From Nocardiopsis alborubida (lineage in GTDB: Bacteria > Actinomycetota > Actinomycetes > Streptosporangiales > Streptosporangiaceae): a DNA stretch of 64,000 nucleotides. The DNA is taken from assembly GCF_012396365.1 (NCBI RefSeq), contig NZ_JAAXPG010000002.1:1-64000 (forward strand), written 5' to 3'. The position numbers and the translations under genes were made by a program. The notes beneath the pieces are model-generated. The model was not told the origin of the DNA, did not search any database, and worked only from the letters and a program-made list of their open reading frames with translations. Positions 1 through 64,000 of the stretch are shown here, in pieces. The number at the start of each line of letters is the position of its first letter. Within the stretch, counting starts at the first letter, position 1.

Positions 1-303
1 CTCCGAACGCACCCGCTTGTAGTGGTTGTACACCGCCACCGACAACGCCTTCTTGGCCTGCTCCTGACCGATCACGTACGAGTCCAGGAACTCGTAGATC
101 TCCCGAGGCTTGGGCAGGGAATCCCAGTCGGCCTCCGAGGGGAGGACGCCCTCCTCCTCTTCCATGATCTCGTTGCACAGGCCGACGCACTCGTCACAGA
201 TACAGATGTGACCGGGCCCGGCGATGAGGCGGCGGACCTGGCTCTGGTCCTTGCCGCAGAACGAGCACTTGAGCAGGGGCCCACTGGCACCGGTGCGTGT
301 CAC
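1..303 (-). CDS. clpX: ATP-dependent Clp protease ATP-binding subunit ClpX, N-terminal part
   Basis: The minus strand reads a GTG start at 303 followed by the ClpX N-terminal C4 zinc-binding domain: CSFCGK near residues 12-17 and CDECVGLC near residues 39-46 supply the four cysteines. After it come the linker and the start of the AAA domain ([20 protein letters not shown]). The gene runs off the left edge, so only about 101 codons are visible. ClpX unfolds substrates for ClpP in the cytoplasm. The upstream intergenic stretch (304-614) is shared with the divergent MoxR operon. Confidence 0.95.
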
Positions 304-485
304 TAGAAACGTTCTCCTCACACGGGCAGCGCCCGGGTGGTTCGGCGGGGTCGCCCCCCGAGGCCAGATGATCTCAACATCCGGATTCTCACGGTAGCTC
401 CTGCCGGGACGGGCCGCAAAGCAGGACCGCGTCGCATCCGCACCCGAAGGCGTGCCGCGGCCCTTCTCCCGCCACACCGCCCGCC

Positions 486-531
486 AGTCAACTTCGATTG
501 ACTTTTCCTCCGAGTCAACCTACGTTGACTC
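486..531 (+). promoter_or_regulatory. Promoter with two tandem TetR-type operators
   Basis: Two inverted repeats lie head to tail: AGTCAA-CTTCGA-TTGACT at 486-503 and GAGTCAAC-CTAC-GTTGACTC at 512-531 (8-bp perfect arms). Within them TTGACT (498-503) and TACGTT (521-526), 17 bp apart, form a plausible -35/-10 for the operon starting at 615. A bound dimer on either site would cover the promoter. The arm sequence and size suit a TetR-family repressor; the closest candidate is the gene at 3911-4993. The regulator assignment is inference. Confidence 0.6.
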
Positions 532-614
532 ATGGGGGCACGACCCTCCCTCACCGGCGGGACGCGCGCACCACGCGCCGCTCCGCCCTGCCCGCGCACC
601 CTCCGGAGGACCAG

Positions 615-1700
615 ATGACGTCCCGTTCCGCCGTCCGCACGGCACTCGCGCTCGCCGTCCGCGCCGACCTGCCCGTCCTGTTGTGGGGCGCGCCGGGGAC
701 CGGCAAGACCTCCGCGGTGACGGCGCTGGGCCGCGCGCTGGAGCTTCCCGTGGAGGTGGTGGTGGGCTCCATCCGCGAACCCAGTGACTTCTCCGGGCTG
801 CCCGTCGTCCGCGACGACGGCACCTGGTTCGCTCCCCCGCGCTGGGCCGAGCGCCTGTCCGCGCTGGGCTCGGGCCTGCTCTTCCTCGACGAGCTGACCA
901 CCGCGCCCCCTGCGGTCCAGGCGGCCATGCTGCGCGTGGTGCTCGAACGCGCCGTGGGAGACCTCACCCTGCCCGAGGGGGTGCGCGTGGTCGCCGCGGC
1001 CAATCCGCCCGGGCTGGCCGCCGACGGCTGGGAGCTGTCCGCACCCCTGGCCAACCGGCTCGTCCACCTGGACTGGGAGGTCAGCGCCGCCGACGTGGCC
1101 GATGGCTTCGTCCGCGGCTTCGCCTCCGGGCCGCACCGACCCGAGCCGCCGGGCCCCGCGCGCGTGGCCGCCGCCCGGGCGACCGTGGGCGCGTTCCTGC
1201 GGGTGCGCCCCGAACTCGTGCTCTCGGTCCCCGGCTCCCCCGAGCGCTCCGGTCGCGGCTGGCCGAGTCCGCGCAGCTGGGAGATGGCGGCGGTGGCCCT
1301 CGCGGCGGGCCGGGCCAACCCCGGCACGGAACAGGCCGTGGCCGCCCTGGTGGTCGGGGCGGTGGGCGAGGCCGCGGGTTTCGAGGCGCTCTCGTGGCTG
1401 CGCACCCTGGACCTGCCCTCCCCCGAGGAACTGCTCGCCGATCCCGCCACCGCGCTGCCCGACCGCGCGGACCGGCTGTACGCCCTGCTCGGCGCGCTGG
1501 CCGCGCACGTGGTCGCCGACGGGGGTGCCGAGGCCTGGGAGCGGTCCTGGGAGGTCGTGGCCCGGGTGGCGCGGACCGTCCCGGACGTGGCGGCGACCGC
1601 GGCGCGCACCCTGGCGGCCGGGCGGCCGGAGGGCGCGGCCACACCCCGGGCGCTGCTCGACCTGGCCCCGGTCCTGCGTTCGGCGGGGATGCTGCCGTGA
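615..1700 (+). CDS. MoxR-type AAA+ ATPase
   Basis: A 361-residue AAA+ ATPase. Walker A GAPGTGKT is at residues 25-32, Walker B LLFLDE ends at D92-E93, and a sensor-1-like AAANPP follows. MoxR-family ATPases act as chaperones that insert metals or assemble complexes together with VWA proteins, and a VWA gene follows here with a 4-nt overlap. The ATG at 615 was chosen because GGAGGA lies at 605-610; the open frame extends further upstream but without a ribosome site. The C-terminal half is Ala-rich helical and shows no further motif. The substrate is unknown. Confidence 0.85.
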   Translation: MTSRSAVRTALALAVRADLPVLLWGAPGTGKTSAVTALGRALELPVEVVVGSIREPSDFSGLPVVRDDGTWFAPPRWAERLSALGSGLLFLDELTTAPPAVQAAMLRVVLERAVGDLTLPEGVRVVAAANPPGLAADGWELSAPLANRLVHLDWEVSAADVADGFVRGFASGPHRPEPPGPARVAAARATVGAFLRVRPELVLSVPGSPERSGRGWPSPRSWEMAAVALAAGRANPGTEQAVAALVVGAVGEAAGFEALSWLRTLDLPSPEELLADPATALPDRADRLYALLGALAAHVVADGGAEAWERSWEVVARVARTVPDVAATAARTLAAGRPEGAATPRALLDLAPVLRSAGMLP

Positions 1701-3121
1701 GCGCGCGCGACCCGCGGGACCCGACCCTGGACCGGTTCGCGTCGGCACGGCTGTGGGCGGCCGCCCGCGCCCCGTACCTGGCGCACGCGCTGTTCGCGCT
1801 CACCCCGGTCGTCCTGGAGCCGCGCCTGGACGAGGAGACCGGTGAGCCGGTGGCCGACCCGGACCTTCGGGCGCTGCCCGCCGACACCCGGTGGAACGTC
1901 CACCTGGACCCCGGCACGGTGGCCACGGCCCCGGTGGAGGAGCTGGGCTGGTGGCTGCTGCACGGGATCGGACACCTGGTCCGCCGCCACGCGGACCGGT
2001 CCCCGGCCGCCGCTGGATCCGCACCGGGGTCCGCGCCGGGTCCGGGCCCCGGTCAGGCGGCCGGCGGGGACGGGGGCTCCGAGCGGGAAGCGCGCCTGTG
2101 GAACCGGGCCGCGGACGCCGAGGTCAACGACGACCTGGAGGCCGACGGGCTACCCGTCCCGGACGGGGTGCTCTCTCCGCGCGCGCTGGGCCTGCCGGAG
2201 GGGCGGTTGGCCGAGGAGTACGTGTCGCTGATCGAGGTGCTGGAGGAGGCCCACTCCCGGGGCGGGCGGGGCGTCGCCGACCCGGTGGACTGCGGCGGCG
2301 CCGTCCACGGGACGCTGGGGCGGCTGGCGTCGGCGGGGGGCTCCAGCGGCCTGGACCCCCTGGAACGGGACCTGCTGGAGCTGACGCTGGCCAGGGAGAT
2401 CACGGCCCGGGCCGCCGCGCGGACCGGGGTTCCGGGCGGGTGGCTGCGGTGGGCGCGGGAGCGGCTGCGTCCGTCGGTGGACTGGCGGGCCCGGCTGGGC
2501 TCGGTCGTGCGGCGGGGCGCGCACCGGGCGGCGGGCCGGACGGACTTCTCCTACCGGCGCCCCTCGCGCCGCCCCGGACCGCGGCTGCCCGGCGGGACGG
2601 CGGTACTGCCGTCGATGGTCGCCCCGGCTCCGGAGGTGGCCGTGGTGGTGGACACCTCCGGCAGTGTCCCGGATCCGGTGCTGGAGGTGTTCCTGACCGA
2701 GGCAGCCGCCGTGCTCGCCCGGGTCTGCGGCCCCGGCCAACGGATGCGGGTGGTCTGCTGCGACCTGCGCGCCCACCCCGTGCAGACGGTGCGCCGGGCA
2801 CGGGAGATCCGGCTGGTCGGGGGCGGGGGCACCGATCTGCGTGAGGGGATCGCGGCGGCGGTGGCGACGCGTCCCCGTCCTGACCTGCTGCTGGTGCTCA
2901 CCGACGGACACACCCCCTGGCCGGGCGAGCGCCCGCCGGTGCCGGTCGCGGTCGGGTTGGTCGGCGGCCCGGCCGGGCCGCCGCCACCGCCGGAGTGGGC
3001 CCACGTGGTGCCCCTGCCCGCCGACCCGCGACACGAAGGAACGGTTGCCGGTGTCCACGGCACGGCGCCGCCCACGAACCCGGGCCCCGGCGGGGGCCCT
3101 GACGAACGGAGGAGACCATGA
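1697..3121 (+). CDS. VWA-like domain protein (DUF2201-type), MoxR partner
   Basis: About 474 residues from a GTG at 1697 that overlaps the stop of the ATPase gene. The N-terminal half resembles the putative metallopeptidase domain found in DUF2201 proteins, with HGIGHLVRRH near residue 94 and a downstream NDDLE. The C-terminal half is a VWA-like fold with a MIDAS DTSGS at 319-323, a conserved Thr near 379 in GGGGTDL, and LTDGH. This pairing with MoxR is a known chaperone module. The last 30 residues are Gly/Pro-rich and disordered-looking. It ends in ATGA, which starts the next gene. Confidence 0.75.
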   Translation: MSARDPRDPTLDRFASARLWAAARAPYLAHALFALTPVVLEPRLDEETGEPVADPDLRALPADTRWNVHLDPGTVATAPVEELGWWLLHGIGHLVRRHADRSPAAAGSAPGSAPGPGPGQAAGGDGGSEREARLWNRAADAEVNDDLEADGLPVPDGVLSPRALGLPEGRLAEEYVSLIEVLEEAHSRGGRGVADPVDCGGAVHGTLGRLASAGGSSGLDPLERDLLELTLAREITARAAARTGVPGGWLRWARERLRPSVDWRARLGSVVRRGAHRAAGRTDFSYRRPSRRPGPRLPGGTAVLPSMVAPAPEVAVVVDTSGSVPDPVLEVFLTEAAAVLARVCGPGQRMRVVCCDLRAHPVQTVRRAREIRLVGGGGTDLREGIAAAVATRPRPDLLLVLTDGHTPWPGERPPVPVAVGLVGGPAGPPPPPEWAHVVPLPADPRHEGTVAGVHGTAPPTNPGPGGGPDERRRP

Positions 3122-3888
3122 ACGTCGCGTTCGACGACCACGAGCCCGGACCCGAGGACCTGCACCTGTGGACCGCACGCGGTTTCACCGTGGCGGACGC
3201 CCGGCGATGGATCGACGCCGGGTTCGTGCTGGACACCGCCGAGCGCTGGCGCGGCAGCGGCGTGTACCGGCCCGGCCCCGCCCTGGAGTGGCGCTCGGCC
3301 GGGATGACCCCCTACACGGTCCGCCCCATGCTCCGCGCGGGGATGACCCCGAAGGACGCCGTGCGCTGGCACGAGTTGGGCTACTCCCCCGCCGATGCGG
3401 CCGAACGGCACCTGGCGGGCGAGCGTCCCCGGCCCCGGCGGCTGTTGGGTGCCCTGTTGCCGGTGCGGCGCGCCCCCGGCCTGGACCTGAGCGAGGGACA
3501 GGCCCAGACCATGGACGCCCTGCTGTCGGCGGGGGTGCCCGCGGCGACCGCGCGCGCCTACCTGGACACGGGCTGGGACGGGACCGACGCCGTGCCGTGG
3601 GCCCGCGCGGGGGTGGACCCCGCGCAGGCCCGGGTGTACCGGGCGATCGGGTTCTCCCCCCGGGAGGGCGCGGCGCTGGCCGGGGACGGCCGCGACGCGT
3701 TGGCGCTCATGTGCGAGTGGTGGGACGCGGGCGTGCCCCGCGGGGAGGTCGCGGCCTGGGCGGTGGCGGGGTTCGGCTCGGCCGAGGCGGCGCGCGCCCG
3801 CGCGGAGGGTGCGGACCCGGAGGGTGCGCGGGTGCTGCGCGCCCTGGGCGGTCGGCCCCCGGCACCGGAGGAGGAGCCCGACCGGTGA
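3118..3888 (+). CDS. Unknown helical repeat protein in MoxR-VWA operon
   Basis: A 256-residue protein translationally coupled to the VWA gene by ATGA overlap. It is built from degenerate repeats of about 14-18 residues, each with a Trp or Tyr, a Gly followed by F/M, then T/S-P/V and A..W (for example WTARGFTVADARRWIDAGF, then WRSAGMTPYTVRPML). I count at least ten such units spread over the length. No catalytic motif, signal peptide or membrane segment is seen. The repeat pattern suggests a helical scaffold that may present substrate to the MoxR-VWA pair. The function is unknown. Confidence 0.6.
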   Translation: MNVAFDDHEPGPEDLHLWTARGFTVADARRWIDAGFVLDTAERWRGSGVYRPGPALEWRSAGMTPYTVRPMLRAGMTPKDAVRWHELGYSPADAAERHLAGERPRPRRLLGALLPVRRAPGLDLSEGQAQTMDALLSAGVPAATARAYLDTGWDGTDAVPWARAGVDPAQARVYRAIGFSPREGAALAGDGRDALALMCEWWDAGVPRGEVAAWAVAGFGSAEAARARAEGADPEGARVLRALGGRPPAPEEEPDR

Positions 3889-3910
3889 CGGGGCCTCCTG
3901 ACCCGGCCGT

Positions 3911-4993
3911 CTACCGGCAGCCCGCCTTCGCGCCGAGGCCCGCGGCGACGGCGTGACCCGCTCCGCGGGCGTCGGAACGGGCGGTGATCCGGCCGTCGGC
4001 GACGCGGACGGCGGTCTCGGTGGCGTCGCCGACCACGGGCACGCCCGCCGCGGCGGCGATCTCACCGGAGGCGTCGAACACCACACGCAGGCGCGGCCAG
4101 GCCCGCTCGGGGAAGGCCTGGCGCAGACAGCCGCACAGGTCGGCCACGGCCAGCCGCGCGAGCGGGGTCAGCTCGTCCGGGTCCTCGGTGACCACCACGG
4201 CGGTCACCGAGGACCCCGCGGGCGCGGAGCGCAGCGCCTCCTCCGCGGCTTCGAGGCGGTGCGTGCCCAGGACCGCCACGACCCCGTCCTCGGCCAGGGA
4301 CACGGCGCGCCTGCGGACCGCGTCGAAGGCCTCCGGCGGCGACCACTCCTCGTCGGCGGGCAGGGCCTGGCGCACGTGCGCCAGGTGGGGCGGTGGCCAG
4401 GAGTCCTCCAGGTCCAGGTCGGCCAGGCTCTCGCAGGCGCGCACCACCGTGAAGGGGTCCGCGAAGCCGGGAGCGACCCCGGCCAGTTGGCCGGTCCCGT
4501 ACAGGGTGGTGAGCACGGTCCCGGCCACCCGCACCCGGCGCCGGCCGGGGTCGGACGGGGGTTCCAGCGCCTCCAGGGACAGGCCGAGCAGGAGCGCGTT
4601 CAACCGCATGAGCTGGGCGAAGGCGGCCCGGACCGGTTCGTCGGAGAGGACCTCGGGTGGAAGCGCCGTCCCGGTCAGCGGGGACTCGCCGGTGGTGGGG
4701 AGCCGGGAGGCCCAGGCGCGGGCGAGCGCGCCCAGCGCCGTGCGGGCGGTGTGCCCGGGTTCGGGACGGGCGGCCTGGGCGGAGCGCTCGGCGGCGTCGG
4801 CCAGCACCGACAGGTACAGGGCGCGTTTGCCGGGGAAGTTGGAGTAGACCGCGCCCCGGGTGAGGTCGACCCGTTCGGCGATACGGTCGACCTTGGCGTC
4901 GCGGAAGCCGTACTCGGCGAACTCCTCCCCGGCCGCGGACAGCACGCGCGCCCGGTTGCGGGCCTGGCGTTGCGCCCTGGTGAGCCGGACCAT
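3911..4993 (-). CDS. Long TetR/AcrR-family regulator with extra C-terminal domain
   Basis: A 360-residue protein from ATG at 4993, with GAGGGGAA as ribosome site. Residues 1-60 form the TetR helix-turn-helix (RAQRQARNRARVLSAAGEEF, then VDRIAERVDLTRGAVYSNFPGK). Most TetR proteins are about 200 residues. This one carries about 150 more, whose pattern (VTAVVVTEDPDEL, ADLCGCLRQAF, RLRVVFDASGEIAAAAGV) looks like a thioredoxin/peroxiredoxin-like fold. It is convergent with the MoxR operon and is a candidate for binding the tandem operators at 486-531. The ligand is unknown. Confidence 0.8.
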   Translation of the reverse strand: MVRLTRAQRQARNRARVLSAAGEEFAEYGFRDAKVDRIAERVDLTRGAVYSNFPGKRALYLSVLADAAERSAQAARPEPGHTARTALGALARAWASRLPTTGESPLTGTALPPEVLSDEPVRAAFAQLMRLNALLLGLSLEALEPPSDPGRRRVRVAGTVLTTLYGTGQLAGVAPGFADPFTVVRACESLADLDLEDSWPPPHLAHVRQALPADEEWSPPEAFDAVRRRAVSLAEDGVVAVLGTHRLEAAEEALRSAPAGSSVTAVVVTEDPDELTPLARLAVADLCGCLRQAFPERAWPRLRVVFDASGEIAAAAGVPVVGDATETAVRVADGRITARSDARGAGHAVAAGLGAKAGCR

Positions 4994-5185
4994 CGTGTTC
5001 CCCTCGCTTCGGCGTCCACCCATCCTACGGCGGGATGCCCCGGGCACCCGGGTACCGGGGAAATCCCGATGCCCCGGGCATCCGAACGCGGGCTGGGGCC
5101 GCCTCCGCGACCGGGCCGCCGCCGGGGACCGGGCCGCCACGGCTGGCCGGGTTCCGGAGAAGGACCCCCGGCAGGGCGCCGCAGG

Positions 5186-5704
5186 TCAGAAGCGCTCCTC
5201 CAGCCACCGCGCGCGCCGCATCAGGTGGCGGGCGTCGGCGAGGGCGTGGTGCAGTCCCGACTTCTGGGGCGGAAGCCTCGGGTCCCCGAGCCGGACCGCC
5301 TCCTGTTTGAGGTCGTGGGTGAGGAAGGGCACCTCGCGCGGCATCTCCCTGGGCGTTCCCCACAGCTGGCACAGCAGCACGTGGTCGTAGGAGCCGTGCC
5401 ACGCCCACAGCTGCGGTTCGGGGGTGGCGCGGAGGAACTCGTGCACCATGCGCGCGATCTCCCCGCGGGTGCGCACGTGCGGGTGGCCGGTGTCCAGGAC
5501 GGAGCCCTCCGGTCCGCCGCGCAGCGGCAGCTGCGGCCAGACGTGCTCGGACAGCCACGGGTGCGAGCGAACGAGGTCCTCGTCGAACTCGGAGCTGACC
5601 GCGTACAGCTCGCGGCCGTCCTCGGCCACCATGCCGATACTGACCAGGACCAGCGGGTGCTCCGGCCCCCGCTCGACGAACTCGGTGTCGTAGTACACGC
5701 GCAT
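5186..5704 (-). CDS. 3'-5' exoribonuclease, RNase AS (Rv2179c family)
   Basis: The 172-residue product begins MRVYYDTEF, with D6 and E8 as the first metal-binding pair of the DEDDh exonuclease family. LWAWHGSYDHVLLCQLWG near residues 97-114 matches the second acidic motif, and HALADARH near the C-terminus gives the H and final D. This composition and length match mycobacterial RNase AS, which trims adenylated RNA ends. The ATG at 5704 was chosen over an upstream in-frame start because the family begins at this Met. Confidence 0.88.
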   Translation of the reverse strand: MRVYYDTEFVERGPEHPLVLVSIGMVAEDGRELYAVSSEFDEDLVRSHPWLSEHVWPQLPLRGGPEGSVLDTGHPHVRTRGEIARMVHEFLRATPEPQLWAWHGSYDHVLLCQLWGTPREMPREVPFLTHDLKQEAVRLGDPRLPPQKSGLHHALADARHLMRRARWLEERF

Positions 5705-6135
5705 GCGCGCTCCCCTCCGGGCGGCCGGACGGGCGGGTGCGCCCGCGCCGCGTGGAGTCCGGCCCGTCGGACACGGTCGCACACGCGCGGGCTCCGCGTC
5801 AGCCGGTTTCCCGCCTCCGTTCGGCGGCCCGACCGCTCGGGGAGCAGGTCCACCTGTCGCGCGCCGAGTACGAGTTACCTCGCCGCCTCACGGACAACAC
5901 GGGCCGGATGCTCTCCGGGAGCAGGTCATCGGCCACGTGCGGTGCCCGGACCGCAACGGCGGCTCCCATATCGTCGCTACCTGCCGCACACGCCCAACGT
6001 GCTGGGGCCCAACGCCGTCCACACGCCCCCGGAGGGCTTCGGTTACACCAGGCGGGACCACCCCGGGGAGGCGACCGCGGCGCACGGCCGGAGACGGCCC
6101 GCCGGGCACCGCGGCACGACGCGCCCGGTTACGGT
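5705..6135. other. Intergenic region without recognised gene
   Basis: This 431-bp stretch lies between the RNase AS start and the end of the next minus-strand gene. Frames here are short or show no codon structure. I see no tRNA, clear terminator or palindrome. It must hold the RNase AS promoter, but no convincing -35/-10 stands out. Confidence 0.4.
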
Positions 6136-7809
6136 TCACACCGGTGGCGTCCAACCGAGCCTGCGACGCAGCCAGGCGGGGGTGTCCTCCACCTCGCGGG
6201 GGAAGTGGAGGGCGTCCAGGGCGTAGCTGAGATCTCCCGGAGCGAGGCCGAAGGCGGGCTCGGTGTCGTAGTCGTAACGGACCCGGAACCGACCGGGCCG
6301 CTCAATGACGTACTCAAGGCCGAACCACGTGCCCTTGCCCGAAACGTACATGCCCTCCCGCAACCCGGACAGGATGTGGCGCAGCCGGGAAGGGGTGCGC
6401 AGTGGTGTCTGCGCGCCGGACCCGTCGACCTCCCGCAGGTCCAGGCTCGTGTACGAGACCAGGGACCAGCAGGACAGACGGATCTCGTGCCAGTCCTCAC
6501 CCGCGGCCCTCAGGATCTCCTGGCCGGCTTCGACCAGGAGGTCCTGCTGCTCTTCCCGGGACATCGGGGTCAGGGTGACGCTCGGTGCCCCGCCCGGTTC
6601 CACGGCGGGCACGAGCCCGCACATGCGGGTCTCCTCCGAGGCCAGACGGGACCAGTCCGGACGCCAGCGCGGTTCACGCCCGTCCAACTCCTCCATGACC
6701 GACCGGGCCCAGACACGTCCGTCCATCGGATCGCGCGGAGCATGCCAGTGCGGCCAGTGGTCGTAGGCGCGTTCGACCTCGACCGCCCCGGCCGTGACGA
6801 CCATCCTGAGAAAGAACCACCGACCGTGTTCGGGGTGGGCCTCGGCCTCACGAAGGGCGCGTAGCAAGGACCCCGCCTCCACGCCCCCGAAGACCGTCTC
6901 TCCCGACTCCTTGGTGATCCTCCACCCCCCGGTAACGCCGTAGGTGAGCGTGGTGCTCGTTCCCGCGTCGAGGGCGTTGGCCCGGATCCAGTCCGCGACG
7001 TCGTCCAGGGCACCGCTCGGCGCGGGGGTCGGGCGCTCCGCCTCCCGCCCTCGACGCATCGCGTCGCCGACCAGCAGTCCCCACTCGGGTTCGCCAAGGC
7101 TTGCCGGTCGGGACCTCTCGGGCCTGCTCCGCCCCGCCCGCATCGTGGGGCGCTCCGTCCCGGGCAGCAGTCCGCCGTCCCGGGCGGTCGCCAGTACGGC
7201 CCCCGCGTCGGGTTCCGTGGTCCCGGTGAGGTCGAGGAGCGCCTCCACCCGGGTCTTGTCGAGGCTGCCGGACTCCGCGTCGAGCACCACGCGCCGGGCC
7301 GTCTCCCTCGCCGCGGCCCGGAGCTCCCCATGCGGACGTCGGCCGGGCAGGAGGCAGTCCAGCATCTGCTCCACCGTGCCGTCGAGGGAGGACGTCTTGG
7401 ACAGGACCGCTTCCAGCCCGTCATCCTCCAGGTCGTCGGGGTAGGGCGTGCGCGCCCACGCACCGTCCCACCAGTAGACGAACGCGACGCACTCGGCGGC
7501 CTCCAGCTCTGCGATCCAGGTCCAGGGCAGCCACACGGGGGCGTCCTGGAGAAGGTCGAAGGGGCGCGACACGTAGTCGAGGGTCTCGCTGAACTCGTGG
7601 TCATAGCCGACCAGGACGGCCCGGTCCCCCTCGACCCACGCCAGGCGCCAGGTGTTCCCGCCCCCGTCGTCGTAGAGCAGGGACTGGCCCTCGAACGACA
7701 GGAGGCCACTACGCCGGGAGACGCCCAGAGCGGCCAGGGCCGCGCCGCGGGCCCACAGCACATGGGGAGGGGGAAGGTCGTCGGGGCGTCCGGGCCGGTG
7801 GAACTTCAC
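6136..7809 (-). CDS. YezG-like (DUF600-type) domain protein, possibly duplicated
   Basis: A 557-residue soluble protein. The C-terminal ~150 residues (WHEIRLSCWSLVSYTSLDL, then GLREGMYVSGKGTWFGLEYV, RFRVRYDYDTEPAF, HFPREVEDTPAWL) resemble YezG-like immunity-type domains that occur in actinobacterial polymorphic toxin loci. A middle segment (RWFFLRMVVTAGAVEVERAYDHWPHW) resembles the second half of the same domain, so two copies may be present. The N-terminal 200 residues have no recognised motif. No toxin gene is adjacent. The family call comes from pattern memory and is tentative. Confidence 0.5.
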   Translation of the reverse strand: MKFHRPGRPDDLPPPHVLWARGAALAALGVSRRSGLLSFEGQSLLYDDGGGNTWRLAWVEGDRAVLVGYDHEFSETLDYVSRPFDLLQDAPVWLPWTWIAELEAAECVAFVYWWDGAWARTPYPDDLEDDGLEAVLSKTSSLDGTVEQMLDCLLPGRRPHGELRAAARETARRVVLDAESGSLDKTRVEALLDLTGTTEPDAGAVLATARDGGLLPGTERPTMRAGRSRPERSRPASLGEPEWGLLVGDAMRRGREAERPTPAPSGALDDVADWIRANALDAGTSTTLTYGVTGGWRITKESGETVFGGVEAGSLLRALREAEAHPEHGRWFFLRMVVTAGAVEVERAYDHWPHWHAPRDPMDGRVWARSVMEELDGREPRWRPDWSRLASEETRMCGLVPAVEPGGAPSVTLTPMSREEQQDLLVEAGQEILRAAGEDWHEIRLSCWSLVSYTSLDLREVDGSGAQTPLRTPSRLRHILSGLREGMYVSGKGTWFGLEYVIERPGRFRVRYDYDTEPAFGLAPGDLSYALDALHFPREVEDTPAWLRRRLGWTPPV

Positions 7810-8013
7810 GAGGGCTCTTCCTGGCGGAGTCGTCTCTGGGAAGAGGCGGGGCGGCCTCTCCCCAGGAGGCTACGGTGCCCCTCGGACGCGTCCGGGCGAG
7901 GGGGCCGCGCCGAGGAGCCCGCGTCCGGACAGCGCACCGAGGCCGTTCCGAAACGGAGCGGTCCGCGACCGAGGCGGCACCAGCGGCCCGTTTGCGGCGT
8001 CGACACCGGAAAC

Positions 8014-8048
8014 GGCCGGTCCGTCCGAACGAATCGGGCGGACCGGCC
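8014..8048 (-). terminator. Terminator-like hairpin downstream of pectate lyase
   Basis: GGCCGGTCCG (8014-8023) pairs perfectly with CGGACCGGCC (8039-8048). The hairpin starts about 50 nt after the pectate lyase stop. There is no T run, as is common in high-GC actinobacteria. Confidence 0.5.
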
Positions 8049-8099
8049 TGTGTCCGGTCGGCTCAGGTGCTCTCGGCCGGACCGGTTACGGGTCGGCGG

Positions 8100-9656
8100 C
8101 TAGCCGGCGTAGGTCTCGAACTCGGCGACGCGCGGCGTGCCGTTCGAGCTGGTGATCTCGAAGTTGATCTTGCGCAGCGTCGTCGGGCCGACGTTGATGA
8201 CACCCGCTCCGCTTCCGGTGGCCAGGACGTCACCGGTGTCGTGGTCGACGACCCGCCAGGAGCCGATGTTGCCCTCGGCTCCGGCGGCCTCGCGGATGTT
8301 GATCGTGGACACCGTGGTGTCGGAGTCCCACTTGACCGAGATGCGACCGGTCGAACCGCTCGGCGACCAGTAGGTGCCCATGTCGCCGTCGACGACGTTG
8401 CCGTAGCTGGTGCCGCTGGCCTTGCCGGAGCCGTCGGCTCCGGCCCCGGCGCTGAGGTTGGTCCCCTCCGGCGGGTCGGTCGGGTCGGGGTCCGGCGGGT
8501 CGGTCGGGTCGGGGTCCGGCGGGTCGGTCGGGTCGGGGTCCGGCGGGTTCTCCGCCTCGCAGTTGCCGTCCGAGACCTGGTTGCCCTTGTTCGCGCCCGC
8601 GATCTGGCCCAGCATCCCCGGCACGCATCCGGCGTCGTCGAGTTCGTAGGAGTAGGGGATGCTCACCGACGTGGTGGACTCGGGGTTGGGCCCGGCGGGG
8701 TAGTTCTCGTCGCCCTGGCTGGACCAGGTCACGTTGTCGAAGACGTTGCCGCCGACCTCCCAGGTGCCCCTCTCGTCGGTGTAGAAGGTGCCCAGGACGT
8801 CCTTGGAGTCCTCGAAGTAGTTGTTCTCCACCTTCGCCCTGGCGCCGGCACGGGAGTTGATGCCGGACTCGTGGATCTCCGTGTAGTGGTTGTTGTACAT
8901 GTGGCCTACGCCACCGCGCAGCAGGGGTGCGCGCGAGTCCAGGTTCTCGAACCGGTTGTGGTGGTACGTGACGTAACCGTTCGAGCGGTCGCTCTCACTG
9001 GACCCGACCAGGCCGCCGCGGCCGGAGTTGCGCAGGATGCTGTAGGAGAGGGTGACGTACTGGGTGTTGTTCTTCATGTCGAAGAGGCCGTCGTAGCCCT
9101 CCGACTCCCCGCCCGACGCCTCCAGGGTGACGTGGTCGACCCAGACGTTGCGGACTCCGCTCTCCATGCCGATGGCGTCGCCGCCGTTGGACGTGGGCGA
9201 GCCGGACTTCTTGACGTTCCGGACGGTCACGTTCTGGATGATGATGTTGCTGGACTCGCGGATGTGGATGCCCAGCTGGTCGAACACGGCTCCGCTGCCG
9301 GTGCCGACGATCGTGACGTTGCTGATGTTCTTGAGCTCGATCACGTCGTCTGCGGTGTCACAGCTGTCGCCCGACACCTTGGAGGTGTTGCCGTGGTTGA
9401 TGGTCCCCTGGACCTCGATGATGATCGGGGTGCTGGCGCTGGACCGGCTGCACAGGGCCTCGTGGATCTGGGTCCCTGTCGTGGCCCGCACCGTCTGTCC
9501 GCCCGCGCCGCCGGTGGTCCCGCCGTTCTGGGTCGCGTAACCCGTGGCGCTGCCGGTCTGCGCGGCCGCCGAGGACATCGGCAGGGCCAGACCGGCCGCC
9601 ACCACCGCCGAGGCGGCCAGCGTCGACAGGAGCCGACGCGTGGTTGATCTTCTCAC
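8100..9656 (-). CDS. Secreted pectate lyase (PL1) with C-terminal discoidin-like domain
   Basis: A 518-residue protein from GTG at 9656, with GGAAAGG upstream. A typical signal peptide (Arg-rich start, hydrophobic stretch, cut near SSAAAQ) is followed by a right-handed beta-helix pectate lyase domain with IWVDHVTL-type (VWVDHVTL), DGLFDMK, VTLSYSILRNSGRG and YHHNRFENLDSRAPLLRGG motifs. A linker of PDPDPTDP repeats (four units) leads to a ~130-residue C-terminal domain of the F5/8 type C kind (DGDMGTYWSP, ISVKWDS). It cleaves plant pectin outside the cell. Expression is probably LacI-controlled (see the promoter entry). Confidence 0.9.
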   Translation of the reverse strand: MRRSTTRRLLSTLAASAVVAAGLALPMSSAAAQTGSATGYATQNGGTTGGAGGQTVRATTGTQIHEALCSRSSASTPIIIEVQGTINHGNTSKVSGDSCDTADDVIELKNISNVTIVGTGSGAVFDQLGIHIRESSNIIIQNVTVRNVKKSGSPTSNGGDAIGMESGVRNVWVDHVTLEASGGESEGYDGLFDMKNNTQYVTLSYSILRNSGRGGLVGSSESDRSNGYVTYHHNRFENLDSRAPLLRGGVGHMYNNHYTEIHESGINSRAGARAKVENNYFEDSKDVLGTFYTDERGTWEVGGNVFDNVTWSSQGDENYPAGPNPESTTSVSIPYSYELDDAGCVPGMLGQIAGANKGNQVSDGNCEAENPPDPDPTDPPDPDPTDPPDPDPTDPPEGTNLSAGAGADGSGKASGTSYGNVVDGDMGTYWSPSGSTGRISVKWDSDTTVSTINIREAAGAEGNIGSWRVVDHDTGDVLATGSGAGVINVGPTTLRKINFEITSSNGTPRVAEFETYAG

Positions 9657-9700
9657 CGCTTGCCTTTCCAGTAGGGATGAGTACTGGGGTGTCCCAACTC

Positions 9701-9751
9701 ACATTAGAGAAAGCGCTTTCCATGTCAAGGGGGTTAATGCAAACGCTTGCA
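9701..9751 (-). promoter_or_regulatory. Pectate lyase promoter with LacI-type operators
   Basis: Read on the minus strand, TTGACA (9728-9723) and TAATGT (9706-9701) are 16 bp apart. Exactly between them sits the perfect palindrome GAAAGCGCTTTC (9709-9720). A second, near-palindromic site GCAAACGCTTGC (9739-9750) lies just upstream of the -35. Both have the central CG and the flanking A/T arms of LacI/GalR-family operators. This predicts substrate-responsive repression of the lyase. No LacI gene is in the window. Confidence 0.7.
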
Positions 9752-9970
9752 GGAGGGACAAGTGTTGCTACAGCATTACAAGCTCGTGAACTGCGGACTT
9801 ACTGGCAGCGGCGAAAAAATTGGGATCGAGTCCCTCAAAGCATGCAACCGGTTGGTGCACCCCACCGACCGCACCGCAGGGCTGGAAGGCCTTCCCCGAC
9901 CGTCCCCGGGCCGCCCCGACGACTCCCCCGCCCCCTCGCGGTCCGGACCGTCTCACCTACACGCCTGCGC

Positions 9971-9997
9971 AAGCACTTCATGAGCCATGAAGTGCTT
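9971..9997 (+). promoter_or_regulatory. Perfect 12-bp inverted repeat before membrane-protein/regulator operon
   Basis: AAGCACTTCATG (9971-9982), a 3-nt spacer AGC, then CATGAAGTGCTT (9986-9997). It lies 28 bp before the ATG at 10025. The winged-helix regulator encoded second in the operon is the obvious candidate to bind it (autoregulation). An in-frame ATG at 9980 lies inside the repeat, so that upstream start is unlikely. Confidence 0.55.
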
Positions 9998-10024
9998 CAC
10001 GGACTTCGATACCGATGGGGGGCC

Positions 10025-10456
10025 ATGGACGGACACGATCGCGAGTCGGCCCAGCGGACCACCACCGAGGCGGCGCGTCTGCGCGAACACGCGACCGCCG
10101 CCGGACGCTGGTACGGCGGGTACCTGCTGTTCCTGGGTGTGGCCTCGGCGGGGCTGCTCATCCTCACCGACGCGGCCTCTCCCGACGGCTTCGGTCAGGG
10201 TCTGGCCGCCGGCGGATGGTTCGTGACCGTCATGCTGGTCTCCGTGTGGGCCCAGCGGCGCAGGGCGTTCCCGGCGGGCGCGGCCCGGGCGACGGCGCTG
10301 GCGAACGCGGTGTGGTTCGGTTCCTACCTCGTGGTCGTCGGCCCGCTGGTGCGGTGGCGGTACCAGGACTCGCCGCTGGCGTGGGCCCCCGCCGCGGCCG
10401 CGATGTCGATGCCCTTCGCCGCGGCCGCCCTGCTCGTGGGGAGGACCGGGCGATGA
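10025..10456 (+). CDS. Small four-helix membrane protein
   Basis: A 143-residue protein with a short acidic/Arg-rich N-terminus and four predicted membrane segments: near residues 29-48 (YGGYLLFLGVASAGLLIL), 57-75, 88-108 and 120-138. The start at 10025 (MDGHDR) is preferred to 9980 because the latter lies in the inverted repeat. The stop overlaps the start of the regulator gene (ATGA), so the two are co-translated. I do not recognise a named family; such pairs of membrane protein and winged-helix regulator are common in actinomycetes. Confidence 0.65.
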   Translation: MDGHDRESAQRTTTEAARLREHATAAGRWYGGYLLFLGVASAGLLILTDAASPDGFGQGLAAGGWFVTVMLVSVWAQRRRAFPAGAARATALANAVWFGSYLVVVGPLVRWRYQDSPLAWAPAAAAMSMPFAAAALLVGRTGR

Positions 10457-10776
10457 ACCACCCGCGCCGCGACCTGGATCCGGTGCTCCAGTCGGCGGTA
10501 CGGTTCTCCATCGTCGCCGTCCTGGTCCCGCTGGAGGGAGCGGAGTTCTCCTACGTGCGCGACACCGTGGAGGTCAGCGACTCCTCGCTCTCGCAGCACG
10601 CGACGGCCCTGGAGAAGGCCGGGTACATGAAGGTGGCGAAGGCGCAGGTGGGGCAGCGGGCCGGGACCTGGCTCAGCCTCACCCCGGACGGCAAGCGGGC
10701 GTTCGAGCGCCACCTCGCCCTGTTGAACGAGATCGCCTCCTACACCCCGGCCCAGGACGCCTCCCGCTCCGAGTGA
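10453..10776 (+). CDS. Winged-helix (MarR-like) DNA-binding regulator
   Basis: A 107-residue protein that is almost entirely a winged helix-turn-helix. FSIVAVLVPLEGAEFSYVRD gives the first helices, VSDSSLSQHATALEKAGYM is the recognition helix, and VGQRAGTWLSLTPDGKRAF is the wing with the conserved LTPDG turn. It matches small MarR/PadR-like regulators. It overlaps the upstream membrane-protein gene by 4 nt and probably represses the pair through the inverted repeat at 9971-9997. Confidence 0.8.
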   Translation: MNHPRRDLDPVLQSAVRFSIVAVLVPLEGAEFSYVRDTVEVSDSSLSQHATALEKAGYMKVAKAQVGQRAGTWLSLTPDGKRAFERHLALLNEIASYTPAQDASRSE

Positions 10777-10835
10777 GCCGGCGCCGCGACCCTCCGCGCC
10801 GATCACCGTCGGCACGAGCACGCGGCCCCGGCCGC

Positions 10836-11323
10836 AGGGGGGTGCCCCCGGGGGGGGTCGGGGGGGCTCCCCCCGGGAAACACGAAGGACGCCCCGGCGA
10901 GGCGGCCGAAGGCCACCGAGCAGGGTCGTCCAGGGTGGACCCTGGGCAACCCAACCACAACCCACGAGGCGCAACCTCGCGTTGTGAGAGAGTGCCCCGC
11001 CCACCTCACCGATCAGCGCGACCCCGACCAGAGGGGGGTACCTCGGGGGGTTCGGGGGGTCTCCCCCCGGGAAACACGAAGGACGACCCGGCGAGGCGGC
11101 CGAAGGCCACCGAACAGGGTCGTCCCGAGTCCGTGGACCCTGGGCAACCCAACTACAACCCACGAGGCGCAGCCTCGCGTTGTGAGAGAGTGCCCCGCCC
11201 ACCTCACCGATCGACGCGCCCCCGACCACAGGGGGGTGCCCCGGGGGGTTCGGGGGGTCTCCCCCCGGGAAACACGAAGGACGACCCGGCGAGGCGGCCG
11301 AAGGCCGCCGAGCAGGGTCGTCC
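10836..11323. repeat. Three tandem copies of a ~197-bp G-run-rich intergenic repeat
   Basis: Copy 1 spans 10836-11031, copy 2 spans 11032-11229, and copy 3 starts at 11230 and breaks off at about 11323 where the tRNA gene follows. Each copy begins with a G-run block (GGGGGGT, CGGGGGGTT, CCCCCCGGGAAACACGAAGG). It then has a hairpin (GGACGACCC...GGGTCGTCC), CCCTGGGCAACCCAA, ACCCACGAGGCGCA and TTGTGAGAGAGTGCCCCGCC. Copies 1 and 2 are near-identical, with a few substitutions and a small length difference. Open frames crossing them are repeat artefacts. The role is unknown; each copy carries terminator-like folding. Confidence 0.85.
11279..11323 (-). terminator. Large hairpin directly downstream of tRNA-Val
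   Basis: GGACGACCC (from 11279) pairs with GGGTCGTCC (ending 11323), and inside it GGCGGCC pairs with GGCCGCC around a short loop. It sits 4 nt past the tRNA 3' end in the direction of tRNA transcription. It can also fold on the other strand. The same hairpin is repeated in the two other repeat copies. Confidence 0.6.
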
Positions 11324-11327
11324 AGGG

Positions 11328-11401
11328 TGGGCGCGAAGGGACTCGAACCCCTGACCTATTGCTTGTAAGGCAATTGCTCTAACCAACTGAGCTACGCGCC
11401 C
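11328..11401 (-). tRNA. tRNA-Val (anticodon UAC)
   Basis: The minus strand folds as a full cloverleaf: acceptor GGGCGCG/CGCGCCC, D arm GCTC...GAGC with AGTTGGTTA loop, anticodon stem ATTGC/GCAAT with loop CTTACAA (anticodon TAC), and T arm AGGGG-TTCGAGT-CCCTT. The discriminator base is A. CCA is not encoded. Confidence 0.92.
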
Positions 11402-11452
11402 GTGCGTCGGACGAGATCATACCGCTTCGCCGGAATCGCCGCGCCTGGGTTC

Positions 11453-11905
11453 TCAGGCCAGCTCGCGCAGCCGCCGCAGGTACTCGTCCACGTCGCGGGG
11501 CTCGGAGAACCCCGTGAGGGTGGACCAGCGCACGACGCCCCCGGCGTCGATCAGGAAGGTCCCCCGCCGCGCGGTGCCCCGCTTGGGGTCGAACACCCCG
11601 TAGGCCCGGGCCACGCCGCCGTGCGGCCAGAAGTCCGACAGCAGGGGGAACGGGAAGCCCTCCCGGTCGGACCAGGTGCGCAGGGCGAAGACGGAGTCCA
11701 CCGACACCGCCAGGACCTCGGCGCCGAGCCCGGCGAACTCGGGGTGGCGCGCGCTCAGCTCGGCGAGCTCTCCCGAGCACACGCCCGAGAAGGCCAGCGG
11801 GTAGAAGACCAGCAGGACGGGGCGGCCCCGCACCGGTGAGGTGTCCTGGCCGTACTGGTCCTGGAGGGTGAAGTCGGGCGCGGGGGCGCCCACGGGGGCG
11901 GTCAT
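11453..11905 (-). CDS. ahpE: AhpE-type one-Cys peroxiredoxin
   Basis: A 150-residue thioredoxin-fold protein. VGAPAPDFTLQDQYG opens the domain, and FYPLAFSGVCSGEL holds the peroxidatic cysteine at residue 43 in the T/S-x-x-C context. FPLLSDFWPHGGVARAYGVF is the AhpE signature, and RRGTFLID closes the fold. No resolving cysteine is evident, as in mycobacterial AhpE. It reduces peroxides in the cytoplasm. The DUF3052 gene lies just upstream on the same strand, an arrangement seen in mycobacteria. ATG at 11905 is preceded by GAAAGGGAACC. Confidence 0.9.
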   Translation of the reverse strand: MTAPVGAPAPDFTLQDQYGQDTSPVRGRPVLLVFYPLAFSGVCSGELAELSARHPEFAGLGAEVLAVSVDSVFALRTWSDREGFPFPLLSDFWPHGGVARAYGVFDPKRGTARRGTFLIDAGGVVRWSTLTGFSEPRDVDEYLRRLRELA

Positions 11906-11998
11906 GGTTCCCTTTCGTCGGCGGGCACTCCTCAGCGCCGCGCGCCCGCCTCCGGGACGCGCGGCACCGGATGCCTCACCCTTCGCGGGTGATGTCCG

Positions 11999-12424
11999 TC
12001 ACCGCTTGGGAACGACCAGGCGCGTACCCGACCAGTCGGCGCCGATGCTGACTGCGCTGGTCTGGGAGAGGCCCGACGTCGACGCGGCCTCGGCGACCTC
12101 GTTGGGGGACACGTGCAGGTCACGCCCCGCCTTGGGCGTGAGCACCAGGATGGTCCCGCCGTCGGCGATGGTGGTCACCGTGTCCATCAGCGCGTCGGTG
12201 AGGTCCTCCTCCTCGTCGGACCGCCACCACAGCAGTGCCGCGTCGACGTCGCCGTCGTAGTCCTCGTCGACCAGCTCCTCACCGGTGAGTTCGGTGATGG
12301 ATGCGCGCAGGTTCTCGTCGACGTCGTCGTCGAAGCCGAATTCCTGCACCACCTGACCCGGCTTGAATCCGAGTCGGTCAGCCAAGCCGCGTTCGCTCTG
12401 TGCCTGGCCCGCGGTCGCGCTCAC
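11999..12424 (-). CDS. DUF3052 family protein
   Basis: A 141-residue acidic protein from GTG at 12424. LADRLGFKPGQVVQEFGFDDDVDENLR and the central LLWWRSDEEEDLTDALMD are characteristic of the actinobacterial DUF3052 family, usually found next to aceE and ahpE. The biochemical role is unknown. aceE is not adjacent here, which is a local rearrangement compared with mycobacteria. Confidence 0.85.
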   Translation of the reverse strand: MSATAGQAQSERGLADRLGFKPGQVVQEFGFDDDVDENLRASITELTGEELVDEDYDGDVDAALLWWRSDEEEDLTDALMDTVTTIADGGTILVLTPKAGRDLHVSPNEVAEAASTSGLSQTSAVSIGADWSGTRLVVPKR

Positions 12425-12593
12425 GAAAGTTCTCCTCCACAGATGGTTTTTCTCAATCTTGCCTGCACGAAGCAGTTGTCACAACGATGCCGGGCTGTTT
12501 GCGCGCCCGTCACGTGGGTCCGCTGACCATCGCTGATGGCCTAGTTCACACGCTAGCGGCATGTTCCGTCAACGCGCTGCCAAACCTTCGCCG

Positions 12594-13001
12594 TCAGGAC
12601 GAGAGGTAGGACAGGCGCACCCTCCGGTCGGGGTTGTCCACGTTGAGGTCCACCACGGCGATGGACTGCCACGTGCCCAGTTCGAGTCTTCCGCCGACGA
12701 CCGGGACGGTGGTCTGGGGTGCGACGAAGGCGGGCATCACGTGCGACCTGCCGTGACCCCGCGAGCCGTGCCTGTGCCGCCACCGGTCGTCGGCGGGCAG
12801 CAGGTCGGCCAGTGAGGCGAGGAGGTCGTCGTCGGACCCCGCCCCGAGTTCGATGATCGCCACACCCGCCGTGGCGTGCGGGACGAAGACGTTGAGCAGT
12901 CCGTCCCCTCCGGTCTCGGCCACGAAGTCGCCGCACTGGCGGGTGATGTCGGTGACGCTCTCCGATCCACCGGTGTGCAGCTCCAGGATCTGTGTCCTCA
13001 T
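12594..13001 (-). CDS. YjbQ (UPF0047) family protein
   Basis: The 135-residue product from ATG at 13001 starts MRTQILELHT. It carries the UPF0047 core: VFVPHATAGVAIIELG (conserved HxTxG), DDRWRHRHGSRGHGRSHVMPAF, and GTWQSIAVVDLN. YjbQ-family members have been reported with low thiamine-phosphate synthase activity; the in vivo role is unclear. An extended start at 13097 adds a low-complexity N-terminus with no counterpart in the family and was rejected. Confidence 0.85.
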   Translation of the reverse strand: MRTQILELHTGGSESVTDITRQCGDFVAETGGDGLLNVFVPHATAGVAIIELGAGSDDDLLASLADLLPADDRWRHRHGSRGHGRSHVMPAFVAPQTTVPVVGGRLELGTWQSIAVVDLNVDNPDRRVRLSYLSS

Positions 13002-13129
13002 AGCGCCACCTTCGCGCAGGCGCGGCGCTCGTGCAACCATCCCGGTCCCGGCTGTGGATGGCGCTCGGCCCCGCGAGGGTCCATACTCGTCCCCCACATG
13101 TGCGAACCTGGTCGAAGGGAGGCGAAACG

Positions 13130-14782
13130 GTGACTGCTTCTTTACTTCTGGGGCCCCTGCTCAGGCACCCGGGGGAGACCAGCGCCACGGTGTGGGTGGA
13201 GACGGACGCCCCCTGTGCCGTGCGTGTCGTGGTCGACGGCGCCGTCGAGGCGACCGCGCGGACCTTCACCGTGCACGGCCACCACTACGCCGTCTGCACG
13301 GTCGGGGGGCTGGCCCGGGGCGCGCGCCTGCCCTACGAGGTGTTCCTGGACGAGGACCGGGTCTGGCCGGAGCCGGACAGCCCCTTCCCGCCCAGCACCG
13401 TGCGCACCGTGGACCCGGAGGCGCCCACGCGGCTGCTGTACGGGTCCTGTCACACGCCCACCCACGACTCCCCCGAGGGCGTGGTCCGCTACGGCCCCGA
13501 CATGCTGCGCGCCACGGCCCGGCGGCTGGCCCGCGAACCGGTCGGGGGCAACCTGGCGCTGCTGCTCATCGGCGACCAGGTCTACGCCGACGAGGTGCAG
13601 GAGTCGATGCTCGCGTTCCTGCGCGATCGGCGCGCACGCGGGAGCGCCGACGACGACCCCGACGACGAGGTCGTCTACTACGACGAGTACGCCGAGCTGT
13701 ACCGGCAGGCCTGGAGCGACCCGCAGGTGCGGTGGCTGCTGTCCACCGTGCCGACCCTGATGGTCTTCGACGACCACGACGTCCGCGACGACTGGAACAC
13801 CTCGGCCGCCTGGCGGCGCGCCATGGACCGGCGGCCCTGGTGGCGCAGGCGCATCACCAGCGGCCTGGGCTCCTACTGGGTGTACCAGCACCTGGGCAAC
13901 CTCTCCGAACAGGAGAGGGACGGGGACCGGCTGTGGAAGCGGGTGCGCGACGCCGACGGCGACGCCGGGGACCTGGTCGACGCCTTCGCCTGGCAGGCCC
14001 ACAGCGAGCCGTCGAGCTACCAGTGGGGGCACCGCCACGACTTCGGCGGGGTCCGGCTGGTAATGGTCGACACCCGCTGCTCCCGCGCCCTGGGCGAGGG
14101 CGACCCCTCCGACGGGTCCAGGTCGATCCTGGGACCCCAGGGCCACGACTGGCTGGACGGGCACCTGGCCGGCGGACCGGACCACGTCGTGGTCGCCTCG
14201 ACCGTCCCGGTGCTGCTGCCCCCGGCCGTGCACCGGTTGGAGGCCTGGAACGAGGCGGTGTGCGCGGGCGCCTGGGGGCGGTGGCTGAGCGGGCCCGCCG
14301 AACGGCTGCGCCAGGACATCGACCTGGAGCACTGGGCCGCCTTCCAGTACTCCTTCCGCCGCCTGTCCGACGCCGTGGGGGAGCTGGCGCGGGGCGAGCG
14401 GGGCCCGGAACCCGCCACCGTGTTGTTCCTGGGCGGGGACGTGCACTTCTCCTACCTGGCGCGCGCCCGTCACCGCGGGGGCGGCACGAGCCGGGTGACC
14501 CAGCTGGTCTCCTCCCCGCTGTGCAACCAGGCCCCGACGAGCATGCGCCGCATGGTCCGGCTGTCGGTGAGCCGCCCGCTGCGTGCGATCGGGTGGCTGC
14601 TGACGCGGCTGGCGCGGGTCCCCGAACCCGATCTGAGCTGGGACCTGGGGTCGGCCCCCTACTTCGGCAACACCCTGGGCGAGGTCGACTTCGACGGGCG
14701 CGGGGCTCGGGCCTCCTGGTACCACTGCGCCCGGGGCGGGGGCGACGCGCTGCCCGACGTGCGCATGTCCGCGGACCTCTGA
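13130..14782 (+). CDS. PhoD-like metallophosphoesterase
   Basis: A 550-residue protein from GTG at 13130, preceded by GAAGGGAGG. After a fibronectin-like N-terminal domain it shows the PhoD phosphatase motif series: LLYGSCHTP, LLLIGDQVYADEVQ, LMVFDDHDVRDDWN, AFAWQAHS, VMVDTR and FLGGDVHFSYLARA. These contribute the metal-binding Asp, Asn and His residues. No signal peptide is visible, so it may act in the cytoplasm. The hairpin at 14833-14874 separates it from the next, convergent gene. Confidence 0.85.
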   Translation: MTASLLLGPLLRHPGETSATVWVETDAPCAVRVVVDGAVEATARTFTVHGHHYAVCTVGGLARGARLPYEVFLDEDRVWPEPDSPFPPSTVRTVDPEAPTRLLYGSCHTPTHDSPEGVVRYGPDMLRATARRLAREPVGGNLALLLIGDQVYADEVQESMLAFLRDRRARGSADDDPDDEVVYYDEYAELYRQAWSDPQVRWLLSTVPTLMVFDDHDVRDDWNTSAAWRRAMDRRPWWRRRITSGLGSYWVYQHLGNLSEQERDGDRLWKRVRDADGDAGDLVDAFAWQAHSEPSSYQWGHRHDFGGVRLVMVDTRCSRALGEGDPSDGSRSILGPQGHDWLDGHLAGGPDHVVVASTVPVLLPPAVHRLEAWNEAVCAGAWGRWLSGPAERLRQDIDLEHWAAFQYSFRRLSDAVGELARGERGPEPATVLFLGGDVHFSYLARARHRGGGTSRVTQLVSSPLCNQAPTSMRRMVRLSVSRPLRAIGWLLTRLARVPEPDLSWDLGSAPYFGNTLGEVDFDGRGARASWYHCARGGGDALPDVRMSADL

Positions 14783-14832
14783 TCCCCTGGCCCCGTGTCC
14801 GGCCTCCCGTCCGGGGCGGGCGCGCAACGCCG

Positions 14833-14874
14833 CCGGGGGCGCCGCGGGTCAGGGCTGACCGGCGGCGCCCCCGG
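14833..14874. terminator. Bidirectional terminator between convergent genes
   Basis: CCGGGGGCGCCGC (14833-14845) pairs perfectly with GCGGCGCCCCCGG (14862-14874). It lies between the ends of the PhoD-like gene (plus) and the membrane protein (minus) and can serve both. Confidence 0.65.
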
Positions 14875-14879
14875 ACGGG

Positions 14880-15965
14880 TCAGGGCTTGTTGGGCGTCGG
14901 GCGCCGACTGGGCTGGGCACCGCGCCTCGGCTTGCGCACCGAGAGCCCGAGGGCACCGCTGCCCTGCTCCAGGATGTGGCGGGCCCGGTTCACCGTGCCG
15001 CGGGGCGTGCGGGCGGGGGCGGCCTCCGCCCTGGCGTCGTCCTCCCCGTCGTCCTCGGCCCTGGCGTCCCCGTCCAGGTGGGGCATCGCCCGGGTCGGCC
15101 GGACCTCCCCGCCGGACTCCCCGTCCCCCGACGGGGCGCCCAGGTGCGGCAGGACCTCGGTCGGCTTCTCCTCGTCTGCGCCCGGGGACGCCTCCGGGCG
15201 CCCGGGCTCCAGGTGCGGGAGCACGTCGGTGGCCTCCTGGTCCACCGGCCGGATGGGCCGGGTGCGCTCCGTGGCGGCCGGATCGGCGGCGGTGTCGCGC
15301 ACCTGCTCGTTCTCCTCGCGCACGGCTTCCTTCCAGGCCCGCTCCTCCTCCGACTTGCGCCGGTCCTGCCGGGCGTTCTCGGCCTGCCAGGAGCGCCAGT
15401 TGCGCACCGCGGGGGTGATGACCGGCCAGGTCACCTTCGCCGGGCGCGACAGCGCGTGCCACAGGTAGGCGGTGGTGCCCCACGCCTCCATGGCCCGGCG
15501 CGCCTTGGTGATGGTGAAGAAGGTGGGCAGGGCCAGCAGCAGCTGCGGCCAGGCCAGCGCCAGCGCGGCGAACAGCGGGTACATGCCCCCGCCGATCACC
15601 GACGCGGCCGCGCCGATCACCACCGGGACCAGGGCCAGCGTGATGCGCAGCCCGGTGAACTGGCGGAAGCGGTGCAGCGAGCGGCGCGCGGAGACCTGCG
15701 GTACCAGCCCCTCGGGAAGGGGTGTGGGCTGCACGACCAGCGCGAGCAGCATCGTTCCCACGCCCACGCTGGCGGCCAGCAGTATCGTCCACCCCGAGGC
15801 GGCCAGTTCGCCGCCGACCAGCAGGTAGACCACGCCCAGCACGGGCAGCGGCGCGGGGATCCAGAACAGCGCCCGTCTGCGCAGCTCACCCTCCTGAGTG
15901 GGCGCGAGAACGTAATCGATCATCGGACGGAAGAGCCGGGACCCTATCCTCGGTCGCTCGACCAC
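14880..15965 (-). CDS. Membrane protein with PHL-repeat cytoplasmic tail
   Basis: About 361 residues from GTG at 15965; ATG at 15923 (MIDYVLAP) is a possible alternative. It has two pairs of membrane segments: ALFWIPAPLPVLGVVYLLVG, WTILLAASVGVGTMLLAL, ITLALVPVVIGAAASVIGG and MYPLFAALALAWPQLLLAL. A long charged C-terminal tail contains three copies of a short motif: ATDVLPHL, PTEVLPHL and PTRAMPHL. I do not recognise a named family. The repeated tail motif looks like a docking or multivalent interaction segment. It follows fasR on the same strand after a 267-bp gap. Confidence 0.6.
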   Translation of the reverse strand: MVERPRIGSRLFRPMIDYVLAPTQEGELRRRALFWIPAPLPVLGVVYLLVGGELAASGWTILLAASVGVGTMLLALVVQPTPLPEGLVPQVSARRSLHRFRQFTGLRITLALVPVVIGAAASVIGGGMYPLFAALALAWPQLLLALPTFFTITKARRAMEAWGTTAYLWHALSRPAKVTWPVITPAVRNWRSWQAENARQDRRKSEEERAWKEAVREENEQVRDTAADPAATERTRPIRPVDQEATDVLPHLEPGRPEASPGADEEKPTEVLPHLGAPSGDGESGGEVRPTRAMPHLDGDARAEDDGEDDARAEAAPARTPRGTVNRARHILEQGSGALGLSVRKPRRGAQPSRRPTPNKP

Positions 15966-16232
15966 AGCGTTGACCCCCCAAGAACGTCGTGACGGGGCGG
16001 TGCGGGGACCTCCGCCCGAGGATGACGCAGCCTCAACGGTCCCGTCGGCAACCCGCCCACCACAAAGCTATCCCTTTTCATGTGGTCCCCGGGCGTACAC
16101 AACCAGTTACCGACATACCCGGCTCTGGTGAAACTTCCATAAGGGGACGGACAACGCAGGCAACGATCGGGGCACACGGCGGGTTCCCGCCGCCGTACCG
16201 TGACCGGAACCGGCCGTCCCCGCCCGCGGGGG

Positions 16233-17495
16233 TCAGGCGTCGTGGGTCCGCGCGAGCCGCCCGAGGGCGACCGCCACGCGCAGGACGAAGGAGCCGCGCC
16301 CGTCGGAGGGCGTGCGCCCGGTGAGCTCGGCGATGCGGCTGAGCCGGTAGCGGACCGTGTTGGGGTGCACGAACAGCATCCGCGCGGTGGCCTCCAGCGA
16401 CGATGCGTGCTCCAGGTACACCGACAGCGTGTCCAGCAGGGGCGACCCCGCGCCCAGCAGGGGCACGTACACCTCCTCGACCAGCTGCCTGCGGGCCTCG
16501 GCCTCGCCCTGGAGCGCGCGCTCGGGCAGCAGGTCGTCGGCGAGCACCGGGCGCGGCGCGTCCGGCCAGGCCACGGCGGCCCGCAGCCCGTTGACCGCGG
16601 CGCGCAGCGAGGCCCCCGCGGCCCGCAGGTCCGGAACGGCCGGCCCCACCACCACCGGGCCCGAACCGAAGAGCCCGGCCAGCGGTTCGGCCGCGGCCGC
16701 AGGCAGGTCCTCCGCCGGGTAGCGGTCCCCCACCCCGATCACCACGACCACGCGGCGACCCTGCATCCCGGCCAGCACGTCGTGACCGAGGCGGCGCGCG
16801 GCCGAGCGCAGGTCGTCCAGGACCTTGCCGCCGTCGTCTTCTCCGACCTCCCCGACCACCGCGACGACCGGGGTGTGCGACCAGCTCAGCGCCGACCCCC
16901 AGGTCTGGAGGCCGTCCTCCTGGTCGCCGTGCAGCAGGGCGTCGACGATCAGGGCCTCCAGGCGCGCGTCCCACGCGCCCCGCGCCTCGGCGGCGCGCGC
17001 GTAGACCTTCGCGGAGCTGAAGGCCACCTCGCGCGTGTAGCGCAGCACGGCCTCGCGCAGCTGCTGGGCGCCGCCGGGGGCGGCCAGCTCCTCCACCTGG
17101 CCCTCGACCACGTCGATGACCACGCGGATCATGTCGACGGTCTGCTGGAGGGAGACCGAGCGCGTGAGCTCGCGCGGCGCGGTGCCGAAGACCTCGACGG
17201 TGATGGCCGGACGGCCGCGCACCGGGTTGCGGAACCAGTCGACGAAGGCGGCCACCCCGGACTGGGCGACCAGGCCGATCCACGAGCGGTCCTCGGCCGA
17301 CATCCGGCGGAACCAGCCGAGGCGCTGTTCCATGCGCGCCACGGCGGCCGTGCCGAGCGCGCCCATGGAGCGCTCCAGGCGGCGCACGGTCTCGGCTCGG
17401 ACGCGTTCCTGCTCCGTGGGAACGGACATGTCCGCGCCCTCCGGGGCTGCCGCGGTGCCCTGGTCGTCCGGGGTCTGGTGGGATTCGGTGTTCAC
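16233..17495 (-). CDS. fasR: FasR-type PucR-family transcriptional regulator of fatty-acid synthesis
   Basis: A 420-residue protein from GTG at 17495, with GGAGAGG just upstream. The central region is GGDEF-like/PucR in type. The C-terminus has the PucR helix-turn-helix LLDTLSVYLEHASSLEATARMLFVHPNTVRYRLSRI. Its position divergent from fabD-fabH-acpP-fabF supports assignment as the FasR activator of that cluster known from Streptomyces. The longer frame to 17669 reads through Arg-rich non-conserved sequence and was rejected. A 242-bp divergent region with an inverted repeat lies between it and fabD. Confidence 0.8.
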   Translation of the reverse strand: MNTESHQTPDDQGTAAAPEGADMSVPTEQERVRAETVRRLERSMGALGTAAVARMEQRLGWFRRMSAEDRSWIGLVAQSGVAAFVDWFRNPVRGRPAITVEVFGTAPRELTRSVSLQQTVDMIRVVIDVVEGQVEELAAPGGAQQLREAVLRYTREVAFSSAKVYARAAEARGAWDARLEALIVDALLHGDQEDGLQTWGSALSWSHTPVVAVVGEVGEDDGGKVLDDLRSAARRLGHDVLAGMQGRRVVVVIGVGDRYPAEDLPAAAAEPLAGLFGSGPVVVGPAVPDLRAAGASLRAAVNGLRAAVAWPDAPRPVLADDLLPERALQGEAEARRQLVEEVYVPLLGAGSPLLDTLSVYLEHASSLEATARMLFVHPNTVRYRLSRIAELTGRTPSDGRGSFVLRVAVALGRLARTHDA

Positions 17496-17645
17496 CTCTC
17501 CAGGTTCGCATCCCGCGGCACCCGCCCGGCGGGCCGCCCCGCGTCCGCGGCGGACGGGGACCGTTGGCGTGAGCGGGCGCGCGCGCAGCGTACCGTCGAA
17601 GGGTGACCTCTCCCACCGGTTCCGGGCCCGTGGACGCACGTTCGG

Positions 17646-17675
17646 CACCGTTTTGTGGAGTCCCAACAAACGGTG
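17646..17675. promoter_or_regulatory. Candidate FasR operator between fasR and fabD
   Basis: CACCGTTT (17646-17653) and AAACGGTG (17668-17675) are perfect inverted arms separated by 14 bp. The centre lies about 77 bp before the fabD start and 165 bp before the fasR start, a good place for an activator site. Binding by FasR is inference. Confidence 0.5.
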
Positions 17676-17737
17676 TCGAGTAAGTTCGTGCTCCTCCCCC
17701 TCTGACCGGTGATCTTCTACAGGGCAAGGTTGATGTC

Positions 17738-18715
17738 GTGCTTGTAATCGTTGCTCCCGGCCAAGGCGCCCAGGTTCCCGGCTTCCTCTCCCCGTGGCTC
17801 GAACTGCCCGGTGTCCCCGCGCAGGTCGAGGCGTGGTCCGAGGTGGCCGGGCTGGACCTGGCGCGCTACGGCACCACCGCGGACGCGGACGAGATCCGCG
17901 ACACAGCGGTCGCCCAACCCCTGCTGGTCGGGGCCGGCCTCATCGCGGCCTCCGCCGTGCTCGGCCCCCTGTCCGCCCCCTCCCCCGCGCTGCCCGCCGA
18001 GGGCGCCCTGCTGGACGCCGTCGCCGGTCACAGCGTCGGTGAGTTCACGGCGGCCGCGATCGCCGGGGTCCTGTCCCCCAAGGACGCCCTGGGGTTGATC
18101 GCCGAACGCGGCCGGGGCATGGCCGACGCCGCGGCGCGGACGGAGACCGGGATGACCGCCGTGCTCGGCGGCGACCGCGAGCAGGTGCTCGCGGCGATCG
18201 CCGCCGCCGGGCTGACCGCGGCCAACGACAACGGCTCCGGCCAGATCGTGGCCGCCGGTACCACCGCGCAGCTCGCGGCCTTCGCCGAGAACCCGCCCGA
18301 GCGGGCGCGACTGCGCTCCCTGCCGGTCGCGGGCGCCTTCCACACCGAGCACATGGCCCCGGCCGTGGAGCGGGTGCGGGCGGCCGCGGCCCCCCTGTCC
18401 CCCTCCGACCCCACGGTGCGCCTGCTCTCCAACGCCGACGGCGCCGTGGTCGAGAGCGGAGCCGAGTACCTGGAGCGCCTCATCAGCCAGGTCTCCTCCC
18501 CGGTCCGCTGGGACGCGTGCACGCAGACCCTGGCCGACCTGGGTGTGACCGCGATGATCGAGCTCACCCCGGCGGGGACGCTCACCGGCCTGGCCAAGCG
18601 CGCGCTGCGCGGGGTCGAACTCCTCGCGGTCAAGACCCCCGACGATCTCGACCGCGCCGGCGCCCTCGTCAAGGAGCACGCCGGGAACCCCGCGGCCACC
18701 GACCAGGAAGGCTAA
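17738..18715 (+). CDS. fabD: Malonyl-CoA:ACP transacylase
   Basis: A 325-residue protein from GTG at 17738. APGQGAQ starts the fold, GHSVGE at 97-102 holds the nucleophile S99, and GAFHTEHM holds the catalytic His at residue 202. It transfers malonyl from CoA to the ACP encoded two genes downstream. It is the first gene of the fab cluster; fabH starts 2 nt after its stop. Confidence 0.95.
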   Translation: MLVIVAPGQGAQVPGFLSPWLELPGVPAQVEAWSEVAGLDLARYGTTADADEIRDTAVAQPLLVGAGLIAASAVLGPLSAPSPALPAEGALLDAVAGHSVGEFTAAAIAGVLSPKDALGLIAERGRGMADAAARTETGMTAVLGGDREQVLAAIAAAGLTAANDNGSGQIVAAGTTAQLAAFAENPPERARLRSLPVAGAFHTEHMAPAVERVRAAAAPLSPSDPTVRLLSNADGAVVESGAEYLERLISQVSSPVRWDACTQTLADLGVTAMIELTPAGTLTGLAKRALRGVELLAVKTPDDLDRAGALVKEHAGNPAATDQEG

Positions 18716-18717
18716 CC

Positions 18718-19674
18718 ATGTTCAGCTCCCCGAGAGCTCCCGGAGGCGCGATGATCACCGCCTTCGGCGAGTACCAGCCCTCCCGGGTCATGACCAACGC
18801 CGACCTCGAAGAGCGCGTCGACACCAGCGACGAGTGGATCCAGAGCCGCGTGGGCATCCGGGAGCGGCGCATCGCGGGCCCCGAGGACACCGTGACCAGC
18901 ATGGCCGTGGCGGCGGGCGGCAAGGCCCTGGCCGCCGGCGGCCTGTCCCCCGACGACGTCGACCTGGTGATCGTGGCCACCTGCACCGTGCAGGACCAGA
19001 TCCCCAACACGGCCGCCACCGTCGCCGCCAGGCTGGGCATCACCGCACCGGGCGCCTTCGACCTCAACGCCGCCTGCGCGGGCTTCTGCTACGCCCTGGG
19101 CGTGGCCTCGGACATGGTCCGCGGCGGCAGCTCCCGCAACGTGCTGGTGATCGGCTCGGAGAAGCTCAGCGACTGGGTGGACTGGGACGACCGCGGCACC
19201 TGTGTGATCTTCGCCGACGGCGCCGGGGCCGCGATCGTCTCCGCCTCCGAGGAGCAGGGCGTCGGCCCCGTGGTGTGGGGCTCCTCCGGTGAACGGGCCG
19301 ACAAGATCCACCTGCGCGAGGGCAAGTACCTGTGGCAGGAGGGCCAGTCGGTCTTCCGCTGGACCACCACCGAGCTGTACAAGGTCGCCCTGGAGGCCAT
19401 GGAGCGGGCGGGCGTGGAACCCTCGGAGCTGACCGCCTTCGTCCCCCACCAGGCCAACCTGCGCATCGTGGAGGCCATCGCCAAGAAGCTGGGCGCGCCC
19501 CAGGCACTCGTGGCCCGCGATATCGTCACCGCTGGCAACACCTCCTCCGCGTCCATCCCTCTCGCGCTCTCGCGGATGATCGGACGCGGGGAGCTGCCGT
19601 CGGGGAGCACCGTACTCACCCTGGGCTTCGGAGCGGGGCTGGTCTACGCCGCCCAGGTGATCCGCATTCCCTGA
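18718..19674 (+). CDS. fabH: 3-oxoacyl-ACP synthase III
   Basis: A 318-residue thiolase-fold enzyme with the full catalytic triad: C120 in LNAACAGF, H244 in PHQANLR and N274 in TAGNTSSAS. It starts fatty-acid synthesis by condensing acyl-CoA with malonyl-ACP. The specificity (acetyl or branched acyl) cannot be read from the sequence; actinomycetes commonly use branched starters. The ATG at 18718 follows the fabD stop directly. Confidence 0.95.
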   Translation: MFSSPRAPGGAMITAFGEYQPSRVMTNADLEERVDTSDEWIQSRVGIRERRIAGPEDTVTSMAVAAGGKALAAGGLSPDDVDLVIVATCTVQDQIPNTAATVAARLGITAPGAFDLNAACAGFCYALGVASDMVRGGSSRNVLVIGSEKLSDWVDWDDRGTCVIFADGAGAAIVSASEEQGVGPVVWGSSGERADKIHLREGKYLWQEGQSVFRWTTTELYKVALEAMERAGVEPSELTAFVPHQANLRIVEAIAKKLGAPQALVARDIVTAGNTSSASIPLALSRMIGRGELPSGSTVLTLGFGAGLVYAAQVIRIP

Positions 19675-19781
19675 TCACCCGCCCGAACCCGCGGTCACAC
19701 CACACCAGTCGGGTCCGCGAGTCCGCGGCTCACGTGGTGTCCCTGAGCCGACACGAATCACCGAGCAAGGAGAAAGACGAC

Positions 19782-20024
19782 ATGGCCCAGCACAGCGAGC
19801 AGGAGATCCTGAAGGGCCTCGGCGAGATCATCGAGGAGATCGTCGGGACCGAGCCCTCCGAGGTCACCCCTGACAAGAGCTTCGTCGACGACCTGGACAT
19901 CGACTCGCTGTCCATGGTGGAGATCGCCGTCGCCGCCCAGGACAAGTTCGGCGTGGAGATTCCGGACGACCAGCTCAAGGACCTCAAGACGGTCCAGGAC
20001 GTCATCAACTTCATCCAGAAGTAG
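19782..20024 (+). CDS. acpP: Acyl carrier protein
   Basis: An 80-residue acidic protein. The 4'-phosphopantetheine attachment serine is S42 in DIDSLSMVE. The length and helices are typical of primary-metabolism ACP. It starts at ATG 19782 after AAGGAGA and lies 107 bp after fabH and 128 bp before fabF within the fab cluster. Confidence 0.95.
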   Translation: MAQHSEQEILKGLGEIIEEIVGTEPSEVTPDKSFVDDLDIDSLSMVEIAVAAQDKFGVEIPDDQLKDLKTVQDVINFIQK

Positions 20025-20152
20025 AACCGTTCGGGGCGGCGGGACACACCCCGTCCCGCCGCCCGGCCCGCCGTCACGACCGGCTCCCCCCACATCCGCC
20101 AACGCCCCCGGCCCCGCAGCCGGGAACGACCCACGAGAAGGGCGATCGGATC

Positions 20153-21391
20153 ATGTCCAAGACCGATGTCGTCGTCACCGGCCTCGGCGCCACCACCCCC
20201 CTCGGGGGTGACGTCGCGACCACATGGTCCGCGCTCCTCGACGGCCGCTCCGGCATCAGCATGCTGCCGGAGGAGTGGCACGAGAAGCTCCCGGTGCACT
20301 TCGCCGGCCAGATCGCGCAGGAACCCTCCGAGAAGCTCCCCAGGCCGCGCCTGCGCCGCCTGGACCGCACCCAGCAGTTCGCGCTGATCGCCGCGGAGGA
20401 GGCCTGGCAGGACGCCGGCTCCCCCGAGGTGGACCCGATCCGCCTGGGTGTGGTGGTCTCCAGCGGGATCGGCGGTATCCTCACCATCCTGGAGCAGTAC
20501 GACACCTTCCGTGAGAAGGGCTGGAAGCGGGTCTCCCCCTTCACCGTGCCCATGCTCATGCCCAACAGCCCCGCCGCCGCGATCAGCCTGGAGTACACCG
20601 CCCGGGCCGGTTCGCACGTGCCGGTGAGCGCCTGCGCCTCCAGCGCCGAGGCCATCGCCAACGGTGTGGACATGATCCGCTCCGGCCGCGCCGACGTGGT
20701 GATCGCGGGCGGTACCGAGGCCGCGATCCACCCGCTCAACATCGCCTCGTTCGCGTCCATGCGCGCGCTGTCCACGCGCAACGACGACCCGCAGCACGCC
20801 TCCCGCCCCTGGGACAAGGACCGCGACGGCTTCGTCATGGGCGAGGGCGCGGGCATCCTCATCCTGGAGTCGGCCGAGCACGCCGCCCGCCGGGGCGCCC
20901 GCGTGTACGCGCACGCCTCGGGCGTGGGCTACACCAACGACGCCTACGACATCGTCCAGCCCGAGCCGGAGGGCACCGGCCAGGCCCGCGCCATCACCCA
21001 GGCCCTGGCCGACGCCGACCTCACCCCCGAGGACGTCGTGCACGTCAACGCGCACGCCACCTCCACCCCGGCCGGGGACGTGGGCGAGACGCGCGCGATC
21101 CGCACCGCGCTGGGCGACTCCGTCGCCGACCGCGTCGCGGTGACCTCCACCAAGTCCATGACCGGTCACCTGCTGGGCGGCGCGGGCGCCGTGGAGTCGA
21201 TCGCGACCATCCTGGCGCTGCACGACGGGCGCATCCCGCCGACCATCAACATCGAGGAGCTCGACCCGGGCGTGGCCGTGGACATCGTCCGCGACAAGCC
21301 CCGGGACATGCCCACGGGCGACGTGGCGGCCATCAACGAGTCCTTCGGGTTCGGCGGCCACAACATCGCGGTGGTCTTCCGCCGCGCCTGA
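20153..21391 (+). CDS. fabF: 3-oxoacyl-ACP synthase II
   Basis: A 412-residue condensing enzyme with the active-site Cys-His-His set: C161 in VSACASS, H301 in NAHATST and H339 in SMTGHLLGG. The C-terminal NESFGFGGHN is also present. It elongates acyl-ACP in the type II pathway. It is the last gene of the cluster; a very strong hairpin follows at 21422. Confidence 0.95.
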   Translation: MSKTDVVVTGLGATTPLGGDVATTWSALLDGRSGISMLPEEWHEKLPVHFAGQIAQEPSEKLPRPRLRRLDRTQQFALIAAEEAWQDAGSPEVDPIRLGVVVSSGIGGILTILEQYDTFREKGWKRVSPFTVPMLMPNSPAAAISLEYTARAGSHVPVSACASSAEAIANGVDMIRSGRADVVIAGGTEAAIHPLNIASFASMRALSTRNDDPQHASRPWDKDRDGFVMGEGAGILILESAEHAARRGARVYAHASGVGYTNDAYDIVQPEPEGTGQARAITQALADADLTPEDVVHVNAHATSTPAGDVGETRAIRTALGDSVADRVAVTSTKSMTGHLLGGAGAVESIATILALHDGRIPPTINIEELDPGVAVDIVRDKPRDMPTGDVAAINESFGFGGHNIAVVFRRA

Positions 21392-21421
21392 CCCCTCGCC
21401 GGACGCGGCCTCCCCGCGTAC

Positions 21422-21474
21422 GCGCGCACGACACCGCCCGCCGGGACGAACCCGGCGGGCGGTGTCGTGCGCGC
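21422..21474 (+). terminator. Strong terminator of the fab operon
   Basis: There are perfect 24-bp arms (21422-21445 and 21451-21474) around the loop ACGAA. The stem begins GCGCGCACGACACC. It starts 30 nt after the fabF stop. Confidence 0.85.
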
Positions 21475-21676
21475 ACCCGGCGACGCCGTACGCGGACCAG
21501 CCGGGACGGCCCGGAAGGGTCCGGACGGGCCGCGCACGTCCGGGAAAGCGCCCCTCACCGTCGGTACGCGATTGCCTCCGGACGTGAACGCCGTCGAGCC
21601 GCCCTCCCTACACCCCGGTGAAGGTGAGGGGAACAGCCGAGAACAAGTCTTCAGGTGGGACCGATTCGGGGTCACC

Positions 21677-22858
21677 ATGAGGACTGTGACTGCGCTGCAT
21701 CCCCAACACACTCCCACGGCGCATCCGGACGGGCCGGGTGCGGTGGCCCGCCGTGCCCCGGGCGCCCCCGGCTACCAGCCCGTCGTCGACCTGGACTCGG
21801 GGACCGTGGTGGCCGTGGAGGTCACCGCCTCCCCGCCGCCCACCGCGCGGGGCTCCTACGCGGAGGTGACCCCCCAGGAGGAGTCGGCCGTGGCCGAGTG
21901 GCTCCTGGCCCTGGTCCGGGAGACCGCCGTGTCCGAGAGCCTGCTGCCGATGGTCCTGCCGCTGCCCGCGCGGATCCTGGCCGGGGAGGGGTTCGCCCCG
22001 CTGGTGGAGAGCCTGTTGCGCCGTGCGGGCCGTCGGCCGCGCGACATCACCTTCATGCTCAGTCCGGACATGGCCGAGCTGGCGCGCAGGACCGTGGTGG
22101 CGGGGGTCTCCCGGCTGCGTGCGGCGGGTTTCCGGTGCGGGTTCGGGACGGCGATGGTGCGCCCGGACCTGGTGGTGGAGGCCGCGCCGTTCCTGATGCG
22201 GATCGACCCGGCGATCGTGTCCGGGGTGGCCGGGGACCAGCGGCACGCCACCGTGGTGGAGGGCCTGGCGCGGATCGGCCGGGGCAGCGGCGTGTACGCG
22301 CTGGCCTCGGGAGTGGGCACCGCCGAGGACGTGGTGCGGCTGCGCCGCTGCGGGATACGGGTGGGCACGGGGCCGTTCTTCGCCGACCGCGCGTGGCGGC
22401 CAGGCGAGCGGGTGACCCCGGTGCCCGAGCCGAGCACCGGGCAGGGCGGGGAGGAGGACTCCGGGCCCCGGGTCACCGAGTTCATGGTGCCGCCCGTGGG
22501 ACTGGACTCCGACGCGACCGCGGAGCAGGTGCTGGAGTCCTTCACCGGGGATCCGGCGCTGAACAGCGTCATCCTCATCGACCACCGGGACCGCCCGGTC
22601 GGGGTCGTCGACCGCACGCGCTTCCTGTTGTCGGTGACGGGCCGCTACGGGCACGCCCTGCACGCCAAGCGTCCGGCGCTGCGGCTGGCCGAGCCCCCGC
22701 GCACGGTCCCGGCGTGGATGTCGGCGCTGGCGGCGCTGCGGGTGGCGGGCCAGGACACCGAGCGGGTCTACGACGACCTGATCGCCACCAACTCCTACGG
22801 CCAGTGCCTGGGCGTGGTGCACATCAGCGACCTCATCCAGTCCCTGTCGCGCAGTTGA
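21677..22858 (+). CDS. Degenerate EAL domain protein with CBS-like C-terminus
   Basis: The 393-residue product starts at ATG 21677. Residues ~35-260 follow the EAL phosphodiesterase pattern (GYQPVVDLDSGTVVAVEVTA, then FRCGFGTAMV and APFLMRIDP). The key acidic motifs are lost: EAL reads EVT, and the metal-binding DDFGTG reads GFGTA. The C-terminal part (TEFMVPP, SVILIDHRDRPVGVVDRTRFL, GVVHISDLIQSL) resembles paired CBS domains. It is probably a c-di-GMP or nucleotide sensor/adaptor, not an active enzyme. The upstream in-frame extension overlaps the terminator stem and was rejected. Confidence 0.7.
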   Translation: MRTVTALHPQHTPTAHPDGPGAVARRAPGAPGYQPVVDLDSGTVVAVEVTASPPPTARGSYAEVTPQEESAVAEWLLALVRETAVSESLLPMVLPLPARILAGEGFAPLVESLLRRAGRRPRDITFMLSPDMAELARRTVVAGVSRLRAAGFRCGFGTAMVRPDLVVEAAPFLMRIDPAIVSGVAGDQRHATVVEGLARIGRGSGVYALASGVGTAEDVVRLRRCGIRVGTGPFFADRAWRPGERVTPVPEPSTGQGGEEDSGPRVTEFMVPPVGLDSDATAEQVLESFTGDPALNSVILIDHRDRPVGVVDRTRFLLSVTGRYGHALHAKRPALRLAEPPRTVPAWMSALAALRVAGQDTERVYDDLIATNSYGQCLGVVHISDLIQSLSRS

Positions 22859-22928
22859 GCGGTGGACGTGGCGGCGCCCCGCACCGGGCCCGGTGCGGGG
22901 CGCCGTCGCACGTCGGCGAGCGGTCGGG

Positions 22929-23888
22929 TCAGTCCACCGGGTCGGGGCCCTTGGTGCCCGAGGGGCTGCTGGTGGGCGCGCTCTCGGCGGGGTCGAAGCC
23001 GTTGTAGGTGCCCTCCCGGGCCTTGCCCTCCTCGATGGTCCTGGCGATCCGGGACCGGGTGTCCTCGTCGTGCAGGTAGTCCAGCTCGGGGCGCTTGGGC
23101 AGGCGGCCGTCCCCGGAGGAGCGGCCCATGGCGCGGCGGCGCAGCCACGGCACCAGGTACTGGCGGGCCCAGCGGCGGTTCTCGCGGCGGCGCAGGATGC
23201 GGGGCAGCTGCCGTGGCGGGGTGGTCCACGGGTCGGTCCAGGACTCGGGCGGTCCCATGGGGAAGCCGAGCAGGTCGGCGATGCGCGCGGCGACGATCTG
23301 GTGGCCCGCGCCGTTGAGGTGCAGGCGGTCCTCGCTCCAGGCGCGGGAGTCGGTCAGGGCGTTGAGCGCCCACAGGTCGACGATCTCGGTGCCGGTGCGC
23401 TCGGCGACGGCGCGCATGTGCATGCTGAACACGGCGATGCGGCCCCGGTAGTAGCGCAGGACCGGGATCCACCCGGTGTCGTGGCCGGACAGGATCACCA
23501 CACGGATTCCGGCGTCGCGCAGCTGGCGGATGCCCCACTCGAAGTGCTCGGCCAGCCGGTCGAGGTCCCCTCCCGGGCGCAGGACGTCGTTGCCTCCGGC
23601 CAGGACGGTGACCAGATCGGGTTTCCAGGCCAGCGTCTGGTCGAGCTGCTCACCGAAGATGTGGCGCATCCGGCGCCCGCGCACGCCCAGGTTGGCGTAG
23701 CGGAAGTCGGGGGTCACCGTGGCCAGGTGCTCCGCCAGTCGGTCGGCGAATCCCCGGTACTCTCCGTCCGGGCCGCTGTCGTCTTCCATCCCCTCGGTGA
23801 TGCTGTCGCCGATCGCCACGTAGGACCGGATGGGTTCCGGTCTGTGGGGCCGAACGGCCGCTGGGGGATTCGTCTCAAGGTCTGTCAC
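22929..23888 (-). CDS. SGNH/GDSL hydrolase
   Basis: About 319 residues. Block I is AIGDSITEG (catalytic Ser at 29), block II has GVRGRRM, block III is VLAGGNDVL, and block V is DRLHLNGAGH with the Asp and His. The family contains esterases and lipases acting on acyl groups. No signal peptide is present. The C-terminal 100 residues are Arg-rich then acidic and unrelated to the catalytic core. The start is uncertain: GTG at 23888 or TTG at 23897. Confidence 0.85.
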   Translation of the reverse strand: MTDLETNPPAAVRPHRPEPIRSYVAIGDSITEGMEDDSGPDGEYRGFADRLAEHLATVTPDFRYANLGVRGRRMRHIFGEQLDQTLAWKPDLVTVLAGGNDVLRPGGDLDRLAEHFEWGIRQLRDAGIRVVILSGHDTGWIPVLRYYRGRIAVFSMHMRAVAERTGTEIVDLWALNALTDSRAWSEDRLHLNGAGHQIVAARIADLLGFPMGPPESWTDPWTTPPRQLPRILRRRENRRWARQYLVPWLRRRAMGRSSGDGRLPKRPELDYLHDEDTRSRIARTIEEGKAREGTYNGFDPAESAPTSSPSGTKGPDPVD

Positions 23889-24565
23889 GTCAACCAATCA
23901 TCCGGCTCGACCGTCCCACGCCTGCGCGCGCCGAGGGTGCGCGGGTACGGCAATCGTGGTGTCGGGCCGCGGTCCGGCCACCACCCGTGTCCGAACACCG
24001 TCGACCCCTGTCGGCCACCAGGCGCGGCCGTCCGGCCGGAAGGTCGCCCGGGCGAGGGACAGTGCCCGTCCAGCATACCCGCGGCCGACGGCAGAGCGCC
24101 TGGAACGGAGTGGGTCGGCACACCCCGCCACGGTCCATCCTTCCCGGAGGGGTCGCGCGCGTCCGTTGCGCGCAGGGGACGCCCATGTGAAGGCGCCGTG
24201 AATACCAACGACCGGTTGCCCCGGGAAGAACCCGGGACCCCGTATGAGGTAACTCACACGCCCGCGCGGGTCCGAACCCCGGAACGCCCTCGTCACGGTC
24301 ATCACACAGCGCAGTCACGGTCCGGTCGCGGTGGACCTGGCACGCCCGGGGGTACCCATGTGGCCTCAGGGGACGTACGATCTCGGGGAAGTGCTCACGG
24401 CACCCCTGTCCCCCGGCTCGCCGTGCCCGCCCGTGGCACACGGACCGGCCTCCCTTCCGGCCTCCACGCGGGTGAGGGGCGCGTACTGTGGTGCATCGAA
24501 CCGAAGGCCCGTGCGGTTCCTCCCCAATTCACGTGCAGACACCAGGAGGTCGAGGTCCCCAGCGG
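23889..24565. other. Long divergent intergenic region
   Basis: These 677 bp lie between the SGNH hydrolase start (minus) and the 24566 gene (plus). Overlapping open frames here lack any natural protein pattern and are Arg/Gly/Pro-rich on both strands. AGGAGG occurs at 24543, somewhat far from the downstream ATG. I see no strong hairpin or palindrome. Confidence 0.4.
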
Positions 24566-26896
24566 ATGAACGCCGTCTCTCCGATCTGCCTCGTCGACCT
24601 CGCGCCCGCACTGCGGTGGTCGAGGTCGCCGGACGTGGCACCCCTGCTCCACCACGACCGCCTGATCGACGGCTGGTGGCACTCGCTGCCCGTCGCACGC
24701 GTCCTGGACATCGCGGGTCCGCCCTGGCTCGCGCACGGCATCGCCCGCCTGGCCCTGGAGCAGTGGTCGCACCTGCCCCTGGCCGAGTTCCTGCCGAGCC
24801 TGCGCACCCAGCTGGTGGACTGCTCCGACCTCTCCGAGCCCGTGCGCGGCGCGGTCGTGGCCACCGCCGGGGACTGGGAGCGCCTCATCTCCACGAGCCC
24901 GCAGGAGATCGGCGCGTGGCCGCTCGCCGACTGCGACCCCATGGACATCCTGAGCACGGTGGCCTGGCGGGCGCTACAGCCCTGCTGCGAGCTTCCCGGA
25001 GGGCCCACCCCCTCCCCCGCCCTGATGATGGAGGCCGTGCGCACCATCGCCCACTGGCTTCCCGACTCCGCGCCCGAGCACGTGCACAGTGCGCTGGAGT
25101 ACCTCACCGCCGCCACAGGCTCCGGCGCGGGCGGCGAGGGCTCCGGGCACGCGTCGCCGCCGCAGACCCCGGCGACCCGCGCGATCCGCACGCTGCGGGC
25201 CCTGCGCGCCCAGCGCGGCGAGGAGTCCGAGCCCTCCGGCGCCCCGCTCCGGGAACAGGCGGCCACGGCCATGGTCAGTTCGGCCGCGATGATCCCCGGC
25301 TCCGCCCTGCACACCGAGGCCGTGGGCGGCGACGGCGCGCACAGCGAGGGCGCGGGCGACCTGCGCTCCCAGTTCCGCAGCTCCCTGCTGGGCCCCGGGC
25401 GCACCCTGCGCCGCCCCAGCTTCGGTCCGCCCAAGGCCATGCGCCCCGACCACGCCGAGGAGCGCCCCCCCGCCCCGGCGCTGGGACAGCACCCCCTGGT
25501 GGACCTGGTCGAGGAGATGTTCCGCTCCTGGCCGGATCTGGAGCGCACGGTGGCCGCCGAGCGCCTGTTCGCCACCGACCCCATCAGCATCCGCGTGCTC
25601 TCGGAGCAGATCGCGGTGGACGTCACCGAGATCCGCTCCGCCCAGCGCAAGGTGGAGGAGCGCCTGCTGCGCTGGCTCAACGCCCCCGAGGGGGCCGCGG
25701 TCACCAAGCACCTGCGCGAGCTGTCCGAGCAGCTGGGCGCGGCGACCACCATCGACCGCCTGATCAACGCCCACCCCGACCACCCGGTCGACGTGCCCAC
25801 CCTCAACACGCCGCTGTGGCGGGTGATCATCACCCTGTTCACCGACCGGCGCATGCACAACGGCTGGCTGATCGCCGACGACCCCAACCGGCTGCGCTGG
25901 CAGACCCGCGAGCTGCTGGGCGACGCCCCCAGCATGACCGAGGCCGGGATCCGGCTCAGCCGGATCGGCATCCGTCAGCAGGAGCTGCGCGCCTGGCTGT
26001 TGAGCACCCCCGGGGTGAGCCTGCGGGACGGGCACGTGTTCACGGACCCGTCGGTGCCCATGGAGATGCCGACCAACCACCCGGGCCACACCGCCCCGGA
26101 GGACTCGGGGGCCACCACCGAGAACGGGCTGCCCATCCGGCGGCGCATGGACGCGCAGCCGTCCGCGGCCCCGGCCGACCCCGACCCCGCGCCCGCCCAC
26201 CAGCACAGCCCCGGGCCCGAGCAGGCTCCCGCGGCCTTCGGCGCCGCCGCCCTGGACCCGCACCGCGTCGTACCGCTGGGCCCGGCGCCCGGACAGGCCC
26301 ACGGCCTGCCGCCCACGTCCCCGATCGCGCCGCCCGCTCCGCCCTCGCGGACCGGTGCGAGCGACCCGGCCACGGCGGCCCGCTGCTTCCGCGCCCCCGA
26401 CGGGCGCTGGTGGCACCGCATCGACATCACCGCCGACCACCTCAACGGCGCGCCCGTGGCAGTCCCCACCGGGTACGCCACCCACCTGGGCCTCCAGCCC
26501 GGACGGCTGCTGTGCCTGACCGCGCCGGGCGCGGACCTGCTGGTACTGGTCTGGCGCGACCAGCCGGCGTTCGACTCCCTGCGTCCCCTGCTGCGCCGCC
26601 AGGCCGCCCAGCCCGGCGACCGCGTCTTCATCACCGTGGCGGGCGACCGCCTGGACGCACGCAAGCTGCCCGCCACCGACCTGAGCGGCTACTCCCCCAC
26701 GGCACGGGCACTGCACCTGAGCGGCTACACCGCGCCCGCCTCCACCGAGGACGCCCTGAAGATCCTCTCCCGCCGGATCACCGACAGCGACGACGAGGCG
26801 TTCGCCGACCCCCAGTCTCTGGTCGACCTGCTGTCCCTGCGCGGTGACAACGACATCGCCGCGGAGCTGCGCGCGGGCATGTTCGCCGCGCACTAG
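24566..26896 (+). CDS. Large unknown protein with sigma-region-4-like helix-turn-helix
   Basis: A 776-residue soluble protein. A conserved-looking N-terminal domain (residues 1-190) is followed by a disordered Gly/Ser/Pro stretch. The middle segment is LVDLVEEMFRSWPDLERTVAAERLF, then ISIRVLSEQIAVDVTEIRSAQRKVEERLLRWL. This has the shape of a sigma-70 region 4 helix-turn-helix that reads an interval in a helix-rich domain. A second disordered linker (26150-26370) leads to a ~170-residue beta-rich C-terminal domain (RCFRAPDGRWWHRIDITADH). Function unknown. ATG at 24566 was chosen because the frame upstream is not protein-like. Confidence 0.65.
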   Translation: MNAVSPICLVDLAPALRWSRSPDVAPLLHHDRLIDGWWHSLPVARVLDIAGPPWLAHGIARLALEQWSHLPLAEFLPSLRTQLVDCSDLSEPVRGAVVATAGDWERLISTSPQEIGAWPLADCDPMDILSTVAWRALQPCCELPGGPTPSPALMMEAVRTIAHWLPDSAPEHVHSALEYLTAATGSGAGGEGSGHASPPQTPATRAIRTLRALRAQRGEESEPSGAPLREQAATAMVSSAAMIPGSALHTEAVGGDGAHSEGAGDLRSQFRSSLLGPGRTLRRPSFGPPKAMRPDHAEERPPAPALGQHPLVDLVEEMFRSWPDLERTVAAERLFATDPISIRVLSEQIAVDVTEIRSAQRKVEERLLRWLNAPEGAAVTKHLRELSEQLGAATTIDRLINAHPDHPVDVPTLNTPLWRVIITLFTDRRMHNGWLIADDPNRLRWQTRELLGDAPSMTEAGIRLSRIGIRQQELRAWLLSTPGVSLRDGHVFTDPSVPMEMPTNHPGHTAPEDSGATTENGLPIRRRMDAQPSAAPADPDPAPAHQHSPGPEQAPAAFGAAALDPHRVVPLGPAPGQAHGLPPTSPIAPPAPPSRTGASDPATAARCFRAPDGRWWHRIDITADHLNGAPVAVPTGYATHLGLQPGRLLCLTAPGADLLVLVWRDQPAFDSLRPLLRRQAAQPGDRVFITVAGDRLDARKLPATDLSGYSPTARALHLSGYTAPASTEDALKILSRRITDSDDEAFADPQSLVDLLSLRGDNDIAAELRAGMFAAH

Positions 26897-26905
26897 GCAC
26901 GCGCA

Positions 26906-26946
26906 GCGAAGAGCGCCCGCCGCCCCCGGCCGCGGGCGCTCTTCGC
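26906..26946 (+). terminator. Terminator after the 24566 gene
   Basis: GCGAAGAGCGCCCGC (26906-26920) pairs perfectly with GCGGGCGCTCTTCGC (26932-26946). The hairpin begins 10 nt after the stop codon. Confidence 0.75.
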
Positions 26947-27280
26947 GTTCCGGGCCCTTCGCCCCCGGCCGTCGGGCCACTCCCGCCCGAGGACCGGGGG
27001 CGGCGGTTTCGGGGCACCGGGGGCCTTCTCCGCGTACGCTCCCCCGCCTCCGCCGCGTACGCCCCCGCGGTGCCGCGGAGCGCGGCGGTGATGCCGCGTT
27101 TCCTGTGCGAACGGAGCGTTGCAACACGCCAAGGTCACACGAAGTCCTCATGAACACACACAAAGACAGAGAGAAAAGCACACAAAGCCTAGAAGTGGCC
27201 TTCCGCGTGTGGTTGACTACGCACCGCCCCCTTTCCGGGTGCGGTCCTACTCCTGATCCACGACCACACTGAGGAGTTCC
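26947..27280. other. Intergenic region upstream of secreted protein
   Basis: These 334 bp contain no credible gene. The second half (about 27120-27200) is unusually A-rich for this chromosome (AACACACACAAAGACAGAGA). It probably holds the promoter and leader of the 27281 gene. Confidence 0.4.
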
Positions 27281-27655
27281 ATGTCCGCCGCGCTCTCACG
27301 AGGCAAGTCGCTCGCCCTCACCCTGGCCCTGGGCCTACTGCTCTCCCTCGGCCTCACGGTGGGCACCGCCGCCCCCGCCGCCGCCGCGGGCACCTTCCGC
27401 CTGTGCAACGTGTCCTCCGACTACACGGCCTACGCCGACTTCGGCGACTTCACCACCTTCGTGGTCAACCCCGGCCAGTGCACCAGCACCGGTCTCCACT
27501 CCTCCTACTCCTCCTACTCCGTGACCATCCGGGGGACCTGGGCCAACTCCGCGTACAAGACCACCCGCCTGTACCCGATCCCCTCCGGCCGCAGCGTCGA
27601 CTTCCACGCCGGCGGCAGCTTCGCCGCTCCCCAGTTCACCCCCCTCGTCTACTGA
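27281..27655 (+). CDS. Small secreted protein of unknown function
   Basis: A 124-residue protein with a clear signal peptide (SRGKSLALTLALGLLLSLGL, cut near APAAAAG). The mature part of about 87 residues is rich in Thr, Ser and Tyr and has two cysteines (LCNVSS and GQCTST) that could form a disulfide. No known domain is recognised. It has its own hairpin terminator. ATG at 27281 follows GAGGAGTTCC. Confidence 0.7.
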   Translation: MSAALSRGKSLALTLALGLLLSLGLTVGTAAPAAAAGTFRLCNVSSDYTAYADFGDFTTFVVNPGQCTSTGLHSSYSSYSVTIRGTWANSAYKTTRLYPIPSGRSVDFHAGGSFAAPQFTPLVY

Positions 27656-27694
27656 CGGCCCCGGGCGCCCGCGCCCGAAGGCCCTGACGCTCCG

Positions 27695-27724
27695 CGGCCC
27701 CCGCGCCCGACCGCGCGGGGGCCG
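27695..27724 (+). terminator. Terminator after the small secreted protein
   Basis: CGGCCCCCGCGC (27695-27706) pairs perfectly with GCGCGGGGGCCG (27713-27724) around a 6-nt loop, 40 nt after the stop. Confidence 0.7.
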
Positions 27725-27753
27725 TTCGCCGCACGGTATGACTCCCGCGCACG

Positions 27754-27790
27754 CGAACGGGCCGGTCCCCGAGGGGTACCGGCCCGTTCG
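27754..27790 (-). terminator. Terminator of the interrupted MIP18/SufT-type gene
   Basis: CGAACGGGCCGGT (27754-27766) pairs perfectly with ACCGGCCCGTTCG (27778-27790), and the loop can extend the stem. It lies 15 nt beyond the stop of the gene remnant at 27805 and shows that the remnant is the native 3' end of that chromosomal gene. Confidence 0.7.
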
Positions 27791-27804
27791 TGCGACGGCG
27801 CGGG

Positions 27805-27915
27805 TCAGACGTTGAAGCCCAGCATGCGCAGCTGGTCGCGCCCGTCGTCGGTGATCTTGTCCGGGCCCCACGGCGGCATCCAGACCCAGTTGATCTTGAC
27901 GTCGCGCGCGCTCAA
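27805..27915 (-). pseudogene. 3' end of MIP18-family (DUF59, SufT-like) Fe-S assembly gene, cut by element insertion
   Basis: The minus strand encodes VKINWVWMPPWGPDKITDD followed by GRDQLRMLGFNV and a stop at 27805. This is the conserved C-terminus of the MIP18/PaaD-like metal-sulfur cluster assembly protein of actinobacterial suf operons. Upstream of about residue -35 the frame reads unrelated sequence (YSQVKGMLS) and meets a stop at 27952. The remaining ~75-80 codons and the DUF59 cysteine motif are absent. The break coincides with the change to lower-GC mobile DNA. The 3' fragment is either half of a disrupted gene or the leftover of an att site whose intact copy lies at the far end. Confidence 0.75.
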
Positions 27916-28055
27916 CATGCCTTTTACCTGGCTATACGTGGTGACGGAGATTCAAGGTAGACCAAATACCGCACAGGATCCCGCACAGTGTCCGGAAACG
28001 ATGCGCGGAGTGGTTCGCTCTGGAGATGATGGGTGATCACGGGTGACGGTAGGGC

Positions 28056-28790
28056 TCAGGCGTCGTCCTCTCCGACGACGAGGGCTGGCATCGGACCGTA
28101 GTCCTCGAACTCGACCATCGGCTCATCGTAGACCTCGGCGGAGGCAGCGTCGTCGTAGGCCTCGGCCAGGCTCGCGCCGTGCGCACCGAGAATACCTTCC
28201 CAATCGAATCCCATGCCATCGACGCTATCCCAACTCTGCGAACGATCAGCGGCTCGGGCGAGGACCTCGTCGGCCCGCGCGTGGATCTCGGTCTCCTCTC
28301 CGTGGGGCCGATCTGCCGAAGAGAAGGCCCGGGCGCATCGACCACCACAAGTACGGGCTGGCGGGTAGAACGCGGATCGCGCGCACAAGCCCGGAGACCA
28401 ACGCAGAACGCATTGGGGTCCAGGACTCGATCCAGCCCCAGCGGTCGATGCTGACCAGGGCTACCGGGTTCATGCGCCAGCCGGGGTATGGGTCGGGTTG
28501 CTCGTGCCGGTGAACCGATTCGCGGCCAGGGTCTCTGCGGCAGACGATGTCGCGCACGAGGGAGCGCAACCAGTCGTAGTTGGCACCGAGGACCTCGATC
28601 CCCGACTAGATCACGCAGGCGGGGACGGCCCCAGTTTTCCGTGCGAGGCCGGAGCGAGGAGGCATCTGGCGAAGTGCGGTCGGCGTAGGCGCAGTCGGAA
28701 AGGTAAGTCGGCGTCCGGGTGGTCGAAGAGCACAGTGCTGCGGGCCAGGAGGCGACGCAGAGAGCCCTCGTCCTCTCTGTGTTCAGCGGG
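28056..28790 (-). pseudogene. Decayed minus-strand gene(s), frameshifted
   Basis: Natural-looking protein pieces appear in alternating minus-strand frames. In order they are RRLLARSTVLFDHPDADLPF, a stop, EVLGANYDWLRSLVRDIVCR continuing to MNPVALVSIDRWGWIESW, then VLVVVDAPG in another frame. Last is ADEVLARAADRSQSWDSV, ending acidic at 28056. No single frame joins them. I read this as one or two genes inactivated by frameshifts. The original function is not recognisable. Confidence 0.45.
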
Positions 28791-28837
28791 CTGGGCACGG
28801 ACAGGTCAGGCGCAACGGTGCGAGCGCTGAGGAGATC

Positions 28838-28936
28838 ATGCGCGCCGACAGGTGGAAGAAGACTGAGACGGTCGACCTCTACGACTGCGAGTTGAACTCG
28901 GCGGCGCGCAACTCCGCGATGAGGCTGGACTTGTAG
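28838..28936 (+). CDS. Possible 32-residue small protein
   Basis: ATG at 28838 follows GAGGAG at 28829-28834, and the frame MRADRWKKTETVDLYDCELN... ends at a TAG at 28934. It is convergent with the XRE regulator gene. It is too short to judge; it could be a real microprotein or the remnant of a truncated gene. Confidence 0.3.
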   Translation: MRADRWKKTETVDLYDCELNSAARNSAMRLDL

Positions 28937-28939
28937 GCC

Positions 28940-29446
28940 TCAGTCCTCGTCCCCCCAGGTCGGCTCCTCTCGCTCCCAGCCGCGGCTCTCGTTCTCGTCG
29001 AGAGGGATGCGGGCGTCGATGGCCTCGGCCAACTCCGGGTCGAGCGGGGGCGTGGACGGCTGAGCGCGGGCTAGCTGGATGCGCTCGTCGGTCAGCGCCT
29101 TGATGGCGACGGTGAGCCGGTCGATCTCAGCCCGCGAGCGGCTCCACTGTCCCTCAGCGGCGGAGAGCTCGGTGAGGTATTCGTGCAGACGCCGCTGGTT
29201 CTCCGCAGCTGGGTCCTCGACCAAGAGCATCATCAGGGGCAGGTCGAGGGCCCGGGCTGCGGCGACGGCCTCGTCGAGGCGCACGGCCCTCTGCTGCTGC
29301 TCAATGCGGGTCACGGCCGAGGGGTCGACCTTGACGCCGAGGACGGCGGCCATGCGTCGGGCGAGTTCCGCCTGGCTGATCTCGGCGCGCTCCCGCTCGG
29401 TGCGCAGGCGGCGGGCGAAGAAGTCGGACGGCATGGGTGGCGTCAT
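28940..29446 (-). CDS. XRE-family transcriptional regulator of the element
   Basis: A 168-residue protein from ATG at 29446. Residues ~8-70 are a Cro/CI-type helix-turn-helix (RLRTERERAEISQAELARRM, VDPSAVTRIEQQQRAVRLDEA). A coiled-coil-like C-terminal half with an acidic tail (EREEPTWGDED) follows. It is divergent from the transfer genes starting at 29861 and sits at the element's left end, the usual place for a repressor of transfer. An inverted repeat GTGTACAG/CTGTACAC in its promoter region may be its operator. Confidence 0.8.
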   Translation of the reverse strand: MTPPMPSDFFARRLRTERERAEISQAELARRMAAVLGVKVDPSAVTRIEQQQRAVRLDEAVAAARALDLPLMMLLVEDPAAENQRRLHEYLTELSAAEGQWSRSRAEIDRLTVAIKALTDERIQLARAQPSTPPLDPELAEAIDARIPLDENESRGWEREEPTWGDED

Positions 29447-29471
29447 CGGTCGAGGGTCTCTTTCAGGGGTG

Positions 29472-29512
29472 GTGTACAGGCGGCGCGGAAGTGAGCAGAT
29501 CGCACTGTACAC
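29472..29512. promoter_or_regulatory. Candidate XRE operator
   Basis: GTGTACAG (29472-29479) and CTGTACAC (29505-29512) are perfect inverted arms 25 bp apart, just upstream of the XRE start. They could be two half-sites bridged by a dimer of dimers. Binding is inference. Confidence 0.4.
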
Positions 29513-29595
29513 ACGGTCTCATGCGCCGACCGCACTGATTCGCCACCTCGGCCGTGTCGACCCAGGAAGGTCCTACGGCCTCGATCATCATGCCG

Positions 29596-29860
29596 TCGAT
29601 TGAATAGATCCATCCCGAACGAGTATTGATCATCATTGGAATGATGTAGATTGATGATCGAGGACGCATACGTGGACGAGGACGACAGTGGGACGACCGA
29701 TGATGCGGCCGAGGAGGACACGCCCATCTCCAGTCAATCGCATGAGAGAAACATACGAGTATGTAGTCATCACATGCTTGCATGATGCGAGTGAGTCGCC
29801 CATGTCAATCGGTGGCCTGTCAGGTGTGCATCGGAGATGGAAAGGCGAGAGGAAGACATC
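29596..29860 (+). promoter_or_regulatory. AT-rich leader of the main transfer operon
   Basis: The region upstream of 29861 holds nested inverted repeats: CATCATT-GG-AATGATG (about 29631-29646), a flanking GATCATC/GATGATC pair, and ACATAC-GA-GTATGT (29751-29764). AATGAT and CATTGG words recur here as in the other element leaders. No credible gene is encoded; frames are short. Confidence 0.5.
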
Positions 29861-30217
29861 ATGACGACGATCGAAAAAGCGGGGGTTCAGACCATCCCGC
29901 TGCCGAGCGCGGCTTGGGACATCGGCAGCTTTCTGCAGAACGCGACCGGCACGATCCAGGGCTGGGGCGGCTCCCTGCTGATCCTGTTCGGCTGCATCGG
30001 GCTCATCTGGGGCGCCGTACTGGTCACACTCAAGCTCATCGCCAGCCCGCAAAAAGAGCAGCAGCAAGCCGGCTGGGGCAAGATCGCGCTCCTAGTGCTC
30101 GTCGGCGGCGCTCTCTTCACCGGCGGCTTCAACATCGTCCAGACCATCGGATCCGGCGGCCAGCAGACCATCGAAGAGCTCGGCGGCGGGTCCGTCATCG
30201 TCTCCGCCTGGAACTGA
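29861..30217 (+). CDS. Small two-helix membrane protein, VirB2/TrbC pilin-like
   Basis: A 118-residue protein from ATG at 29861 after GAGAGGA. It has two hydrophobic segments, near residues 38-62 (LLILFGCIGLIWGAVLVTL) and 76-98 (IALLVLVGGALFTGGFNIV), separated by a short basic/Gln loop, then a Gly-rich end. Size, topology and first position in a transfer operon fit the VirB2/TrbC pilin or a related pore component. The assignment is by topology only. Confidence 0.55.
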   Translation: MTTIEKAGVQTIPLPSAAWDIGSFLQNATGTIQGWGGSLLILFGCIGLIWGAVLVTLKLIASPQKEQQQAGWGKIALLVLVGGALFTGGFNIVQTIGSGGQQTIEELGGGSVIVSAWN

Positions 30218-30338
30218 CCGGGACCACAACACGGGCCATCAGCGATCGGATCGGGTCGGTCGGGGCCATACGGCCTCAGCCGACCCGATCCGTCATTCGC
30301 GCATCGAGAGGGAAAGCGGCGCAGGGGTGTAGACGGAC

Positions 30339-31640
30339 ATGGCGTTCAAAGACACGATCATCGCCTTCGGCAAGAGGTTCAAGCTCGACTCGCACCACAC
30401 AATGGAGCGCTTCGGCGTGGTGTGCGGGATCTTCGCGGTCACGGCGGTGGCCGTCTTCGGCGGGTCAGCCTTCGCCGCTTGGAACTCCGGCAAGGAGGCC
30501 CTGGCCAACACCTCGGTGTACACCCCCACCTTCACGACGTCGAAGACGAAGCTCAAGGGCGACGTCGACGGGGTGTACACGAACGAGCTGGGAAACAAGG
30601 CCTTGTTGATCATGCACTTCGACAAGGGCGCGAAGATCTCCTACAACGCCGCCGACTACCAGGGCTTCCTCATGGGCTCTGACGAGAATCTCAACACTGA
30701 GACGGTCGCGACGCCGGGTATCTCCTCGTCCTTCCACGTCTTCGGCTCCACCGGCTACATCGGCGTCCTCTTTGAGGCCGACGAGCCCTTCGCCCAGCAG
30801 GTGCTCAACCTGACGATGCGGGCCAACCAGGAACTGTCGTTCAAGGAGTCCGACGACAAGCCCACCGACGAGCTGGCCGGGGACAAGTCCTTCGCCCAGC
30901 ACGACCAGTGGCGGGTCTTCTTCAACCCCGGGGCGATGGAGGCGGAGACGATCGCCTCGCTCGACGCGGCGACCTTCGACCCGGCCCGGGCCTTCTACGA
31001 CGTGGCCCTGAAGTCGGACGAGCAGACGGCGCGCGAAGCCCTGGACTCCAAGCTCGTCGAGATGCGCACTGCACTGGCGCGCATCGACTCCTACACCACG
31101 GACCTGGAGACGACGAAAGTCGACGGCCTCTTCCTGCGCCCACCACAGGTGCCCGACCTCATCGCCGGTGACGCGGTCACCGGTGAGTCGAAGTCCGAGT
31201 CGGAGAACGGCAAGTCGAGCCTGGCGTTGACGACGAAGACCGTCGTGCCCGGGGGGTTCGACTTCAACTGGCGGCCGGGCAATGTTTACAACGGCTACCT
31301 CGACGTCCTCGTCCCGGTCGGCCAGAGCTATGGCGAGTTCCTGTCGGAGAAGTCACTCGAGAGCACGGACGAGCACGGATTCGGAGTGGACGACATCGAG
31401 TGGACGCTCTCGGACGGGTCGTCGTTGGCGCAGGACTACCGCACCTCGGACGTGACCATGCGGCCGCTGACGAACGTCATGAACAACCTCTCCCAGGCCT
31501 ACGCCGACTACTACTCCGCCAAGAACGAGTATCAGTCGAGCCTCCTATTCGATCTGCTGGCCCTCGACGTCGATCTGCGCGACGTGCAGTCCAACAGCTC
31601 GGCCAACAGCGACGAGAAGTTCCTCTTCATCAATTACTGA
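30339..31640 (+). CDS. Transfer-region protein with one N-terminal membrane anchor
   Basis: A 433-residue protein. It has a short cytoplasmic N-terminus, a membrane segment near residues 27-47 (VVCGIFAVTAVAVFGGSAFA), and a large exported domain rich in Asp, Ser and Thr without known motifs. The coiled-coil stretch near residues 225-265 (ALDSKLVEMRTALARI) could mediate assembly. It lies between the pilin-like gene and the hydrolase gene. I do not recognise a family. Confidence 0.6.
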   Translation: MAFKDTIIAFGKRFKLDSHHTMERFGVVCGIFAVTAVAVFGGSAFAAWNSGKEALANTSVYTPTFTTSKTKLKGDVDGVYTNELGNKALLIMHFDKGAKISYNAADYQGFLMGSDENLNTETVATPGISSSFHVFGSTGYIGVLFEADEPFAQQVLNLTMRANQELSFKESDDKPTDELAGDKSFAQHDQWRVFFNPGAMEAETIASLDAATFDPARAFYDVALKSDEQTAREALDSKLVEMRTALARIDSYTTDLETTKVDGLFLRPPQVPDLIAGDAVTGESKSESENGKSSLALTTKTVVPGGFDFNWRPGNVYNGYLDVLVPVGQSYGEFLSEKSLESTDEHGFGVDDIEWTLSDGSSLAQDYRTSDVTMRPLTNVMNNLSQAYADYYSAKNEYQSSLLFDLLALDVDLRDVQSNSSANSDEKFLFINY

Positions 31641-31673
31641 CCTTCGGCCCGACGAAGCAGGAAAGGAGCATCG

Positions 31674-34313
31674 ATGGCCACGCAGCGGCCGAAGGGCACG
31701 GACGAGCCGACCGGTTCCGGGCAGAACGCGTCGGCTCCTGGCGGTAAGGCTCCCGCGCCCTCCTCTCCCAGGAGATCTCGGTCGAGTACGACAACGGAAC
31801 CGGGGCCCCAGCAGGCACAGTCCGGAGGAGCAGGGAGGGGTACGAAGAGCCTTGGACCCGCCCCGGCAGCCCCAGCCTCGACCGGGGGCCCCGGCCCCTC
31901 CCCCAGGGCCGGGTCGAAGCCCCTGCCAGGAGACGGGGACCCGAACGGCGTGCAGCCCGCGGGAGAGGGCGCGTCGGCGGCCGGTCGGTCGGTGGGATCG
32001 GCGACCAAGGCTGCCGACGGCGCTCAGGCGCTGGACAAGGTCGACAAGGCATCGAAGGGCCTCGACGGGGCCGGTGCCAACCTCGCGGGATCGGCCACGC
32101 AGAAGGCGATCGAGGGCGATGGCGGCTCCAAGGGGCGCAGGACGGCGGGCCGCTACGCCGGTTCGGCCGTCTCCGGTGCGATTGGCGGTGCCGAGAAGGG
32201 CGCGGCCGCAGGCGGGATCGGGGCGGTGCCCGGCGCTGCTATCGGCGCGGCTAAGGGAGTCGCGGTCGAGGGCGGCAAGGACGCGATCAAGGGCGGGAAG
32301 AAGACTCTCGGCGCGGGCGGGACCGGTTATGTCCGCGAGCAGGAGGACCAGGAGACCCCGGGCTCGAAGGCGGCCAAGGGCGTCGCGGTGGCAGGCGGTG
32401 TCGCCGCAGCCCCTCCGGTCGGGGCTGTCATCGCGCTCATGACCCTGCTCAAGTGGCTGAAGATGCTGATGATGCAGCTGGCCGCGGCGACGCTGGGCTT
32501 CCTGCAGTCGCTGCTGGCCTGGGTGCTGGCGATCCCGCAGATGATCGGAACGGCCGTCGGCGGCGTCTTCGGCGCGATCGGCTCGGCCATCGCCGGTGTC
32601 GTCACGACCGTCGTGGGTGTCACCATCGCCCCTGCAGCGGCGACCGCATCGGCAGGCGTGGCCACGGTCGCGGCGATCGCACTGGCGGCGGGCACGCTCG
32701 CCAGCGCCGTCATCGACTCCCAGACGGCGGCAAACGGGGACGCAAACTCCTCGCACAGCTGCATTGTCAACACCGGGTCGGGCCCGATCAGCGTCGGCGA
32801 CATCGACCCGGACCAGGAGGCGCACGCCCAGGCGGTGTACAAGGTGCTCTCGGGCATGGGCATGCCCGACGAGAACATCGCCGGGATCCTTGGCAACTGG
32901 GAAATCGAATCCGAGCTCGACCCGACCGGCGTCGAGGGCATCTACGACGAGCCTTACGAGCTCGGCCCGAAGAAGAAGGCCAAGCTCGACGGTGGCGGGA
33001 CGAACTACGGGATCGGTCTGGGCCAGTGGACGGCTGACCGCAACACCAAGCTGCAGGAGTACGCCGAGGCGGCGGGCGGCGAGTGGTACGACATGGAGAT
33101 CCAGCTGTCGTTCATGACCGATCCCGACGGCGACAACCCCGCAGATGTGGCGATCATCAAGGGCATGGTCTCCGAGAAGAAGGGCTCGCCGTCGGAGGCA
33201 GCCGAGTACTTCCTGACTCAGTGGGAGCGAGCCGGTGTGCCCGCCCTCGACGCTCGGCAGGAGGCGGCCGAGAAGTGGTTTGAGGCCATGGATGGTTGGG
33301 AGGAGGGCTCCGACTCGGCCGACGTCGAGCCCGTCAGTGACGGCCTCGAGCAGCTCGACCTCGGGCAGGTCAAGCCGCATGTACAGAAGGCCGCTGACCT
33401 CATCTACTCGAGGTTCAAGGACGGGCCGGGGTCCGGCATCGAGGGCGCTGGGGGCTACCGCAGCGGCGGCGGCTCGTACGACGATGACGCCCACGGTCAC
33501 CACGTCGGACTGGCCGTGGACTTCATGGTCGCGCTCGATGGCGAAGGCAAGAGGACCGGAGACGCCCTGGCGCAGTACGTCATCGACAACCACAAAGAGC
33601 TCGGCGACGTCCGGTACGTGATCTGGCAGCAGCGGATCTGGAACCTCAGCGCGGGCGACACCGGCTGGCAGCCGATGGAGGACCGCGGTTCTCCGACGCA
33701 GAACCACATGGACCACCCGCATGTGAGCTGGAACTCGTCCGGCTCGGTCACCGACGTCGCCCCGGTCTCGACCGTCTCCTGCTCCGGCGGGGACTCCGAC
33801 GGCGGGGGCGGAGGCGGGGGCTCGGTCGGTCTCAAGGATGGCGGTATTGACCTCAAGGCCGCCGAGAAGCTCATGGAGCTGTACAACGAGGAGGCCGACG
33901 AGGTCCTGGGCGAGGCGTTCGCCGACGGAGGCGGACCGGCCAAGTGCAACGGTTCCTACGTGCAGAACTGCACCTCGTTCTCGTGGTACTTCGTGCACAA
34001 GTACGCGCAGTGGGACAAGGGATACGCGAGCAACAACGGCAAGGACACCGCCCGCGTCATGGCTCAGCTGCTGGCCACGAACGCCTCGGGCACACCGACC
34101 CCGTACTCGGTCTTCTCCCACGGCAACTCCTCGGCTGCCGGCCACACGGGCATTGTCCTCGGTGTCGACGGTGACCGGATCCTCATCGGCGAGGCCGCGT
34201 ACTGCGCCTTCCCCGGCCGCGCCCGGTGGGTCGAGGCCAGCGAATGGAAGAACGCCGGCTGGTCGTTCACCGATCTCTCCGACCGCATCGAGGGAGGCGA
34301 GCTGAAGGTCTGA
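31674..34313 (+). CDS. Multidomain transfer peptidoglycan hydrolase on a VirB6-like membrane stalk
   Basis: An 879-residue protein. Residues 1-130 are disordered Pro/Ser/Gly and 140-210 hold glycine-zipper segments. Residues ~240-350 hold several membrane helices (LAAATLGFLQSLLAWVLAIP, AIALAAGTLASAV). Outside lies a phage-tail-lysozyme-like domain (~385-500) with IAGILGNWEIESELDP. Next is a VldE/ARB-07466-like domain (~545-690) with HHVGLAVDFMV and HMDHPHVSW, then a Gly/Ser linker. Last is a CHAP amidase/peptidase (~735-879) with catalytic Cys in VQNCTSFSW and His in AAGHTGIVLG. It should open the cell wall for the transfer channel. A terminator follows at 34335. Confidence 0.85.
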   Translation: MATQRPKGTDEPTGSGQNASAPGGKAPAPSSPRRSRSSTTTEPGPQQAQSGGAGRGTKSLGPAPAAPASTGGPGPSPRAGSKPLPGDGDPNGVQPAGEGASAAGRSVGSATKAADGAQALDKVDKASKGLDGAGANLAGSATQKAIEGDGGSKGRRTAGRYAGSAVSGAIGGAEKGAAAGGIGAVPGAAIGAAKGVAVEGGKDAIKGGKKTLGAGGTGYVREQEDQETPGSKAAKGVAVAGGVAAAPPVGAVIALMTLLKWLKMLMMQLAAATLGFLQSLLAWVLAIPQMIGTAVGGVFGAIGSAIAGVVTTVVGVTIAPAAATASAGVATVAAIALAAGTLASAVIDSQTAANGDANSSHSCIVNTGSGPISVGDIDPDQEAHAQAVYKVLSGMGMPDENIAGILGNWEIESELDPTGVEGIYDEPYELGPKKKAKLDGGGTNYGIGLGQWTADRNTKLQEYAEAAGGEWYDMEIQLSFMTDPDGDNPADVAIIKGMVSEKKGSPSEAAEYFLTQWERAGVPALDARQEAAEKWFEAMDGWEEGSDSADVEPVSDGLEQLDLGQVKPHVQKAADLIYSRFKDGPGSGIEGAGGYRSGGGSYDDDAHGHHVGLAVDFMVALDGEGKRTGDALAQYVIDNHKELGDVRYVIWQQRIWNLSAGDTGWQPMEDRGSPTQNHMDHPHVSWNSSGSVTDVAPVSTVSCSGGDSDGGGGGGGSVGLKDGGIDLKAAEKLMELYNEEADEVLGEAFADGGGPAKCNGSYVQNCTSFSWYFVHKYAQWDKGYASNNGKDTARVMAQLLATNASGTPTPYSVFSHGNSSAAGHTGIVLGVDGDRILIGEAAYCAFPGRARWVEASEWKNAGWSFTDLSDRIEGGELKV

Positions 34314-34334
34314 TCGAGCGCAGGCCGCGTCCTT

Positions 34335-34367
34335 GGGCCCGTGATCGCTTCGAGCGGTCACGGGCCC
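34335..34367 (+). terminator. Terminator after the hydrolase gene
   Basis: GGGCCCGTGATCGCT and AGCGGTCACGGGCCC form a long stem with one mismatch around TCG, followed by TTTCG. It closes the 29861-34313 operon. Confidence 0.75.
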
Positions 34368-34446
34368 TTTCGCGTCTCGATGTCGAATGGCCTTACCACT
34401 CGGATTCCAATGGTCTTTCGTTGTAGCATTGAGTCACCTGTCAATG

Positions 34447-34461
34447 ATGACGAATCGTCAT
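34447..34461 (+). promoter_or_regulatory. Inverted repeat over the leader of the 34475 gene
   Basis: ATGACGA-A-TCGTCAT is a perfect 7-bp inverted repeat. It ends 13 nt before the GTG start and just before the ribosome site AAAGGGA. It could be an operator or an RNA hairpin affecting translation. CCAATGG lies further upstream (about 34408), as in other element leaders. Confidence 0.45.
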
Positions 34462-34474
34462 AAAGGGATTAAGT

Positions 34475-35434
34475 GTGAGTAGAGACGAGGATGCCGACCC
34501 GCAGCTGGTCGAGGGAGAGGGGACCGCCTCGGACCGGGACCTGTCGGTGAAGGCGAAACTGAAGGCCATCGTGGCCAACCGTAGGCCGGTACGGAGGATG
34601 ACCGGCGCAGAGCTGGAGTCGGCCTTTGACGGCTGGGTCACCGAGAAGCGGGCGCAGCTGGTCGCGCGCACGCCTGAGGACAACACCCGTGCCCTGCGCA
34701 AGGCAGGCGTGGCCACTATCAGCGTTTTGATCCTCGCCCTGCTCGCGGTCGCGGCCGTTTCCGAGGAGGGCTACCGAGCCGAGCAGGCCGAGAACTCTGA
34801 GCGGATCGCATCATTGACGCACGACGTCGCCCAGGCCGAGGAACCCCGGGACGACGAGGAGTCCAAGACCGCGCTCACCACCCTGGCCACAGACGTCTCC
34901 GAGAAGGCTGAGTCGGTCGCGAAGGAGCAGCAGGGCTTCATCGATCTCTACCGCCGGGCCGCATCAGCGCCCTCGCCCGACGACGGCGCTCCGAGTCCGG
35001 AGATGGAGGACGTAGCCGAGCACCGCCGAGCGTTGGCACCATACTTCGCCGACGAAACCCTCGTCCTCGACGACGCCGAGGCCTACCAGTGGTCAACGGC
35101 CGTCTCGCACGGCCCGGGCACGATCGATCCTCGCTACGCCTGGTACGTCCGCCACGACGGGCGCACCCCATCGCCGGAGTCGGCCTCGACTTGGTCTGTG
35201 GAGTCGGCGATGCCGGTCGTGGGCGAGGAAAGCCGTGCCCACGCGGTGTGGACGTGCACCGACACGAGGACCGAGGACGTCCTGGCATGGGCGAGCGCCG
35301 ACTTCGACGGCGAGACGGGCACGTTCGTCGACCTCGATCTCGTCGTCACCACCGCTGGCGTCGAGCACCTGAGCGCCGACGAGTCCGGTATCACGCCGAA
35401 GAAGACCCCGAAGAAGGACGGGGGAACGCAATGA
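34475..35434 (+). CDS. Bitopic membrane protein, type A (VirB8-like topology)
   Basis: A 319-residue protein from GTG at 34475. It has a cytoplasmic N-terminus of ~85 residues, one membrane helix near 86-105 (AGVATISVLILALLAVAAV), a short coiled coil, and an exported C-terminal domain. The end of that domain (VLAWASADFDGETGTFVDLD) closely matches the end of the 36201 product (VLAWASADYDLTGQTFSEIR), so the two are paralogues. Topology and predicted NTF2-like end resemble VirB8/TcpC scaffold proteins. It overlaps the next gene by 4 nt. Confidence 0.65.
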   Translation: MSRDEDADPQLVEGEGTASDRDLSVKAKLKAIVANRRPVRRMTGAELESAFDGWVTEKRAQLVARTPEDNTRALRKAGVATISVLILALLAVAAVSEEGYRAEQAENSERIASLTHDVAQAEEPRDDEESKTALTTLATDVSEKAESVAKEQQGFIDLYRRAASAPSPDDGAPSPEMEDVAEHRRALAPYFADETLVLDDAEAYQWSTAVSHGPGTIDPRYAWYVRHDGRTPSPESASTWSVESAMPVVGEESRAHAVWTCTDTRTEDVLAWASADFDGETGTFVDLDLVVTTAGVEHLSADESGITPKKTPKKDGGTQ

Positions 35435-36120
35435 GTGAGAGGCCGACGAGTGACCGCCCGGGGTTCCTCCAGCGCAACCTCTGGGTGCTCATAACCGCCA
35501 CGGTGTTCGTGGCCGCGTGCATCGGAGTGGGACTGCAGCAACTGGAGCGCAGCCGCGGGCTCGACGCCCAGTCCGAGGAGATCGCTGGCCTCGAGAAGCG
35601 GCTGGCCACGGCCCGGGCCGCTGAGGACGAGGCCGCCGAGGCCAACACCTACGAGGCCCTCGGAGTGACGACGTCGAGACTGGTCGCCGACCGGGCGGTC
35701 ATCGACGACGTGGTCGCCACGGCTTTCACCTGGGACGACGGCAAGTCCTACGAGGCGGCCCGGACAGACCTCATCGACAGCTTCGGTCTCGACGAGGAGG
35801 GCTCCTTCCTTACCGAGTTCATGCCACCGGCGACCCGCACCGTCCTCGATGGTACGAGCGAGTACTACATCGACGCCGTGGGCTTGGTCTTCTCCCTCGG
35901 CGAGGACATCGACGTCGACCCAGTGAGAGTCATCGGCACGGACTACGAATACGTCGTGGTGGCCGACATCGACGTGAGTTCGAGCAACGTGCGCCCCGGC
36001 TCCGATGGGTCAACGCCGACCGCGACGAGGCAGGTGCTTCTGCGTATCACCGTCGACGAAGAGGGAGAAGTCTCGGCGCTGACGGGCGCCCCTCCCTCAG
36101 GGACGATCCAGTCGAGTTGA
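35431..36120 (+). CDS. Bitopic membrane protein, type B
   Basis: A 229-residue protein translationally coupled (ATGA) to the type A gene. A helix near residues 17-35 (LWVLITATVFVAACIGVGL) is followed by a coiled coil and an exported domain. SFLTEFMPPATRTV in the middle corresponds to RTLTEFLPEWMAAG of the 37039 product, marking the two as paralogues. It is probably a heteromeric partner of type A. No enzyme motif is seen. Confidence 0.65.
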   Translation: MSERPTSDRPGFLQRNLWVLITATVFVAACIGVGLQQLERSRGLDAQSEEIAGLEKRLATARAAEDEAAEANTYEALGVTTSRLVADRAVIDDVVATAFTWDDGKSYEAARTDLIDSFGLDEEGSFLTEFMPPATRTVLDGTSEYYIDAVGLVFSLGEDIDVDPVRVIGTDYEYVVVADIDVSSSNVRPGSDGSTPTATRQVLLRITVDEEGEVSALTGAPPSGTIQSS

Positions 36121-36200
36121 TGACCATCCATCCGCCATTAAATCATTGGCGCTAATACGATTAATCTGCCGAACGAGTGAACGAGTGACTTGGGGAACGA

Positions 36201-37031
36201 ATGGCGACAAAAAAGACGGACAAAGCCGCCGCCGTTGAGGATGTAACCGAGTCCGCGTCGCGGCGGACGTTCGTCACGCCTGCTGACAGGCGAGTCGAGA
36301 CGAAGACGGGGCCGGACGAAGACGAGCCCTTGCACGAGGACTCGGAGGACGACGAACAGCTGCTGGCCACACGCGCCGTGGTTGCCGGAGTGATCATGGT
36401 CGTGATCGCCCTCGTCGTCGGCGTGCTCGCCTTCGGCTCCTCCGGTTCGACCAGTACTGAAGTGAGCAGAGCCAACGCGAAGGAGATCTTCAACCTGCGC
36501 GAGGAGATCCATCTTGCCGAGGCCCGCGCTGAAGAGCTGCCCGAGGGCCGAGACGTTGAGCGCGGACTCGTTAAGGCGATGGCCTCGGCCGACCGAGTCG
36601 CAACCCTGCAGAACGACTACCGACAGCTCACGCCGCGGATCGAGGCCGCCGACGGTGTGCTCGACCCCGTGCTGGTCGCCTCGACCCGCCGCGACCTCAC
36701 TCCCCTGTTCACGCCTTCGGTCGACGCTTCAACACTCGACCCCTGGTACCTGCTCGCCTCCGACGCCTCGGTGCCGGAAGCCGTGGGCATCCCCGCCAGC
36801 TTCGACTCAGGCTTCGAGTGGATCCCGTCGACCCCGGCCACCGTCGAGGTCGACGGGGTGATCCCGGTGGTCTGGCAGGCCATCGAGCGCCACCCCGCCA
36901 AGGGCCAGGGCCCGGCGGTGCTCGCCTGGGCGTCGGCGGACTACGACCTGACCGGCCAGACCTTCTCCGAGATTCGCACCGGCATGACGGTTCAGGGCTC
37001 AGCCCGCGGCATGGAGGTGAAGCAGGGGTGA
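36201..37031 (+). CDS. Bitopic membrane protein, type A'
   Basis: A 276-residue protein from ATG at 36201 after GGGGAACGA. It has an acidic cytoplasmic tail, a helix near residues 59-76 (VVAGVIMVVIALVVGVLAF), a coiled coil, and an exported domain ending VLAWASADYDLTGQTFSEIR. The ending is paralogous to type A at 34475. The last codons fall in an 11-nt tandem repeat (37017-37049) that also forms the start of the next gene. Confidence 0.65.
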   Translation: MATKKTDKAAAVEDVTESASRRTFVTPADRRVETKTGPDEDEPLHEDSEDDEQLLATRAVVAGVIMVVIALVVGVLAFGSSGSTSTEVSRANAKEIFNLREEIHLAEARAEELPEGRDVERGLVKAMASADRVATLQNDYRQLTPRIEAADGVLDPVLVASTRRDLTPLFTPSVDASTLDPWYLLASDASVPEAVGIPASFDSGFEWIPSTPATVEVDGVIPVVWQAIERHPAKGQGPAVLAWASADYDLTGQTFSEIRTGMTVQGSARGMEVKQG

Positions 37032-37049
37032 AGCAGGGGTGAAGCAGGA
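37017..37049 (+). repeat. Three tandem copies of an 11-nt repeat at a gene junction
   Basis: GTGAAGCAGGG occurs at 37017-37027 and 37028-37038, and GTGAAGCAGGA at 37039-37049. The stop of the 36201 gene (TGA at 37029-37031) and the chosen GTG start of the next gene (37039) both lie inside. Because the unit is not a multiple of three, copy-number change would alter the stop/start relation. Confidence 0.85.
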
Positions 37050-37755
37050 CTTGGGCACGTGGATCAAGAAGCGCGCCAACACCATCTTCCTTGGCGGCTG
37101 CGCCAGCCTCCTGGCACTGTCCATGGCCAGCCTGGTCATGGCGCTGGGCCCCGGCGACCAGGCCTCGTCGGCCGAGCAGGCCGCGGGCATTAAGGCCGGA
37201 CTGGTCGAGGACAAGGAGGGGGCCGAGGCCGTACTGGAGACCAGGCACTCCGAGCTGCTCGCCGAGCTCGGCGGGATCGACGCGGACAGGGTCAAGCGCG
37301 ACAGGAGAGTCATCAGGACCTTCGTGCTGTCGCTGGCCGAGGCACCGGCGTCGTCGAGGTCGGTGCGTGACGAGCAGATCAGCCTCGATGCCCGCTGGGA
37401 CGTCCTTGGACCGGACTCGCGCACGCTCACCGAGTTCTTGCCCGAGTGGATGGCCGCGGGCGAGGACCGGCACTACCGGCTGGCCGACCTCGACATCCAG
37501 GTCGCGGGCATCAGCGGCCTCGACTACAGCTACACCGCCCTGGCACGGCTCGAGCCGGACGAGGACACAGACGGGGCCGAGTTCGTCTTTCTGACCGCGA
37601 CGACCAAGCAGGACGGCGCGCTCACCGAGGCCGTGGCCTATCGGGCCTCGAACGCCAGCCGGGCCGAGCTTGAGGCCGCAGACGGAGGCCGGGCGCCGAA
37701 GCACGAGAGTGCTGAGCCGACGACCGAGCCCTCGGCAGGAAACGGCCAGGACTAA
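37039..37755 (+). CDS. Bitopic membrane protein, type B'
   Basis: A 238-residue protein from GTG at 37039. A membrane helix near residues 17-36 (LGGCASLLALSMASLVMAL) is followed by an exported domain. RTLTEFLPEWMAAG matches the type B protein at 35431. It ends in an acidic Ser/Thr/Glu-rich tail. The start is embedded in the 11-nt triplicate, so GTG at 37028 cannot be used in frame. It is likely the partner of type A'. Confidence 0.65.
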   Translation: MKQDLGTWIKKRANTIFLGGCASLLALSMASLVMALGPGDQASSAEQAAGIKAGLVEDKEGAEAVLETRHSELLAELGGIDADRVKRDRRVIRTFVLSLAEAPASSRSVRDEQISLDARWDVLGPDSRTLTEFLPEWMAAGEDRHYRLADLDIQVAGISGLDYSYTALARLEPDEDTDGAEFVFLTATTKQDGALTEAVAYRASNASRAELEAADGGRAPKHESAEPTTEPSAGNGQD

Positions 37756-37773
37756 CCAGACGGACGCCCACCC

Positions 37774-38346
37774 ATGACGACGAAGAACGAGAAGGTCGAG
37801 GACGCGATGACACCGACCGCCGAGCGCACCGAGGCGACCACCGATGGCAAGGAGACGGACGACGCCCCTCGCGCGGGTCTATCGGACCAAGAGCCCTGCC
37901 CGAGCCTGGGCAAGCGACTGCTCGACGATCTCAAGGGCGCGAACAAGTCCAAGGGTCGGGCGACCAAGGAGAAGCAGTGGGCCAAGGCCGGGGTCATTCG
38001 CGCCTCGATCCTCCTCTTCGACTGGCTGCTCGTGTTTACGACCGCCACCTCGCTCGTGCCCGCCTTGGGCGCGTGGCTGCACATGAAGTCGGGAGCGGCC
38101 GGGCCCGGTGTAGGCGTCGACGGCCTCATCGCGGTGTGGCTGGTGCCTCTGCTGTTCATCGTCGGGATGCTCATGATCGGCGAGGTCGCGATCATGCGGG
38201 CCCTGTGGCGGGCCGGGAGACAAAAGATCGAGCGGATGCGCGCACAACTGGAGTCCGAGGCCGACGGTCCTGAGCGCGCCGGTCCGGGGCGGAAGACCAC
38301 CACGAGCAGTGGAAGCAAGCAGAGGAACCGGAAGCGGAGGAAATGA
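37774..38346 (+). CDS. Two-helix membrane protein of the transfer region
   Basis: A 190-residue protein with a charged N-terminal ~75 residues and two membrane segments: near 76-105 (ASILLFDWLLVFTTATSLVPAL) and 120-145 (LIAVWLVPLLFIVGMLMIGEVAIM). The tail is strongly basic (KQRNRKRRK). It overlaps the next gene by 4 nt. No family is recognised; the basic tail could contact DNA or acidic lipids. Confidence 0.6.
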   Translation: MTTKNEKVEDAMTPTAERTEATTDGKETDDAPRAGLSDQEPCPSLGKRLLDDLKGANKSKGRATKEKQWAKAGVIRASILLFDWLLVFTTATSLVPALGAWLHMKSGAAGPGVGVDGLIAVWLVPLLFIVGMLMIGEVAIMRALWRAGRQKIERMRAQLESEADGPERAGPGRKTTTSSGSKQRNRKRRK

Positions 38347-39383
38347 TGCGGACTGCAGGACTGACGATGGCCGACGTGTGGGCCGAACGCGTGCTCAACC
38401 TGAGAGGGGTCGAGACCCAGCGCTTCGAGCGGATCCCGGCCACGGTCGGGGTGCTCGTTGACACGATCGAACTGGCCCACCACGGCCAGGACCAGAAGTA
38501 CCGGCCCTACTTGCATGTCATCGGCGAGATGCGCACCATCGCACTGCCCGAGAGGATGCCCCACGGGCTGACCGAGCTGACCTACCCGGTCGGCTCGGAG
38601 CAGATCGACGTGTTCTATGAGTTCGATGACGCCCAGCTCGTCCACCTGGCTCAGAAGGGCTACTTCCAGACTGGCTTCCGCGTGCCCGACGGACGGGTCA
38701 CCGGCGTGGAATGGGAGCTGCCAGCAGAGATCGACGCGGTCGTGCTCGCCCCCGACCCCGGCGTCGACGGCGGCCAGCTGCCGGTCGTCTTCGCCCACGT
38801 CCACCGCCGAGGCGACCTGCCCGCCAGTCTGGAGACCTCCGGCTACGACCTGGCCGCCTATTTCGATGACTTCTCCCGTTCCGGAGCCGAGGTCGCCCGA
38901 GTCACCGGTGAGCGCGCGGCGACCACCCGCTCCGGCGAACTCGACAGCCTCTTCGGCGAGGACGTCTACGACGTCGAGTCCGTCCGTGAGGACCGCGAGG
39001 CCGTCGCCGCGCCCACGGCCGTCGACGAGTTCGATGGACGCAAGCGGGAGATCGAGGACGCCATCGAGGCCGAGAGGGCGGCCTTCCAGGCCGGACTGGC
39101 CGCAGAGGAGGGCACGCCCGAGCACCTCTACGCCCAGCAGGTGGCGCCCTCACTGGACGAGAGCGCCGAGGACGAGAAGGACAGCGACCGGGAAATGGCC
39201 AGGTGGACGGCCCCCTCGCTGGTGCGCAAGCCGGCCGTCGAGGCCGACCCGGGAGACGTCGACTTCGGCGACGAGGCCTTCTCCGCGACCGGCCCTTCCT
39301 CGCTCGAGCGACGCAAGGCCGAGGTCGTCGCCCGCGCCGCCGAGCTCGAGCATGCCTCGAGCGAGGACGGGCGGGAGTACTGA
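38343..39383 (+). CDS. Unknown soluble protein upstream of relaxase
   Basis: A 346-residue protein with no membrane segment. The N-terminal ~180 residues look globular (VGVLVDTIELAHHG, RPYLHVIGEMRTIALPE, QIDVFYEFDDAQLVHLAQKG). The C-terminal half is acidic and low-complexity with coiled-coil character. It lies in the same operon as the membrane proteins and just before the relaxase, so a relaxosome accessory role is possible. No known domain is seen. Confidence 0.55.
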   Translation: MMRTAGLTMADVWAERVLNLRGVETQRFERIPATVGVLVDTIELAHHGQDQKYRPYLHVIGEMRTIALPERMPHGLTELTYPVGSEQIDVFYEFDDAQLVHLAQKGYFQTGFRVPDGRVTGVEWELPAEIDAVVLAPDPGVDGGQLPVVFAHVHRRGDLPASLETSGYDLAAYFDDFSRSGAEVARVTGERAATTRSGELDSLFGEDVYDVESVREDREAVAAPTAVDEFDGRKREIEDAIEAERAAFQAGLAAEEGTPEHLYAQQVAPSLDESAEDEKDSDREMARWTAPSLVRKPAVEADPGDVDFGDEAFSATGPSSLERRKAEVVARAAELEHASSEDGREY

Positions 39384-39409
39384 GGCTCGCACAAGCACAA
39401 CGCCAGACC

Positions 39410-39456
39410 GACCAGCCCCGGAACGCGTGGACTTCGTTCGCGGGCCGGGGCTGGTC
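39410..39456 (+). other. Hairpin between the 38343 gene and the relaxase gene; oriT or attenuator candidate
   Basis: GACCAGCCCCGG (39410-39421) pairs perfectly with CCGGGGCTGGTC (39445-39456), with an inner AACG/CGTT pair. There is no T run after it, and the relaxase ribosome site AGGGAGGG follows. Inverted repeats next to relaxase genes are typical of oriT, but a transcription attenuator is equally possible. Confidence 0.4.
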
Positions 39457-39479
39457 CCATCACAGGGAGGGCCAGGACC

Positions 39480-41723
39480 GTGGGACTGAAACAGGACGTG
39501 GTCATCGTCAATGAGTTCAGCGTCCCCCTGTCCGGAGGCACGGGTTCGCGCGGCGGGACGCCGGGGGCGTACGTGAGTCGGTACATGGCCAGGGAAGGGG
39601 CGACCGAGTCCCTGGCACCGATCCGGCGTCTGCGCACCGACGACTTCATTCTCCGTTACATGGCGCGCGACTCGGCGGTGGAGCGAATGCCCTCGCGCAG
39701 GGAAGCGAAGTACGAGATGCGCCAGGCCCAGGGAGACGGGGGTGTGGCCTTCGGTTATGGCTCGGTGTCCCTGTCCGATGAGCAGCTGGGGGCCGCCAGC
39801 GCCGACATCCAGCGCCTCTTCGAGGACCGGCACACGGTGATGAAGACCGTGCTGTCCTTCGGCGAGACCTACCTCAAGCGCCACGGCATCCTCGACCCCG
39901 ACTTCCGCTGTGAGAAGGCCGGCGACTACCGCGGCCATCTCGACCAGATGAAGCTGCGGTTGGCGATCATGCACGGGCTCGAGAGGATGGCCTCGGGCAC
40001 CGGCGGCTACGACGACCTCCGTTACGTCGGGGTCGTGCAGGTCGATACCGAGCACGTCCACTGCCACCTGGCCATGGTCGACGCCGGCCCGGGCAGGCGG
40101 GCCAAGGACGGCACGCAAAAGGGCAAGTTGCTCGACCGGCACAAGGCCCGGCTGCGCCGGGGCATCGACGCCTGGCTCGACGAGAAGCAGGCAGTGGCCC
40201 ACCTGTCCAGTGCCGTCGGCTATGAGCGGCGCAATGTCACGACCTACATTAAGCGTTGGGCCCATGACCGGATCCGGTCCGAGGCCCTGCCGCAGTTCAT
40301 CCTCGCCTGCCTACCGGCCGACCGGGGCCTGTGGCGAGCCGGGTCGAACGCGGCGTCGATGCGCAAGGCCGATGCGCTGGTGACCGAACTGGTAGCCGAG
40401 CAGCTGGCCCGCCCCGGCTCGCCGATGCCAGCGGCCATGGAGCGCATCCGCGACTACGCCGACAACCGACGGGCCAACGAGGACCTGTCGACCGAGCAGT
40501 GGCAGGCGCTCATCGACCGCGGCCGATCCCAGATCGTCGAGCGCGCCGTCAACGGCGTCTACCAGCTGCTGCGAGCAATGCCCGCCGAGGAGCTGACGGT
40601 GCGCACCCCGATGCTCGAGCTCATGGGGATGGACTACGAGCGCATGGCCGTCGCTGCCGCCGACGAGCAGGTCCACGGCGAAGGGGCGGGCGACCTCATC
40701 CACTTCGGCTTCCGCCTGCGCAGCTACTCCTCGCGCCTGGCCCACCACCGCCGCCAGGCCGAGCACAACCGCAGGCTCGCCCTGCGCTGGGAGCGCTCGG
40801 AGGCCGCCGACGTCGCCGCAGCGGACTCGCGCCCCCTCTACGACCACTACCGCTTTGAGCAGCGCTGGCACGAGCAGGTGATAGCCAAGTACCAGCACTT
40901 CCTGCCCTTCCTCGCCGACTCCAGTGCCTGGCAGGAGGAGCAGCAGGCCATCTCCGACTACGGGGCCCGGATCCTGTCTCTGATTAGCCTGCGTGCCGAC
41001 GCCTCGCTGGCGCGGATGAAGGACGCCGAGGAGGCTGAGCGGATCGGCCGTGACGTCTACGACCAGCCCGGGGGCCGGCACTTGACCCAGGGCAGGGCTG
41101 GGCGGGCCGTCCTTGACGGCCGGATCGCGACGATGAAGCGGGTCTACGACGAGCGGGTTGCCGAGCTGCGCAGCCGATTGGCGAGCTCGGGTCTCGTCCT
41201 CGAGCTCGGCGTCGATGAGACCAGGGCCGAGGCGGTCACCGACGAGGCGGTCATCGTCGAGGGGATCGGCCACGACTTCGCGGAGGTCAAGGCACTCGAC
41301 CTCCATCACCTCGGCTACGACTTCGTCTCCGACGTCGAGGTCGGGCAGCGGGCTGGGCGGGCGTTCCTGGCCGCGGCACGGACTCGGAGACAGCTGGTCT
41401 TGGCGGCGATGGACTACCTCGAGGGATCGGGTCAGTCGGCGACGATCGTCGAGCTGCCCGTTGACGACGTGGCGGCGATGACGCGCACGGCGCGGACGCT
41501 GTCGGCGGGGCGGGTCGAGATGGGCAGGTTCGTCCTGCCTTCGCGCATCGCCGAGCTGCGGACGGAGCAGGAGCGCTCCGAGACGGCACGCCGGTCGAAG
41601 GCGTCCTCGCTCGACGTCGAGCTGGCGGCGCGGGTTACTGCCCGGGTCGACCAGGCCGCACTCGAAGCGAGCATCGAACCATCCGATGCCAACCAGATCG
41701 TCAGTGCGACTCCTTCAAGTTAA
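39480..41723 (+). CDS. MobL-type relaxase
   Basis: A 747-residue protein from GTG at 39480. The N-terminus (DVVIVNEFSVPLSGG, RGGTPGAYVSRYMAREGATE) is the MobL-family opening. VGVVQVDTEHVHCHLAMVDA near residues 181-200 carries the metal-binding histidines of the HUH-like relaxase active site. The C-terminal half is helical and charged. It should nick the element's oriT, stay bound to the transferred strand, and be recruited by the VirD4 protein at 47962. Tyr candidates for the nick lie in the first 65 residues. Family assignment is from motif memory. Confidence 0.82.
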   Translation: MGLKQDVVIVNEFSVPLSGGTGSRGGTPGAYVSRYMAREGATESLAPIRRLRTDDFILRYMARDSAVERMPSRREAKYEMRQAQGDGGVAFGYGSVSLSDEQLGAASADIQRLFEDRHTVMKTVLSFGETYLKRHGILDPDFRCEKAGDYRGHLDQMKLRLAIMHGLERMASGTGGYDDLRYVGVVQVDTEHVHCHLAMVDAGPGRRAKDGTQKGKLLDRHKARLRRGIDAWLDEKQAVAHLSSAVGYERRNVTTYIKRWAHDRIRSEALPQFILACLPADRGLWRAGSNAASMRKADALVTELVAEQLARPGSPMPAAMERIRDYADNRRANEDLSTEQWQALIDRGRSQIVERAVNGVYQLLRAMPAEELTVRTPMLELMGMDYERMAVAAADEQVHGEGAGDLIHFGFRLRSYSSRLAHHRRQAEHNRRLALRWERSEAADVAAADSRPLYDHYRFEQRWHEQVIAKYQHFLPFLADSSAWQEEQQAISDYGARILSLISLRADASLARMKDAEEAERIGRDVYDQPGGRHLTQGRAGRAVLDGRIATMKRVYDERVAELRSRLASSGLVLELGVDETRAEAVTDEAVIVEGIGHDFAEVKALDLHHLGYDFVSDVEVGQRAGRAFLAAARTRRQLVLAAMDYLEGSGQSATIVELPVDDVAAMTRTARTLSAGRVEMGRFVLPSRIAELRTEQERSETARRSKASSLDVELAARVTARVDQAALEASIEPSDANQIVSATPSS

Positions 41724-41755
41724 CCCCTGAAAGACCAATGATCATCATTCAATGG

Positions 41756-41784
41756 TTGCCAATGGCCTATAGCAGTACTATGGT
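41756..41784 (+). promoter_or_regulatory. Promoter of the 41880 gene with flanking palindromic motifs
   Basis: TTGCCA (41756-41761) and TATGGT (41779-41784) are 17 bp apart. Just upstream is AATGAT-C-ATCATT (41737-41749), and CAATGG words flank the -35. This leader separates the relaxase operon from the next unit. Confidence 0.55.
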
Positions 41785-41879
41785 GAGGAGCATTGTAGGA
41801 CGACTCAATGGATCGATCCAGACGACGGCACGGGTCACGACCGATCTGATTGCAGGCAGATTGATTGAGAGGAACGATC

Positions 41880-42437
41880 ATGGCTTACCTCCAGGGCGAA
41901 GGCGCGATGACCAACATCAACCTCATCGTCAAGACCCACTTCAACAACGTCACCAAGAACGGCAAGAGCCAGTTCCTCGACGCCATGGTCGACCACAGGG
42001 ACCCTCGTGGCCCCGGCCAGACCAACCTCCACCTGGTCTCACGGAGGCAGGAGCACAACGGCAAGACCTCCTACAACAACGGCGCGGGCTACTCGATGGA
42101 CCAGTTCGAGAAGATCAAGGCCGCCGCGGGGCCCAACACCGAGCCCGTGACCAACAAGGACGGCGAACAGATCGGTGAGGCCTTCGCGGTCAAGGCCAGC
42201 GTCATGCCCGCCAAGGACGGCCTGATCATCAACACCAACAAAAGGATCGACCAGTCCGACTTCAAGATGGAGCCGAACACCCTCGACATGCAGTTCGAGT
42301 CGATGAAGGCGGCCAAGAAGGCCCGCCAGGCCGAGAAGACCGCCGAGGCCGAGCAGGCGCAGACCGCCCAGCCCGAAGCGTTCCCGGCCCACGCGGCCGA
42401 GGCGCAGGCCGCAGAGCCGGAGCCCTCGATCGGCTGA
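41880..42437 (+). CDS. Unknown protein, possibly single-strand-DNA-binding-like
   Basis: A 185-residue protein from ATG at 41880 after GAGAGGA. Residues 1-125 look globular (MTNINLIVKTHFNNVTKNGK, VKASVMPAKDGLIINTNKRI). The last 50 residues are Ala/Glu/Gln-rich and disordered. It has its own promoter and a hairpin downstream, suggesting high expression. Small stand-alone genes next to a relaxase often encode ssDNA-binding or relaxosome proteins, but no such motif is certain here. Confidence 0.5.
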   Translation: MAYLQGEGAMTNINLIVKTHFNNVTKNGKSQFLDAMVDHRDPRGPGQTNLHLVSRRQEHNGKTSYNNGAGYSMDQFEKIKAAAGPNTEPVTNKDGEQIGEAFAVKASVMPAKDGLIINTNKRIDQSDFKMEPNTLDMQFESMKAAKKARQAEKTAEAEQAQTAQPEAFPAHAAEAQAAEPEPSIG

Positions 42438-42460
42438 TCGGGACCGGTCGCACAAACGGA

Positions 42461-42498
42461 AGGCCCGCACCAGGGAGGCATTCCCGGGGTGCGGGTCT
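42461..42498 (+). terminator. Terminator or attenuator after the 41880 gene
   Basis: CCCGCACC (42464-42471) pairs with GGTGCGGG (42488-42495), with an inner GGGA/TCCC. It lies 24 nt after the stop codon. Confidence 0.55.
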
Positions 42499-42541
42499 TC
42501 GCCCATTTCGAGGGGCTGATGCCTGTGAGAGGAGACACGAC

Positions 42542-42727
42542 ATGGGGCCCGAACAGATCGAGGTGCCGTCGCTGATAGACGCGGCCGAGGCCTGGCTGAA
42601 CGACTCGGTGCCACCCGTATCGGCCGAGCAGGCCCCGGTGTCTGAGACCTACCCGTACAAGTTCGAGATCGGCGCGACCGGCCGTCAGCAGGTGGTCAAC
42701 GAGCACAAGCCGGGCCTTGGCGAGTGA
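42542..42727 (+). CDS. Small protein sharing a C-terminal motif with its neighbour
   Basis: A 61-residue protein from ATG at 42542, preceded by GAGAGGAGA. It contains EAWLNDS, then PVSETYPYKFEIG...Q. The next gene's product ends with a matching EWLSNT and PVSEMYDYRFEGQ. The shared segment suggests a common binding partner or a secretion/targeting tail. No other feature is seen. Confidence 0.55.
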   Translation: MGPEQIEVPSLIDAAEAWLNDSVPPVSAEQAPVSETYPYKFEIGATGRQQVVNEHKPGLGE

Positions 42728-42742
42728 AGGAGTGTGGAGACG

Positions 42743-43762
42743 ATGGCAGGAATCAATGAGGTCCAGCTGCGCAATGTCCAAGAACGCAGTACCGGGGACG
42801 TGCCGATCCATGGAGGACCCGCGACCGGGGCGCGCCATGAGGCCAAGCCTGGTCGCGCACCCGTCTACGGGACGGATGCGACAGCTCCGCCGCCCTCGCG
42901 CGCAGCCGGGCGCCAGGAACGGACGGGCGACGTCCCTGCCTACGGACGCTCCAGGGCGGGAGTGGGCCGAGGGGTGAGGAGTGGGGGCGTGCCGGGCTAC
43001 GGCCCGGCTTCGGGGCGGGGTCGGTCCCAGAAGCCGTCGCGGACCGAGCAGGTGGAGGCCGAGAAGCAGATGCTGTCGGCGGGCCTCAAGGGAGGGGTCG
43101 CGGGCAGCAAGCTGGGGGCGAAGGCGGGATCAGTCGTGCCGGGCCTCGGCACGGTAGCCGGGACGGCGATCGGAGCGGCTGCCGGGGCGAGCGTGGGCCA
43201 GGCCGATACCGCGAGGAAGGCCGGAAACCCGGGTCGAGCCTTCGCCACGGCGATACCGCTGGGCGGAGTCGTCGGAGGCGCGGTCAACGCCAAGCTCGCC
43301 AAGGACGCGCGGACGGCCAGGGAGATCGAACAGGCCGCGGCGAGCGGTAAGGCGCGGCCGGCCCAGCCGGGCGGCGCGGAAGTGTCGACGAAGAAGCTGC
43401 CGGCCAGCCAGCGAGTCAAGGATTTGCAGGTCGGTCAATCGCTCCAGTCCGAGAGCTTCAGGGCCGGAGCCCAGGTGGTCCGGGACACGGCTACCACCGC
43501 TGATCGGCCGCGCGCCTTCCATGCGCAGATCAAGGGCGTCGCCGCCGCGGCGACGAAGGGAGCGGCCACCGGCGCCTACCGCGGAGTGCGCACGGAGAGG
43601 GCGAACCGGTCCGGCGCCCAGGCCGAACCCGAGATGGCCGACGAGTGGCTGTCGAACACCGCATCGCGGACGCGATCGGTAGGACGGCCGGTCTCGGAGA
43701 TGTACGACTACCGGTTCGAGGGTCAGGACCAACAGGACGTCGACCGGCAGTACGGCGGCTGA
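42743..43762 (+). CDS. Glycine-zipper protein with shared C-terminal motif
   Basis: A 339-residue protein. ATG at 42743 is preferred over GTG 42734 because AAGGAG (about 42727-42732) is correctly spaced. The N-terminal 100 residues are disordered with short repeats (GDVPIHG, APVYGT, GDVPAYG, GVPGYG). A glycine-zipper region (~residues 115-190: GAKAGSVVPGLGTVAGTAIG) resembles that of the hydrolase at 31674 and may insert in membranes. The C-terminus is EWLSNT...PVSEMYDYRFEGQ, as in the 42542 product. Confidence 0.55.
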   Translation: MAGINEVQLRNVQERSTGDVPIHGGPATGARHEAKPGRAPVYGTDATAPPPSRAAGRQERTGDVPAYGRSRAGVGRGVRSGGVPGYGPASGRGRSQKPSRTEQVEAEKQMLSAGLKGGVAGSKLGAKAGSVVPGLGTVAGTAIGAAAGASVGQADTARKAGNPGRAFATAIPLGGVVGGAVNAKLAKDARTAREIEQAAASGKARPAQPGGAEVSTKKLPASQRVKDLQVGQSLQSESFRAGAQVVRDTATTADRPRAFHAQIKGVAAAATKGAATGAYRGVRTERANRSGAQAEPEMADEWLSNTASRTRSVGRPVSEMYDYRFEGQDQQDVDRQYGG

Positions 43763-43817
43763 GTCGCAGGGCCGAGGACCGACCAAAGGATCCCGGGGAG
43801 CCACTCCGCGAATTCCT

Positions 43818-43877
43818 TTCATATGAGCATATGAATGATCATCGTCATAGTGTTTTTACTGACGTTTCAATTGAAAC
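43818..43877 (+). promoter_or_regulatory. Leader with two palindromes before the Clp-like ATPase gene
   Basis: TTCATATG-AG-CATATGAA (43818-43835) and GTTTCAATTGAAAC (43864-43877) are both perfect. Between them lies AATGATCATCGTCAT. The region is AT-rich and lies 31-90 bp before the ATG at 43908. Confidence 0.55.
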
Positions 43878-43907
43878 AGCCAGATGGCCAGGGGGTCGAT
43901 CCGGTAG

Positions 43908-45677
43908 ATGTTCAACGACGAGAGGCTCAATGCGGCCTACCCGACTCTGTCGAAGCTGTCGGACCCGCTCAAGCCGGCCGGGCGCGAGATCGTCGGCCGC
44001 AAACGGGAGCAGATGCAGGTCATGGCGGGAATGGCGCGGCCCGAGTTGTCGAACGTGCTACTGCTGGCTGAGGCCGGCACGGGCAAGACCGCGCTCGTCC
44101 AGGCGGTGTCGGTCCAGGATTCGCAGCGCCGCTACCTCGAAGTCGACCCCGCGCGGATGATCGCCGAGGCAGGCGACGGACAGCAGATGGCCGCCCTGCT
44201 CAAGCGCTTCTTCGACGAGGCTGAGGAGTTCCACCGGGTCGAACAGGAAGAGCTCGTGCTCTTCGTCGACGAGTTCCACCAGATCATCCAGCTCTCCGAC
44301 GCCGCGACCGAGGCGATCAAACCGGTGCTGGCGGCCTCGGGCACGCGCGGGATTCGGATCATCGCCGCGACGACTTATGAGGAGTTCCACAAGCACATCT
44401 CGTCGAATCAGCCGCTCGTCGAGCGCCTCCAGCGCATCAACCTCTCCCAACCGGAGCGGGCGACGACAGTCGAGATCCTCAAGGGGATGGCCGGGCACTA
44501 CGAGGTCGCCGACCAGTTCTACGACGACCACATCTTCCAGCAGATCTACGAGTACACCCAGCGCTACATCCCGGCCAGCTCTCAGCCGCGCAAGTCGATC
44601 CTCGTGCTCGACTCGATGGTCGGCTGGCACCGGATCACCGGCCGGGCCATGGACCGTGAACTGCTGGCCGACGTGATCATGGAGTCGACGGGCAACAACG
44701 TCGACGTCCGCGTCGACGGGGCGAGGATCAAGGCCGAGCTCGACAAGCGGGTGTTTAGCCAGGACCTCGCCACGAGCATGCTCGCCCGTCGCCTGCAGCT
44801 GTCGGTGGCCGATCTCAATGACAAGAGCAAACCGAGAGCTTCCTTTGTATTCACTGGGAGTACAGGCACTGGCAAGACGGAAACGGTCAAGCAGCTGGCG
44901 AACCTCATCTTCGGTGACGACGAGCGACACCTCATCCGGTTCGACATGACCGAGTACGCGAGCGAGGAGTCCTACGCGCTATTCCGCTCGGAGCTGACGA
45001 AGCGGGTGTGGGACCGGCCCTACTCCGTGCTGCTCTTCGACGAGATCGAGAAGGCAAACTCGATCGTCACGCGTATCCTGCTCCAGGTCCTCGACGACGG
45101 TCGGCTCTCCGACGACAACAACCGGACAGTGAGCTTCCTCAACACCTACATCGTGCTCACCACCAACGCAGGCTCCGAGATCTACAAGACGATCGCCAAC
45201 TACGCCTCCTCTGATACCGGCTCCGGCGAGAACCTTGTCGAGTATCAGAAGCTCATCCGGCGCTCCATCTCGCAGACGACCGGGGGCAACCGTTTCCCAC
45301 CCGAGCTGCTGGGCCGCATTGACGCGATCGTGCCCTTCCAGCCGCTGTCGGAAGAGACCCAGAAGAAGATCGTCGCTGGCAAGCTGCGCGGGGTCGTCCA
45401 GGAAGTCGCCATCAAGCACAACGTGCGGGTCGACGTCTCCAAGAAGGTGTTGCAATACCTCGTCGAAGACAAAGGCGAGTCGGACTCCGACGCCGGCGGC
45501 GCGCGCGCCGCGGTCGCCAAGCTCACCGACGAGGTGACCACCAGCATCGCGACGTTCATCAACGAGCACCCGGCCGAACGACGGGTGCGGGTCGAGGTCG
45601 CAGGGAAGCTTGTCAGCGACAACAAGCGCCTGCTCAAGTCCGACGCGCGCATCATCGTCAGCGCCCACCGAGGCTGA
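43908..45677 (+). CDS. Clp/Hsp100-derived double AAA+ ATPase without pore loops
   Basis: A 589-residue protein with two AAA+ modules arranged as in ClpA/ClpB. Module 1 has Walker A AGTGKT (56-61), LFVDEFHQII and AATTYEEFHKHI. Module 2 has GSTGTGKT (317-324), LLFDEIEKAN, LLQVLDDGRLSDDN and LTTNAGSE. There is no N-domain or M-domain. The KYRG-type pore loop of module 1 and the GYVG pore loop of module 2 are both missing; FDMTEYASEESYALFRSEL runs straight into RPYSVLLFDEIE. It is probably a remodelling or transfer motor, not a threading unfoldase. Confidence 0.8.
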   Translation: MFNDERLNAAYPTLSKLSDPLKPAGREIVGRKREQMQVMAGMARPELSNVLLLAEAGTGKTALVQAVSVQDSQRRYLEVDPARMIAEAGDGQQMAALLKRFFDEAEEFHRVEQEELVLFVDEFHQIIQLSDAATEAIKPVLAASGTRGIRIIAATTYEEFHKHISSNQPLVERLQRINLSQPERATTVEILKGMAGHYEVADQFYDDHIFQQIYEYTQRYIPASSQPRKSILVLDSMVGWHRITGRAMDRELLADVIMESTGNNVDVRVDGARIKAELDKRVFSQDLATSMLARRLQLSVADLNDKSKPRASFVFTGSTGTGKTETVKQLANLIFGDDERHLIRFDMTEYASEESYALFRSELTKRVWDRPYSVLLFDEIEKANSIVTRILLQVLDDGRLSDDNNRTVSFLNTYIVLTTNAGSEIYKTIANYASSDTGSGENLVEYQKLIRRSISQTTGGNRFPPELLGRIDAIVPFQPLSEETQKKIVAGKLRGVVQEVAIKHNVRVDVSKKVLQYLVEDKGESDSDAGGARAAVAKLTDEVTTSIATFINEHPAERRVRVEVAGKLVSDNKRLLKSDARIIVSAHRG

Positions 45678-45685
45678 TCATTCCA

Positions 45686-45713
45686 TTGACCCATTGGATC
45701 GTCATTGCATAGT
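45686..45713 (+). promoter_or_regulatory. Promoter of the 45790 gene
   Basis: TTGACC (45686-45691) and CATAGT (45708-45713) are 16 bp apart. CCATTG and CCCATTGG overlap the -35, and GATCATT lies just upstream, matching the words in other element leaders. Confidence 0.5.
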
Positions 45714-45789
45714 CGAACGACTGGCGCGAACGGTAGGATGTGAATAAACCAGTCAAACTGCGTTTCATCCAGTGAAGGGGTCGACATCC

Positions 45790-47847
45790 ATGGCCAATCC
45801 AGGCATGACGGAGGCCAGTCGCAAGAAAGTGCGCAAGAAGAAGCCGGACGAGCTGTTGTCCTCGGTCGTACATGAGACCGCGACGGCGGGGGCCGTGGAC
45901 CTGCTCAAGAAGAACGAGAGGTTCGTCTTCCCCTCCGGGAGCGCTTGGGTGATGCTCGGCCTGGCCTCTGAGGCCGTCGGCGGGCTCAATCGCCGTCAAA
46001 GTCGGCACGAGGCCAAAGGTTCGATCATCAAGCTCATCGAGAACGATGAGATAGAGACGGTCGCCACCGCAGAGATGCTCGCCGAAGAGGTCTTCGGCAT
46101 CATTCCCACCGCCTCAACGCTCGATCGGATGGACGAGTACTCGCTGCTCACAGAAGCTGAGTACTCCTGGGCCGTGGTCTGGGAGACCGTCGAGGGGGAC
46201 CTGCACGTCGAGTTCGTCGGCAAGGCGACCTTCCCCCAGACGCAGCAGGTCGCCGCTGGCACCCTCAGCCTCGAACAGGCGGTGGGACGGCAGGCCTGGG
46301 CCGACCACTCGGGGCTGTCGGGCGCCAACTCCGCCGATGCCGCGGCCTCTGATCCGACGCAGGCGACGAACGGTGACGAAATCTTCGCTCCGCTGGACGA
46401 GGACGACTCCCCCACTGACGACGATGATGAGCCGGTCTTCGATGACCTGGCCGCCGATGAGGAGCCCGACTTCGAGGCCCCCGAGCCGGAACCGATAAGT
46501 GAGCCCGCACCGGCCTCCGAAGCCCTTGTGGCGACGGAGCACCCCGGGGACGAGGGCTTCGGCATCGACGAGATCGACGAAGACGCCGCCGTGGATGAGC
46601 CGATGCCCGCCGAGGCAGTTGAGGGCGTCTACGCCGACGACCAGGAGACCGTCCGCGACGGCCTGGCTCGGCGCTTCCTGCCCGAGGACCTGGATCTGGG
46701 CATCCGACTCGACGAGTTCAACCACACGTTCTCGATCGGCGCTCCGGCCGTCCAGATCGAGGTGCCCGAGGGCGCGAGCGAGTGGCTGGGCGACCAGGTC
46801 GCCCAGCTCAGCCGGCAGGCCAACGCCGACCTGGCCGGTCTGCGCTATCAGCACGAGGACGAACTGCGGGCTCTCTACGTCAATCTCATGTCCACACACA
46901 TCGAGCAGGTCATCCGCGCGGTGGCCACCGATCGCGAGGACAGCCGCTACAAGCAGCTCATGGACAGCATCGAGGCCAAACAGGCCGAGAGGGTCTCGGA
47001 GAGGGACGAGAAGGTCCGCAAGGCCAAGACCCGGATCGTCACCGCCTACGAGGAGCACGTGAAGGTGCTCGCGGAGAAGGCCGCGAAGGACGCCGAGGCC
47101 CACTACCGGGAGCGTAACAAGTCCCGGGTCGAGAGGGATCAAGCTGATGCGGTCGTCGAGATCGATCGGGAGATGAGCAATGCTCACACCCATGATCTGC
47201 AGGAGATCCTGCGGATCCGGCGCAACGACGCCAGCCTCAAGCTCCAGGTCGGCCAGACTCAGATCTTCAAGGTGCTCGCCGAGCGGCAGAGCGAGAACCT
47301 CGCTGCCGAGCAGGAGCGTCTGGACCGCTGGAAGGACGAGATCGGCCGGATCGTCGCAGATTACCGGGGCGATGACATCGCCCGGACCGAGGCCCTGACC
47401 GAGCAGCTGGCGCGTACCGACGAGCTGGCTGCGGCCCGCTCCGAGTACGCCGCCGCGCTCGAGGCCCAGCGAGCCGAGCACGCCGATCGGATTCGCCGGA
47501 CCGAGGACGAGCTCGACCTCGTCCGCCAGGCGGCGGTCACGAGGATCAAGGAGCGCGACGCCGAGTGGGACAAGGACTTGTCGGTGGAGCGGACCAAGAC
47601 CGAGACGCTGACCAAGCTGGTCCAGGACCTGCGCGAGGAGAACGCGGTGATCGAGACCCGCGCCGCGGAGTTCGCCGACCGTCGTCTGCAAGCAGTCATG
47701 GCCGATCGGGACGCCGCTGACAAGAATCTCGAGCGCTTCGCGGTGCTTCAGCGGCACGCGAGCTGGCTCATCCTGAGCATCATCGTCGGCGGCGTGATCC
47801 TCGGCCTGGGGGTCGGATTCATCGCAGGGACGCTCGTGACCACCTGA
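45790..47847 (+). CDS. Tail-anchored coiled-coil protein
   Basis: A 685-residue protein. ATG at 45790 is chosen because GAAGGGG lies 9 nt before it. The N-terminal 165 residues look globular. Residues ~190-280 are very acidic and disordered. Residues ~330-655 are a long charged coiled coil (KQAERVSERDEKVRKAKTRI and similar). The last ~25 residues form one membrane helix (ASWLILSIIVGGVILGLGVG). It is anchored by its C-terminus with the bulk in the cytoplasm, next to the VirD4 gene, so a spacer or docking role is plausible. No known family. Confidence 0.6.
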   Translation: MANPGMTEASRKKVRKKKPDELLSSVVHETATAGAVDLLKKNERFVFPSGSAWVMLGLASEAVGGLNRRQSRHEAKGSIIKLIENDEIETVATAEMLAEEVFGIIPTASTLDRMDEYSLLTEAEYSWAVVWETVEGDLHVEFVGKATFPQTQQVAAGTLSLEQAVGRQAWADHSGLSGANSADAAASDPTQATNGDEIFAPLDEDDSPTDDDDEPVFDDLAADEEPDFEAPEPEPISEPAPASEALVATEHPGDEGFGIDEIDEDAAVDEPMPAEAVEGVYADDQETVRDGLARRFLPEDLDLGIRLDEFNHTFSIGAPAVQIEVPEGASEWLGDQVAQLSRQANADLAGLRYQHEDELRALYVNLMSTHIEQVIRAVATDREDSRYKQLMDSIEAKQAERVSERDEKVRKAKTRIVTAYEEHVKVLAEKAAKDAEAHYRERNKSRVERDQADAVVEIDREMSNAHTHDLQEILRIRRNDASLKLQVGQTQIFKVLAERQSENLAAEQERLDRWKDEIGRIVADYRGDDIARTEALTEQLARTDELAAARSEYAAALEAQRAEHADRIRRTEDELDLVRQAAVTRIKERDAEWDKDLSVERTKTETLTKLVQDLREENAVIETRAAEFADRRLQAVMADRDAADKNLERFAVLQRHASWLILSIIVGGVILGLGVGFIAGTLVTT

Positions 47848-47961
47848 GGACAGGGGCGACGAAGCGCATGGAACGGAAGCCACGGCGGTGCTCCAGGTGG
47901 ACCGGGCACCGCCGTCGGCATCAGAAGGGCATCCGAGAACGCGGGACAGGATTCGCACGCC

Positions 47962-50900
47962 ATGGGACTGAAAGCAGTGCGGGCCAAGCGGCCCACCGCT
48001 TCCACCTGGGACAAGATCAGGGCGAGGCGGCCGGACGAGACGCTAGGCAACAGGGACGTACACGGTGACCAGCAGCTCGACCGGTCGACGCTGGGCACCC
48101 GGCGCTCGCGCATCCCGGGATTCATCGGAGCGGCCATCACCGGCGCCGCCGTCTTCGCGGCGGCCTGGTTGCTCTACTCAATCCTGGCCACCCTGTTCAT
48201 CGGCGTCTCCGGCGCCCTGGGCGCGGTCAGCATAGGCGCTCCGGCCGAGCAGCCCTACTACGTCAAGACCCAGGTCAGCGAGGGCGGAAAGTCGGTGACC
48301 TGCTACAAGCAGACCGACCAGGCCGGGTTACCGGCTCCTGGCGGGAAGTGCTACGGCAGCGCCGAAGAGGTGCCAAAGCCGGACTGGTACCAGGGCGAGT
48401 CCGAGACGAGGGGCACCGACGAGCCAGCGAGGACGACCATCAGCGCTCAGCTGGCAACCGTGACCGGCTTCAAGCTGTTCATGACGGTGGGCACGGGATT
48501 GATCGTGGCCCTGGTCATCTCGACTCTGGTGACCCGACGGGTCAGCGCCGAAAATCTCATGCACAACACCGACGACATCAATCAGCACCAGAACGACCAG
48601 CACATTGCGCTGCCCGAAGAGATCATGGAGAAGTTCGACTACTTCCCTGACGCTGGTGCGCACTCGGCTGTGCAGGTCTCGTCAGTCATCAGCCACACCA
48701 TGCTCAAGAAGAAGGGCCTGGGTAGCGTCGATCTCATCGAGCGGGCCGAGGCCGACATCATCGACGAGGACGGCGAGATCCTCTATTACGCCGGTGACCC
48801 CCTTGAGGACGCCGACGGCAACGTCATGACCCGGACCGTCCCACTCATCGACGAAGACTTCGGCGAGGCCCTGTTCGAAGCATCCGGCGTCCCCGACGTC
48901 AAGGGCGGCGACGGCAAGCCGCTGCGGAAGCGTTTCGACACCACCGCCATCCCGTACAACCCGGACGGCAAGGCGCAGGAGAAACTCGGGAAATACAGGA
49001 CCGTCGCCGACCTCATCAAGAACGACTGGACGTTCCCCGACTACGAGGTCCAGCGCCCGGCCGGGGCCTATATTGTCGACACCGCTCCGGTGAACACCAT
49101 GGTCCTGGCGATCACCCGAGGTGGCAAGGGCCAAACGATCATCGAGCCGACCCTGGACATGTGGAGCCGGGAGAAGCGGCCGTCGAACATGATCATCAAC
49201 GACCCCAAGGGCGAGCTGCTGGTCAAGAACTACGTGCCCTTCGTCATGCGCGGGTTCGAGCCGGTCCAGTTCAACCTCATCAACCCGGTGAAGACGAACA
49301 TCTACAACCCGCTGGGCATGGCCGCCGACGCCGCCCGAGAGGGTGACTCGACCAAGTGCGCCCAGTACGTGGAGAACATCGGCGACGTCTTCTTCCCCGT
49401 CTCCGGCGGGGAGGACCCGGTGTGGCCCAAGGCTGCCGGAAACTCATTCAAACGCGCGGCCTACGGCCTCATCGACGTTTACATGGAGGAGGAGCGAGAG
49501 CTGCGCGAGTTCGCTATGGCCGCCGACATGCCCCCGGAGGTCCTCGAGCAGCGCCTCGACGAGATGTGGGGCAAGGTCACGCTCTACAACTGCTACCAGA
49601 TGTTCGTCCAGCTGACGTCGAAGAAGATGAAGAACCCGGAGGCCGAGCTCGAGAAGCGGGTGAAGAAGGGCGAGTTCGACAACGACGAGGAGGGCCTGCA
49701 GGCCGAACAGCGCCGGGTCGAGGCGCAGTCGCCGCTGTGGGAGGGCAAGCCCGAGCAGGACATGCTCACGCTGTACTTCAACGCCACCGCGGCCCTGCCG
49801 ACCAACACGGTGCGCACCCTCATCGGCAACGCCGACAACGCGCTGCGCGCGATGGCCGGAGCCGAGAAGATGATCGCGAGCGTCTACGGCATCGCCCTGA
49901 CCGCGATGTCGTTCTTCTCCGACCCGACGATCTCGCGTCTGACCTCGGGTAGGCCGTCGCAGACGACTGACTTCGGCAGTCTGTCCTTCCCGCGACGGAT
50001 GGGCGTGCGGTTCTCGCAGAACTACCTCAAGCGCGACAACCTCATGCGCGAGATGCTGGCGAAGTGGTCGGCCTATTCCGATCCAATGTTCTCCGAGTCG
50101 CTGGGCAAGGACTTCGACCATCAGGACGTCGTCACCCCTGAGGGCTGGGCCCGGTACTACTTCGAGGGAAAGTTCCCCACTGACGAGGCCTGGGTCAAGC
50201 TCGAGCTCGTCGACGCCCAGAAGCAGATGCTGGTGCGCACCTTCTACTTCCACTTCAAGAAGAGCTACCAGCTCTCGCTCAACGGTCGGCACTTCGTCAA
50301 GGAGCAGGTCACCGGCGAGAAGATCGTCAAGGACGGCGTCATCCGCGAGCTGCGCCCGGTGCGTGAGGGCGGTAAGGCCGACGGGACGATCCTGTCGTTC
50401 GAGCCGTCGAACACGACGTACCCGCAGGACAAGCTCAATCTGGCCGACTCGGTCGTACCCGAGCGGGTCCAGGGCAGGGCGCGGGCAATCCAGCAGACGA
50501 TGGTGCGGTACTCGGAGAAGACCAAGGCGGTGTTCCTGGTGACGCCGCCGCACCTGACCAAGTACGCCCAGATCGTGCTCATCCTCATCAAGCAGCTCGT
50601 CGACCTCAACTTCGACAAGAGCTACATGACCAAGAGCAACCAGAAGCCGTTGTACAAGACCCGGTTCATGCTCGACGAGCTCGGCAACCTGTCCAGCGAC
50701 GGCGAGGGCATCCAGAGCTTCCAGACGATGCTGTCCATCGGACTCGGCCAAGAGCAGCAGTTCACGCTCATCCTTCAGACCCTGCAGCAGCTGCGCGACG
50801 TCTACGGGGACTCCGTGGACAAGATCGTCCAGGGCAACACCTCGAACATCATCTTCCTCAAGTCGACCGACGACTCGATGCTCGAGACCCTGGAGAAGAT

Positions 50901-52002
50901 GAGCGGCAAGACTCATCGGGTCTATCGCGACTCCAAGCAGATCACGCAGGACATGAACAAGATCATCGGCGGCAAGACGCAGGGGGCCGTGTCGTACACG
51001 ATGAGCGCGCAGGAGGAGCCGCTCATCAAGTTCAACGACATGTACTTCATCCCCGAGCGCAACAGCATCGTCTTCCGCGCCGGCGACGCGCCGGTGTGGA
51101 ACCGCAACGAGACGATCCTGCCGATGAGCTGGCGTCTGTTCGAGAACACGATCCGTCACGCTGGCCACGACGAGTACACGTTGCAGACGATCCCGACCCT
51201 GTCGACGGCTGTCGACTTCGACGTCAAGCTCAATCAGCCAGACTTCAAGAAGTTGCTCGACAAGCGGATCGCCCAGGCGATGTGGGCCAGTGAGGCCAAG
51301 CAGCAGTACCAGGACGCCTACGGCTATGAGGACATCGAGATCGCCCGGCTCGACCCCGACCTCTACGCCGATGAGGTCATGGAGATCATCCGTGGCCTGG
51401 CGGCCAAGGACGAGGGTCTGGACCCCGATGCGGCGGTGATGATGGACCCGGACGACTACGAAGCCTCGATCATGATCGACGATGACCAGTTCATCGAGAA
51501 CGTCGAGCTGGCGGCCGAGGTCCACGATCTCGAGGCCGACGAGTCCAGGCGCGAGGAGCGCATCTACGCCGAGGGGCTGGTGAGCAAGGAGATGCTCGTC
51601 CACCGCAACGGCGTGGCCAAGCTCAAGACGCTCGACGTGCCGCTAGCCGAGGCCTACAAGCACGTGATGCTCGAGATGCAGCATGACGATGAGCACTTCT
51701 CGGTCGGCGGCGACGGAGAGCTGCGCAGCGCCGACGGGTCGGTGGCCTACATCTCGCCGGTGCGCTCGGCGACGTACTCCGACGCGGCCCAGCGGATCAA
51801 CCGTCACCTCGACGGCGAGGGCTCCAGGGCCTTCGCCGAGCAGGAGCTGACCGAGGAAGACCTGCGCAGCCTGGCGACGGTGAAGATCCACGCGGCCTTC
51901 TACCAGTACCTCGCTTCGCTGGAGTCGTGGGAGGTGCTCGCCGAGGGGGAATTCGATCGGGCTATGGCCGTCGAGATGCGCCAGGAGACCCATCGGGCGT
52001 AG
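47962..52002 (+). CDS. VirD4/TraG-type conjugative coupling protein
   Basis: A 1346-residue protein with two N-terminal membrane helices: near residues 53-85 (FIGAAITGAAVFAAAWLLYS) and ~170-193. The VirD4 P-loop is TRGGKGQT (385-392), followed by NMIINDPKGELLVKN. Walker B is FMLDELGNL (905-906 DE), followed by LGQEQQFTLILQTLQQL. It fits the VirD4-like family of Gram-positive conjugative elements, but is much longer, with an insertion between the Walker motifs and a ~300-residue acidic C-terminus. It brings the relaxase-DNA complex to the channel. A strong terminator follows. Confidence 0.88.
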   Translation: MGLKAVRAKRPTASTWDKIRARRPDETLGNRDVHGDQQLDRSTLGTRRSRIPGFIGAAITGAAVFAAAWLLYSILATLFIGVSGALGAVSIGAPAEQPYYVKTQVSEGGKSVTCYKQTDQAGLPAPGGKCYGSAEEVPKPDWYQGESETRGTDEPARTTISAQLATVTGFKLFMTVGTGLIVALVISTLVTRRVSAENLMHNTDDINQHQNDQHIALPEEIMEKFDYFPDAGAHSAVQVSSVISHTMLKKKGLGSVDLIERAEADIIDEDGEILYYAGDPLEDADGNVMTRTVPLIDEDFGEALFEASGVPDVKGGDGKPLRKRFDTTAIPYNPDGKAQEKLGKYRTVADLIKNDWTFPDYEVQRPAGAYIVDTAPVNTMVLAITRGGKGQTIIEPTLDMWSREKRPSNMIINDPKGELLVKNYVPFVMRGFEPVQFNLINPVKTNIYNPLGMAADAAREGDSTKCAQYVENIGDVFFPVSGGEDPVWPKAAGNSFKRAAYGLIDVYMEEERELREFAMAADMPPEVLEQRLDEMWGKVTLYNCYQMFVQLTSKKMKNPEAELEKRVKKGEFDNDEEGLQAEQRRVEAQSPLWEGKPEQDMLTLYFNATAALPTNTVRTLIGNADNALRAMAGAEKMIASVYGIALTAMSFFSDPTISRLTSGRPSQTTDFGSLSFPRRMGVRFSQNYLKRDNLMREMLAKWSAYSDPMFSESLGKDFDHQDVVTPEGWARYYFEGKFPTDEAWVKLELVDAQKQMLVRTFYFHFKKSYQLSLNGRHFVKEQVTGEKIVKDGVIRELRPVREGGKADGTILSFEPSNTTYPQDKLNLADSVVPERVQGRARAIQQTMVRYSEKTKAVFLVTPPHLTKYAQIVLILIKQLVDLNFDKSYMTKSNQKPLYKTRFMLDELGNLSSDGEGIQSFQTMLSIGLGQEQQFTLILQTLQQLRDVYGDSVDKIVQGNTSNIIFLKSTDDSMLETLEKMSGKTHRVYRDSKQITQDMNKIIGGKTQGAVSYTMSAQEEPLIKFNDMYFIPERNSIVFRAGDAPVWNRNETILPMSWRLFENTIRHAGHDEYTLQTIPTLSTAVDFDVKLNQPDFKKLLDKRIAQAMWASEAKQQYQDAYGYEDIEIARLDPDLYADEVMEIIRGLAAKDEGLDPDAAVMMDPDDYEASIMIDDDQFIENVELAAEVHDLEADESRREERIYAEGLVSKEMLVHRNGVAKLKTLDVPLAEAYKHVMLEMQHDDEHFSVGGDGELRSADGSVAYISPVRSATYSDAAQRINRHLDGEGSRAFAEQELTEEDLRSLATVKIHAAFYQYLASLESWEVLAEGEFDRAMAVEMRQETHRA

Positions 52003-52018
52003 CGCGGTGTCGATGAGG

Positions 52019-52053
52019 GGACGCCCCCGGCCTGGATGCGGCCGGGGGCGTCC
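52019..52053 (+). terminator. Terminator between the coupling protein and RNA polymerase genes
   Basis: GGACGCCCCCGGCC (52019-52032) pairs perfectly with GGCCGGGGGCGTCC (52040-52053), followed by GGTCGTTTCT. It insulates the RNA polymerase gene from the upstream operon. Confidence 0.8.
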
Positions 52054-52126
52054 GGTCGTTTCTGGGGTCTTCGGGAATCGACAACCAATGGCAACTTGAA
52101 TGCACATCCAAACCTGTCACCAATGA

Positions 52127-52166
52127 TTGATAATGATCAGTCGAATGGACTATACATGATCATGTA
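52127..52166 (+). promoter_or_regulatory. RNA polymerase gene promoter with perfect palindrome
   Basis: TTGATA (52127-52132) and TATACA (52151-52156) are 18 bp apart. TACATGATCATGTA (52153-52166) is a perfect 14-bp palindrome overlapping the -10 and expected start point. CCAATGATTGATAATGATC covers the -35. The ATG at 52194 follows AGGAGG at 52181. The arrangement suggests tight repression. Confidence 0.6.
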
Positions 52167-52193
52167 ACCCGTAGCCCCAGAGGAGGCAGAGAC

Positions 52194-55100
52194 ATGAAGA
52201 GCGCGCACGGCCTGCGGAGGTACTTCTACGAATACGTCCTCCACCAGGCCATCGACCGCGCCCGCGAGCAGACGTCGGAGATCGTGCCGATCTCCCAGGC
52301 CAGAGCCATCCGGGCCCGGGTCGACGGGATTCTCTCCGGGCTCCCGGCGATCCCCGAGGCCAAAGGGCTTCCAGCGACAGCACAGCGCCTGGCCCATCCC
52401 AAGCTGGGCATCCGGGACTGCCTGAGCGCCATCGACCAGGCTCTGGGCGAGTCGGTGCGCGACTACGAGCCCCAGTTCGGCGACCACTCCGCGGCCGACG
52501 AGCGCTACCGAGCGCTGCAGCGGGACTTCAGCCGGGCCACTGGCGTCGGCGGCGAGACGAACCCAAAGTCGGCGCGGCTGCCGATTAGCCCCTACGACCC
52601 CGAGTGGGCCGAGCGGGCGACGATCAAGCGTGGGGGCACCGCGCTGTCCTACCTGCCCGACGGGGCCGTGGCGAAGATGACCGGCGGCGAGGTCGACCGG
52701 GTCGCGGCCCCGCAGCACGGCAACGCGATGCTGTGGCGCATCGACGACGGCAAGGCCGTCGAGGCCGGTCGGGCGATGACCTATGACGACGCCTCGGGGC
52801 TGACCGCCCTCATGGACAAAATGAGCGAGGCCGAGTACAACCAGGTCCGCGGCTGGGTCCTCGACGGCGGGCGGGACCCGCGCACCGGGCGCATCGACCG
52901 CAACCGCTTCATGTCCCAGGCCGCCGTGGCCCGCTCGGTGGCCGTGCTCGACGAGCTCAAGGCCCAGGGCACGGCCTACGAGGTCGTCCGCGACATCAAC
53001 CCCGGCCAGATCAAGGCCGTCCTGGTGGACACGGGCCTGGAGATCCGCCTCACCGAGCCCCGGGAATCTGAGTCCTTCGCCGGGGCCCGCATCTACGACA
53101 ACGGTCTGGTCTCGCGCTACAGCACCAACCACTCGGTCAACGGCAGCGTGGCCCTGTACTCGGCGAGCCCCGACGAGGCCGTCGCCCTGCTGCGCTTCGC
53201 TCAGGGGCGGCCCGTCGAGCGCAGAGACGTCCCGGGAGCGATCGCCGGGGTGCTGGGCACCACGCACACGGAATCGAGCCGCTCGGGCCCCGTCGAGGTC
53301 CCCGACGCCTACTACACCGACAAGGAGTCGATGTTCGTCGTCGACGACTACGCGCGCGGCGCAGGTTCGAAGGTCCTACTTCGGCGGGAGAGCACCTCGC
53401 GGACGTTGCCGACCTACTTTGTCGATGCCGCGGCGGCCGAGGCCTTCGGCCAGGCGGCCGTGGAGTCGGCGCGGGCGAACCTGCAGTCGGCCCTCGATGT
53501 CGAGGGCATCATTGACTCATTCCACGCCCAACGCTGGCAAGGCCTCAACCTCGTCGAGTTCGAACCCCCGGAGTACTCGGCTGACGCCGAAGTCGCCGCG
53601 ATCCAGCGCTCCTACTGGGACGTGCTCACCGGCGATCGGGCCTGGCTGCTGCGGCCGGGAGCGACCGAGGAGATGTACGCCGAGAGGCTGGAAGCCATCG
53701 GCGAGTCCGCCGAAGCGGGCCTGGGCAACCTCGTCTACGGTGGCTCGCCCGAGGAGATCATCCGCGACCACGCGGCCGACGTGCCCTTCGAGGTCATCGG
53801 CACCTGGGAGGCCGAAACCCACCAGATCGACGGCGAGTGGGTCGACCAGCGCTTCGACCCGGGCCGCGTGGCCAGGTACATGACCAGCTCGGTCGGCCAG
53901 TGGTCGAACCTTGACGACCTCGCCGCGGCGCTGCGCCGGGCCGAGGTCGATCCGGCGGAGATGATGGGCACCGGCTTCCAGACCACGCGGTTCAAGGACC
54001 GGCTGGTCCGATTCGACGCCCAGACGGCCGTGCCGATCGAGACCCACCCGTCGGAGTTCATTCAGCGCGTCGGCACAACCATCTACGACTCGCTGGCCCG
54101 CTCGGGCACCGCGCCCGGCCCGATCCTCATCGACGACAAGGGCGTGGTCTCCTACACCGCCGAGAAGCAGCGCCGCGGCGGGTCGCGGGTGCCGGTATCC
54201 GGTCAGATCGGGCAGGTCTTCGACGTCGGCGACCACGGCGAGATCGTCACGCGGTTCGCGTCCGGCGAGAACGCGCTCATCGTGCCTGGCTACCAGGCGC
54301 GGATTCGGGCCCAGCCGCCAGGGCAGCGGCCGACCTCAGTCGAGGAGCGTACGGTACTGCGCGGCTACGAGCAGCTCGTCCACGAGCGCATCGCCCACCA
54401 GATCGCCGGTGACCTCGTGGCCACCCGGAGCGAGGTCGGCGAGCCGGCGAGTCTCAACGGTGTCTACTCCCAGCTCTACGGCACCAAGTACCCAACCGAC
54501 TTCATCGAGCGGGCCACCGAGCTGAGCATCGATCCCGCCACCGGTGAGGTCAGCTCCCGCCTGGACCCGTGGGTCGAGACGATTCTGTCGACCGAGGCGA
54601 AGCGGATCCGCTACAGCAACGAGGTCAAGGCCGGCTCGACCATCTACGCCGAATACCGGGCCGGGCGGGACCGCACCGACCCGGCCGACGACAACCGTTT
54701 CGAAGCCTGGGCGCTGACCGGCGGGCGGAACATGACGGTGCTCACCGGCACCGATGCTAACCGCGTCCCTGCACCGGAGGGCTACTTCGACCCCGTGATG
54801 ACCGGCGGGGCGACCAACCAGGGCATCGTCCGTTACCTCACAACCGACGCCGAGGTCTCCCCCGACGGCTCGATCGTGCCCGGCGACCCGAAGACCCTCA
54901 CCGGTGCCCGCGCCCCACTCATGACCCGGTCCGAGCTGGAGACTTTGGACTACGACCCTTTCGACCGCCAGCAGATGACGGCCTCGACGATCATGCAGTC
55001 GTCGAAGGTGACCGAACCGGCGGGGACGGCGATGATGACCTTCGGCGGCTGGACGGCCGACGACCCCATCGTCGTGTCCAAGGAGTTCGCCACGGCCCAC

Positions 55101-57779
55101 CAGATCCGCGGCGCCGAAGGGCAGCTGCGCGACCTCGTCGTCGGCGACAAGCTCTCCGACCTGCACGGCAACAAGGGCGTGGTCTCGCTCATCATCGAGC
55201 GGTCGATGAGTATCGAGGACGCCGAGGCACAGGGCATCGCCGAGGAGGTCGCGTGGTTCCGCGAGAACCCGCAGATGGACGTGGTGATGAGCCCGTTCTC
55301 GCTGATCTCGCGCCGCAACGCAGGATCGGCCCGGGAGCTCATGGCCGGCGACGTCGAGACGCTGATGGCTCCGGCGATGCGCGGGAAGGAGCTCAGCGAG
55401 CTCTCGAGCACTGCGGCCGCGGCTGGTGTCGGCCGGATGCGCTTCGTGGTCACCCACATGGCCGTCGACGAAAAAACCAAGATCTACGACGACGAGGCGA
55501 TCCAGGCCGGACGCGGCCGAAAGGCCTCGAGTCAGCTCGCATGGGCGCTGGGGTCGAAGGGTGGCTGCCCGGCGATCATGCGGGAGTTCTACGGGCACAA
55601 CACCGGCCCGGAGTCGAACGTGCGCGAGTACCTGCGGGTCGCCGGTCTCGATATGGACCCCGACGGAGCGCTGCGGGTAGTCGGCCAAGCCGAGCCCCGC
55701 GGGGGGTCGCCGGCGCGCCGGTTCATCCCGATGCCTGAGCTCGTCCGCACAAAGCCAGGCAGGTCGACCCGGACGCCAGGGCTGAACACCACAGCGATGC
55801 GCAAGTCCTTCGGCGACCTCATCGGTGACCGCGGGGGCGACCTCGAGCTGCCCTTCGCCCTGACCTTCCCCACCGGTGAGCAGATCGAGCCGGCCTCGGC
55901 GACCAGCTGGAAGCTGCCCGTGCTCTCCTCGCACCTGCGCAGCGGCCAGGAGTTCGATGACGGGACCTCGGTGATGCACGACTACACCCGGTCCTACCAG
56001 GAGGTCTTCGTCGAGTCCTGCCGGTATCGGTTCATGCAGGAGAAGCTCGCGAACGAGCGGCTCACCGACGACAAGCGCTCGAAGCTGCTGGCGGATATGT
56101 TGACGACCGTCCAGCGGGCCCAGCGTTCCTTCGAGGCGGTCACCGCCGACGTGACCTCGCGGGTGCTCACCGGCAAGAACAACGCCTTCAAGACCGGACT
56201 GATGGCCTCGCGGCTGTCAGACTCAGCCACGATGGTGTGGACGGCCGACCCCAGACTGGACATCGACCAGGTGGCGCTGTCGCCGGACAAGGCGGCCCGG
56301 CTCGGCCTCGAAGAGGGCGACCACGCCCTGGTCTGGCGCGACCCTATCCTGCGCGACTCGGGCGTGCGCTACATGCGTGTGACCCTCGACGAGCGGCTCA
56401 CCGGCGCGGCGATCAACCCGGTGATGGACAAGTGCTTCGACGGCGACTTCGACGGCGACGCAGTAGCCGTGGTCAAGCTCCATTCGCAGGCGGCCAAGGA
56501 CGAGGCGATGGCCAAGTTCTCGGTGCCGGCGAACCTGCTCGACACCGGCGTCGTCGGCCCTGATGGGACGCACCCGCTGACGGCACACGTCGCGCTCGAC
56601 ACCCAAGTCGCGGTGTCGAAAGATCCAGAGCTGGCCAAGGAGTTCGACAGCCTGAGGTCGGAAGCGAACCTGCTGCTGGCCGCCGAGCGCGACGGCGAGT
56701 CGGTCGAGTCGATCGCCGCCCGCCGCCTCGGCGTCACCAAACAGCTCTCCAACCTCTACCGCAGTGCCCAGTCACGCGAGTTCGGCTCGGCCCTGGACTT
56801 CTCCAGCGCCTACAACCATGTCGAGAGCCTCAAGGCCGTCTGCGTCGACACCGGGGCTAAGGGCAGCCTCAGAAAACTGGCCTCTTACGCCGAGAAGCTC
56901 GGCCTGCAGGTCGACGATGCCGGTGACTGGCACGACGTCGACCACAAGAAGCCAGGTATCACGAAGGCCGACCAGGAGGCGTCGATGTTCGCCACGGCGA
57001 TCAAGGCCCACGGCACCGGCCTCGGCGGCTCCTACAGCCAGCGGGCAGTGCGCGCGCTGCGGGGGAAGGACCTCAAGGCCGTCCTCGAGATCACCTACCC
57101 GGTGACGCAGTCGATCCTCCAAGCCAAGCACGACGCGGCCGAGGCTCGGCACAAGTACGCGATGCTCCAGGGCCCGGGACGCGATCTGTGGCGGGGTCGG
57201 AAACTCGAGCACGTCGGCGTTGGACAGTGGAAGCCCGAATTCGTCGAGGGCGAGCCGGTGCAGGCGAGCACCGCGGAGTGGGCCGAACAGTTCCAGGCCT
57301 TCTACGAAGCCCCCGACGGCTTCAACGTGCGGGTCAACCCCGCGTACGTCCATCGGGTGGCCGAGGCCCTCACCGACCCGGACACGGGCCTGGTGCGCAA
57401 CCTCGAGGAAGATAAGTCGCTGGTGGGCACCGTCATGGACCGCATGGCCTACGGCGGTGACTTCGAGACCCTCGTGGCCGCGGCCGAGGCCCGGGAGAAC
57501 GTCTACGACGGGCCCGGCAACGAGCTGTTCGCCCCGGCCCCCACGGCTCGAGCGCGGACCCGGTCGACCGAAGTCGAGACGGGTGTCGAAGCCACGACAG
57601 TGGAGACGGCCGTGCTCAAGCGCGACGTGCTCGCCGACGGCGTCGACCAGGCGCGCACGCGCCAAGTGAATCAGCGCTCGGCCCAGGCTGTAGTTGTCGG
57701 CGGCCGCCCGGAGTACACGCCCTCGATCAACATCGAGCAGCCCGTGGCAGGCGGGCATGACGAAGGAATGGGGCTGTGA
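52194..57779 (+). CDS. Single-chain beta-beta' RNA polymerase encoded by the element
   Basis: A 1861-residue protein with both catalytic halves of multisubunit RNA polymerase in one chain. Beta-like core: DYDPFDRQQMTASTIMQ (compare EHDDANRALMGSNMQ), TFGGWTADDPIVVSKEF near 950, GDKLSDLHGNKG at 984-995 with catalytic lysines K986 and K994, and MDVVMSPFSLISRRNAG near 1028. Beta'-like core: WKLPVLSSHLR near 1239, ALVWRDPILRDSGVR near 1378, DFDGD at 1418-1422 with all three metal-binding aspartates, a bridge-helix-like DTGAKGSLRKLASYAEKLGL near 1552, and a trigger-loop-like GTGLGGSYSQRAVRAL near 1607. The first ~850 residues are not recognised. Active-site residues are intact, so it is predicted to synthesise RNA. 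Confidence 0.88.
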   Translation: MKSAHGLRRYFYEYVLHQAIDRAREQTSEIVPISQARAIRARVDGILSGLPAIPEAKGLPATAQRLAHPKLGIRDCLSAIDQALGESVRDYEPQFGDHSAADERYRALQRDFSRATGVGGETNPKSARLPISPYDPEWAERATIKRGGTALSYLPDGAVAKMTGGEVDRVAAPQHGNAMLWRIDDGKAVEAGRAMTYDDASGLTALMDKMSEAEYNQVRGWVLDGGRDPRTGRIDRNRFMSQAAVARSVAVLDELKAQGTAYEVVRDINPGQIKAVLVDTGLEIRLTEPRESESFAGARIYDNGLVSRYSTNHSVNGSVALYSASPDEAVALLRFAQGRPVERRDVPGAIAGVLGTTHTESSRSGPVEVPDAYYTDKESMFVVDDYARGAGSKVLLRRESTSRTLPTYFVDAAAAEAFGQAAVESARANLQSALDVEGIIDSFHAQRWQGLNLVEFEPPEYSADAEVAAIQRSYWDVLTGDRAWLLRPGATEEMYAERLEAIGESAEAGLGNLVYGGSPEEIIRDHAADVPFEVIGTWEAETHQIDGEWVDQRFDPGRVARYMTSSVGQWSNLDDLAAALRRAEVDPAEMMGTGFQTTRFKDRLVRFDAQTAVPIETHPSEFIQRVGTTIYDSLARSGTAPGPILIDDKGVVSYTAEKQRRGGSRVPVSGQIGQVFDVGDHGEIVTRFASGENALIVPGYQARIRAQPPGQRPTSVEERTVLRGYEQLVHERIAHQIAGDLVATRSEVGEPASLNGVYSQLYGTKYPTDFIERATELSIDPATGEVSSRLDPWVETILSTEAKRIRYSNEVKAGSTIYAEYRAGRDRTDPADDNRFEAWALTGGRNMTVLTGTDANRVPAPEGYFDPVMTGGATNQGIVRYLTTDAEVSPDGSIVPGDPKTLTGARAPLMTRSELETLDYDPFDRQQMTASTIMQSSKVTEPAGTAMMTFGGWTADDPIVVSKEFATAHQIRGAEGQLRDLVVGDKLSDLHGNKGVVSLIIERSMSIEDAEAQGIAEEVAWFRENPQMDVVMSPFSLISRRNAGSARELMAGDVETLMAPAMRGKELSELSSTAAAAGVGRMRFVVTHMAVDEKTKIYDDEAIQAGRGRKASSQLAWALGSKGGCPAIMREFYGHNTGPESNVREYLRVAGLDMDPDGALRVVGQAEPRGGSPARRFIPMPELVRTKPGRSTRTPGLNTTAMRKSFGDLIGDRGGDLELPFALTFPTGEQIEPASATSWKLPVLSSHLRSGQEFDDGTSVMHDYTRSYQEVFVESCRYRFMQEKLANERLTDDKRSKLLADMLTTVQRAQRSFEAVTADVTSRVLTGKNNAFKTGLMASRLSDSATMVWTADPRLDIDQVALSPDKAARLGLEEGDHALVWRDPILRDSGVRYMRVTLDERLTGAAINPVMDKCFDGDFDGDAVAVVKLHSQAAKDEAMAKFSVPANLLDTGVVGPDGTHPLTAHVALDTQVAVSKDPELAKEFDSLRSEANLLLAAERDGESVESIAARRLGVTKQLSNLYRSAQSREFGSALDFSSAYNHVESLKAVCVDTGAKGSLRKLASYAEKLGLQVDDAGDWHDVDHKKPGITKADQEASMFATAIKAHGTGLGGSYSQRAVRALRGKDLKAVLEITYPVTQSILQAKHDAAEARHKYAMLQGPGRDLWRGRKLEHVGVGQWKPEFVEGEPVQASTAEWAEQFQAFYEAPDGFNVRVNPAYVHRVAEALTDPDTGLVRNLEEDKSLVGTVMDRMAYGGDFETLVAAAEARENVYDGPGNELFAPAPTARARTRSTEVETGVEATTVETAVLKRDVLADGVDQARTRQVNQRSAQAVVVGGRPEYTPSINIEQPVAGGHDEGMGL

Positions 57780-57780
57780 C

Positions 57781-59556
57781 ATGAGCGAGCGCAAGCGCCT
57801 GGGAGACGTGGAGACGGTGCCAGTGGGCCGCACGCCCATGGCCGTAGACGGGCAGGGGCAGATCGACGCCGACGAGTGGACGGCCGAGAGGGCCAGGGCG
57901 CAGCCGCCCCTGGAGACCGGGGCGGGCTACCCACCGTGGCCGAGGCCGGCCGAAGAGGAGCCGATCGACGCCGAGTTCACCGAGGAGCGGCCGACGACCC
58001 GGCAGAGGGCCCGCCGCGCGTGGGAGGAGAGCAGGAGGAAGGCGCGAGAGTTCTTCAGCGAGAGCGTGCAGGCCACGATCGTCGATCACGAGGAGCAGCG
58101 GGCCAGGGACGAGGAACGGGCGGCGACCGACGACCCGGAGGCGAGCAAGCGCGCGCAGCTGCTCAAGCTGCGCAGCGAGGCGAGGCTGGCTGGCGAGGAG
58201 TACCTCGACTCGCTCAGGCGCTCGCAGATCTTCGTGCCCGGCTTCACGGAGGAGAAGGCGGCCAAGCGGCTCGACGCCATGCACCAGGTCTACGTGCAGA
58301 TGATGGTGCAGGGCTGCCTGCGCCCGCTCTCGCGCGGGGTCAATACCAACTCGATCATCCAGGCCGTGGGGATGATGACGTCGATGACGCTGCTGTCGGA
58401 GGACTTCCGCGAGCAGACCCGCCCGCACCTCGACCGGCTCAGGGAGAAGATCCAGGACCGCATCGACACCAAGACCCGCTCGAGAGTCGGCGCGGTCGAG
58501 AAGGGTATCGAGCGCCGCCGGGACTTCTTCAGCGGGGTCGTTGACGAGGAGAAGAGGGCACGACTGGTCGGCTCGACCGATGCGCGCGCTCAGCTGTCGA
58601 GGAAGTGGCGCAAGCGCTATGACGACCTGCTCTATCGTGAGCGCGGCCGGCGGCAGCTCTACACTCCGGAGGCGGCGGCGCTGACGGAGCTGGGTCTGAT
58701 GGAGAACGCCTTCGTCCAGATGCGGGACCCGGCGACGGAATCGCAGGAGGTCTACGAGTCCTACAAGAAGCTGCGCTCGCATCTGTGGGCCCAGTTCGAG
58801 GACGACGGCCTCGAGCGCCAGGACATCGTCGATCGGGTCAAGACGATGGTTGGGGTACGGATGGAGCACGAGCCGGAGCTCTGGACGATGATCAAGGGCG
58901 CCGCCCATGGACGGATCATCAAGGACTACCGCATCGATGGGGTCACCGGGGCCCGGGAGGAGCAGTGGCGCGGGCATTGGGCGAACCACATCGGGGCCAG
59001 AATGCCGCGCGAGGCGACCTTCTCCCTGCGCCCGCCGATGACGCACGATGAGCACAGCTCGGCGATCACCGAGACGATGCGGATCTCGTTCGCCGACGCG
59101 GTGGGCAAGGACATGAAGGACGGCAGGGCCGACGGCAAGCGTTTTCGGGAGATGGCCATCGGGTACATGGCTGGCTTTGCCGGACGCAGGCAGGGCATGG
59201 ACCTGCGCGGGGCCCCCGCCGGCGTGCGCATGGCCGTCGAGCAATCCGGGGTGATGATGGCGACGATGACCGTCGACGGCGTCGAGCCCGAGGCCCAGCG
59301 GGCGGCGTACTCGATGGCCTACGCCAACGCCATGGACGAGGTCGCCGAGCAGTGCCCGGAGGTCAAGGACCTCATGCACGAGCAGTTCGGCCCCGACTGG
59401 AAGGCGGTGCTCAAGGACGCCGCAGACAACCCGCAGGCCTTCCTTATCGCCATGAAGGCGAAACCGCGACGGTACTACGCCGGGGCCGACGGGGGCCCGG
59501 CGTATGAGTCGGCCCGGGACTACGACGCCGCTCATGAGAATCCCCAGCCGGTCTGA
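57781..59556 (+). CDS. Unknown protein coupled to the RNA polymerase gene
   Basis: A 591-residue soluble protein whose ATG lies 1 nt after the polymerase stop, so the two are probably translated together. The N-terminal ~110 residues are charged and disordered. From ~130 on it is mostly helical (RLDAMHQVYVQMMVQGCLRP, IIQAVGMMTSMTLLSEDF, FADAVGKDMKDGRADGKRF). No helix-turn-helix of sigma type is evident, but position makes it the first candidate for a specificity or assembly factor of the polymerase. No known family recognised. Confidence 0.6.
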   Translation: MSERKRLGDVETVPVGRTPMAVDGQGQIDADEWTAERARAQPPLETGAGYPPWPRPAEEEPIDAEFTEERPTTRQRARRAWEESRRKAREFFSESVQATIVDHEEQRARDEERAATDDPEASKRAQLLKLRSEARLAGEEYLDSLRRSQIFVPGFTEEKAAKRLDAMHQVYVQMMVQGCLRPLSRGVNTNSIIQAVGMMTSMTLLSEDFREQTRPHLDRLREKIQDRIDTKTRSRVGAVEKGIERRRDFFSGVVDEEKRARLVGSTDARAQLSRKWRKRYDDLLYRERGRRQLYTPEAAALTELGLMENAFVQMRDPATESQEVYESYKKLRSHLWAQFEDDGLERQDIVDRVKTMVGVRMEHEPELWTMIKGAAHGRIIKDYRIDGVTGAREEQWRGHWANHIGARMPREATFSLRPPMTHDEHSSAITETMRISFADAVGKDMKDGRADGKRFREMAIGYMAGFAGRRQGMDLRGAPAGVRMAVEQSGVMMATMTVDGVEPEAQRAAYSMAYANAMDEVAEQCPEVKDLMHEQFGPDWKAVLKDAADNPQAFLIAMKAKPRRYYAGADGGPAYESARDYDAAHENPQPV

Positions 59557-59595
59557 GGGGTCGGGGGATAAAGCGCGAGCGGAGAGGCGGGAGAG

Positions 59596-59946
59596 ATGTC
59601 GGAAGATGCGATGCAGCAGCACAACGAGCCGCGGGGTTCGAAGTTCGCCGAGATGTTCGGCTATGTCAAGCTCGACGACCGGGTGCGGTGGGACCAGCAG
59701 CGCCAGGCGATGCAGCGGCGGCAGGGGGCGATGAAGACGGGGTCGAAGCAGTCGCTGAGCTCGATGATGGAGTTCGGGCAGATGAACGTACAGGCCCGGC
59801 TCCAGGCCGCTCATCGAATCAAGGAACAGGAGGCCTTCGACAACAGGAAGGATCGCGTGATCACGGGAGATGACGGCGAGGTGCGGGTCGAGTCGGTGTC
59901 GTACCGGGACAGGCAGACCAGCGATCTGGGGCCGGAGATGGAATAA
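59596..59946 (+). CDS. Small unknown protein ending the polymerase operon
   Basis: A 116-residue basic, Gln/Met-rich protein (FAEMFGYVKLDDRVRWDQQR, SMMEFGQMNVQARLQAAHRI) without membrane segments. It lies 39 bp after the 57781 gene with GAGAGGCGGGAGAG upstream and is the last plus-strand gene of the transfer region. Function unknown. Confidence 0.55.
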   Translation: MSEDAMQQHNEPRGSKFAEMFGYVKLDDRVRWDQQRQAMQRRQGAMKTGSKQSLSSMMEFGQMNVQARLQAAHRIKEQEAFDNRKDRVITGDDGEVRVESVSYRDRQTSDLGPEME

Positions 59947-60001
59947 CAATTCACGACGGCGTGAGGGTCGGGGGAGCCATTCAGCCTGCAGATAGAAAAA
60001 C

Positions 60002-60032
60002 GGAGCCCCGAGGGATGATCCCTCGGGGCTCC
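60002..60032 (-). terminator. Bidirectional terminator with T run on the minus strand
   Basis: GGAGCCCCGAGGG (60002-60014) and CCCTCGGGGCTCC (60020-60032) form a perfect 13-bp stem around ATGAT. On the minus strand it is followed by GTTTTTCTAT, a classical intrinsic terminator for the minus-strand genes on its right. It can also end the polymerase operon. Confidence 0.85.
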
Positions 60033-60050
60033 TACCCGCTCTGGGCGGGC

Positions 60051-60490
60051 TCAGTTGTTCGTGAAAGCCATGATGACGACGAGGATGATGGCGAGCATCG
60101 CGGCACAGGTTCCGACAGCAGTCAGGAGGTCACCGTCGATGGAAGCCAGGAGTCGGCCCCAGAAGTCGGCGACGCCGACGGCGAGGCGGGAGAAGAAGCC
60201 GGTGACCCAGGCGATCACACCTGCGGCGGAGACGCCAGCAAATACACAGAGGCCGACGATGAAACGGGCGTTGCAGAGTATCAGAACCTCACCCCAGACC
60301 CTCTTCGAAGATCACGAGAATGCCGAGATTGGACAGAAAGAAGACGATGACGGCTCTCCAAGCACACCTGGGCATCCTCGATGCATAGGCCACGAAGGTC
60401 TTGGCTGGAGGGACGCAGGCTAGGAGTGGGGCAAGCAGGTCGGTGCGCACCACCACGTAGCAGACGCCACGCGAACGCGACGACGATCAC
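60051..60490 (-). pseudogene. Decayed small membrane-protein gene(s)
   Basis: The minus strand ends in FWGRLLASIDGDLLTAVGTC, then AAMLAIILVVIMAFTNN and a stop at 60051, preceded in the same frame by ARFIVGLCVFAGVSAAGVIA. The upstream part continues in another frame (AVIVFFLSNLGILVIFEEGLG, stop) and again in another (VIVVAFAWRLLRGG). These are hydrophobic segments of one or two small membrane proteins joined by frameshifts. No start codon exists for the last piece, so I call it broken. A real, very short gene with an unusual start cannot be excluded. Confidence 0.45.
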
Positions 60491-60495
60491 GGCGG

Positions 60496-60606
60496 TCAGC
60501 GGCCGATGTAGAAGCAGCCGCCGCCTCGGGCTCCTCTGCCCGACGACCTGCTCGGCTGCCGCTCCCCCCCATCAGCGTCGATGACCTCGATCTCACCCTC
60601 GCGCAT
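60496..60606 (-). CDS. Possible 36-residue small protein
   Basis: The ATG at 60606 reads MREGEIEVIDADGGERQPSR and ends GGGCFYIGR at 60496. It lies between the membrane-protein remnant and the 60650 gene on the same strand. Codon use looks natural, but no homologue comes to mind. Confidence 0.35.
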   Translation of the reverse strand: MREGEIEVIDADGGERQPSRSSGRGARGGGCFYIGR

Positions 60607-60649
60607 CGCCCCCCTCCATCCATTCAGTGACCTATTGGGTGGATGGGCA

Positions 60650-60850
60650 TCAGATGACCTCGATCTCGTCCGCGGAGAAGTTCAGGCCTTTGGTGTAGAA
60701 GTGGTCGTCGATCACGACGGTGTACTCGCCGCGGTCGCTGATGCTGGTGATGGTGCCGAGCGAGCCCGCAGGGATGGCGTGTTCGGGTGGGAAGCTCGGG
60801 GCGGAGGTGAGGGTGATGGTGGTGCGGACACGATCGCCGGGGCGAAACAT
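60650..60850 (-). CDS. Small beta-barrel (SH3/KOW-like) protein
   Basis: A 66-residue protein, MFRPGDRVRTTITLTSAP, then AIPAGSLGTITSISDRGEYT and VVIDDHFYTKGLNFSADEIE. The pattern of a basic first strand, a Gly turn at GSLGTI and short beta strands is that of SH3-like small proteins common in actinobacterial phages and mobile elements. Function unknown. Confidence 0.65.
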   Translation of the reverse strand: MFRPGDRVRTTITLTSAPSFPPEHAIPAGSLGTITSISDRGEYTVVIDDHFYTKGLNFSADEIEVI

Positions 60851-60920
60851 GTAGTGCTCCTCAGGATTCGTAGCCAGCGCTGCGGGTGGTGTGGTGCGGA
60901 ACGCCGCTGACGGCTTCCGC

Positions 60921-60998
60921 TCAGAGGGTTGGGTGAGCCTCGGAGGTCCAGTCGTCGCCGTTCCACCACGTGCAGTGCCATCGGCGGCCGGAGAGCAT
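60921..60998 (-). CDS. Possible 25-residue Trp-rich microprotein
   Basis: From ATG at 60998 (or GTG at 61001) the frame reads MLSGRRWHCTWWNGDDWTSE and stops at 60921. Aromatic-rich microproteins of this type are seen in phage-like gene clusters. The evidence is only composition and position. Confidence 0.3.
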   Translation of the reverse strand: MLSGRRWHCTWWNGDDWTSEAHPTL

Positions 60999-61144
60999 CA
61001 CGTGTCAGTGGCGGGGTGGCCAGACATACAGGGTGGCGTTGGTGTGGGGTCCTTCTTCACCGGGTGTCCTTTCGGGGCGGGGCGAAGCAGGGGCAGGCGA
61101 GGAACACTGGCGGGGTTTGCGGGCGCGGCGGATCGTGGTGCGTA
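60999..61144 (-). other. Short stretch with a possible truncated reading frame
   Basis: A minus-strand frame ending at 61005 reads IRTTIRRARKPRQCSS and later TNATLYVWPPRH, which resembles small zinc-ribbon-type phage proteins. It lacks a clear start codon and its second half has lost the expected cysteines. It may be a decayed gene. Confidence 0.3.
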
Positions 61145-61681
61145 TCAGGACTCCCCGACGCTGGTGGGGAGGATGCTGGACAAGGCGCCCGAGGACAGCA
61201 CCACCAGGGACCCAGACGGGACCATTACCAGCCAGTGCCCTTTTGGGATAAGCACCATGCACCGTTGGTCGTCCAGGTACACGCGGGCCTGCACGAAGCT
61301 CAGCGGGGGAAGGAACGCGGGACGCCTGTCGGTGCTGGCTTCGGCCAGGGCGCGGATCTCCTCGGCCGCGTCGGGGCCGGTGTACTGTACGGCGGTCACC
61401 GTGGCAGGGGCGAGGGTCACACGGGTGGGGTCTCCCACGTGTGGAGCACTGGCTAGTCCCAGGGCCCGACGGCACGTCACACACGACACTGGGGTATCCG
61501 GGGAGAGGAGGGTATCCCGATCCCGGGTCAGGTTGAACTCCTTTCGGCACGCGGCGTTGGCGATGATCCGGCGCATCCCCAGACACCGGGGGTCGAGGCG
61601 GCCCTTCGCGGGGAGGGCGTGCACAGCCCGGCCACCGAAGACACGGCCACGGCGGGGGTAGTGGTCAGGGTCGCGGGTCAT
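61145..61681 (-). CDS. Unknown accessory protein
   Basis: A 178-residue protein from ATG at 61681 after GGAGACC. It contains one CxxC (VSCVTCRRAL), a segment VTLAPATVTAVQYTGPDAAE of the kind found in many small actinophage proteins, and a C-terminal beta-rich region (CMVLIPKGHWLVMVPSGSLV). The longer frame to 62005 runs through the remnant of another gene and was not used. Function unknown. Confidence 0.55.
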   Translation of the reverse strand: MTRDPDHYPRRGRVFGGRAVHALPAKGRLDPRCLGMRRIIANAACRKEFNLTRDRDTLLSPDTPVSCVTCRRALGLASAPHVGDPTRVTLAPATVTAVQYTGPDAAEEIRALAEASTDRRPAFLPPLSFVQARVYLDDQRCMVLIPKGHWLVMVPSGSLVVLSSGALSSILPTSVGES

Positions 61682-61797
61682 AAGGTCTCCAGGGGGAAGA
61701 GGGGGCGTTGTCCAGCTGCGGCGAGCTTGACCTTGCTCATCGTGACTCCGGTGGGTTGAGGCCGGCCCGGGGGCGTTGACCCCCGGGCCCGGTCGGT

Positions 61798-61975
61798 CAG
61801 AGAGTGCGGGCGTACTGGACGGCCTCGATCCGTTGCGAATCGGTGATACGACCGTTGACCTCGTCGGTCTCATCGAGGACTTTGCCGAGTTGGTACTGCC
61901 CTGGCAGATGGTCCGGCCACAGGCGCGAAATCGTTGGCGGGCTTCAGAACCCTCTTGTTGATAGATCAGTCGTCG
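61798..61975 (-). pseudogene. Frameshifted small gene
   Basis: One frame reads LIYQQEGSEARQRFRA. A different frame then continues RLWPDHLPGQYQLGKVLDET, EVNGRITDSQRIEAVQYARTL and a stop at 61798. The C-terminal frame has no start codon and meets a TGA upstream. The two pieces look like one ~60-residue gene broken by a frameshift. Confidence 0.4.
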
Positions 61976-62643
61976 GTGACGGCGTTGACCGGTGAGTGCA
62001 CCCACTGGACTCGCTTGAGGCCGTGGGGATCCGGCCCGGTCGGCACCTCGTCCGGGCTCTGGCCGGGCTCGAGGACGGGGCTCCAGTCAGCACCGGTCTT
62101 CTGCCAGGTGTGCTCGCCAGAGGCGTAGAGGCCGTCGGGCAGTTTGGACAGGGTCGTGGGCCGACCGGGTGCCTCGGTGAGTGCGACGCGCGAGGCGATC
62201 TCCATCAGGCGTTCGTACTCGTCGGTGATGTTCTCAGCGAGCTTGAGGGCAGCGGGCAGGCCGGTCAGCTCGTAGCGGTCGGCGAAGAAGCGCTTCCTGT
62301 CCTCGCTGGTAGCCAACCAGGTACCGGAGCTGCCCAGCGCGGTCATGATGTTGGCACCATCGATGCTTCCTTCGCCGTCGCAGACGAACTCGAACTCGAG
62401 GGCACCCGTCCGGCCCTGGGCGCGGTTGTGGTGGGCTCGCAGGCGCTCGGCGACGGCGCGCGCCTCCGAAGGTTCGTCGCCGGTGAAGGCCTCCAACCCG
62501 TCGAGCATGTCTTGGGCACTCATCGCCGACTCATACGGGTCGTTGGCGGGGTCGAGCAGGATTGTCAGCAGGGTCAGCTGCTCGGCCCCGAGCCCGAGCT
62601 CGGAGCTGATGCGATGGACGAGTTCGGAATCGGCATCAACCAT
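61966..62643 (-). CDS. Unknown accessory protein
   Basis: A 225-residue acidic protein from ATG at 62643. The first half is helical (ELVHRISSELGLGAEQLTLL, MSAQDMLDGLEAFTGDEP, AVAERLRAHHNRAQGRTGAL). The second half has SIDGANIMTALGSSGTWLAT and LPDGLYASGEHTWQKTG. It has no membrane segment or known catalytic motif. It is the largest intact gene of the minus-strand accessory cluster. Function unknown. Confidence 0.6.
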   Translation of the reverse strand: MVDADSELVHRISSELGLGAEQLTLLTILLDPANDPYESAMSAQDMLDGLEAFTGDEPSEARAVAERLRAHHNRAQGRTGALEFEFVCDGEGSIDGANIMTALGSSGTWLATSEDRKRFFADRYELTGLPAALKLAENITDEYERLMEIASRVALTEAPGRPTTLSKLPDGLYASGEHTWQKTGADWSPVLEPGQSPDEVPTGPDPHGLKRVQWVHSPVNAVTDD

Positions 62644-62724
62644 GTCGTGTTCTCCTGTTCGATCCTGGTGGGGTGCTGGATGCGGCTCCCAGCTCTGTCC
62701 TCCGGATGCGACGGTGGCCAGGGG

Positions 62725-62982
62725 TCAACGGTCATGCATGGGCTGGGAGTAAGGCGGGGTGTTGGCGCCCTTCGCCCGGCTGGGCCAGTGGGTGAGAGGT
62801 GCGTCGGTGTTGTCGTCCCAGCACTCGCACTGGCCGGTGATGAGGTCGATGTCGATGCGACAGCCGCCGCACCAGGGCAGGTCCTCGATCGAGGTGTCCA
62901 TCCACCGGTTTTCGAGGCTTGTCCTCATCCGGTGCGCAATCAGGGAAAGCATCAGGTCACGGGGGGTGGCGAAAGTGCTCAC
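62725..62982 (-). CDS. Small Cys-containing protein
   Basis: An 85-residue protein from GTG at 62982. DLPWCGGCRIDIDLITGQCECW contains a CxxC and a later CxC, suggesting a metal-binding knuckle. It is similar in style to small phage or mobile-element proteins. Function unknown. Confidence 0.55.
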   Translation of the reverse strand: MSTFATPRDLMLSLIAHRMRTSLENRWMDTSIEDLPWCGGCRIDIDLITGQCECWDDNTDAPLTHWPSRAKGANTPPYSQPMHDR

Positions 62983-63043
62983 ATCGACTCTTCCTTGTGC
63001 AGATTGTGCATTTATTCACGGCACGGGCCTATCCTGAGCGTCC

Positions 63044-63290
63044 TGGGCTACTCCGCACCGGGATCGGCCAGCTCTTGCAGGCGACCCGGGGTGGGGTGCA
63101 CGGTGCGGCCTTCGTCGGGTAGATGACGCAGTGCGGCGCGTAGCGGCGCTGCTCAGATAGCGTGCGGGCAGCGAAGAACTGGCCCCAGTAGCGCTCACGG
63201 TTCTGGCAGGCGCACTCGTACTTCGTCCGAACCGCTGCCCGATTCCACTGCGCTTGCGCGTGGTGTACACGGCGCCCCCTGGTGTTGGTT
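63044..63290 (-). pseudogene. Possible frameshifted small gene
   Basis: A minus-strand frame reads AQWNRAAVRTKYECACQNRE, RYWGQFFAARTLSEQ. The natural-looking continuation LRHLPDEGRTVHPTPGRLQE, LADPGAE is in another frame and ends at about 63050. No good start codon is seen. It is either one gene with a frameshift or chance. Confidence 0.3.
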
Positions 63291-63336
63291 CGGGATGGGG
63301 CGTGCCTGCTTGGGGGTTGGGGGTTTGTCCGTGGGG

Positions 63337-63543
63337 TCAGTCGGCACGCCGGGCGGCGGTGAAGTCGGTGTACACCGAGGAGGCGCCCACTTCCTGAGTA
63401 GCGCCGGTGGCGGGGTAGGAGATCCAGCAGATCAGTATGCGGTCTCCGCGCTCTTCAACGACGTGGACCTTGCGGGGGGTTGCGCCGGCGAAGTCGCCGG
63501 GCACGTAGCGAACTTCGGGGGTGCCGCCGTACTTCGAGCACAT
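63337..63543 (-). CDS. Small unknown protein
   Basis: A 68-residue protein from ATG at 63543: MCSKYGGTPEVRYVPGDFAG, then RKVHVVEERGDRILICWISY. The alternating beta pattern suggests a small beta-barrel. It is 74 bp after the 63618 gene on the same strand. Function unknown. Confidence 0.55.
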   Translation of the reverse strand: MCSKYGGTPEVRYVPGDFAGATPRKVHVVEERGDRILICWISYPATGATQEVGASSVYTDFTAARRAD

Positions 63544-63617
63544 GGGGTTGGCCTTTCCTCAGGGAGCGAACCGGTGTCGGGGCACGATGGTGGACGCGCC
63601 CCCGACACCGTGGGGGG

Positions 63618-63869
63618 TTAGTGGCGACCGTGGGTGCGGTCGTAGAGGTCGGCCAGACGCCCGGTGTCGCGGGCGTCGTCGGCGCCGATGACGGCGCAGG
63701 CCTCGGTTAAGGCCTTGACGCGCTCCATCGCGCCGGTCAACCCCGCCCCCCATCGTGTGGGATCGGTGTACGGCCAGACCTCGCCTTGTTCGGTGAGGAT
63801 TTCCACGACGACGCCCCACTCCTTGAGGGCCATCTCGATCAGGGCGGCGCGCTCGGCCTTGGTACTCAC
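63618..63869 (-). CDS. Small helical unknown protein
   Basis: An 83-residue protein from GTG at 63869: AERAALIEMALKEWGVVVEI, then LTGAMERVKALTEACAVIGA. It is mostly helical with no motif. It belongs to the same minus-strand run of accessory genes. Function unknown. Confidence 0.55.
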   Translation of the reverse strand: MSTKAERAALIEMALKEWGVVVEILTEQGEVWPYTDPTRWGAGLTGAMERVKALTEACAVIGADDARDTGRLADLYDRTHGRH

Positions 63870-63896
63870 AGGGATCTCCGTTCGGTTGGTGGGGTC

Positions 63897-64000
63897 TTAG
63901 AACTGGGGGGTCGTGGCGAAGTCGGCGTTGTGGAGGATGTCGAGCTGTTCGAGGCGGACTCCGCGCAGAGCACGGGTGTAGTCCTGGGGAGGCGAACCCC
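63897..64000 (-). CDS. C-terminal end of a gene cut by the window edge
   Basis: The minus-strand frame reads GSPPQDYTRALRGVRLEQLD, ILHNADFATTPQF and stops with TAA at 63897. The gene continues beyond the right edge. Too little is visible to name it. Confidence 0.5.
   Translation of the reverse strand, partial: GSPPQDYTRALRGVRLEQLDILHNADFATTPQF

Follow-up and report, generated by a model that had tools for sequence, protein, structure and literature searches.

A predicted fused beta-beta' RNA polymerase encoded in the MobL/VirD4 gene cassette of an integrative element of Nocardiopsis alborubida

Introduction

The common view is that plasmids and integrative elements rely on the RNA polymerase of their host. 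MOBL conjugation modules, known in the pLS20 and pCP13 types, carry a MobL relaxase and a VirD4 protein. Some elements fold single-stranded DNA into promoters that the host enzyme can read (PMC11541004, available part). RNA polymerases of mobile elements nevertheless exist. Phages and fungal plasmids have single-chain two-barrel enzymes, listed in the accessible text of PMC7281927, and NCgl1702-like RNA polymerases of mobile elements are named in PMC7824862. According to excerpts of PMC10770324, the virion polymerase gp96 of phage P23-45 (PDB 8h2n) is a single-chain two-barrel enzyme with a DFDGD motif that is fused to the tail tape measure and is thought to act as the phage DNA enters. YonO of SPbeta, as described in the available section of PMC5467207, is a single-chain, element-borne, two-barrel enzyme that shares few residues with cellular enzymes.

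Here we analyze the window, a stretch of 64,000 nucleotides from Nocardiopsis alborubida (positions 1 to 64,000 of contig NZ_JAAXPG010000002.1, assembly GCF_012396365.1), in which an initial annotation had pointed out a fused polymerase gene beside genes for a MobL relaxase and a VirD4 protein. Compared with the NCgl1702-like enzymes, of which Iyer and Aravind reportedly gave a fuller description in 2012 and which we know by description only, this polymerase is alike in being a single chain with two barrels, encoded on a mobile element and apparently devoid of the SBHM (flap) insert; it differs by its link to a MobL/VirD4 cassette, which the literature searched does not state for them. It shares the single chain, the two barrels and the DFDGD motif with gp96, but is a separate protein in a relaxase/VirD4 cassette and resembles cellular beta and beta' at significant profile scores. 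The single-chain, two-barrel, element-borne layout of YonO (also compared by description only) is found here as well, although the window family does match beta and beta' profiles. Both halves, their motifs and their order are as in cellular RpoB and RpoC; the halves are, however, fused instead of residing on separate subunits, the flap appears to be absent, and about 620 residues precede the RpoB-like part. Finally, the cassette has the MobL relaxase and the VirD4 protein of the MOBL modules, yet adds a dedicated RNA polymerase and gave no match to the mating ATPase family PF19044.

Results

A single chain with both halves of cellular RNA polymerase

The polymerase gene (52194-57779, plus strand) begins with ATG and encodes 1861 amino acids in one open frame. 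We obtained two AlphaFold models of the protein (pLDDT 85.7 and 84.7), which matched RpoC/Rpb1 and RpoB. In the fold search with these models, whose rows span only the two regions named here, residues 620-1096 (54051-55481, plus strand) resembled RpoB and residues from about 1155 to 1720 (55656-57353, plus strand) resembled RpoC/Rpb1. The former would form the first double-psi barrel, without the flap insert, and the latter the second. The initial annotation had described one 1861-residue chain with beta preceding beta' and had suggested structure prediction as a check; its coordinates were correct, and both barrel-bearing halves are present in the predicted models.

Profile comparisons, likewise suggested there, gave the same picture. 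Pfam RNA_pol_Rpb2_6 matched the polymerase at 4e-7, over its cut-off, and Rpb1_2 at 9e-4, under its own cut-off. A family profile built from five polymerases (those of the window, Streptomyces, Gordonia, Staphylococcus and Lactococcus) matched Rpb1 at 4e-18, and its alignment by hhalign reached probabilities of 98.4% for beta' (E = 6.4e-15) and 96.7% for beta (E = 3.4e-10), the two matches lying in order along the chain. In a single-sequence search of the PDB with the polymerase, the best match was 8h2n, the phage P23-45 polymerase (4.2e-4), followed by cyanobacterial RpoC1 (4.4e-4). Judged by these sequence comparisons, the likeness of the open reading frame to RNA polymerase is not due to chance. 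From sequence and predicted fold, we hold it to be nearly certain that the gene encodes a single-chain fused beta-beta' polymerase.

The catalytic residues are invariant and the flap appears to be missing

Motifs of the beta side were located at residues 921 (DPFDRQQMTAS), 950 (FGGWTADDPIVVS) and 1029 (DVVMSPFSLISRRN), and motifs of the beta' side at residues 1239 (WKLPVLSSHLR) and 1383 (DPILRDSG); the initial annotation had named such flanking segments, and the motif positions that it stated were correct. The polymerase has both a basic pair in the first barrel and a DxDxD triad in the second. The basic pair lies in GDKLSDLHGNKG (55143-55178, plus strand), with GDK at residues 984-986 contributing K986 and GNKG at residues 992-995 contributing K994; the metal-binding triad is DFDGD at residues 1418-1422 (56445-56459, plus strand).

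We examined these positions in a family alignment of 253 rows, consisting of the window protein, 248 database proteins and four plasmid relatives; 52 proteins (P0136-P0187), mostly subunits of cellular RNA polymerase together with a handful of fused proteins without assignment, were left out of this count. Each lysine was present in 251 of 251 letters (2 gaps in 253 rows), and the three aspartates in 249 of 249, 250 of 250 and 247 of 247 letters (4, 3 and 6 gaps, respectively). Thus none of the five residues that had been singled out as diagnostic (K986, K994, D1418, D1420 and D1422) is substituted in any row. If the protein were a relative without catalytic activity that serves, for example, as a decoy or a platform for binding, such constancy would hardly be expected, nor would the purifying selection seen in comparison with three congeneric relatives (dN/dS of 0.19-0.27). 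We found nothing in favor of this reading and give it next to no credence. The fused polymerase is instead predicted to be active.

The distance between the ED motif and the GDK lysine is 29 residues here (D957-K986) as compared to 151 in a cellular beta (D731-K882). On this spacing, we consider the sigma-binding flap (SBHM) insert to be missing from the beta barrel.

The initial annotation had further named a bridge helix and a trigger-loop-like stretch, and here the outcome was divided. A predicted helix of 32 residues (1591-1622), placed like the bridge helix, precedes TQSILQAKH (1638-1646), a TQ..L..KH motif in a trigger-loop-like helix pair whose spacing is as in the cellular trigger loop TQLTMRTFH (taken from P0137); helix and motif together span 56964-57170 on the plus strand. 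H1646 occurs in 242 of the 247 letters of the family alignment (the others being K, four times, and E, once). Both the spacing of the motif and the predicted helices fit, but residues 1500-1700 alone matched the cellular beta' profile with a probability of 0.4%, which leaves the trigger loop unsupported at the profile level, and in the family-profile match to Rpb1 this stretch appeared as a second piece of -4 bits, below significance. The motif by itself suggests a trigger loop.

The polymerase gene belongs to a cassette with MobL and VirD4

From left to right, the region encodes a cell-wall hydrolase, several proteins of no assigned function, the MobL relaxase, a ClpA/ClpB-like ATPase, a 680-aa protein, the VirD4-like protein, the polymerase and a 591-aa protein, all of the genes placed below lying on the plus strand. 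The hydrolase (31674-34313) combines a tail-tip lysozyme domain (PF18013, 1.4e-31) with a CHAP domain (PF05257, 4.8e-6). MobL (39480-41723) was recognized by PF18555 at 1.1e-90, and by the NCBIfam model MobP2 at 5.1e-14, under its cut-off; it is followed by a 185-aa protein (41880-42437) with 56% identity to its Streptomyces and 29% to its Gordonia counterpart. The ATPase (43908-45677) is a two-domain AAA protein (PF07724, 1.6e-35; TIGR02639, 3.9e-74, under cut-off). The 680-aa protein (45805-47847, with a possible start at 45772) matches no Pfam family, and the VirD4-like coupling protein (47962-52002) matches PF02534 at 1.3e-20 and NF045973 at 2e-43, the latter under the cut-off of that model. 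The gene of the 591-aa protein (57781-59556) starts 1 bp past the polymerase stop; its product also lacks a Pfam family and has relatives in Streptomyces (41%) and Gordonia (23%).

To survey related elements, as the initial annotation had proposed, we used one scan of genome contigs, in which 17 loci were confirmed out of 61 pattern-matching stretches (loci L003-L006 were scored apart). The 680-aa protein, VirD4, the polymerase and the 591-aa protein kept the same order and strand in all 17 loci, with the 680-aa protein before VirD4 and the 591-aa protein after the polymerase each time. The ATPase lay ahead of these four genes in 16 loci, where it was matched in part, at the edge of the locus; in the exception (L016) an ATPase match was found elsewhere, on the opposite strand, and any ATPase further upstream would fall outside the fetched stretch. 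In each of the 17 genomes, MobL shares the strand of the polymerase and precedes the polymerase core by 12.7-17.0 kb. Since all 17 loci are relatives of 52-93% identity, these counts speak for one clade.

MobL is otherwise rare: a sample of 396 genomes from across the phylum contained it once, in the window's own genome. The polymerase occurred in 4 of 40 genomes of the genus and in none of 60 further relatives. Within the genus, all 4 genomes with the polymerase have MobL, and MobL was found in none of the 36 without it (n = 40, which are kin and not independent). The placement of the polymerase beside MobL and VirD4 on a mobile element is supported by these counts, and we are confident that the polymerase is a conserved member of the MobL/VirD4 gene cassette.

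A second AAA protein (641 aa), adjoining a 558-aa protein of no assigned role, is encoded on the minus strand of contig 12 (73708-77466; L002, 13708-17466), in a layout like that of the AAA pair of the cassette.

Farther relatives are found on plasmids

Polymerase relatives were found on a Streptomyces plasmid (66% identity), on Gordonia pGKT2 (37%; L004, 19977-25826) and on Staphylococcus capitis pAYP1020 (27% over 677 residues). On all three, MobL, the ATPase, VirD4 and the polymerase follow one another in the same order, with extra genes between VirD4 and the polymerase in Staphylococcus, where no counterpart of the 680-aa or the 591-aa protein was found. All three have a lysozyme gene nearby, and the Gordonia and Staphylococcus plasmids have a topoisomerase gene there as well. 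The Gordonia module is carried by a plasmid reported to transfer between genera in the laboratory (PMC5640721, available part, citing Jung et al. 2011). On the Streptomyces plasmid, a gene annotated as RNA polymerase alpha subunit (NZ_CP109461.1, 96401-97426; L051, 12402-13427) sits outside the transfer cassette, some 5 kb past its upstream end, where the lysozyme gene lies. A further relative, of 2382 aa and 24% identity, is encoded on Lactococcus cremoris pJM4A (L006, 16959-24107). This plasmid has a counterpart of the ATPase (32% over 552 residues; L059, 3724-5712), but neither tblastn of the fetched pieces nor the annotation revealed MobL or VirD4, which makes it a counter-case to the cassette link.

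We also considered that the element might be a prophage or prophage remnant and the enzyme a phage polymerase. The nearest structure by single-sequence search is indeed the tape-measure polymerase of P23-45, the fold search among viral proteins ranked a phage "minor tail protein" first, and a tail-tip lysozyme family is encoded nearby. Yet MobL and VirD4 are present, and the homologs reside on plasmids: tblastn of the window protein matched 13 of 72,556 plasmid records and none of 50,697 phage records, and tblastn of the Staphylococcus protein matched 25 plasmid records, of which 12 were short matches in Clostridioides, but nothing among phages. Among viral contigs, 46 stretches were matched, with one weak relative (26% over 201 residues), and Terminase_3, the one family searched, was not found in the genome. 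Therefore, we regard a phage origin of this kind as very improbable.

These data also bear on Corynebacterium glutamicum, which we take to be the host of NCgl1702. It was the sole one of 14 control genomes with MobL, and NCgl1702 presumably lies in its CGP3 region. No Corynebacterium name occurred among the best 120 of 408 protein matches, most of which are without names. In the available text of PMC5539076, CGP3 is described as a prophage and carries an actin-like protein; a protein with an MreB/actin-like match is likewise encoded on the window's element. CGP3 may be an element of the window's kind rather than a phage.

The coexistence of the polymerase with a P4-type primase on pGKT2 is relevant to another alternative, namely a primase-like enzyme that makes short RNA primers for the second strand of the entering DNA or for element replication. 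The relaxase and coupling protein nearby would suit such a role; primases are a usual cargo of conjugative elements (PMC5512222, available excerpt), and Frpo is described as a single-strand promoter for both transcription and primer RNA (PMC11541004, available part). However, long cellular-type beta and beta' halves are kept, beyond the need of a primer maker, and since pGKT2 already has its P4-type primase, priming by the polymerase is not obviously needed. We consider this alternative improbable.

The window holds the left end of a large element

A 111-bp direct repeat at 27796-27906 has a copy at 302284-302394 of contig 12, with 108 identical positions. The stretch around the repeat was matched in 40 of the 40 genomes of the genus searched, the intact right-hand copy ends a FeS_assembly_P gene (PF01883, iron-sulfur assembly), and two polymerase-bearing relatives have such a repeat pair about 224 and 246 kb apart. 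Because of the repeats, the gene end and the paired repeats in relatives, we read the window as holding the left end of a repeat-bounded integrative element of about 274 kb. Just inside both ends lies a 25-bp near repeat with 23 identical positions (window 27967-27991; contig 12, 302068-302092), possibly a site for excision proteins.

A 391-aa open reading frame beside the right end, checked as a candidate integrase, had no Pfam or NCBIfam match. A VirB4-type ATPase, searched with the one family PF19044, was not detected in the window genome, so that the element is no more than a candidate for self-transfer. The same element encodes a 427-aa protein with a sub-threshold MreB/actin-like match of 2.3e-4 (contig 12, 110228-111511; L040, 10228-11511). 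The only RNA gene seen was a tRNA-Val (11326-11401). A defence system was considered and rejected: PADLOC has no model for the polymerase, and its AAA neighbor matches several AAA models.

Signals around the polymerase gene

A terminator-like hairpin of 14 pairs, 13 of them G-C, lies between the VirD4 and polymerase genes (52019-52053, plus strand); 11 such hairpins were found in the stretch as compared to 8.3 expected. Alignment of 23 upstream regions revealed a conserved site with a CTATA...ATG core further downstream (52142-52166, plus strand), a possible promoter or operator. CTATA or CTATT was found within 75 bp upstream in 19 of 22 relatives and was absent from L015, L021 and L022. The site is lacking in Plantibacter, and the Gordonia upstream region (L004) could not be aligned. 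As a promoter class used across the element, the site was rejected, since its matrix gave one strong match in 320 kb, its own; the next-best match (15.8) fell inside the reversed-sequence null (15.9), so that contig 12 contains no second site above the null.

In the Staphylococcus plasmid, TGnTATAAT, which resembles the host -10 element, precedes 5 of the 24 gene starts examined, the polymerase gene included. Hence expression of the polymerase by the host enzyme is probably possible.

In the intergenic gaps of the element, the 6-mers with the highest z-scores were AATGAT/ATCATT (21 versus 5.0 expected) and TGATCA (36 versus 12.2), counted on both strands in gaps of contig 12 that lie mostly at positions 29 to 127 kb. 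These words were rejected as polymerase promoters: they are enriched, yet nothing ties them to the polymerase.

It is on such signals that a donor-side alternative has to be weighed, in which a YonO-like late-gene polymerase transcribes element genes, for example those for transfer or maintenance, from private promoters after induction and has no special role in the recipient. This reading has a precedent in YonO of SPbeta (PMC5467207, available section), and it would accommodate the hairpin before the gene, the upstream site of its own and the words enriched in the gaps. The host-like motif at Staphylococcus gene starts and the lack of a second copy of the upstream site above the null in contig 12 speak weakly against it. 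Overall, we view the donor-side alternative as possible but on the unlikely side.

Discussion

Taken together, sequence and models indicate that the fused polymerase is conserved, belongs to a transfer-gene cassette and is probably active. Because the host enzyme probably expresses the polymerase itself, the function that remains for it is to make RNA on element DNA. We therefore favor, with a probability of roughly 0.55, the reading that a flap-less fused polymerase, predicted to be active and a member of the cassette, makes RNA on element DNA at or just after transfer. Three observations favor action at the time of transfer, for which the balance tips slightly in favor: the gene is fixed near the relaxase and the coupling protein, the enzyme appears to be without the flap by which cellular polymerases are bound to sigma, and phages answer the same problem with virion polymerases (PMC10770324, in its accessible part). 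The suggestion in the initial annotation that the element transcribes its own genes or makes primers in the recipient is plausible in this light.

In the mechanism that we propose, the fused enzyme would first be produced in the donor through the host polymerase, which would start at the site ahead of the gene. Having no flap to bind sigma, the fused enzyme would pick its start sites alone or with the co-encoded 591-aa protein. It would then transcribe, and may thereby prime, element DNA in the new cell. Passage through the channel with the DNA, perhaps after unfolding by the ClpA/B-like ATPase, would be a further guess, and we find delivery of the polymerase to the recipient doubtful. In the available excerpt of PMC5512222, N4-type polymerases appear among transferred proteins for phages only. 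In the literature searched, which did not cover the surveys of 2010 and 2012 (Ruprich-Robert and Thuriaux; Iyer and Aravind), we found no RNA polymerase tied to conjugation; as these surveys lie outside it, the link may already be in print.

In Actinomycetota and Staphylococcus, the retention of a cellular-type polymerase beside a relaxase and a coupling protein suggests another way of solving the problem of early expression. A flap-less fused beta-beta' enzyme would also provide a means to ask what the cellular machine can do without. In a bolder and rather unlikely version, these elements would send their own polymerase to the recipient or rebuild it there at once, so that neither the host enzyme nor its sigma factors would be needed to read and prime the incoming strand. 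If true, such a private transcriptase would correspond, in conjugation, to the virion polymerases delivered by phages, and an element could be expressed at once in distant hosts.
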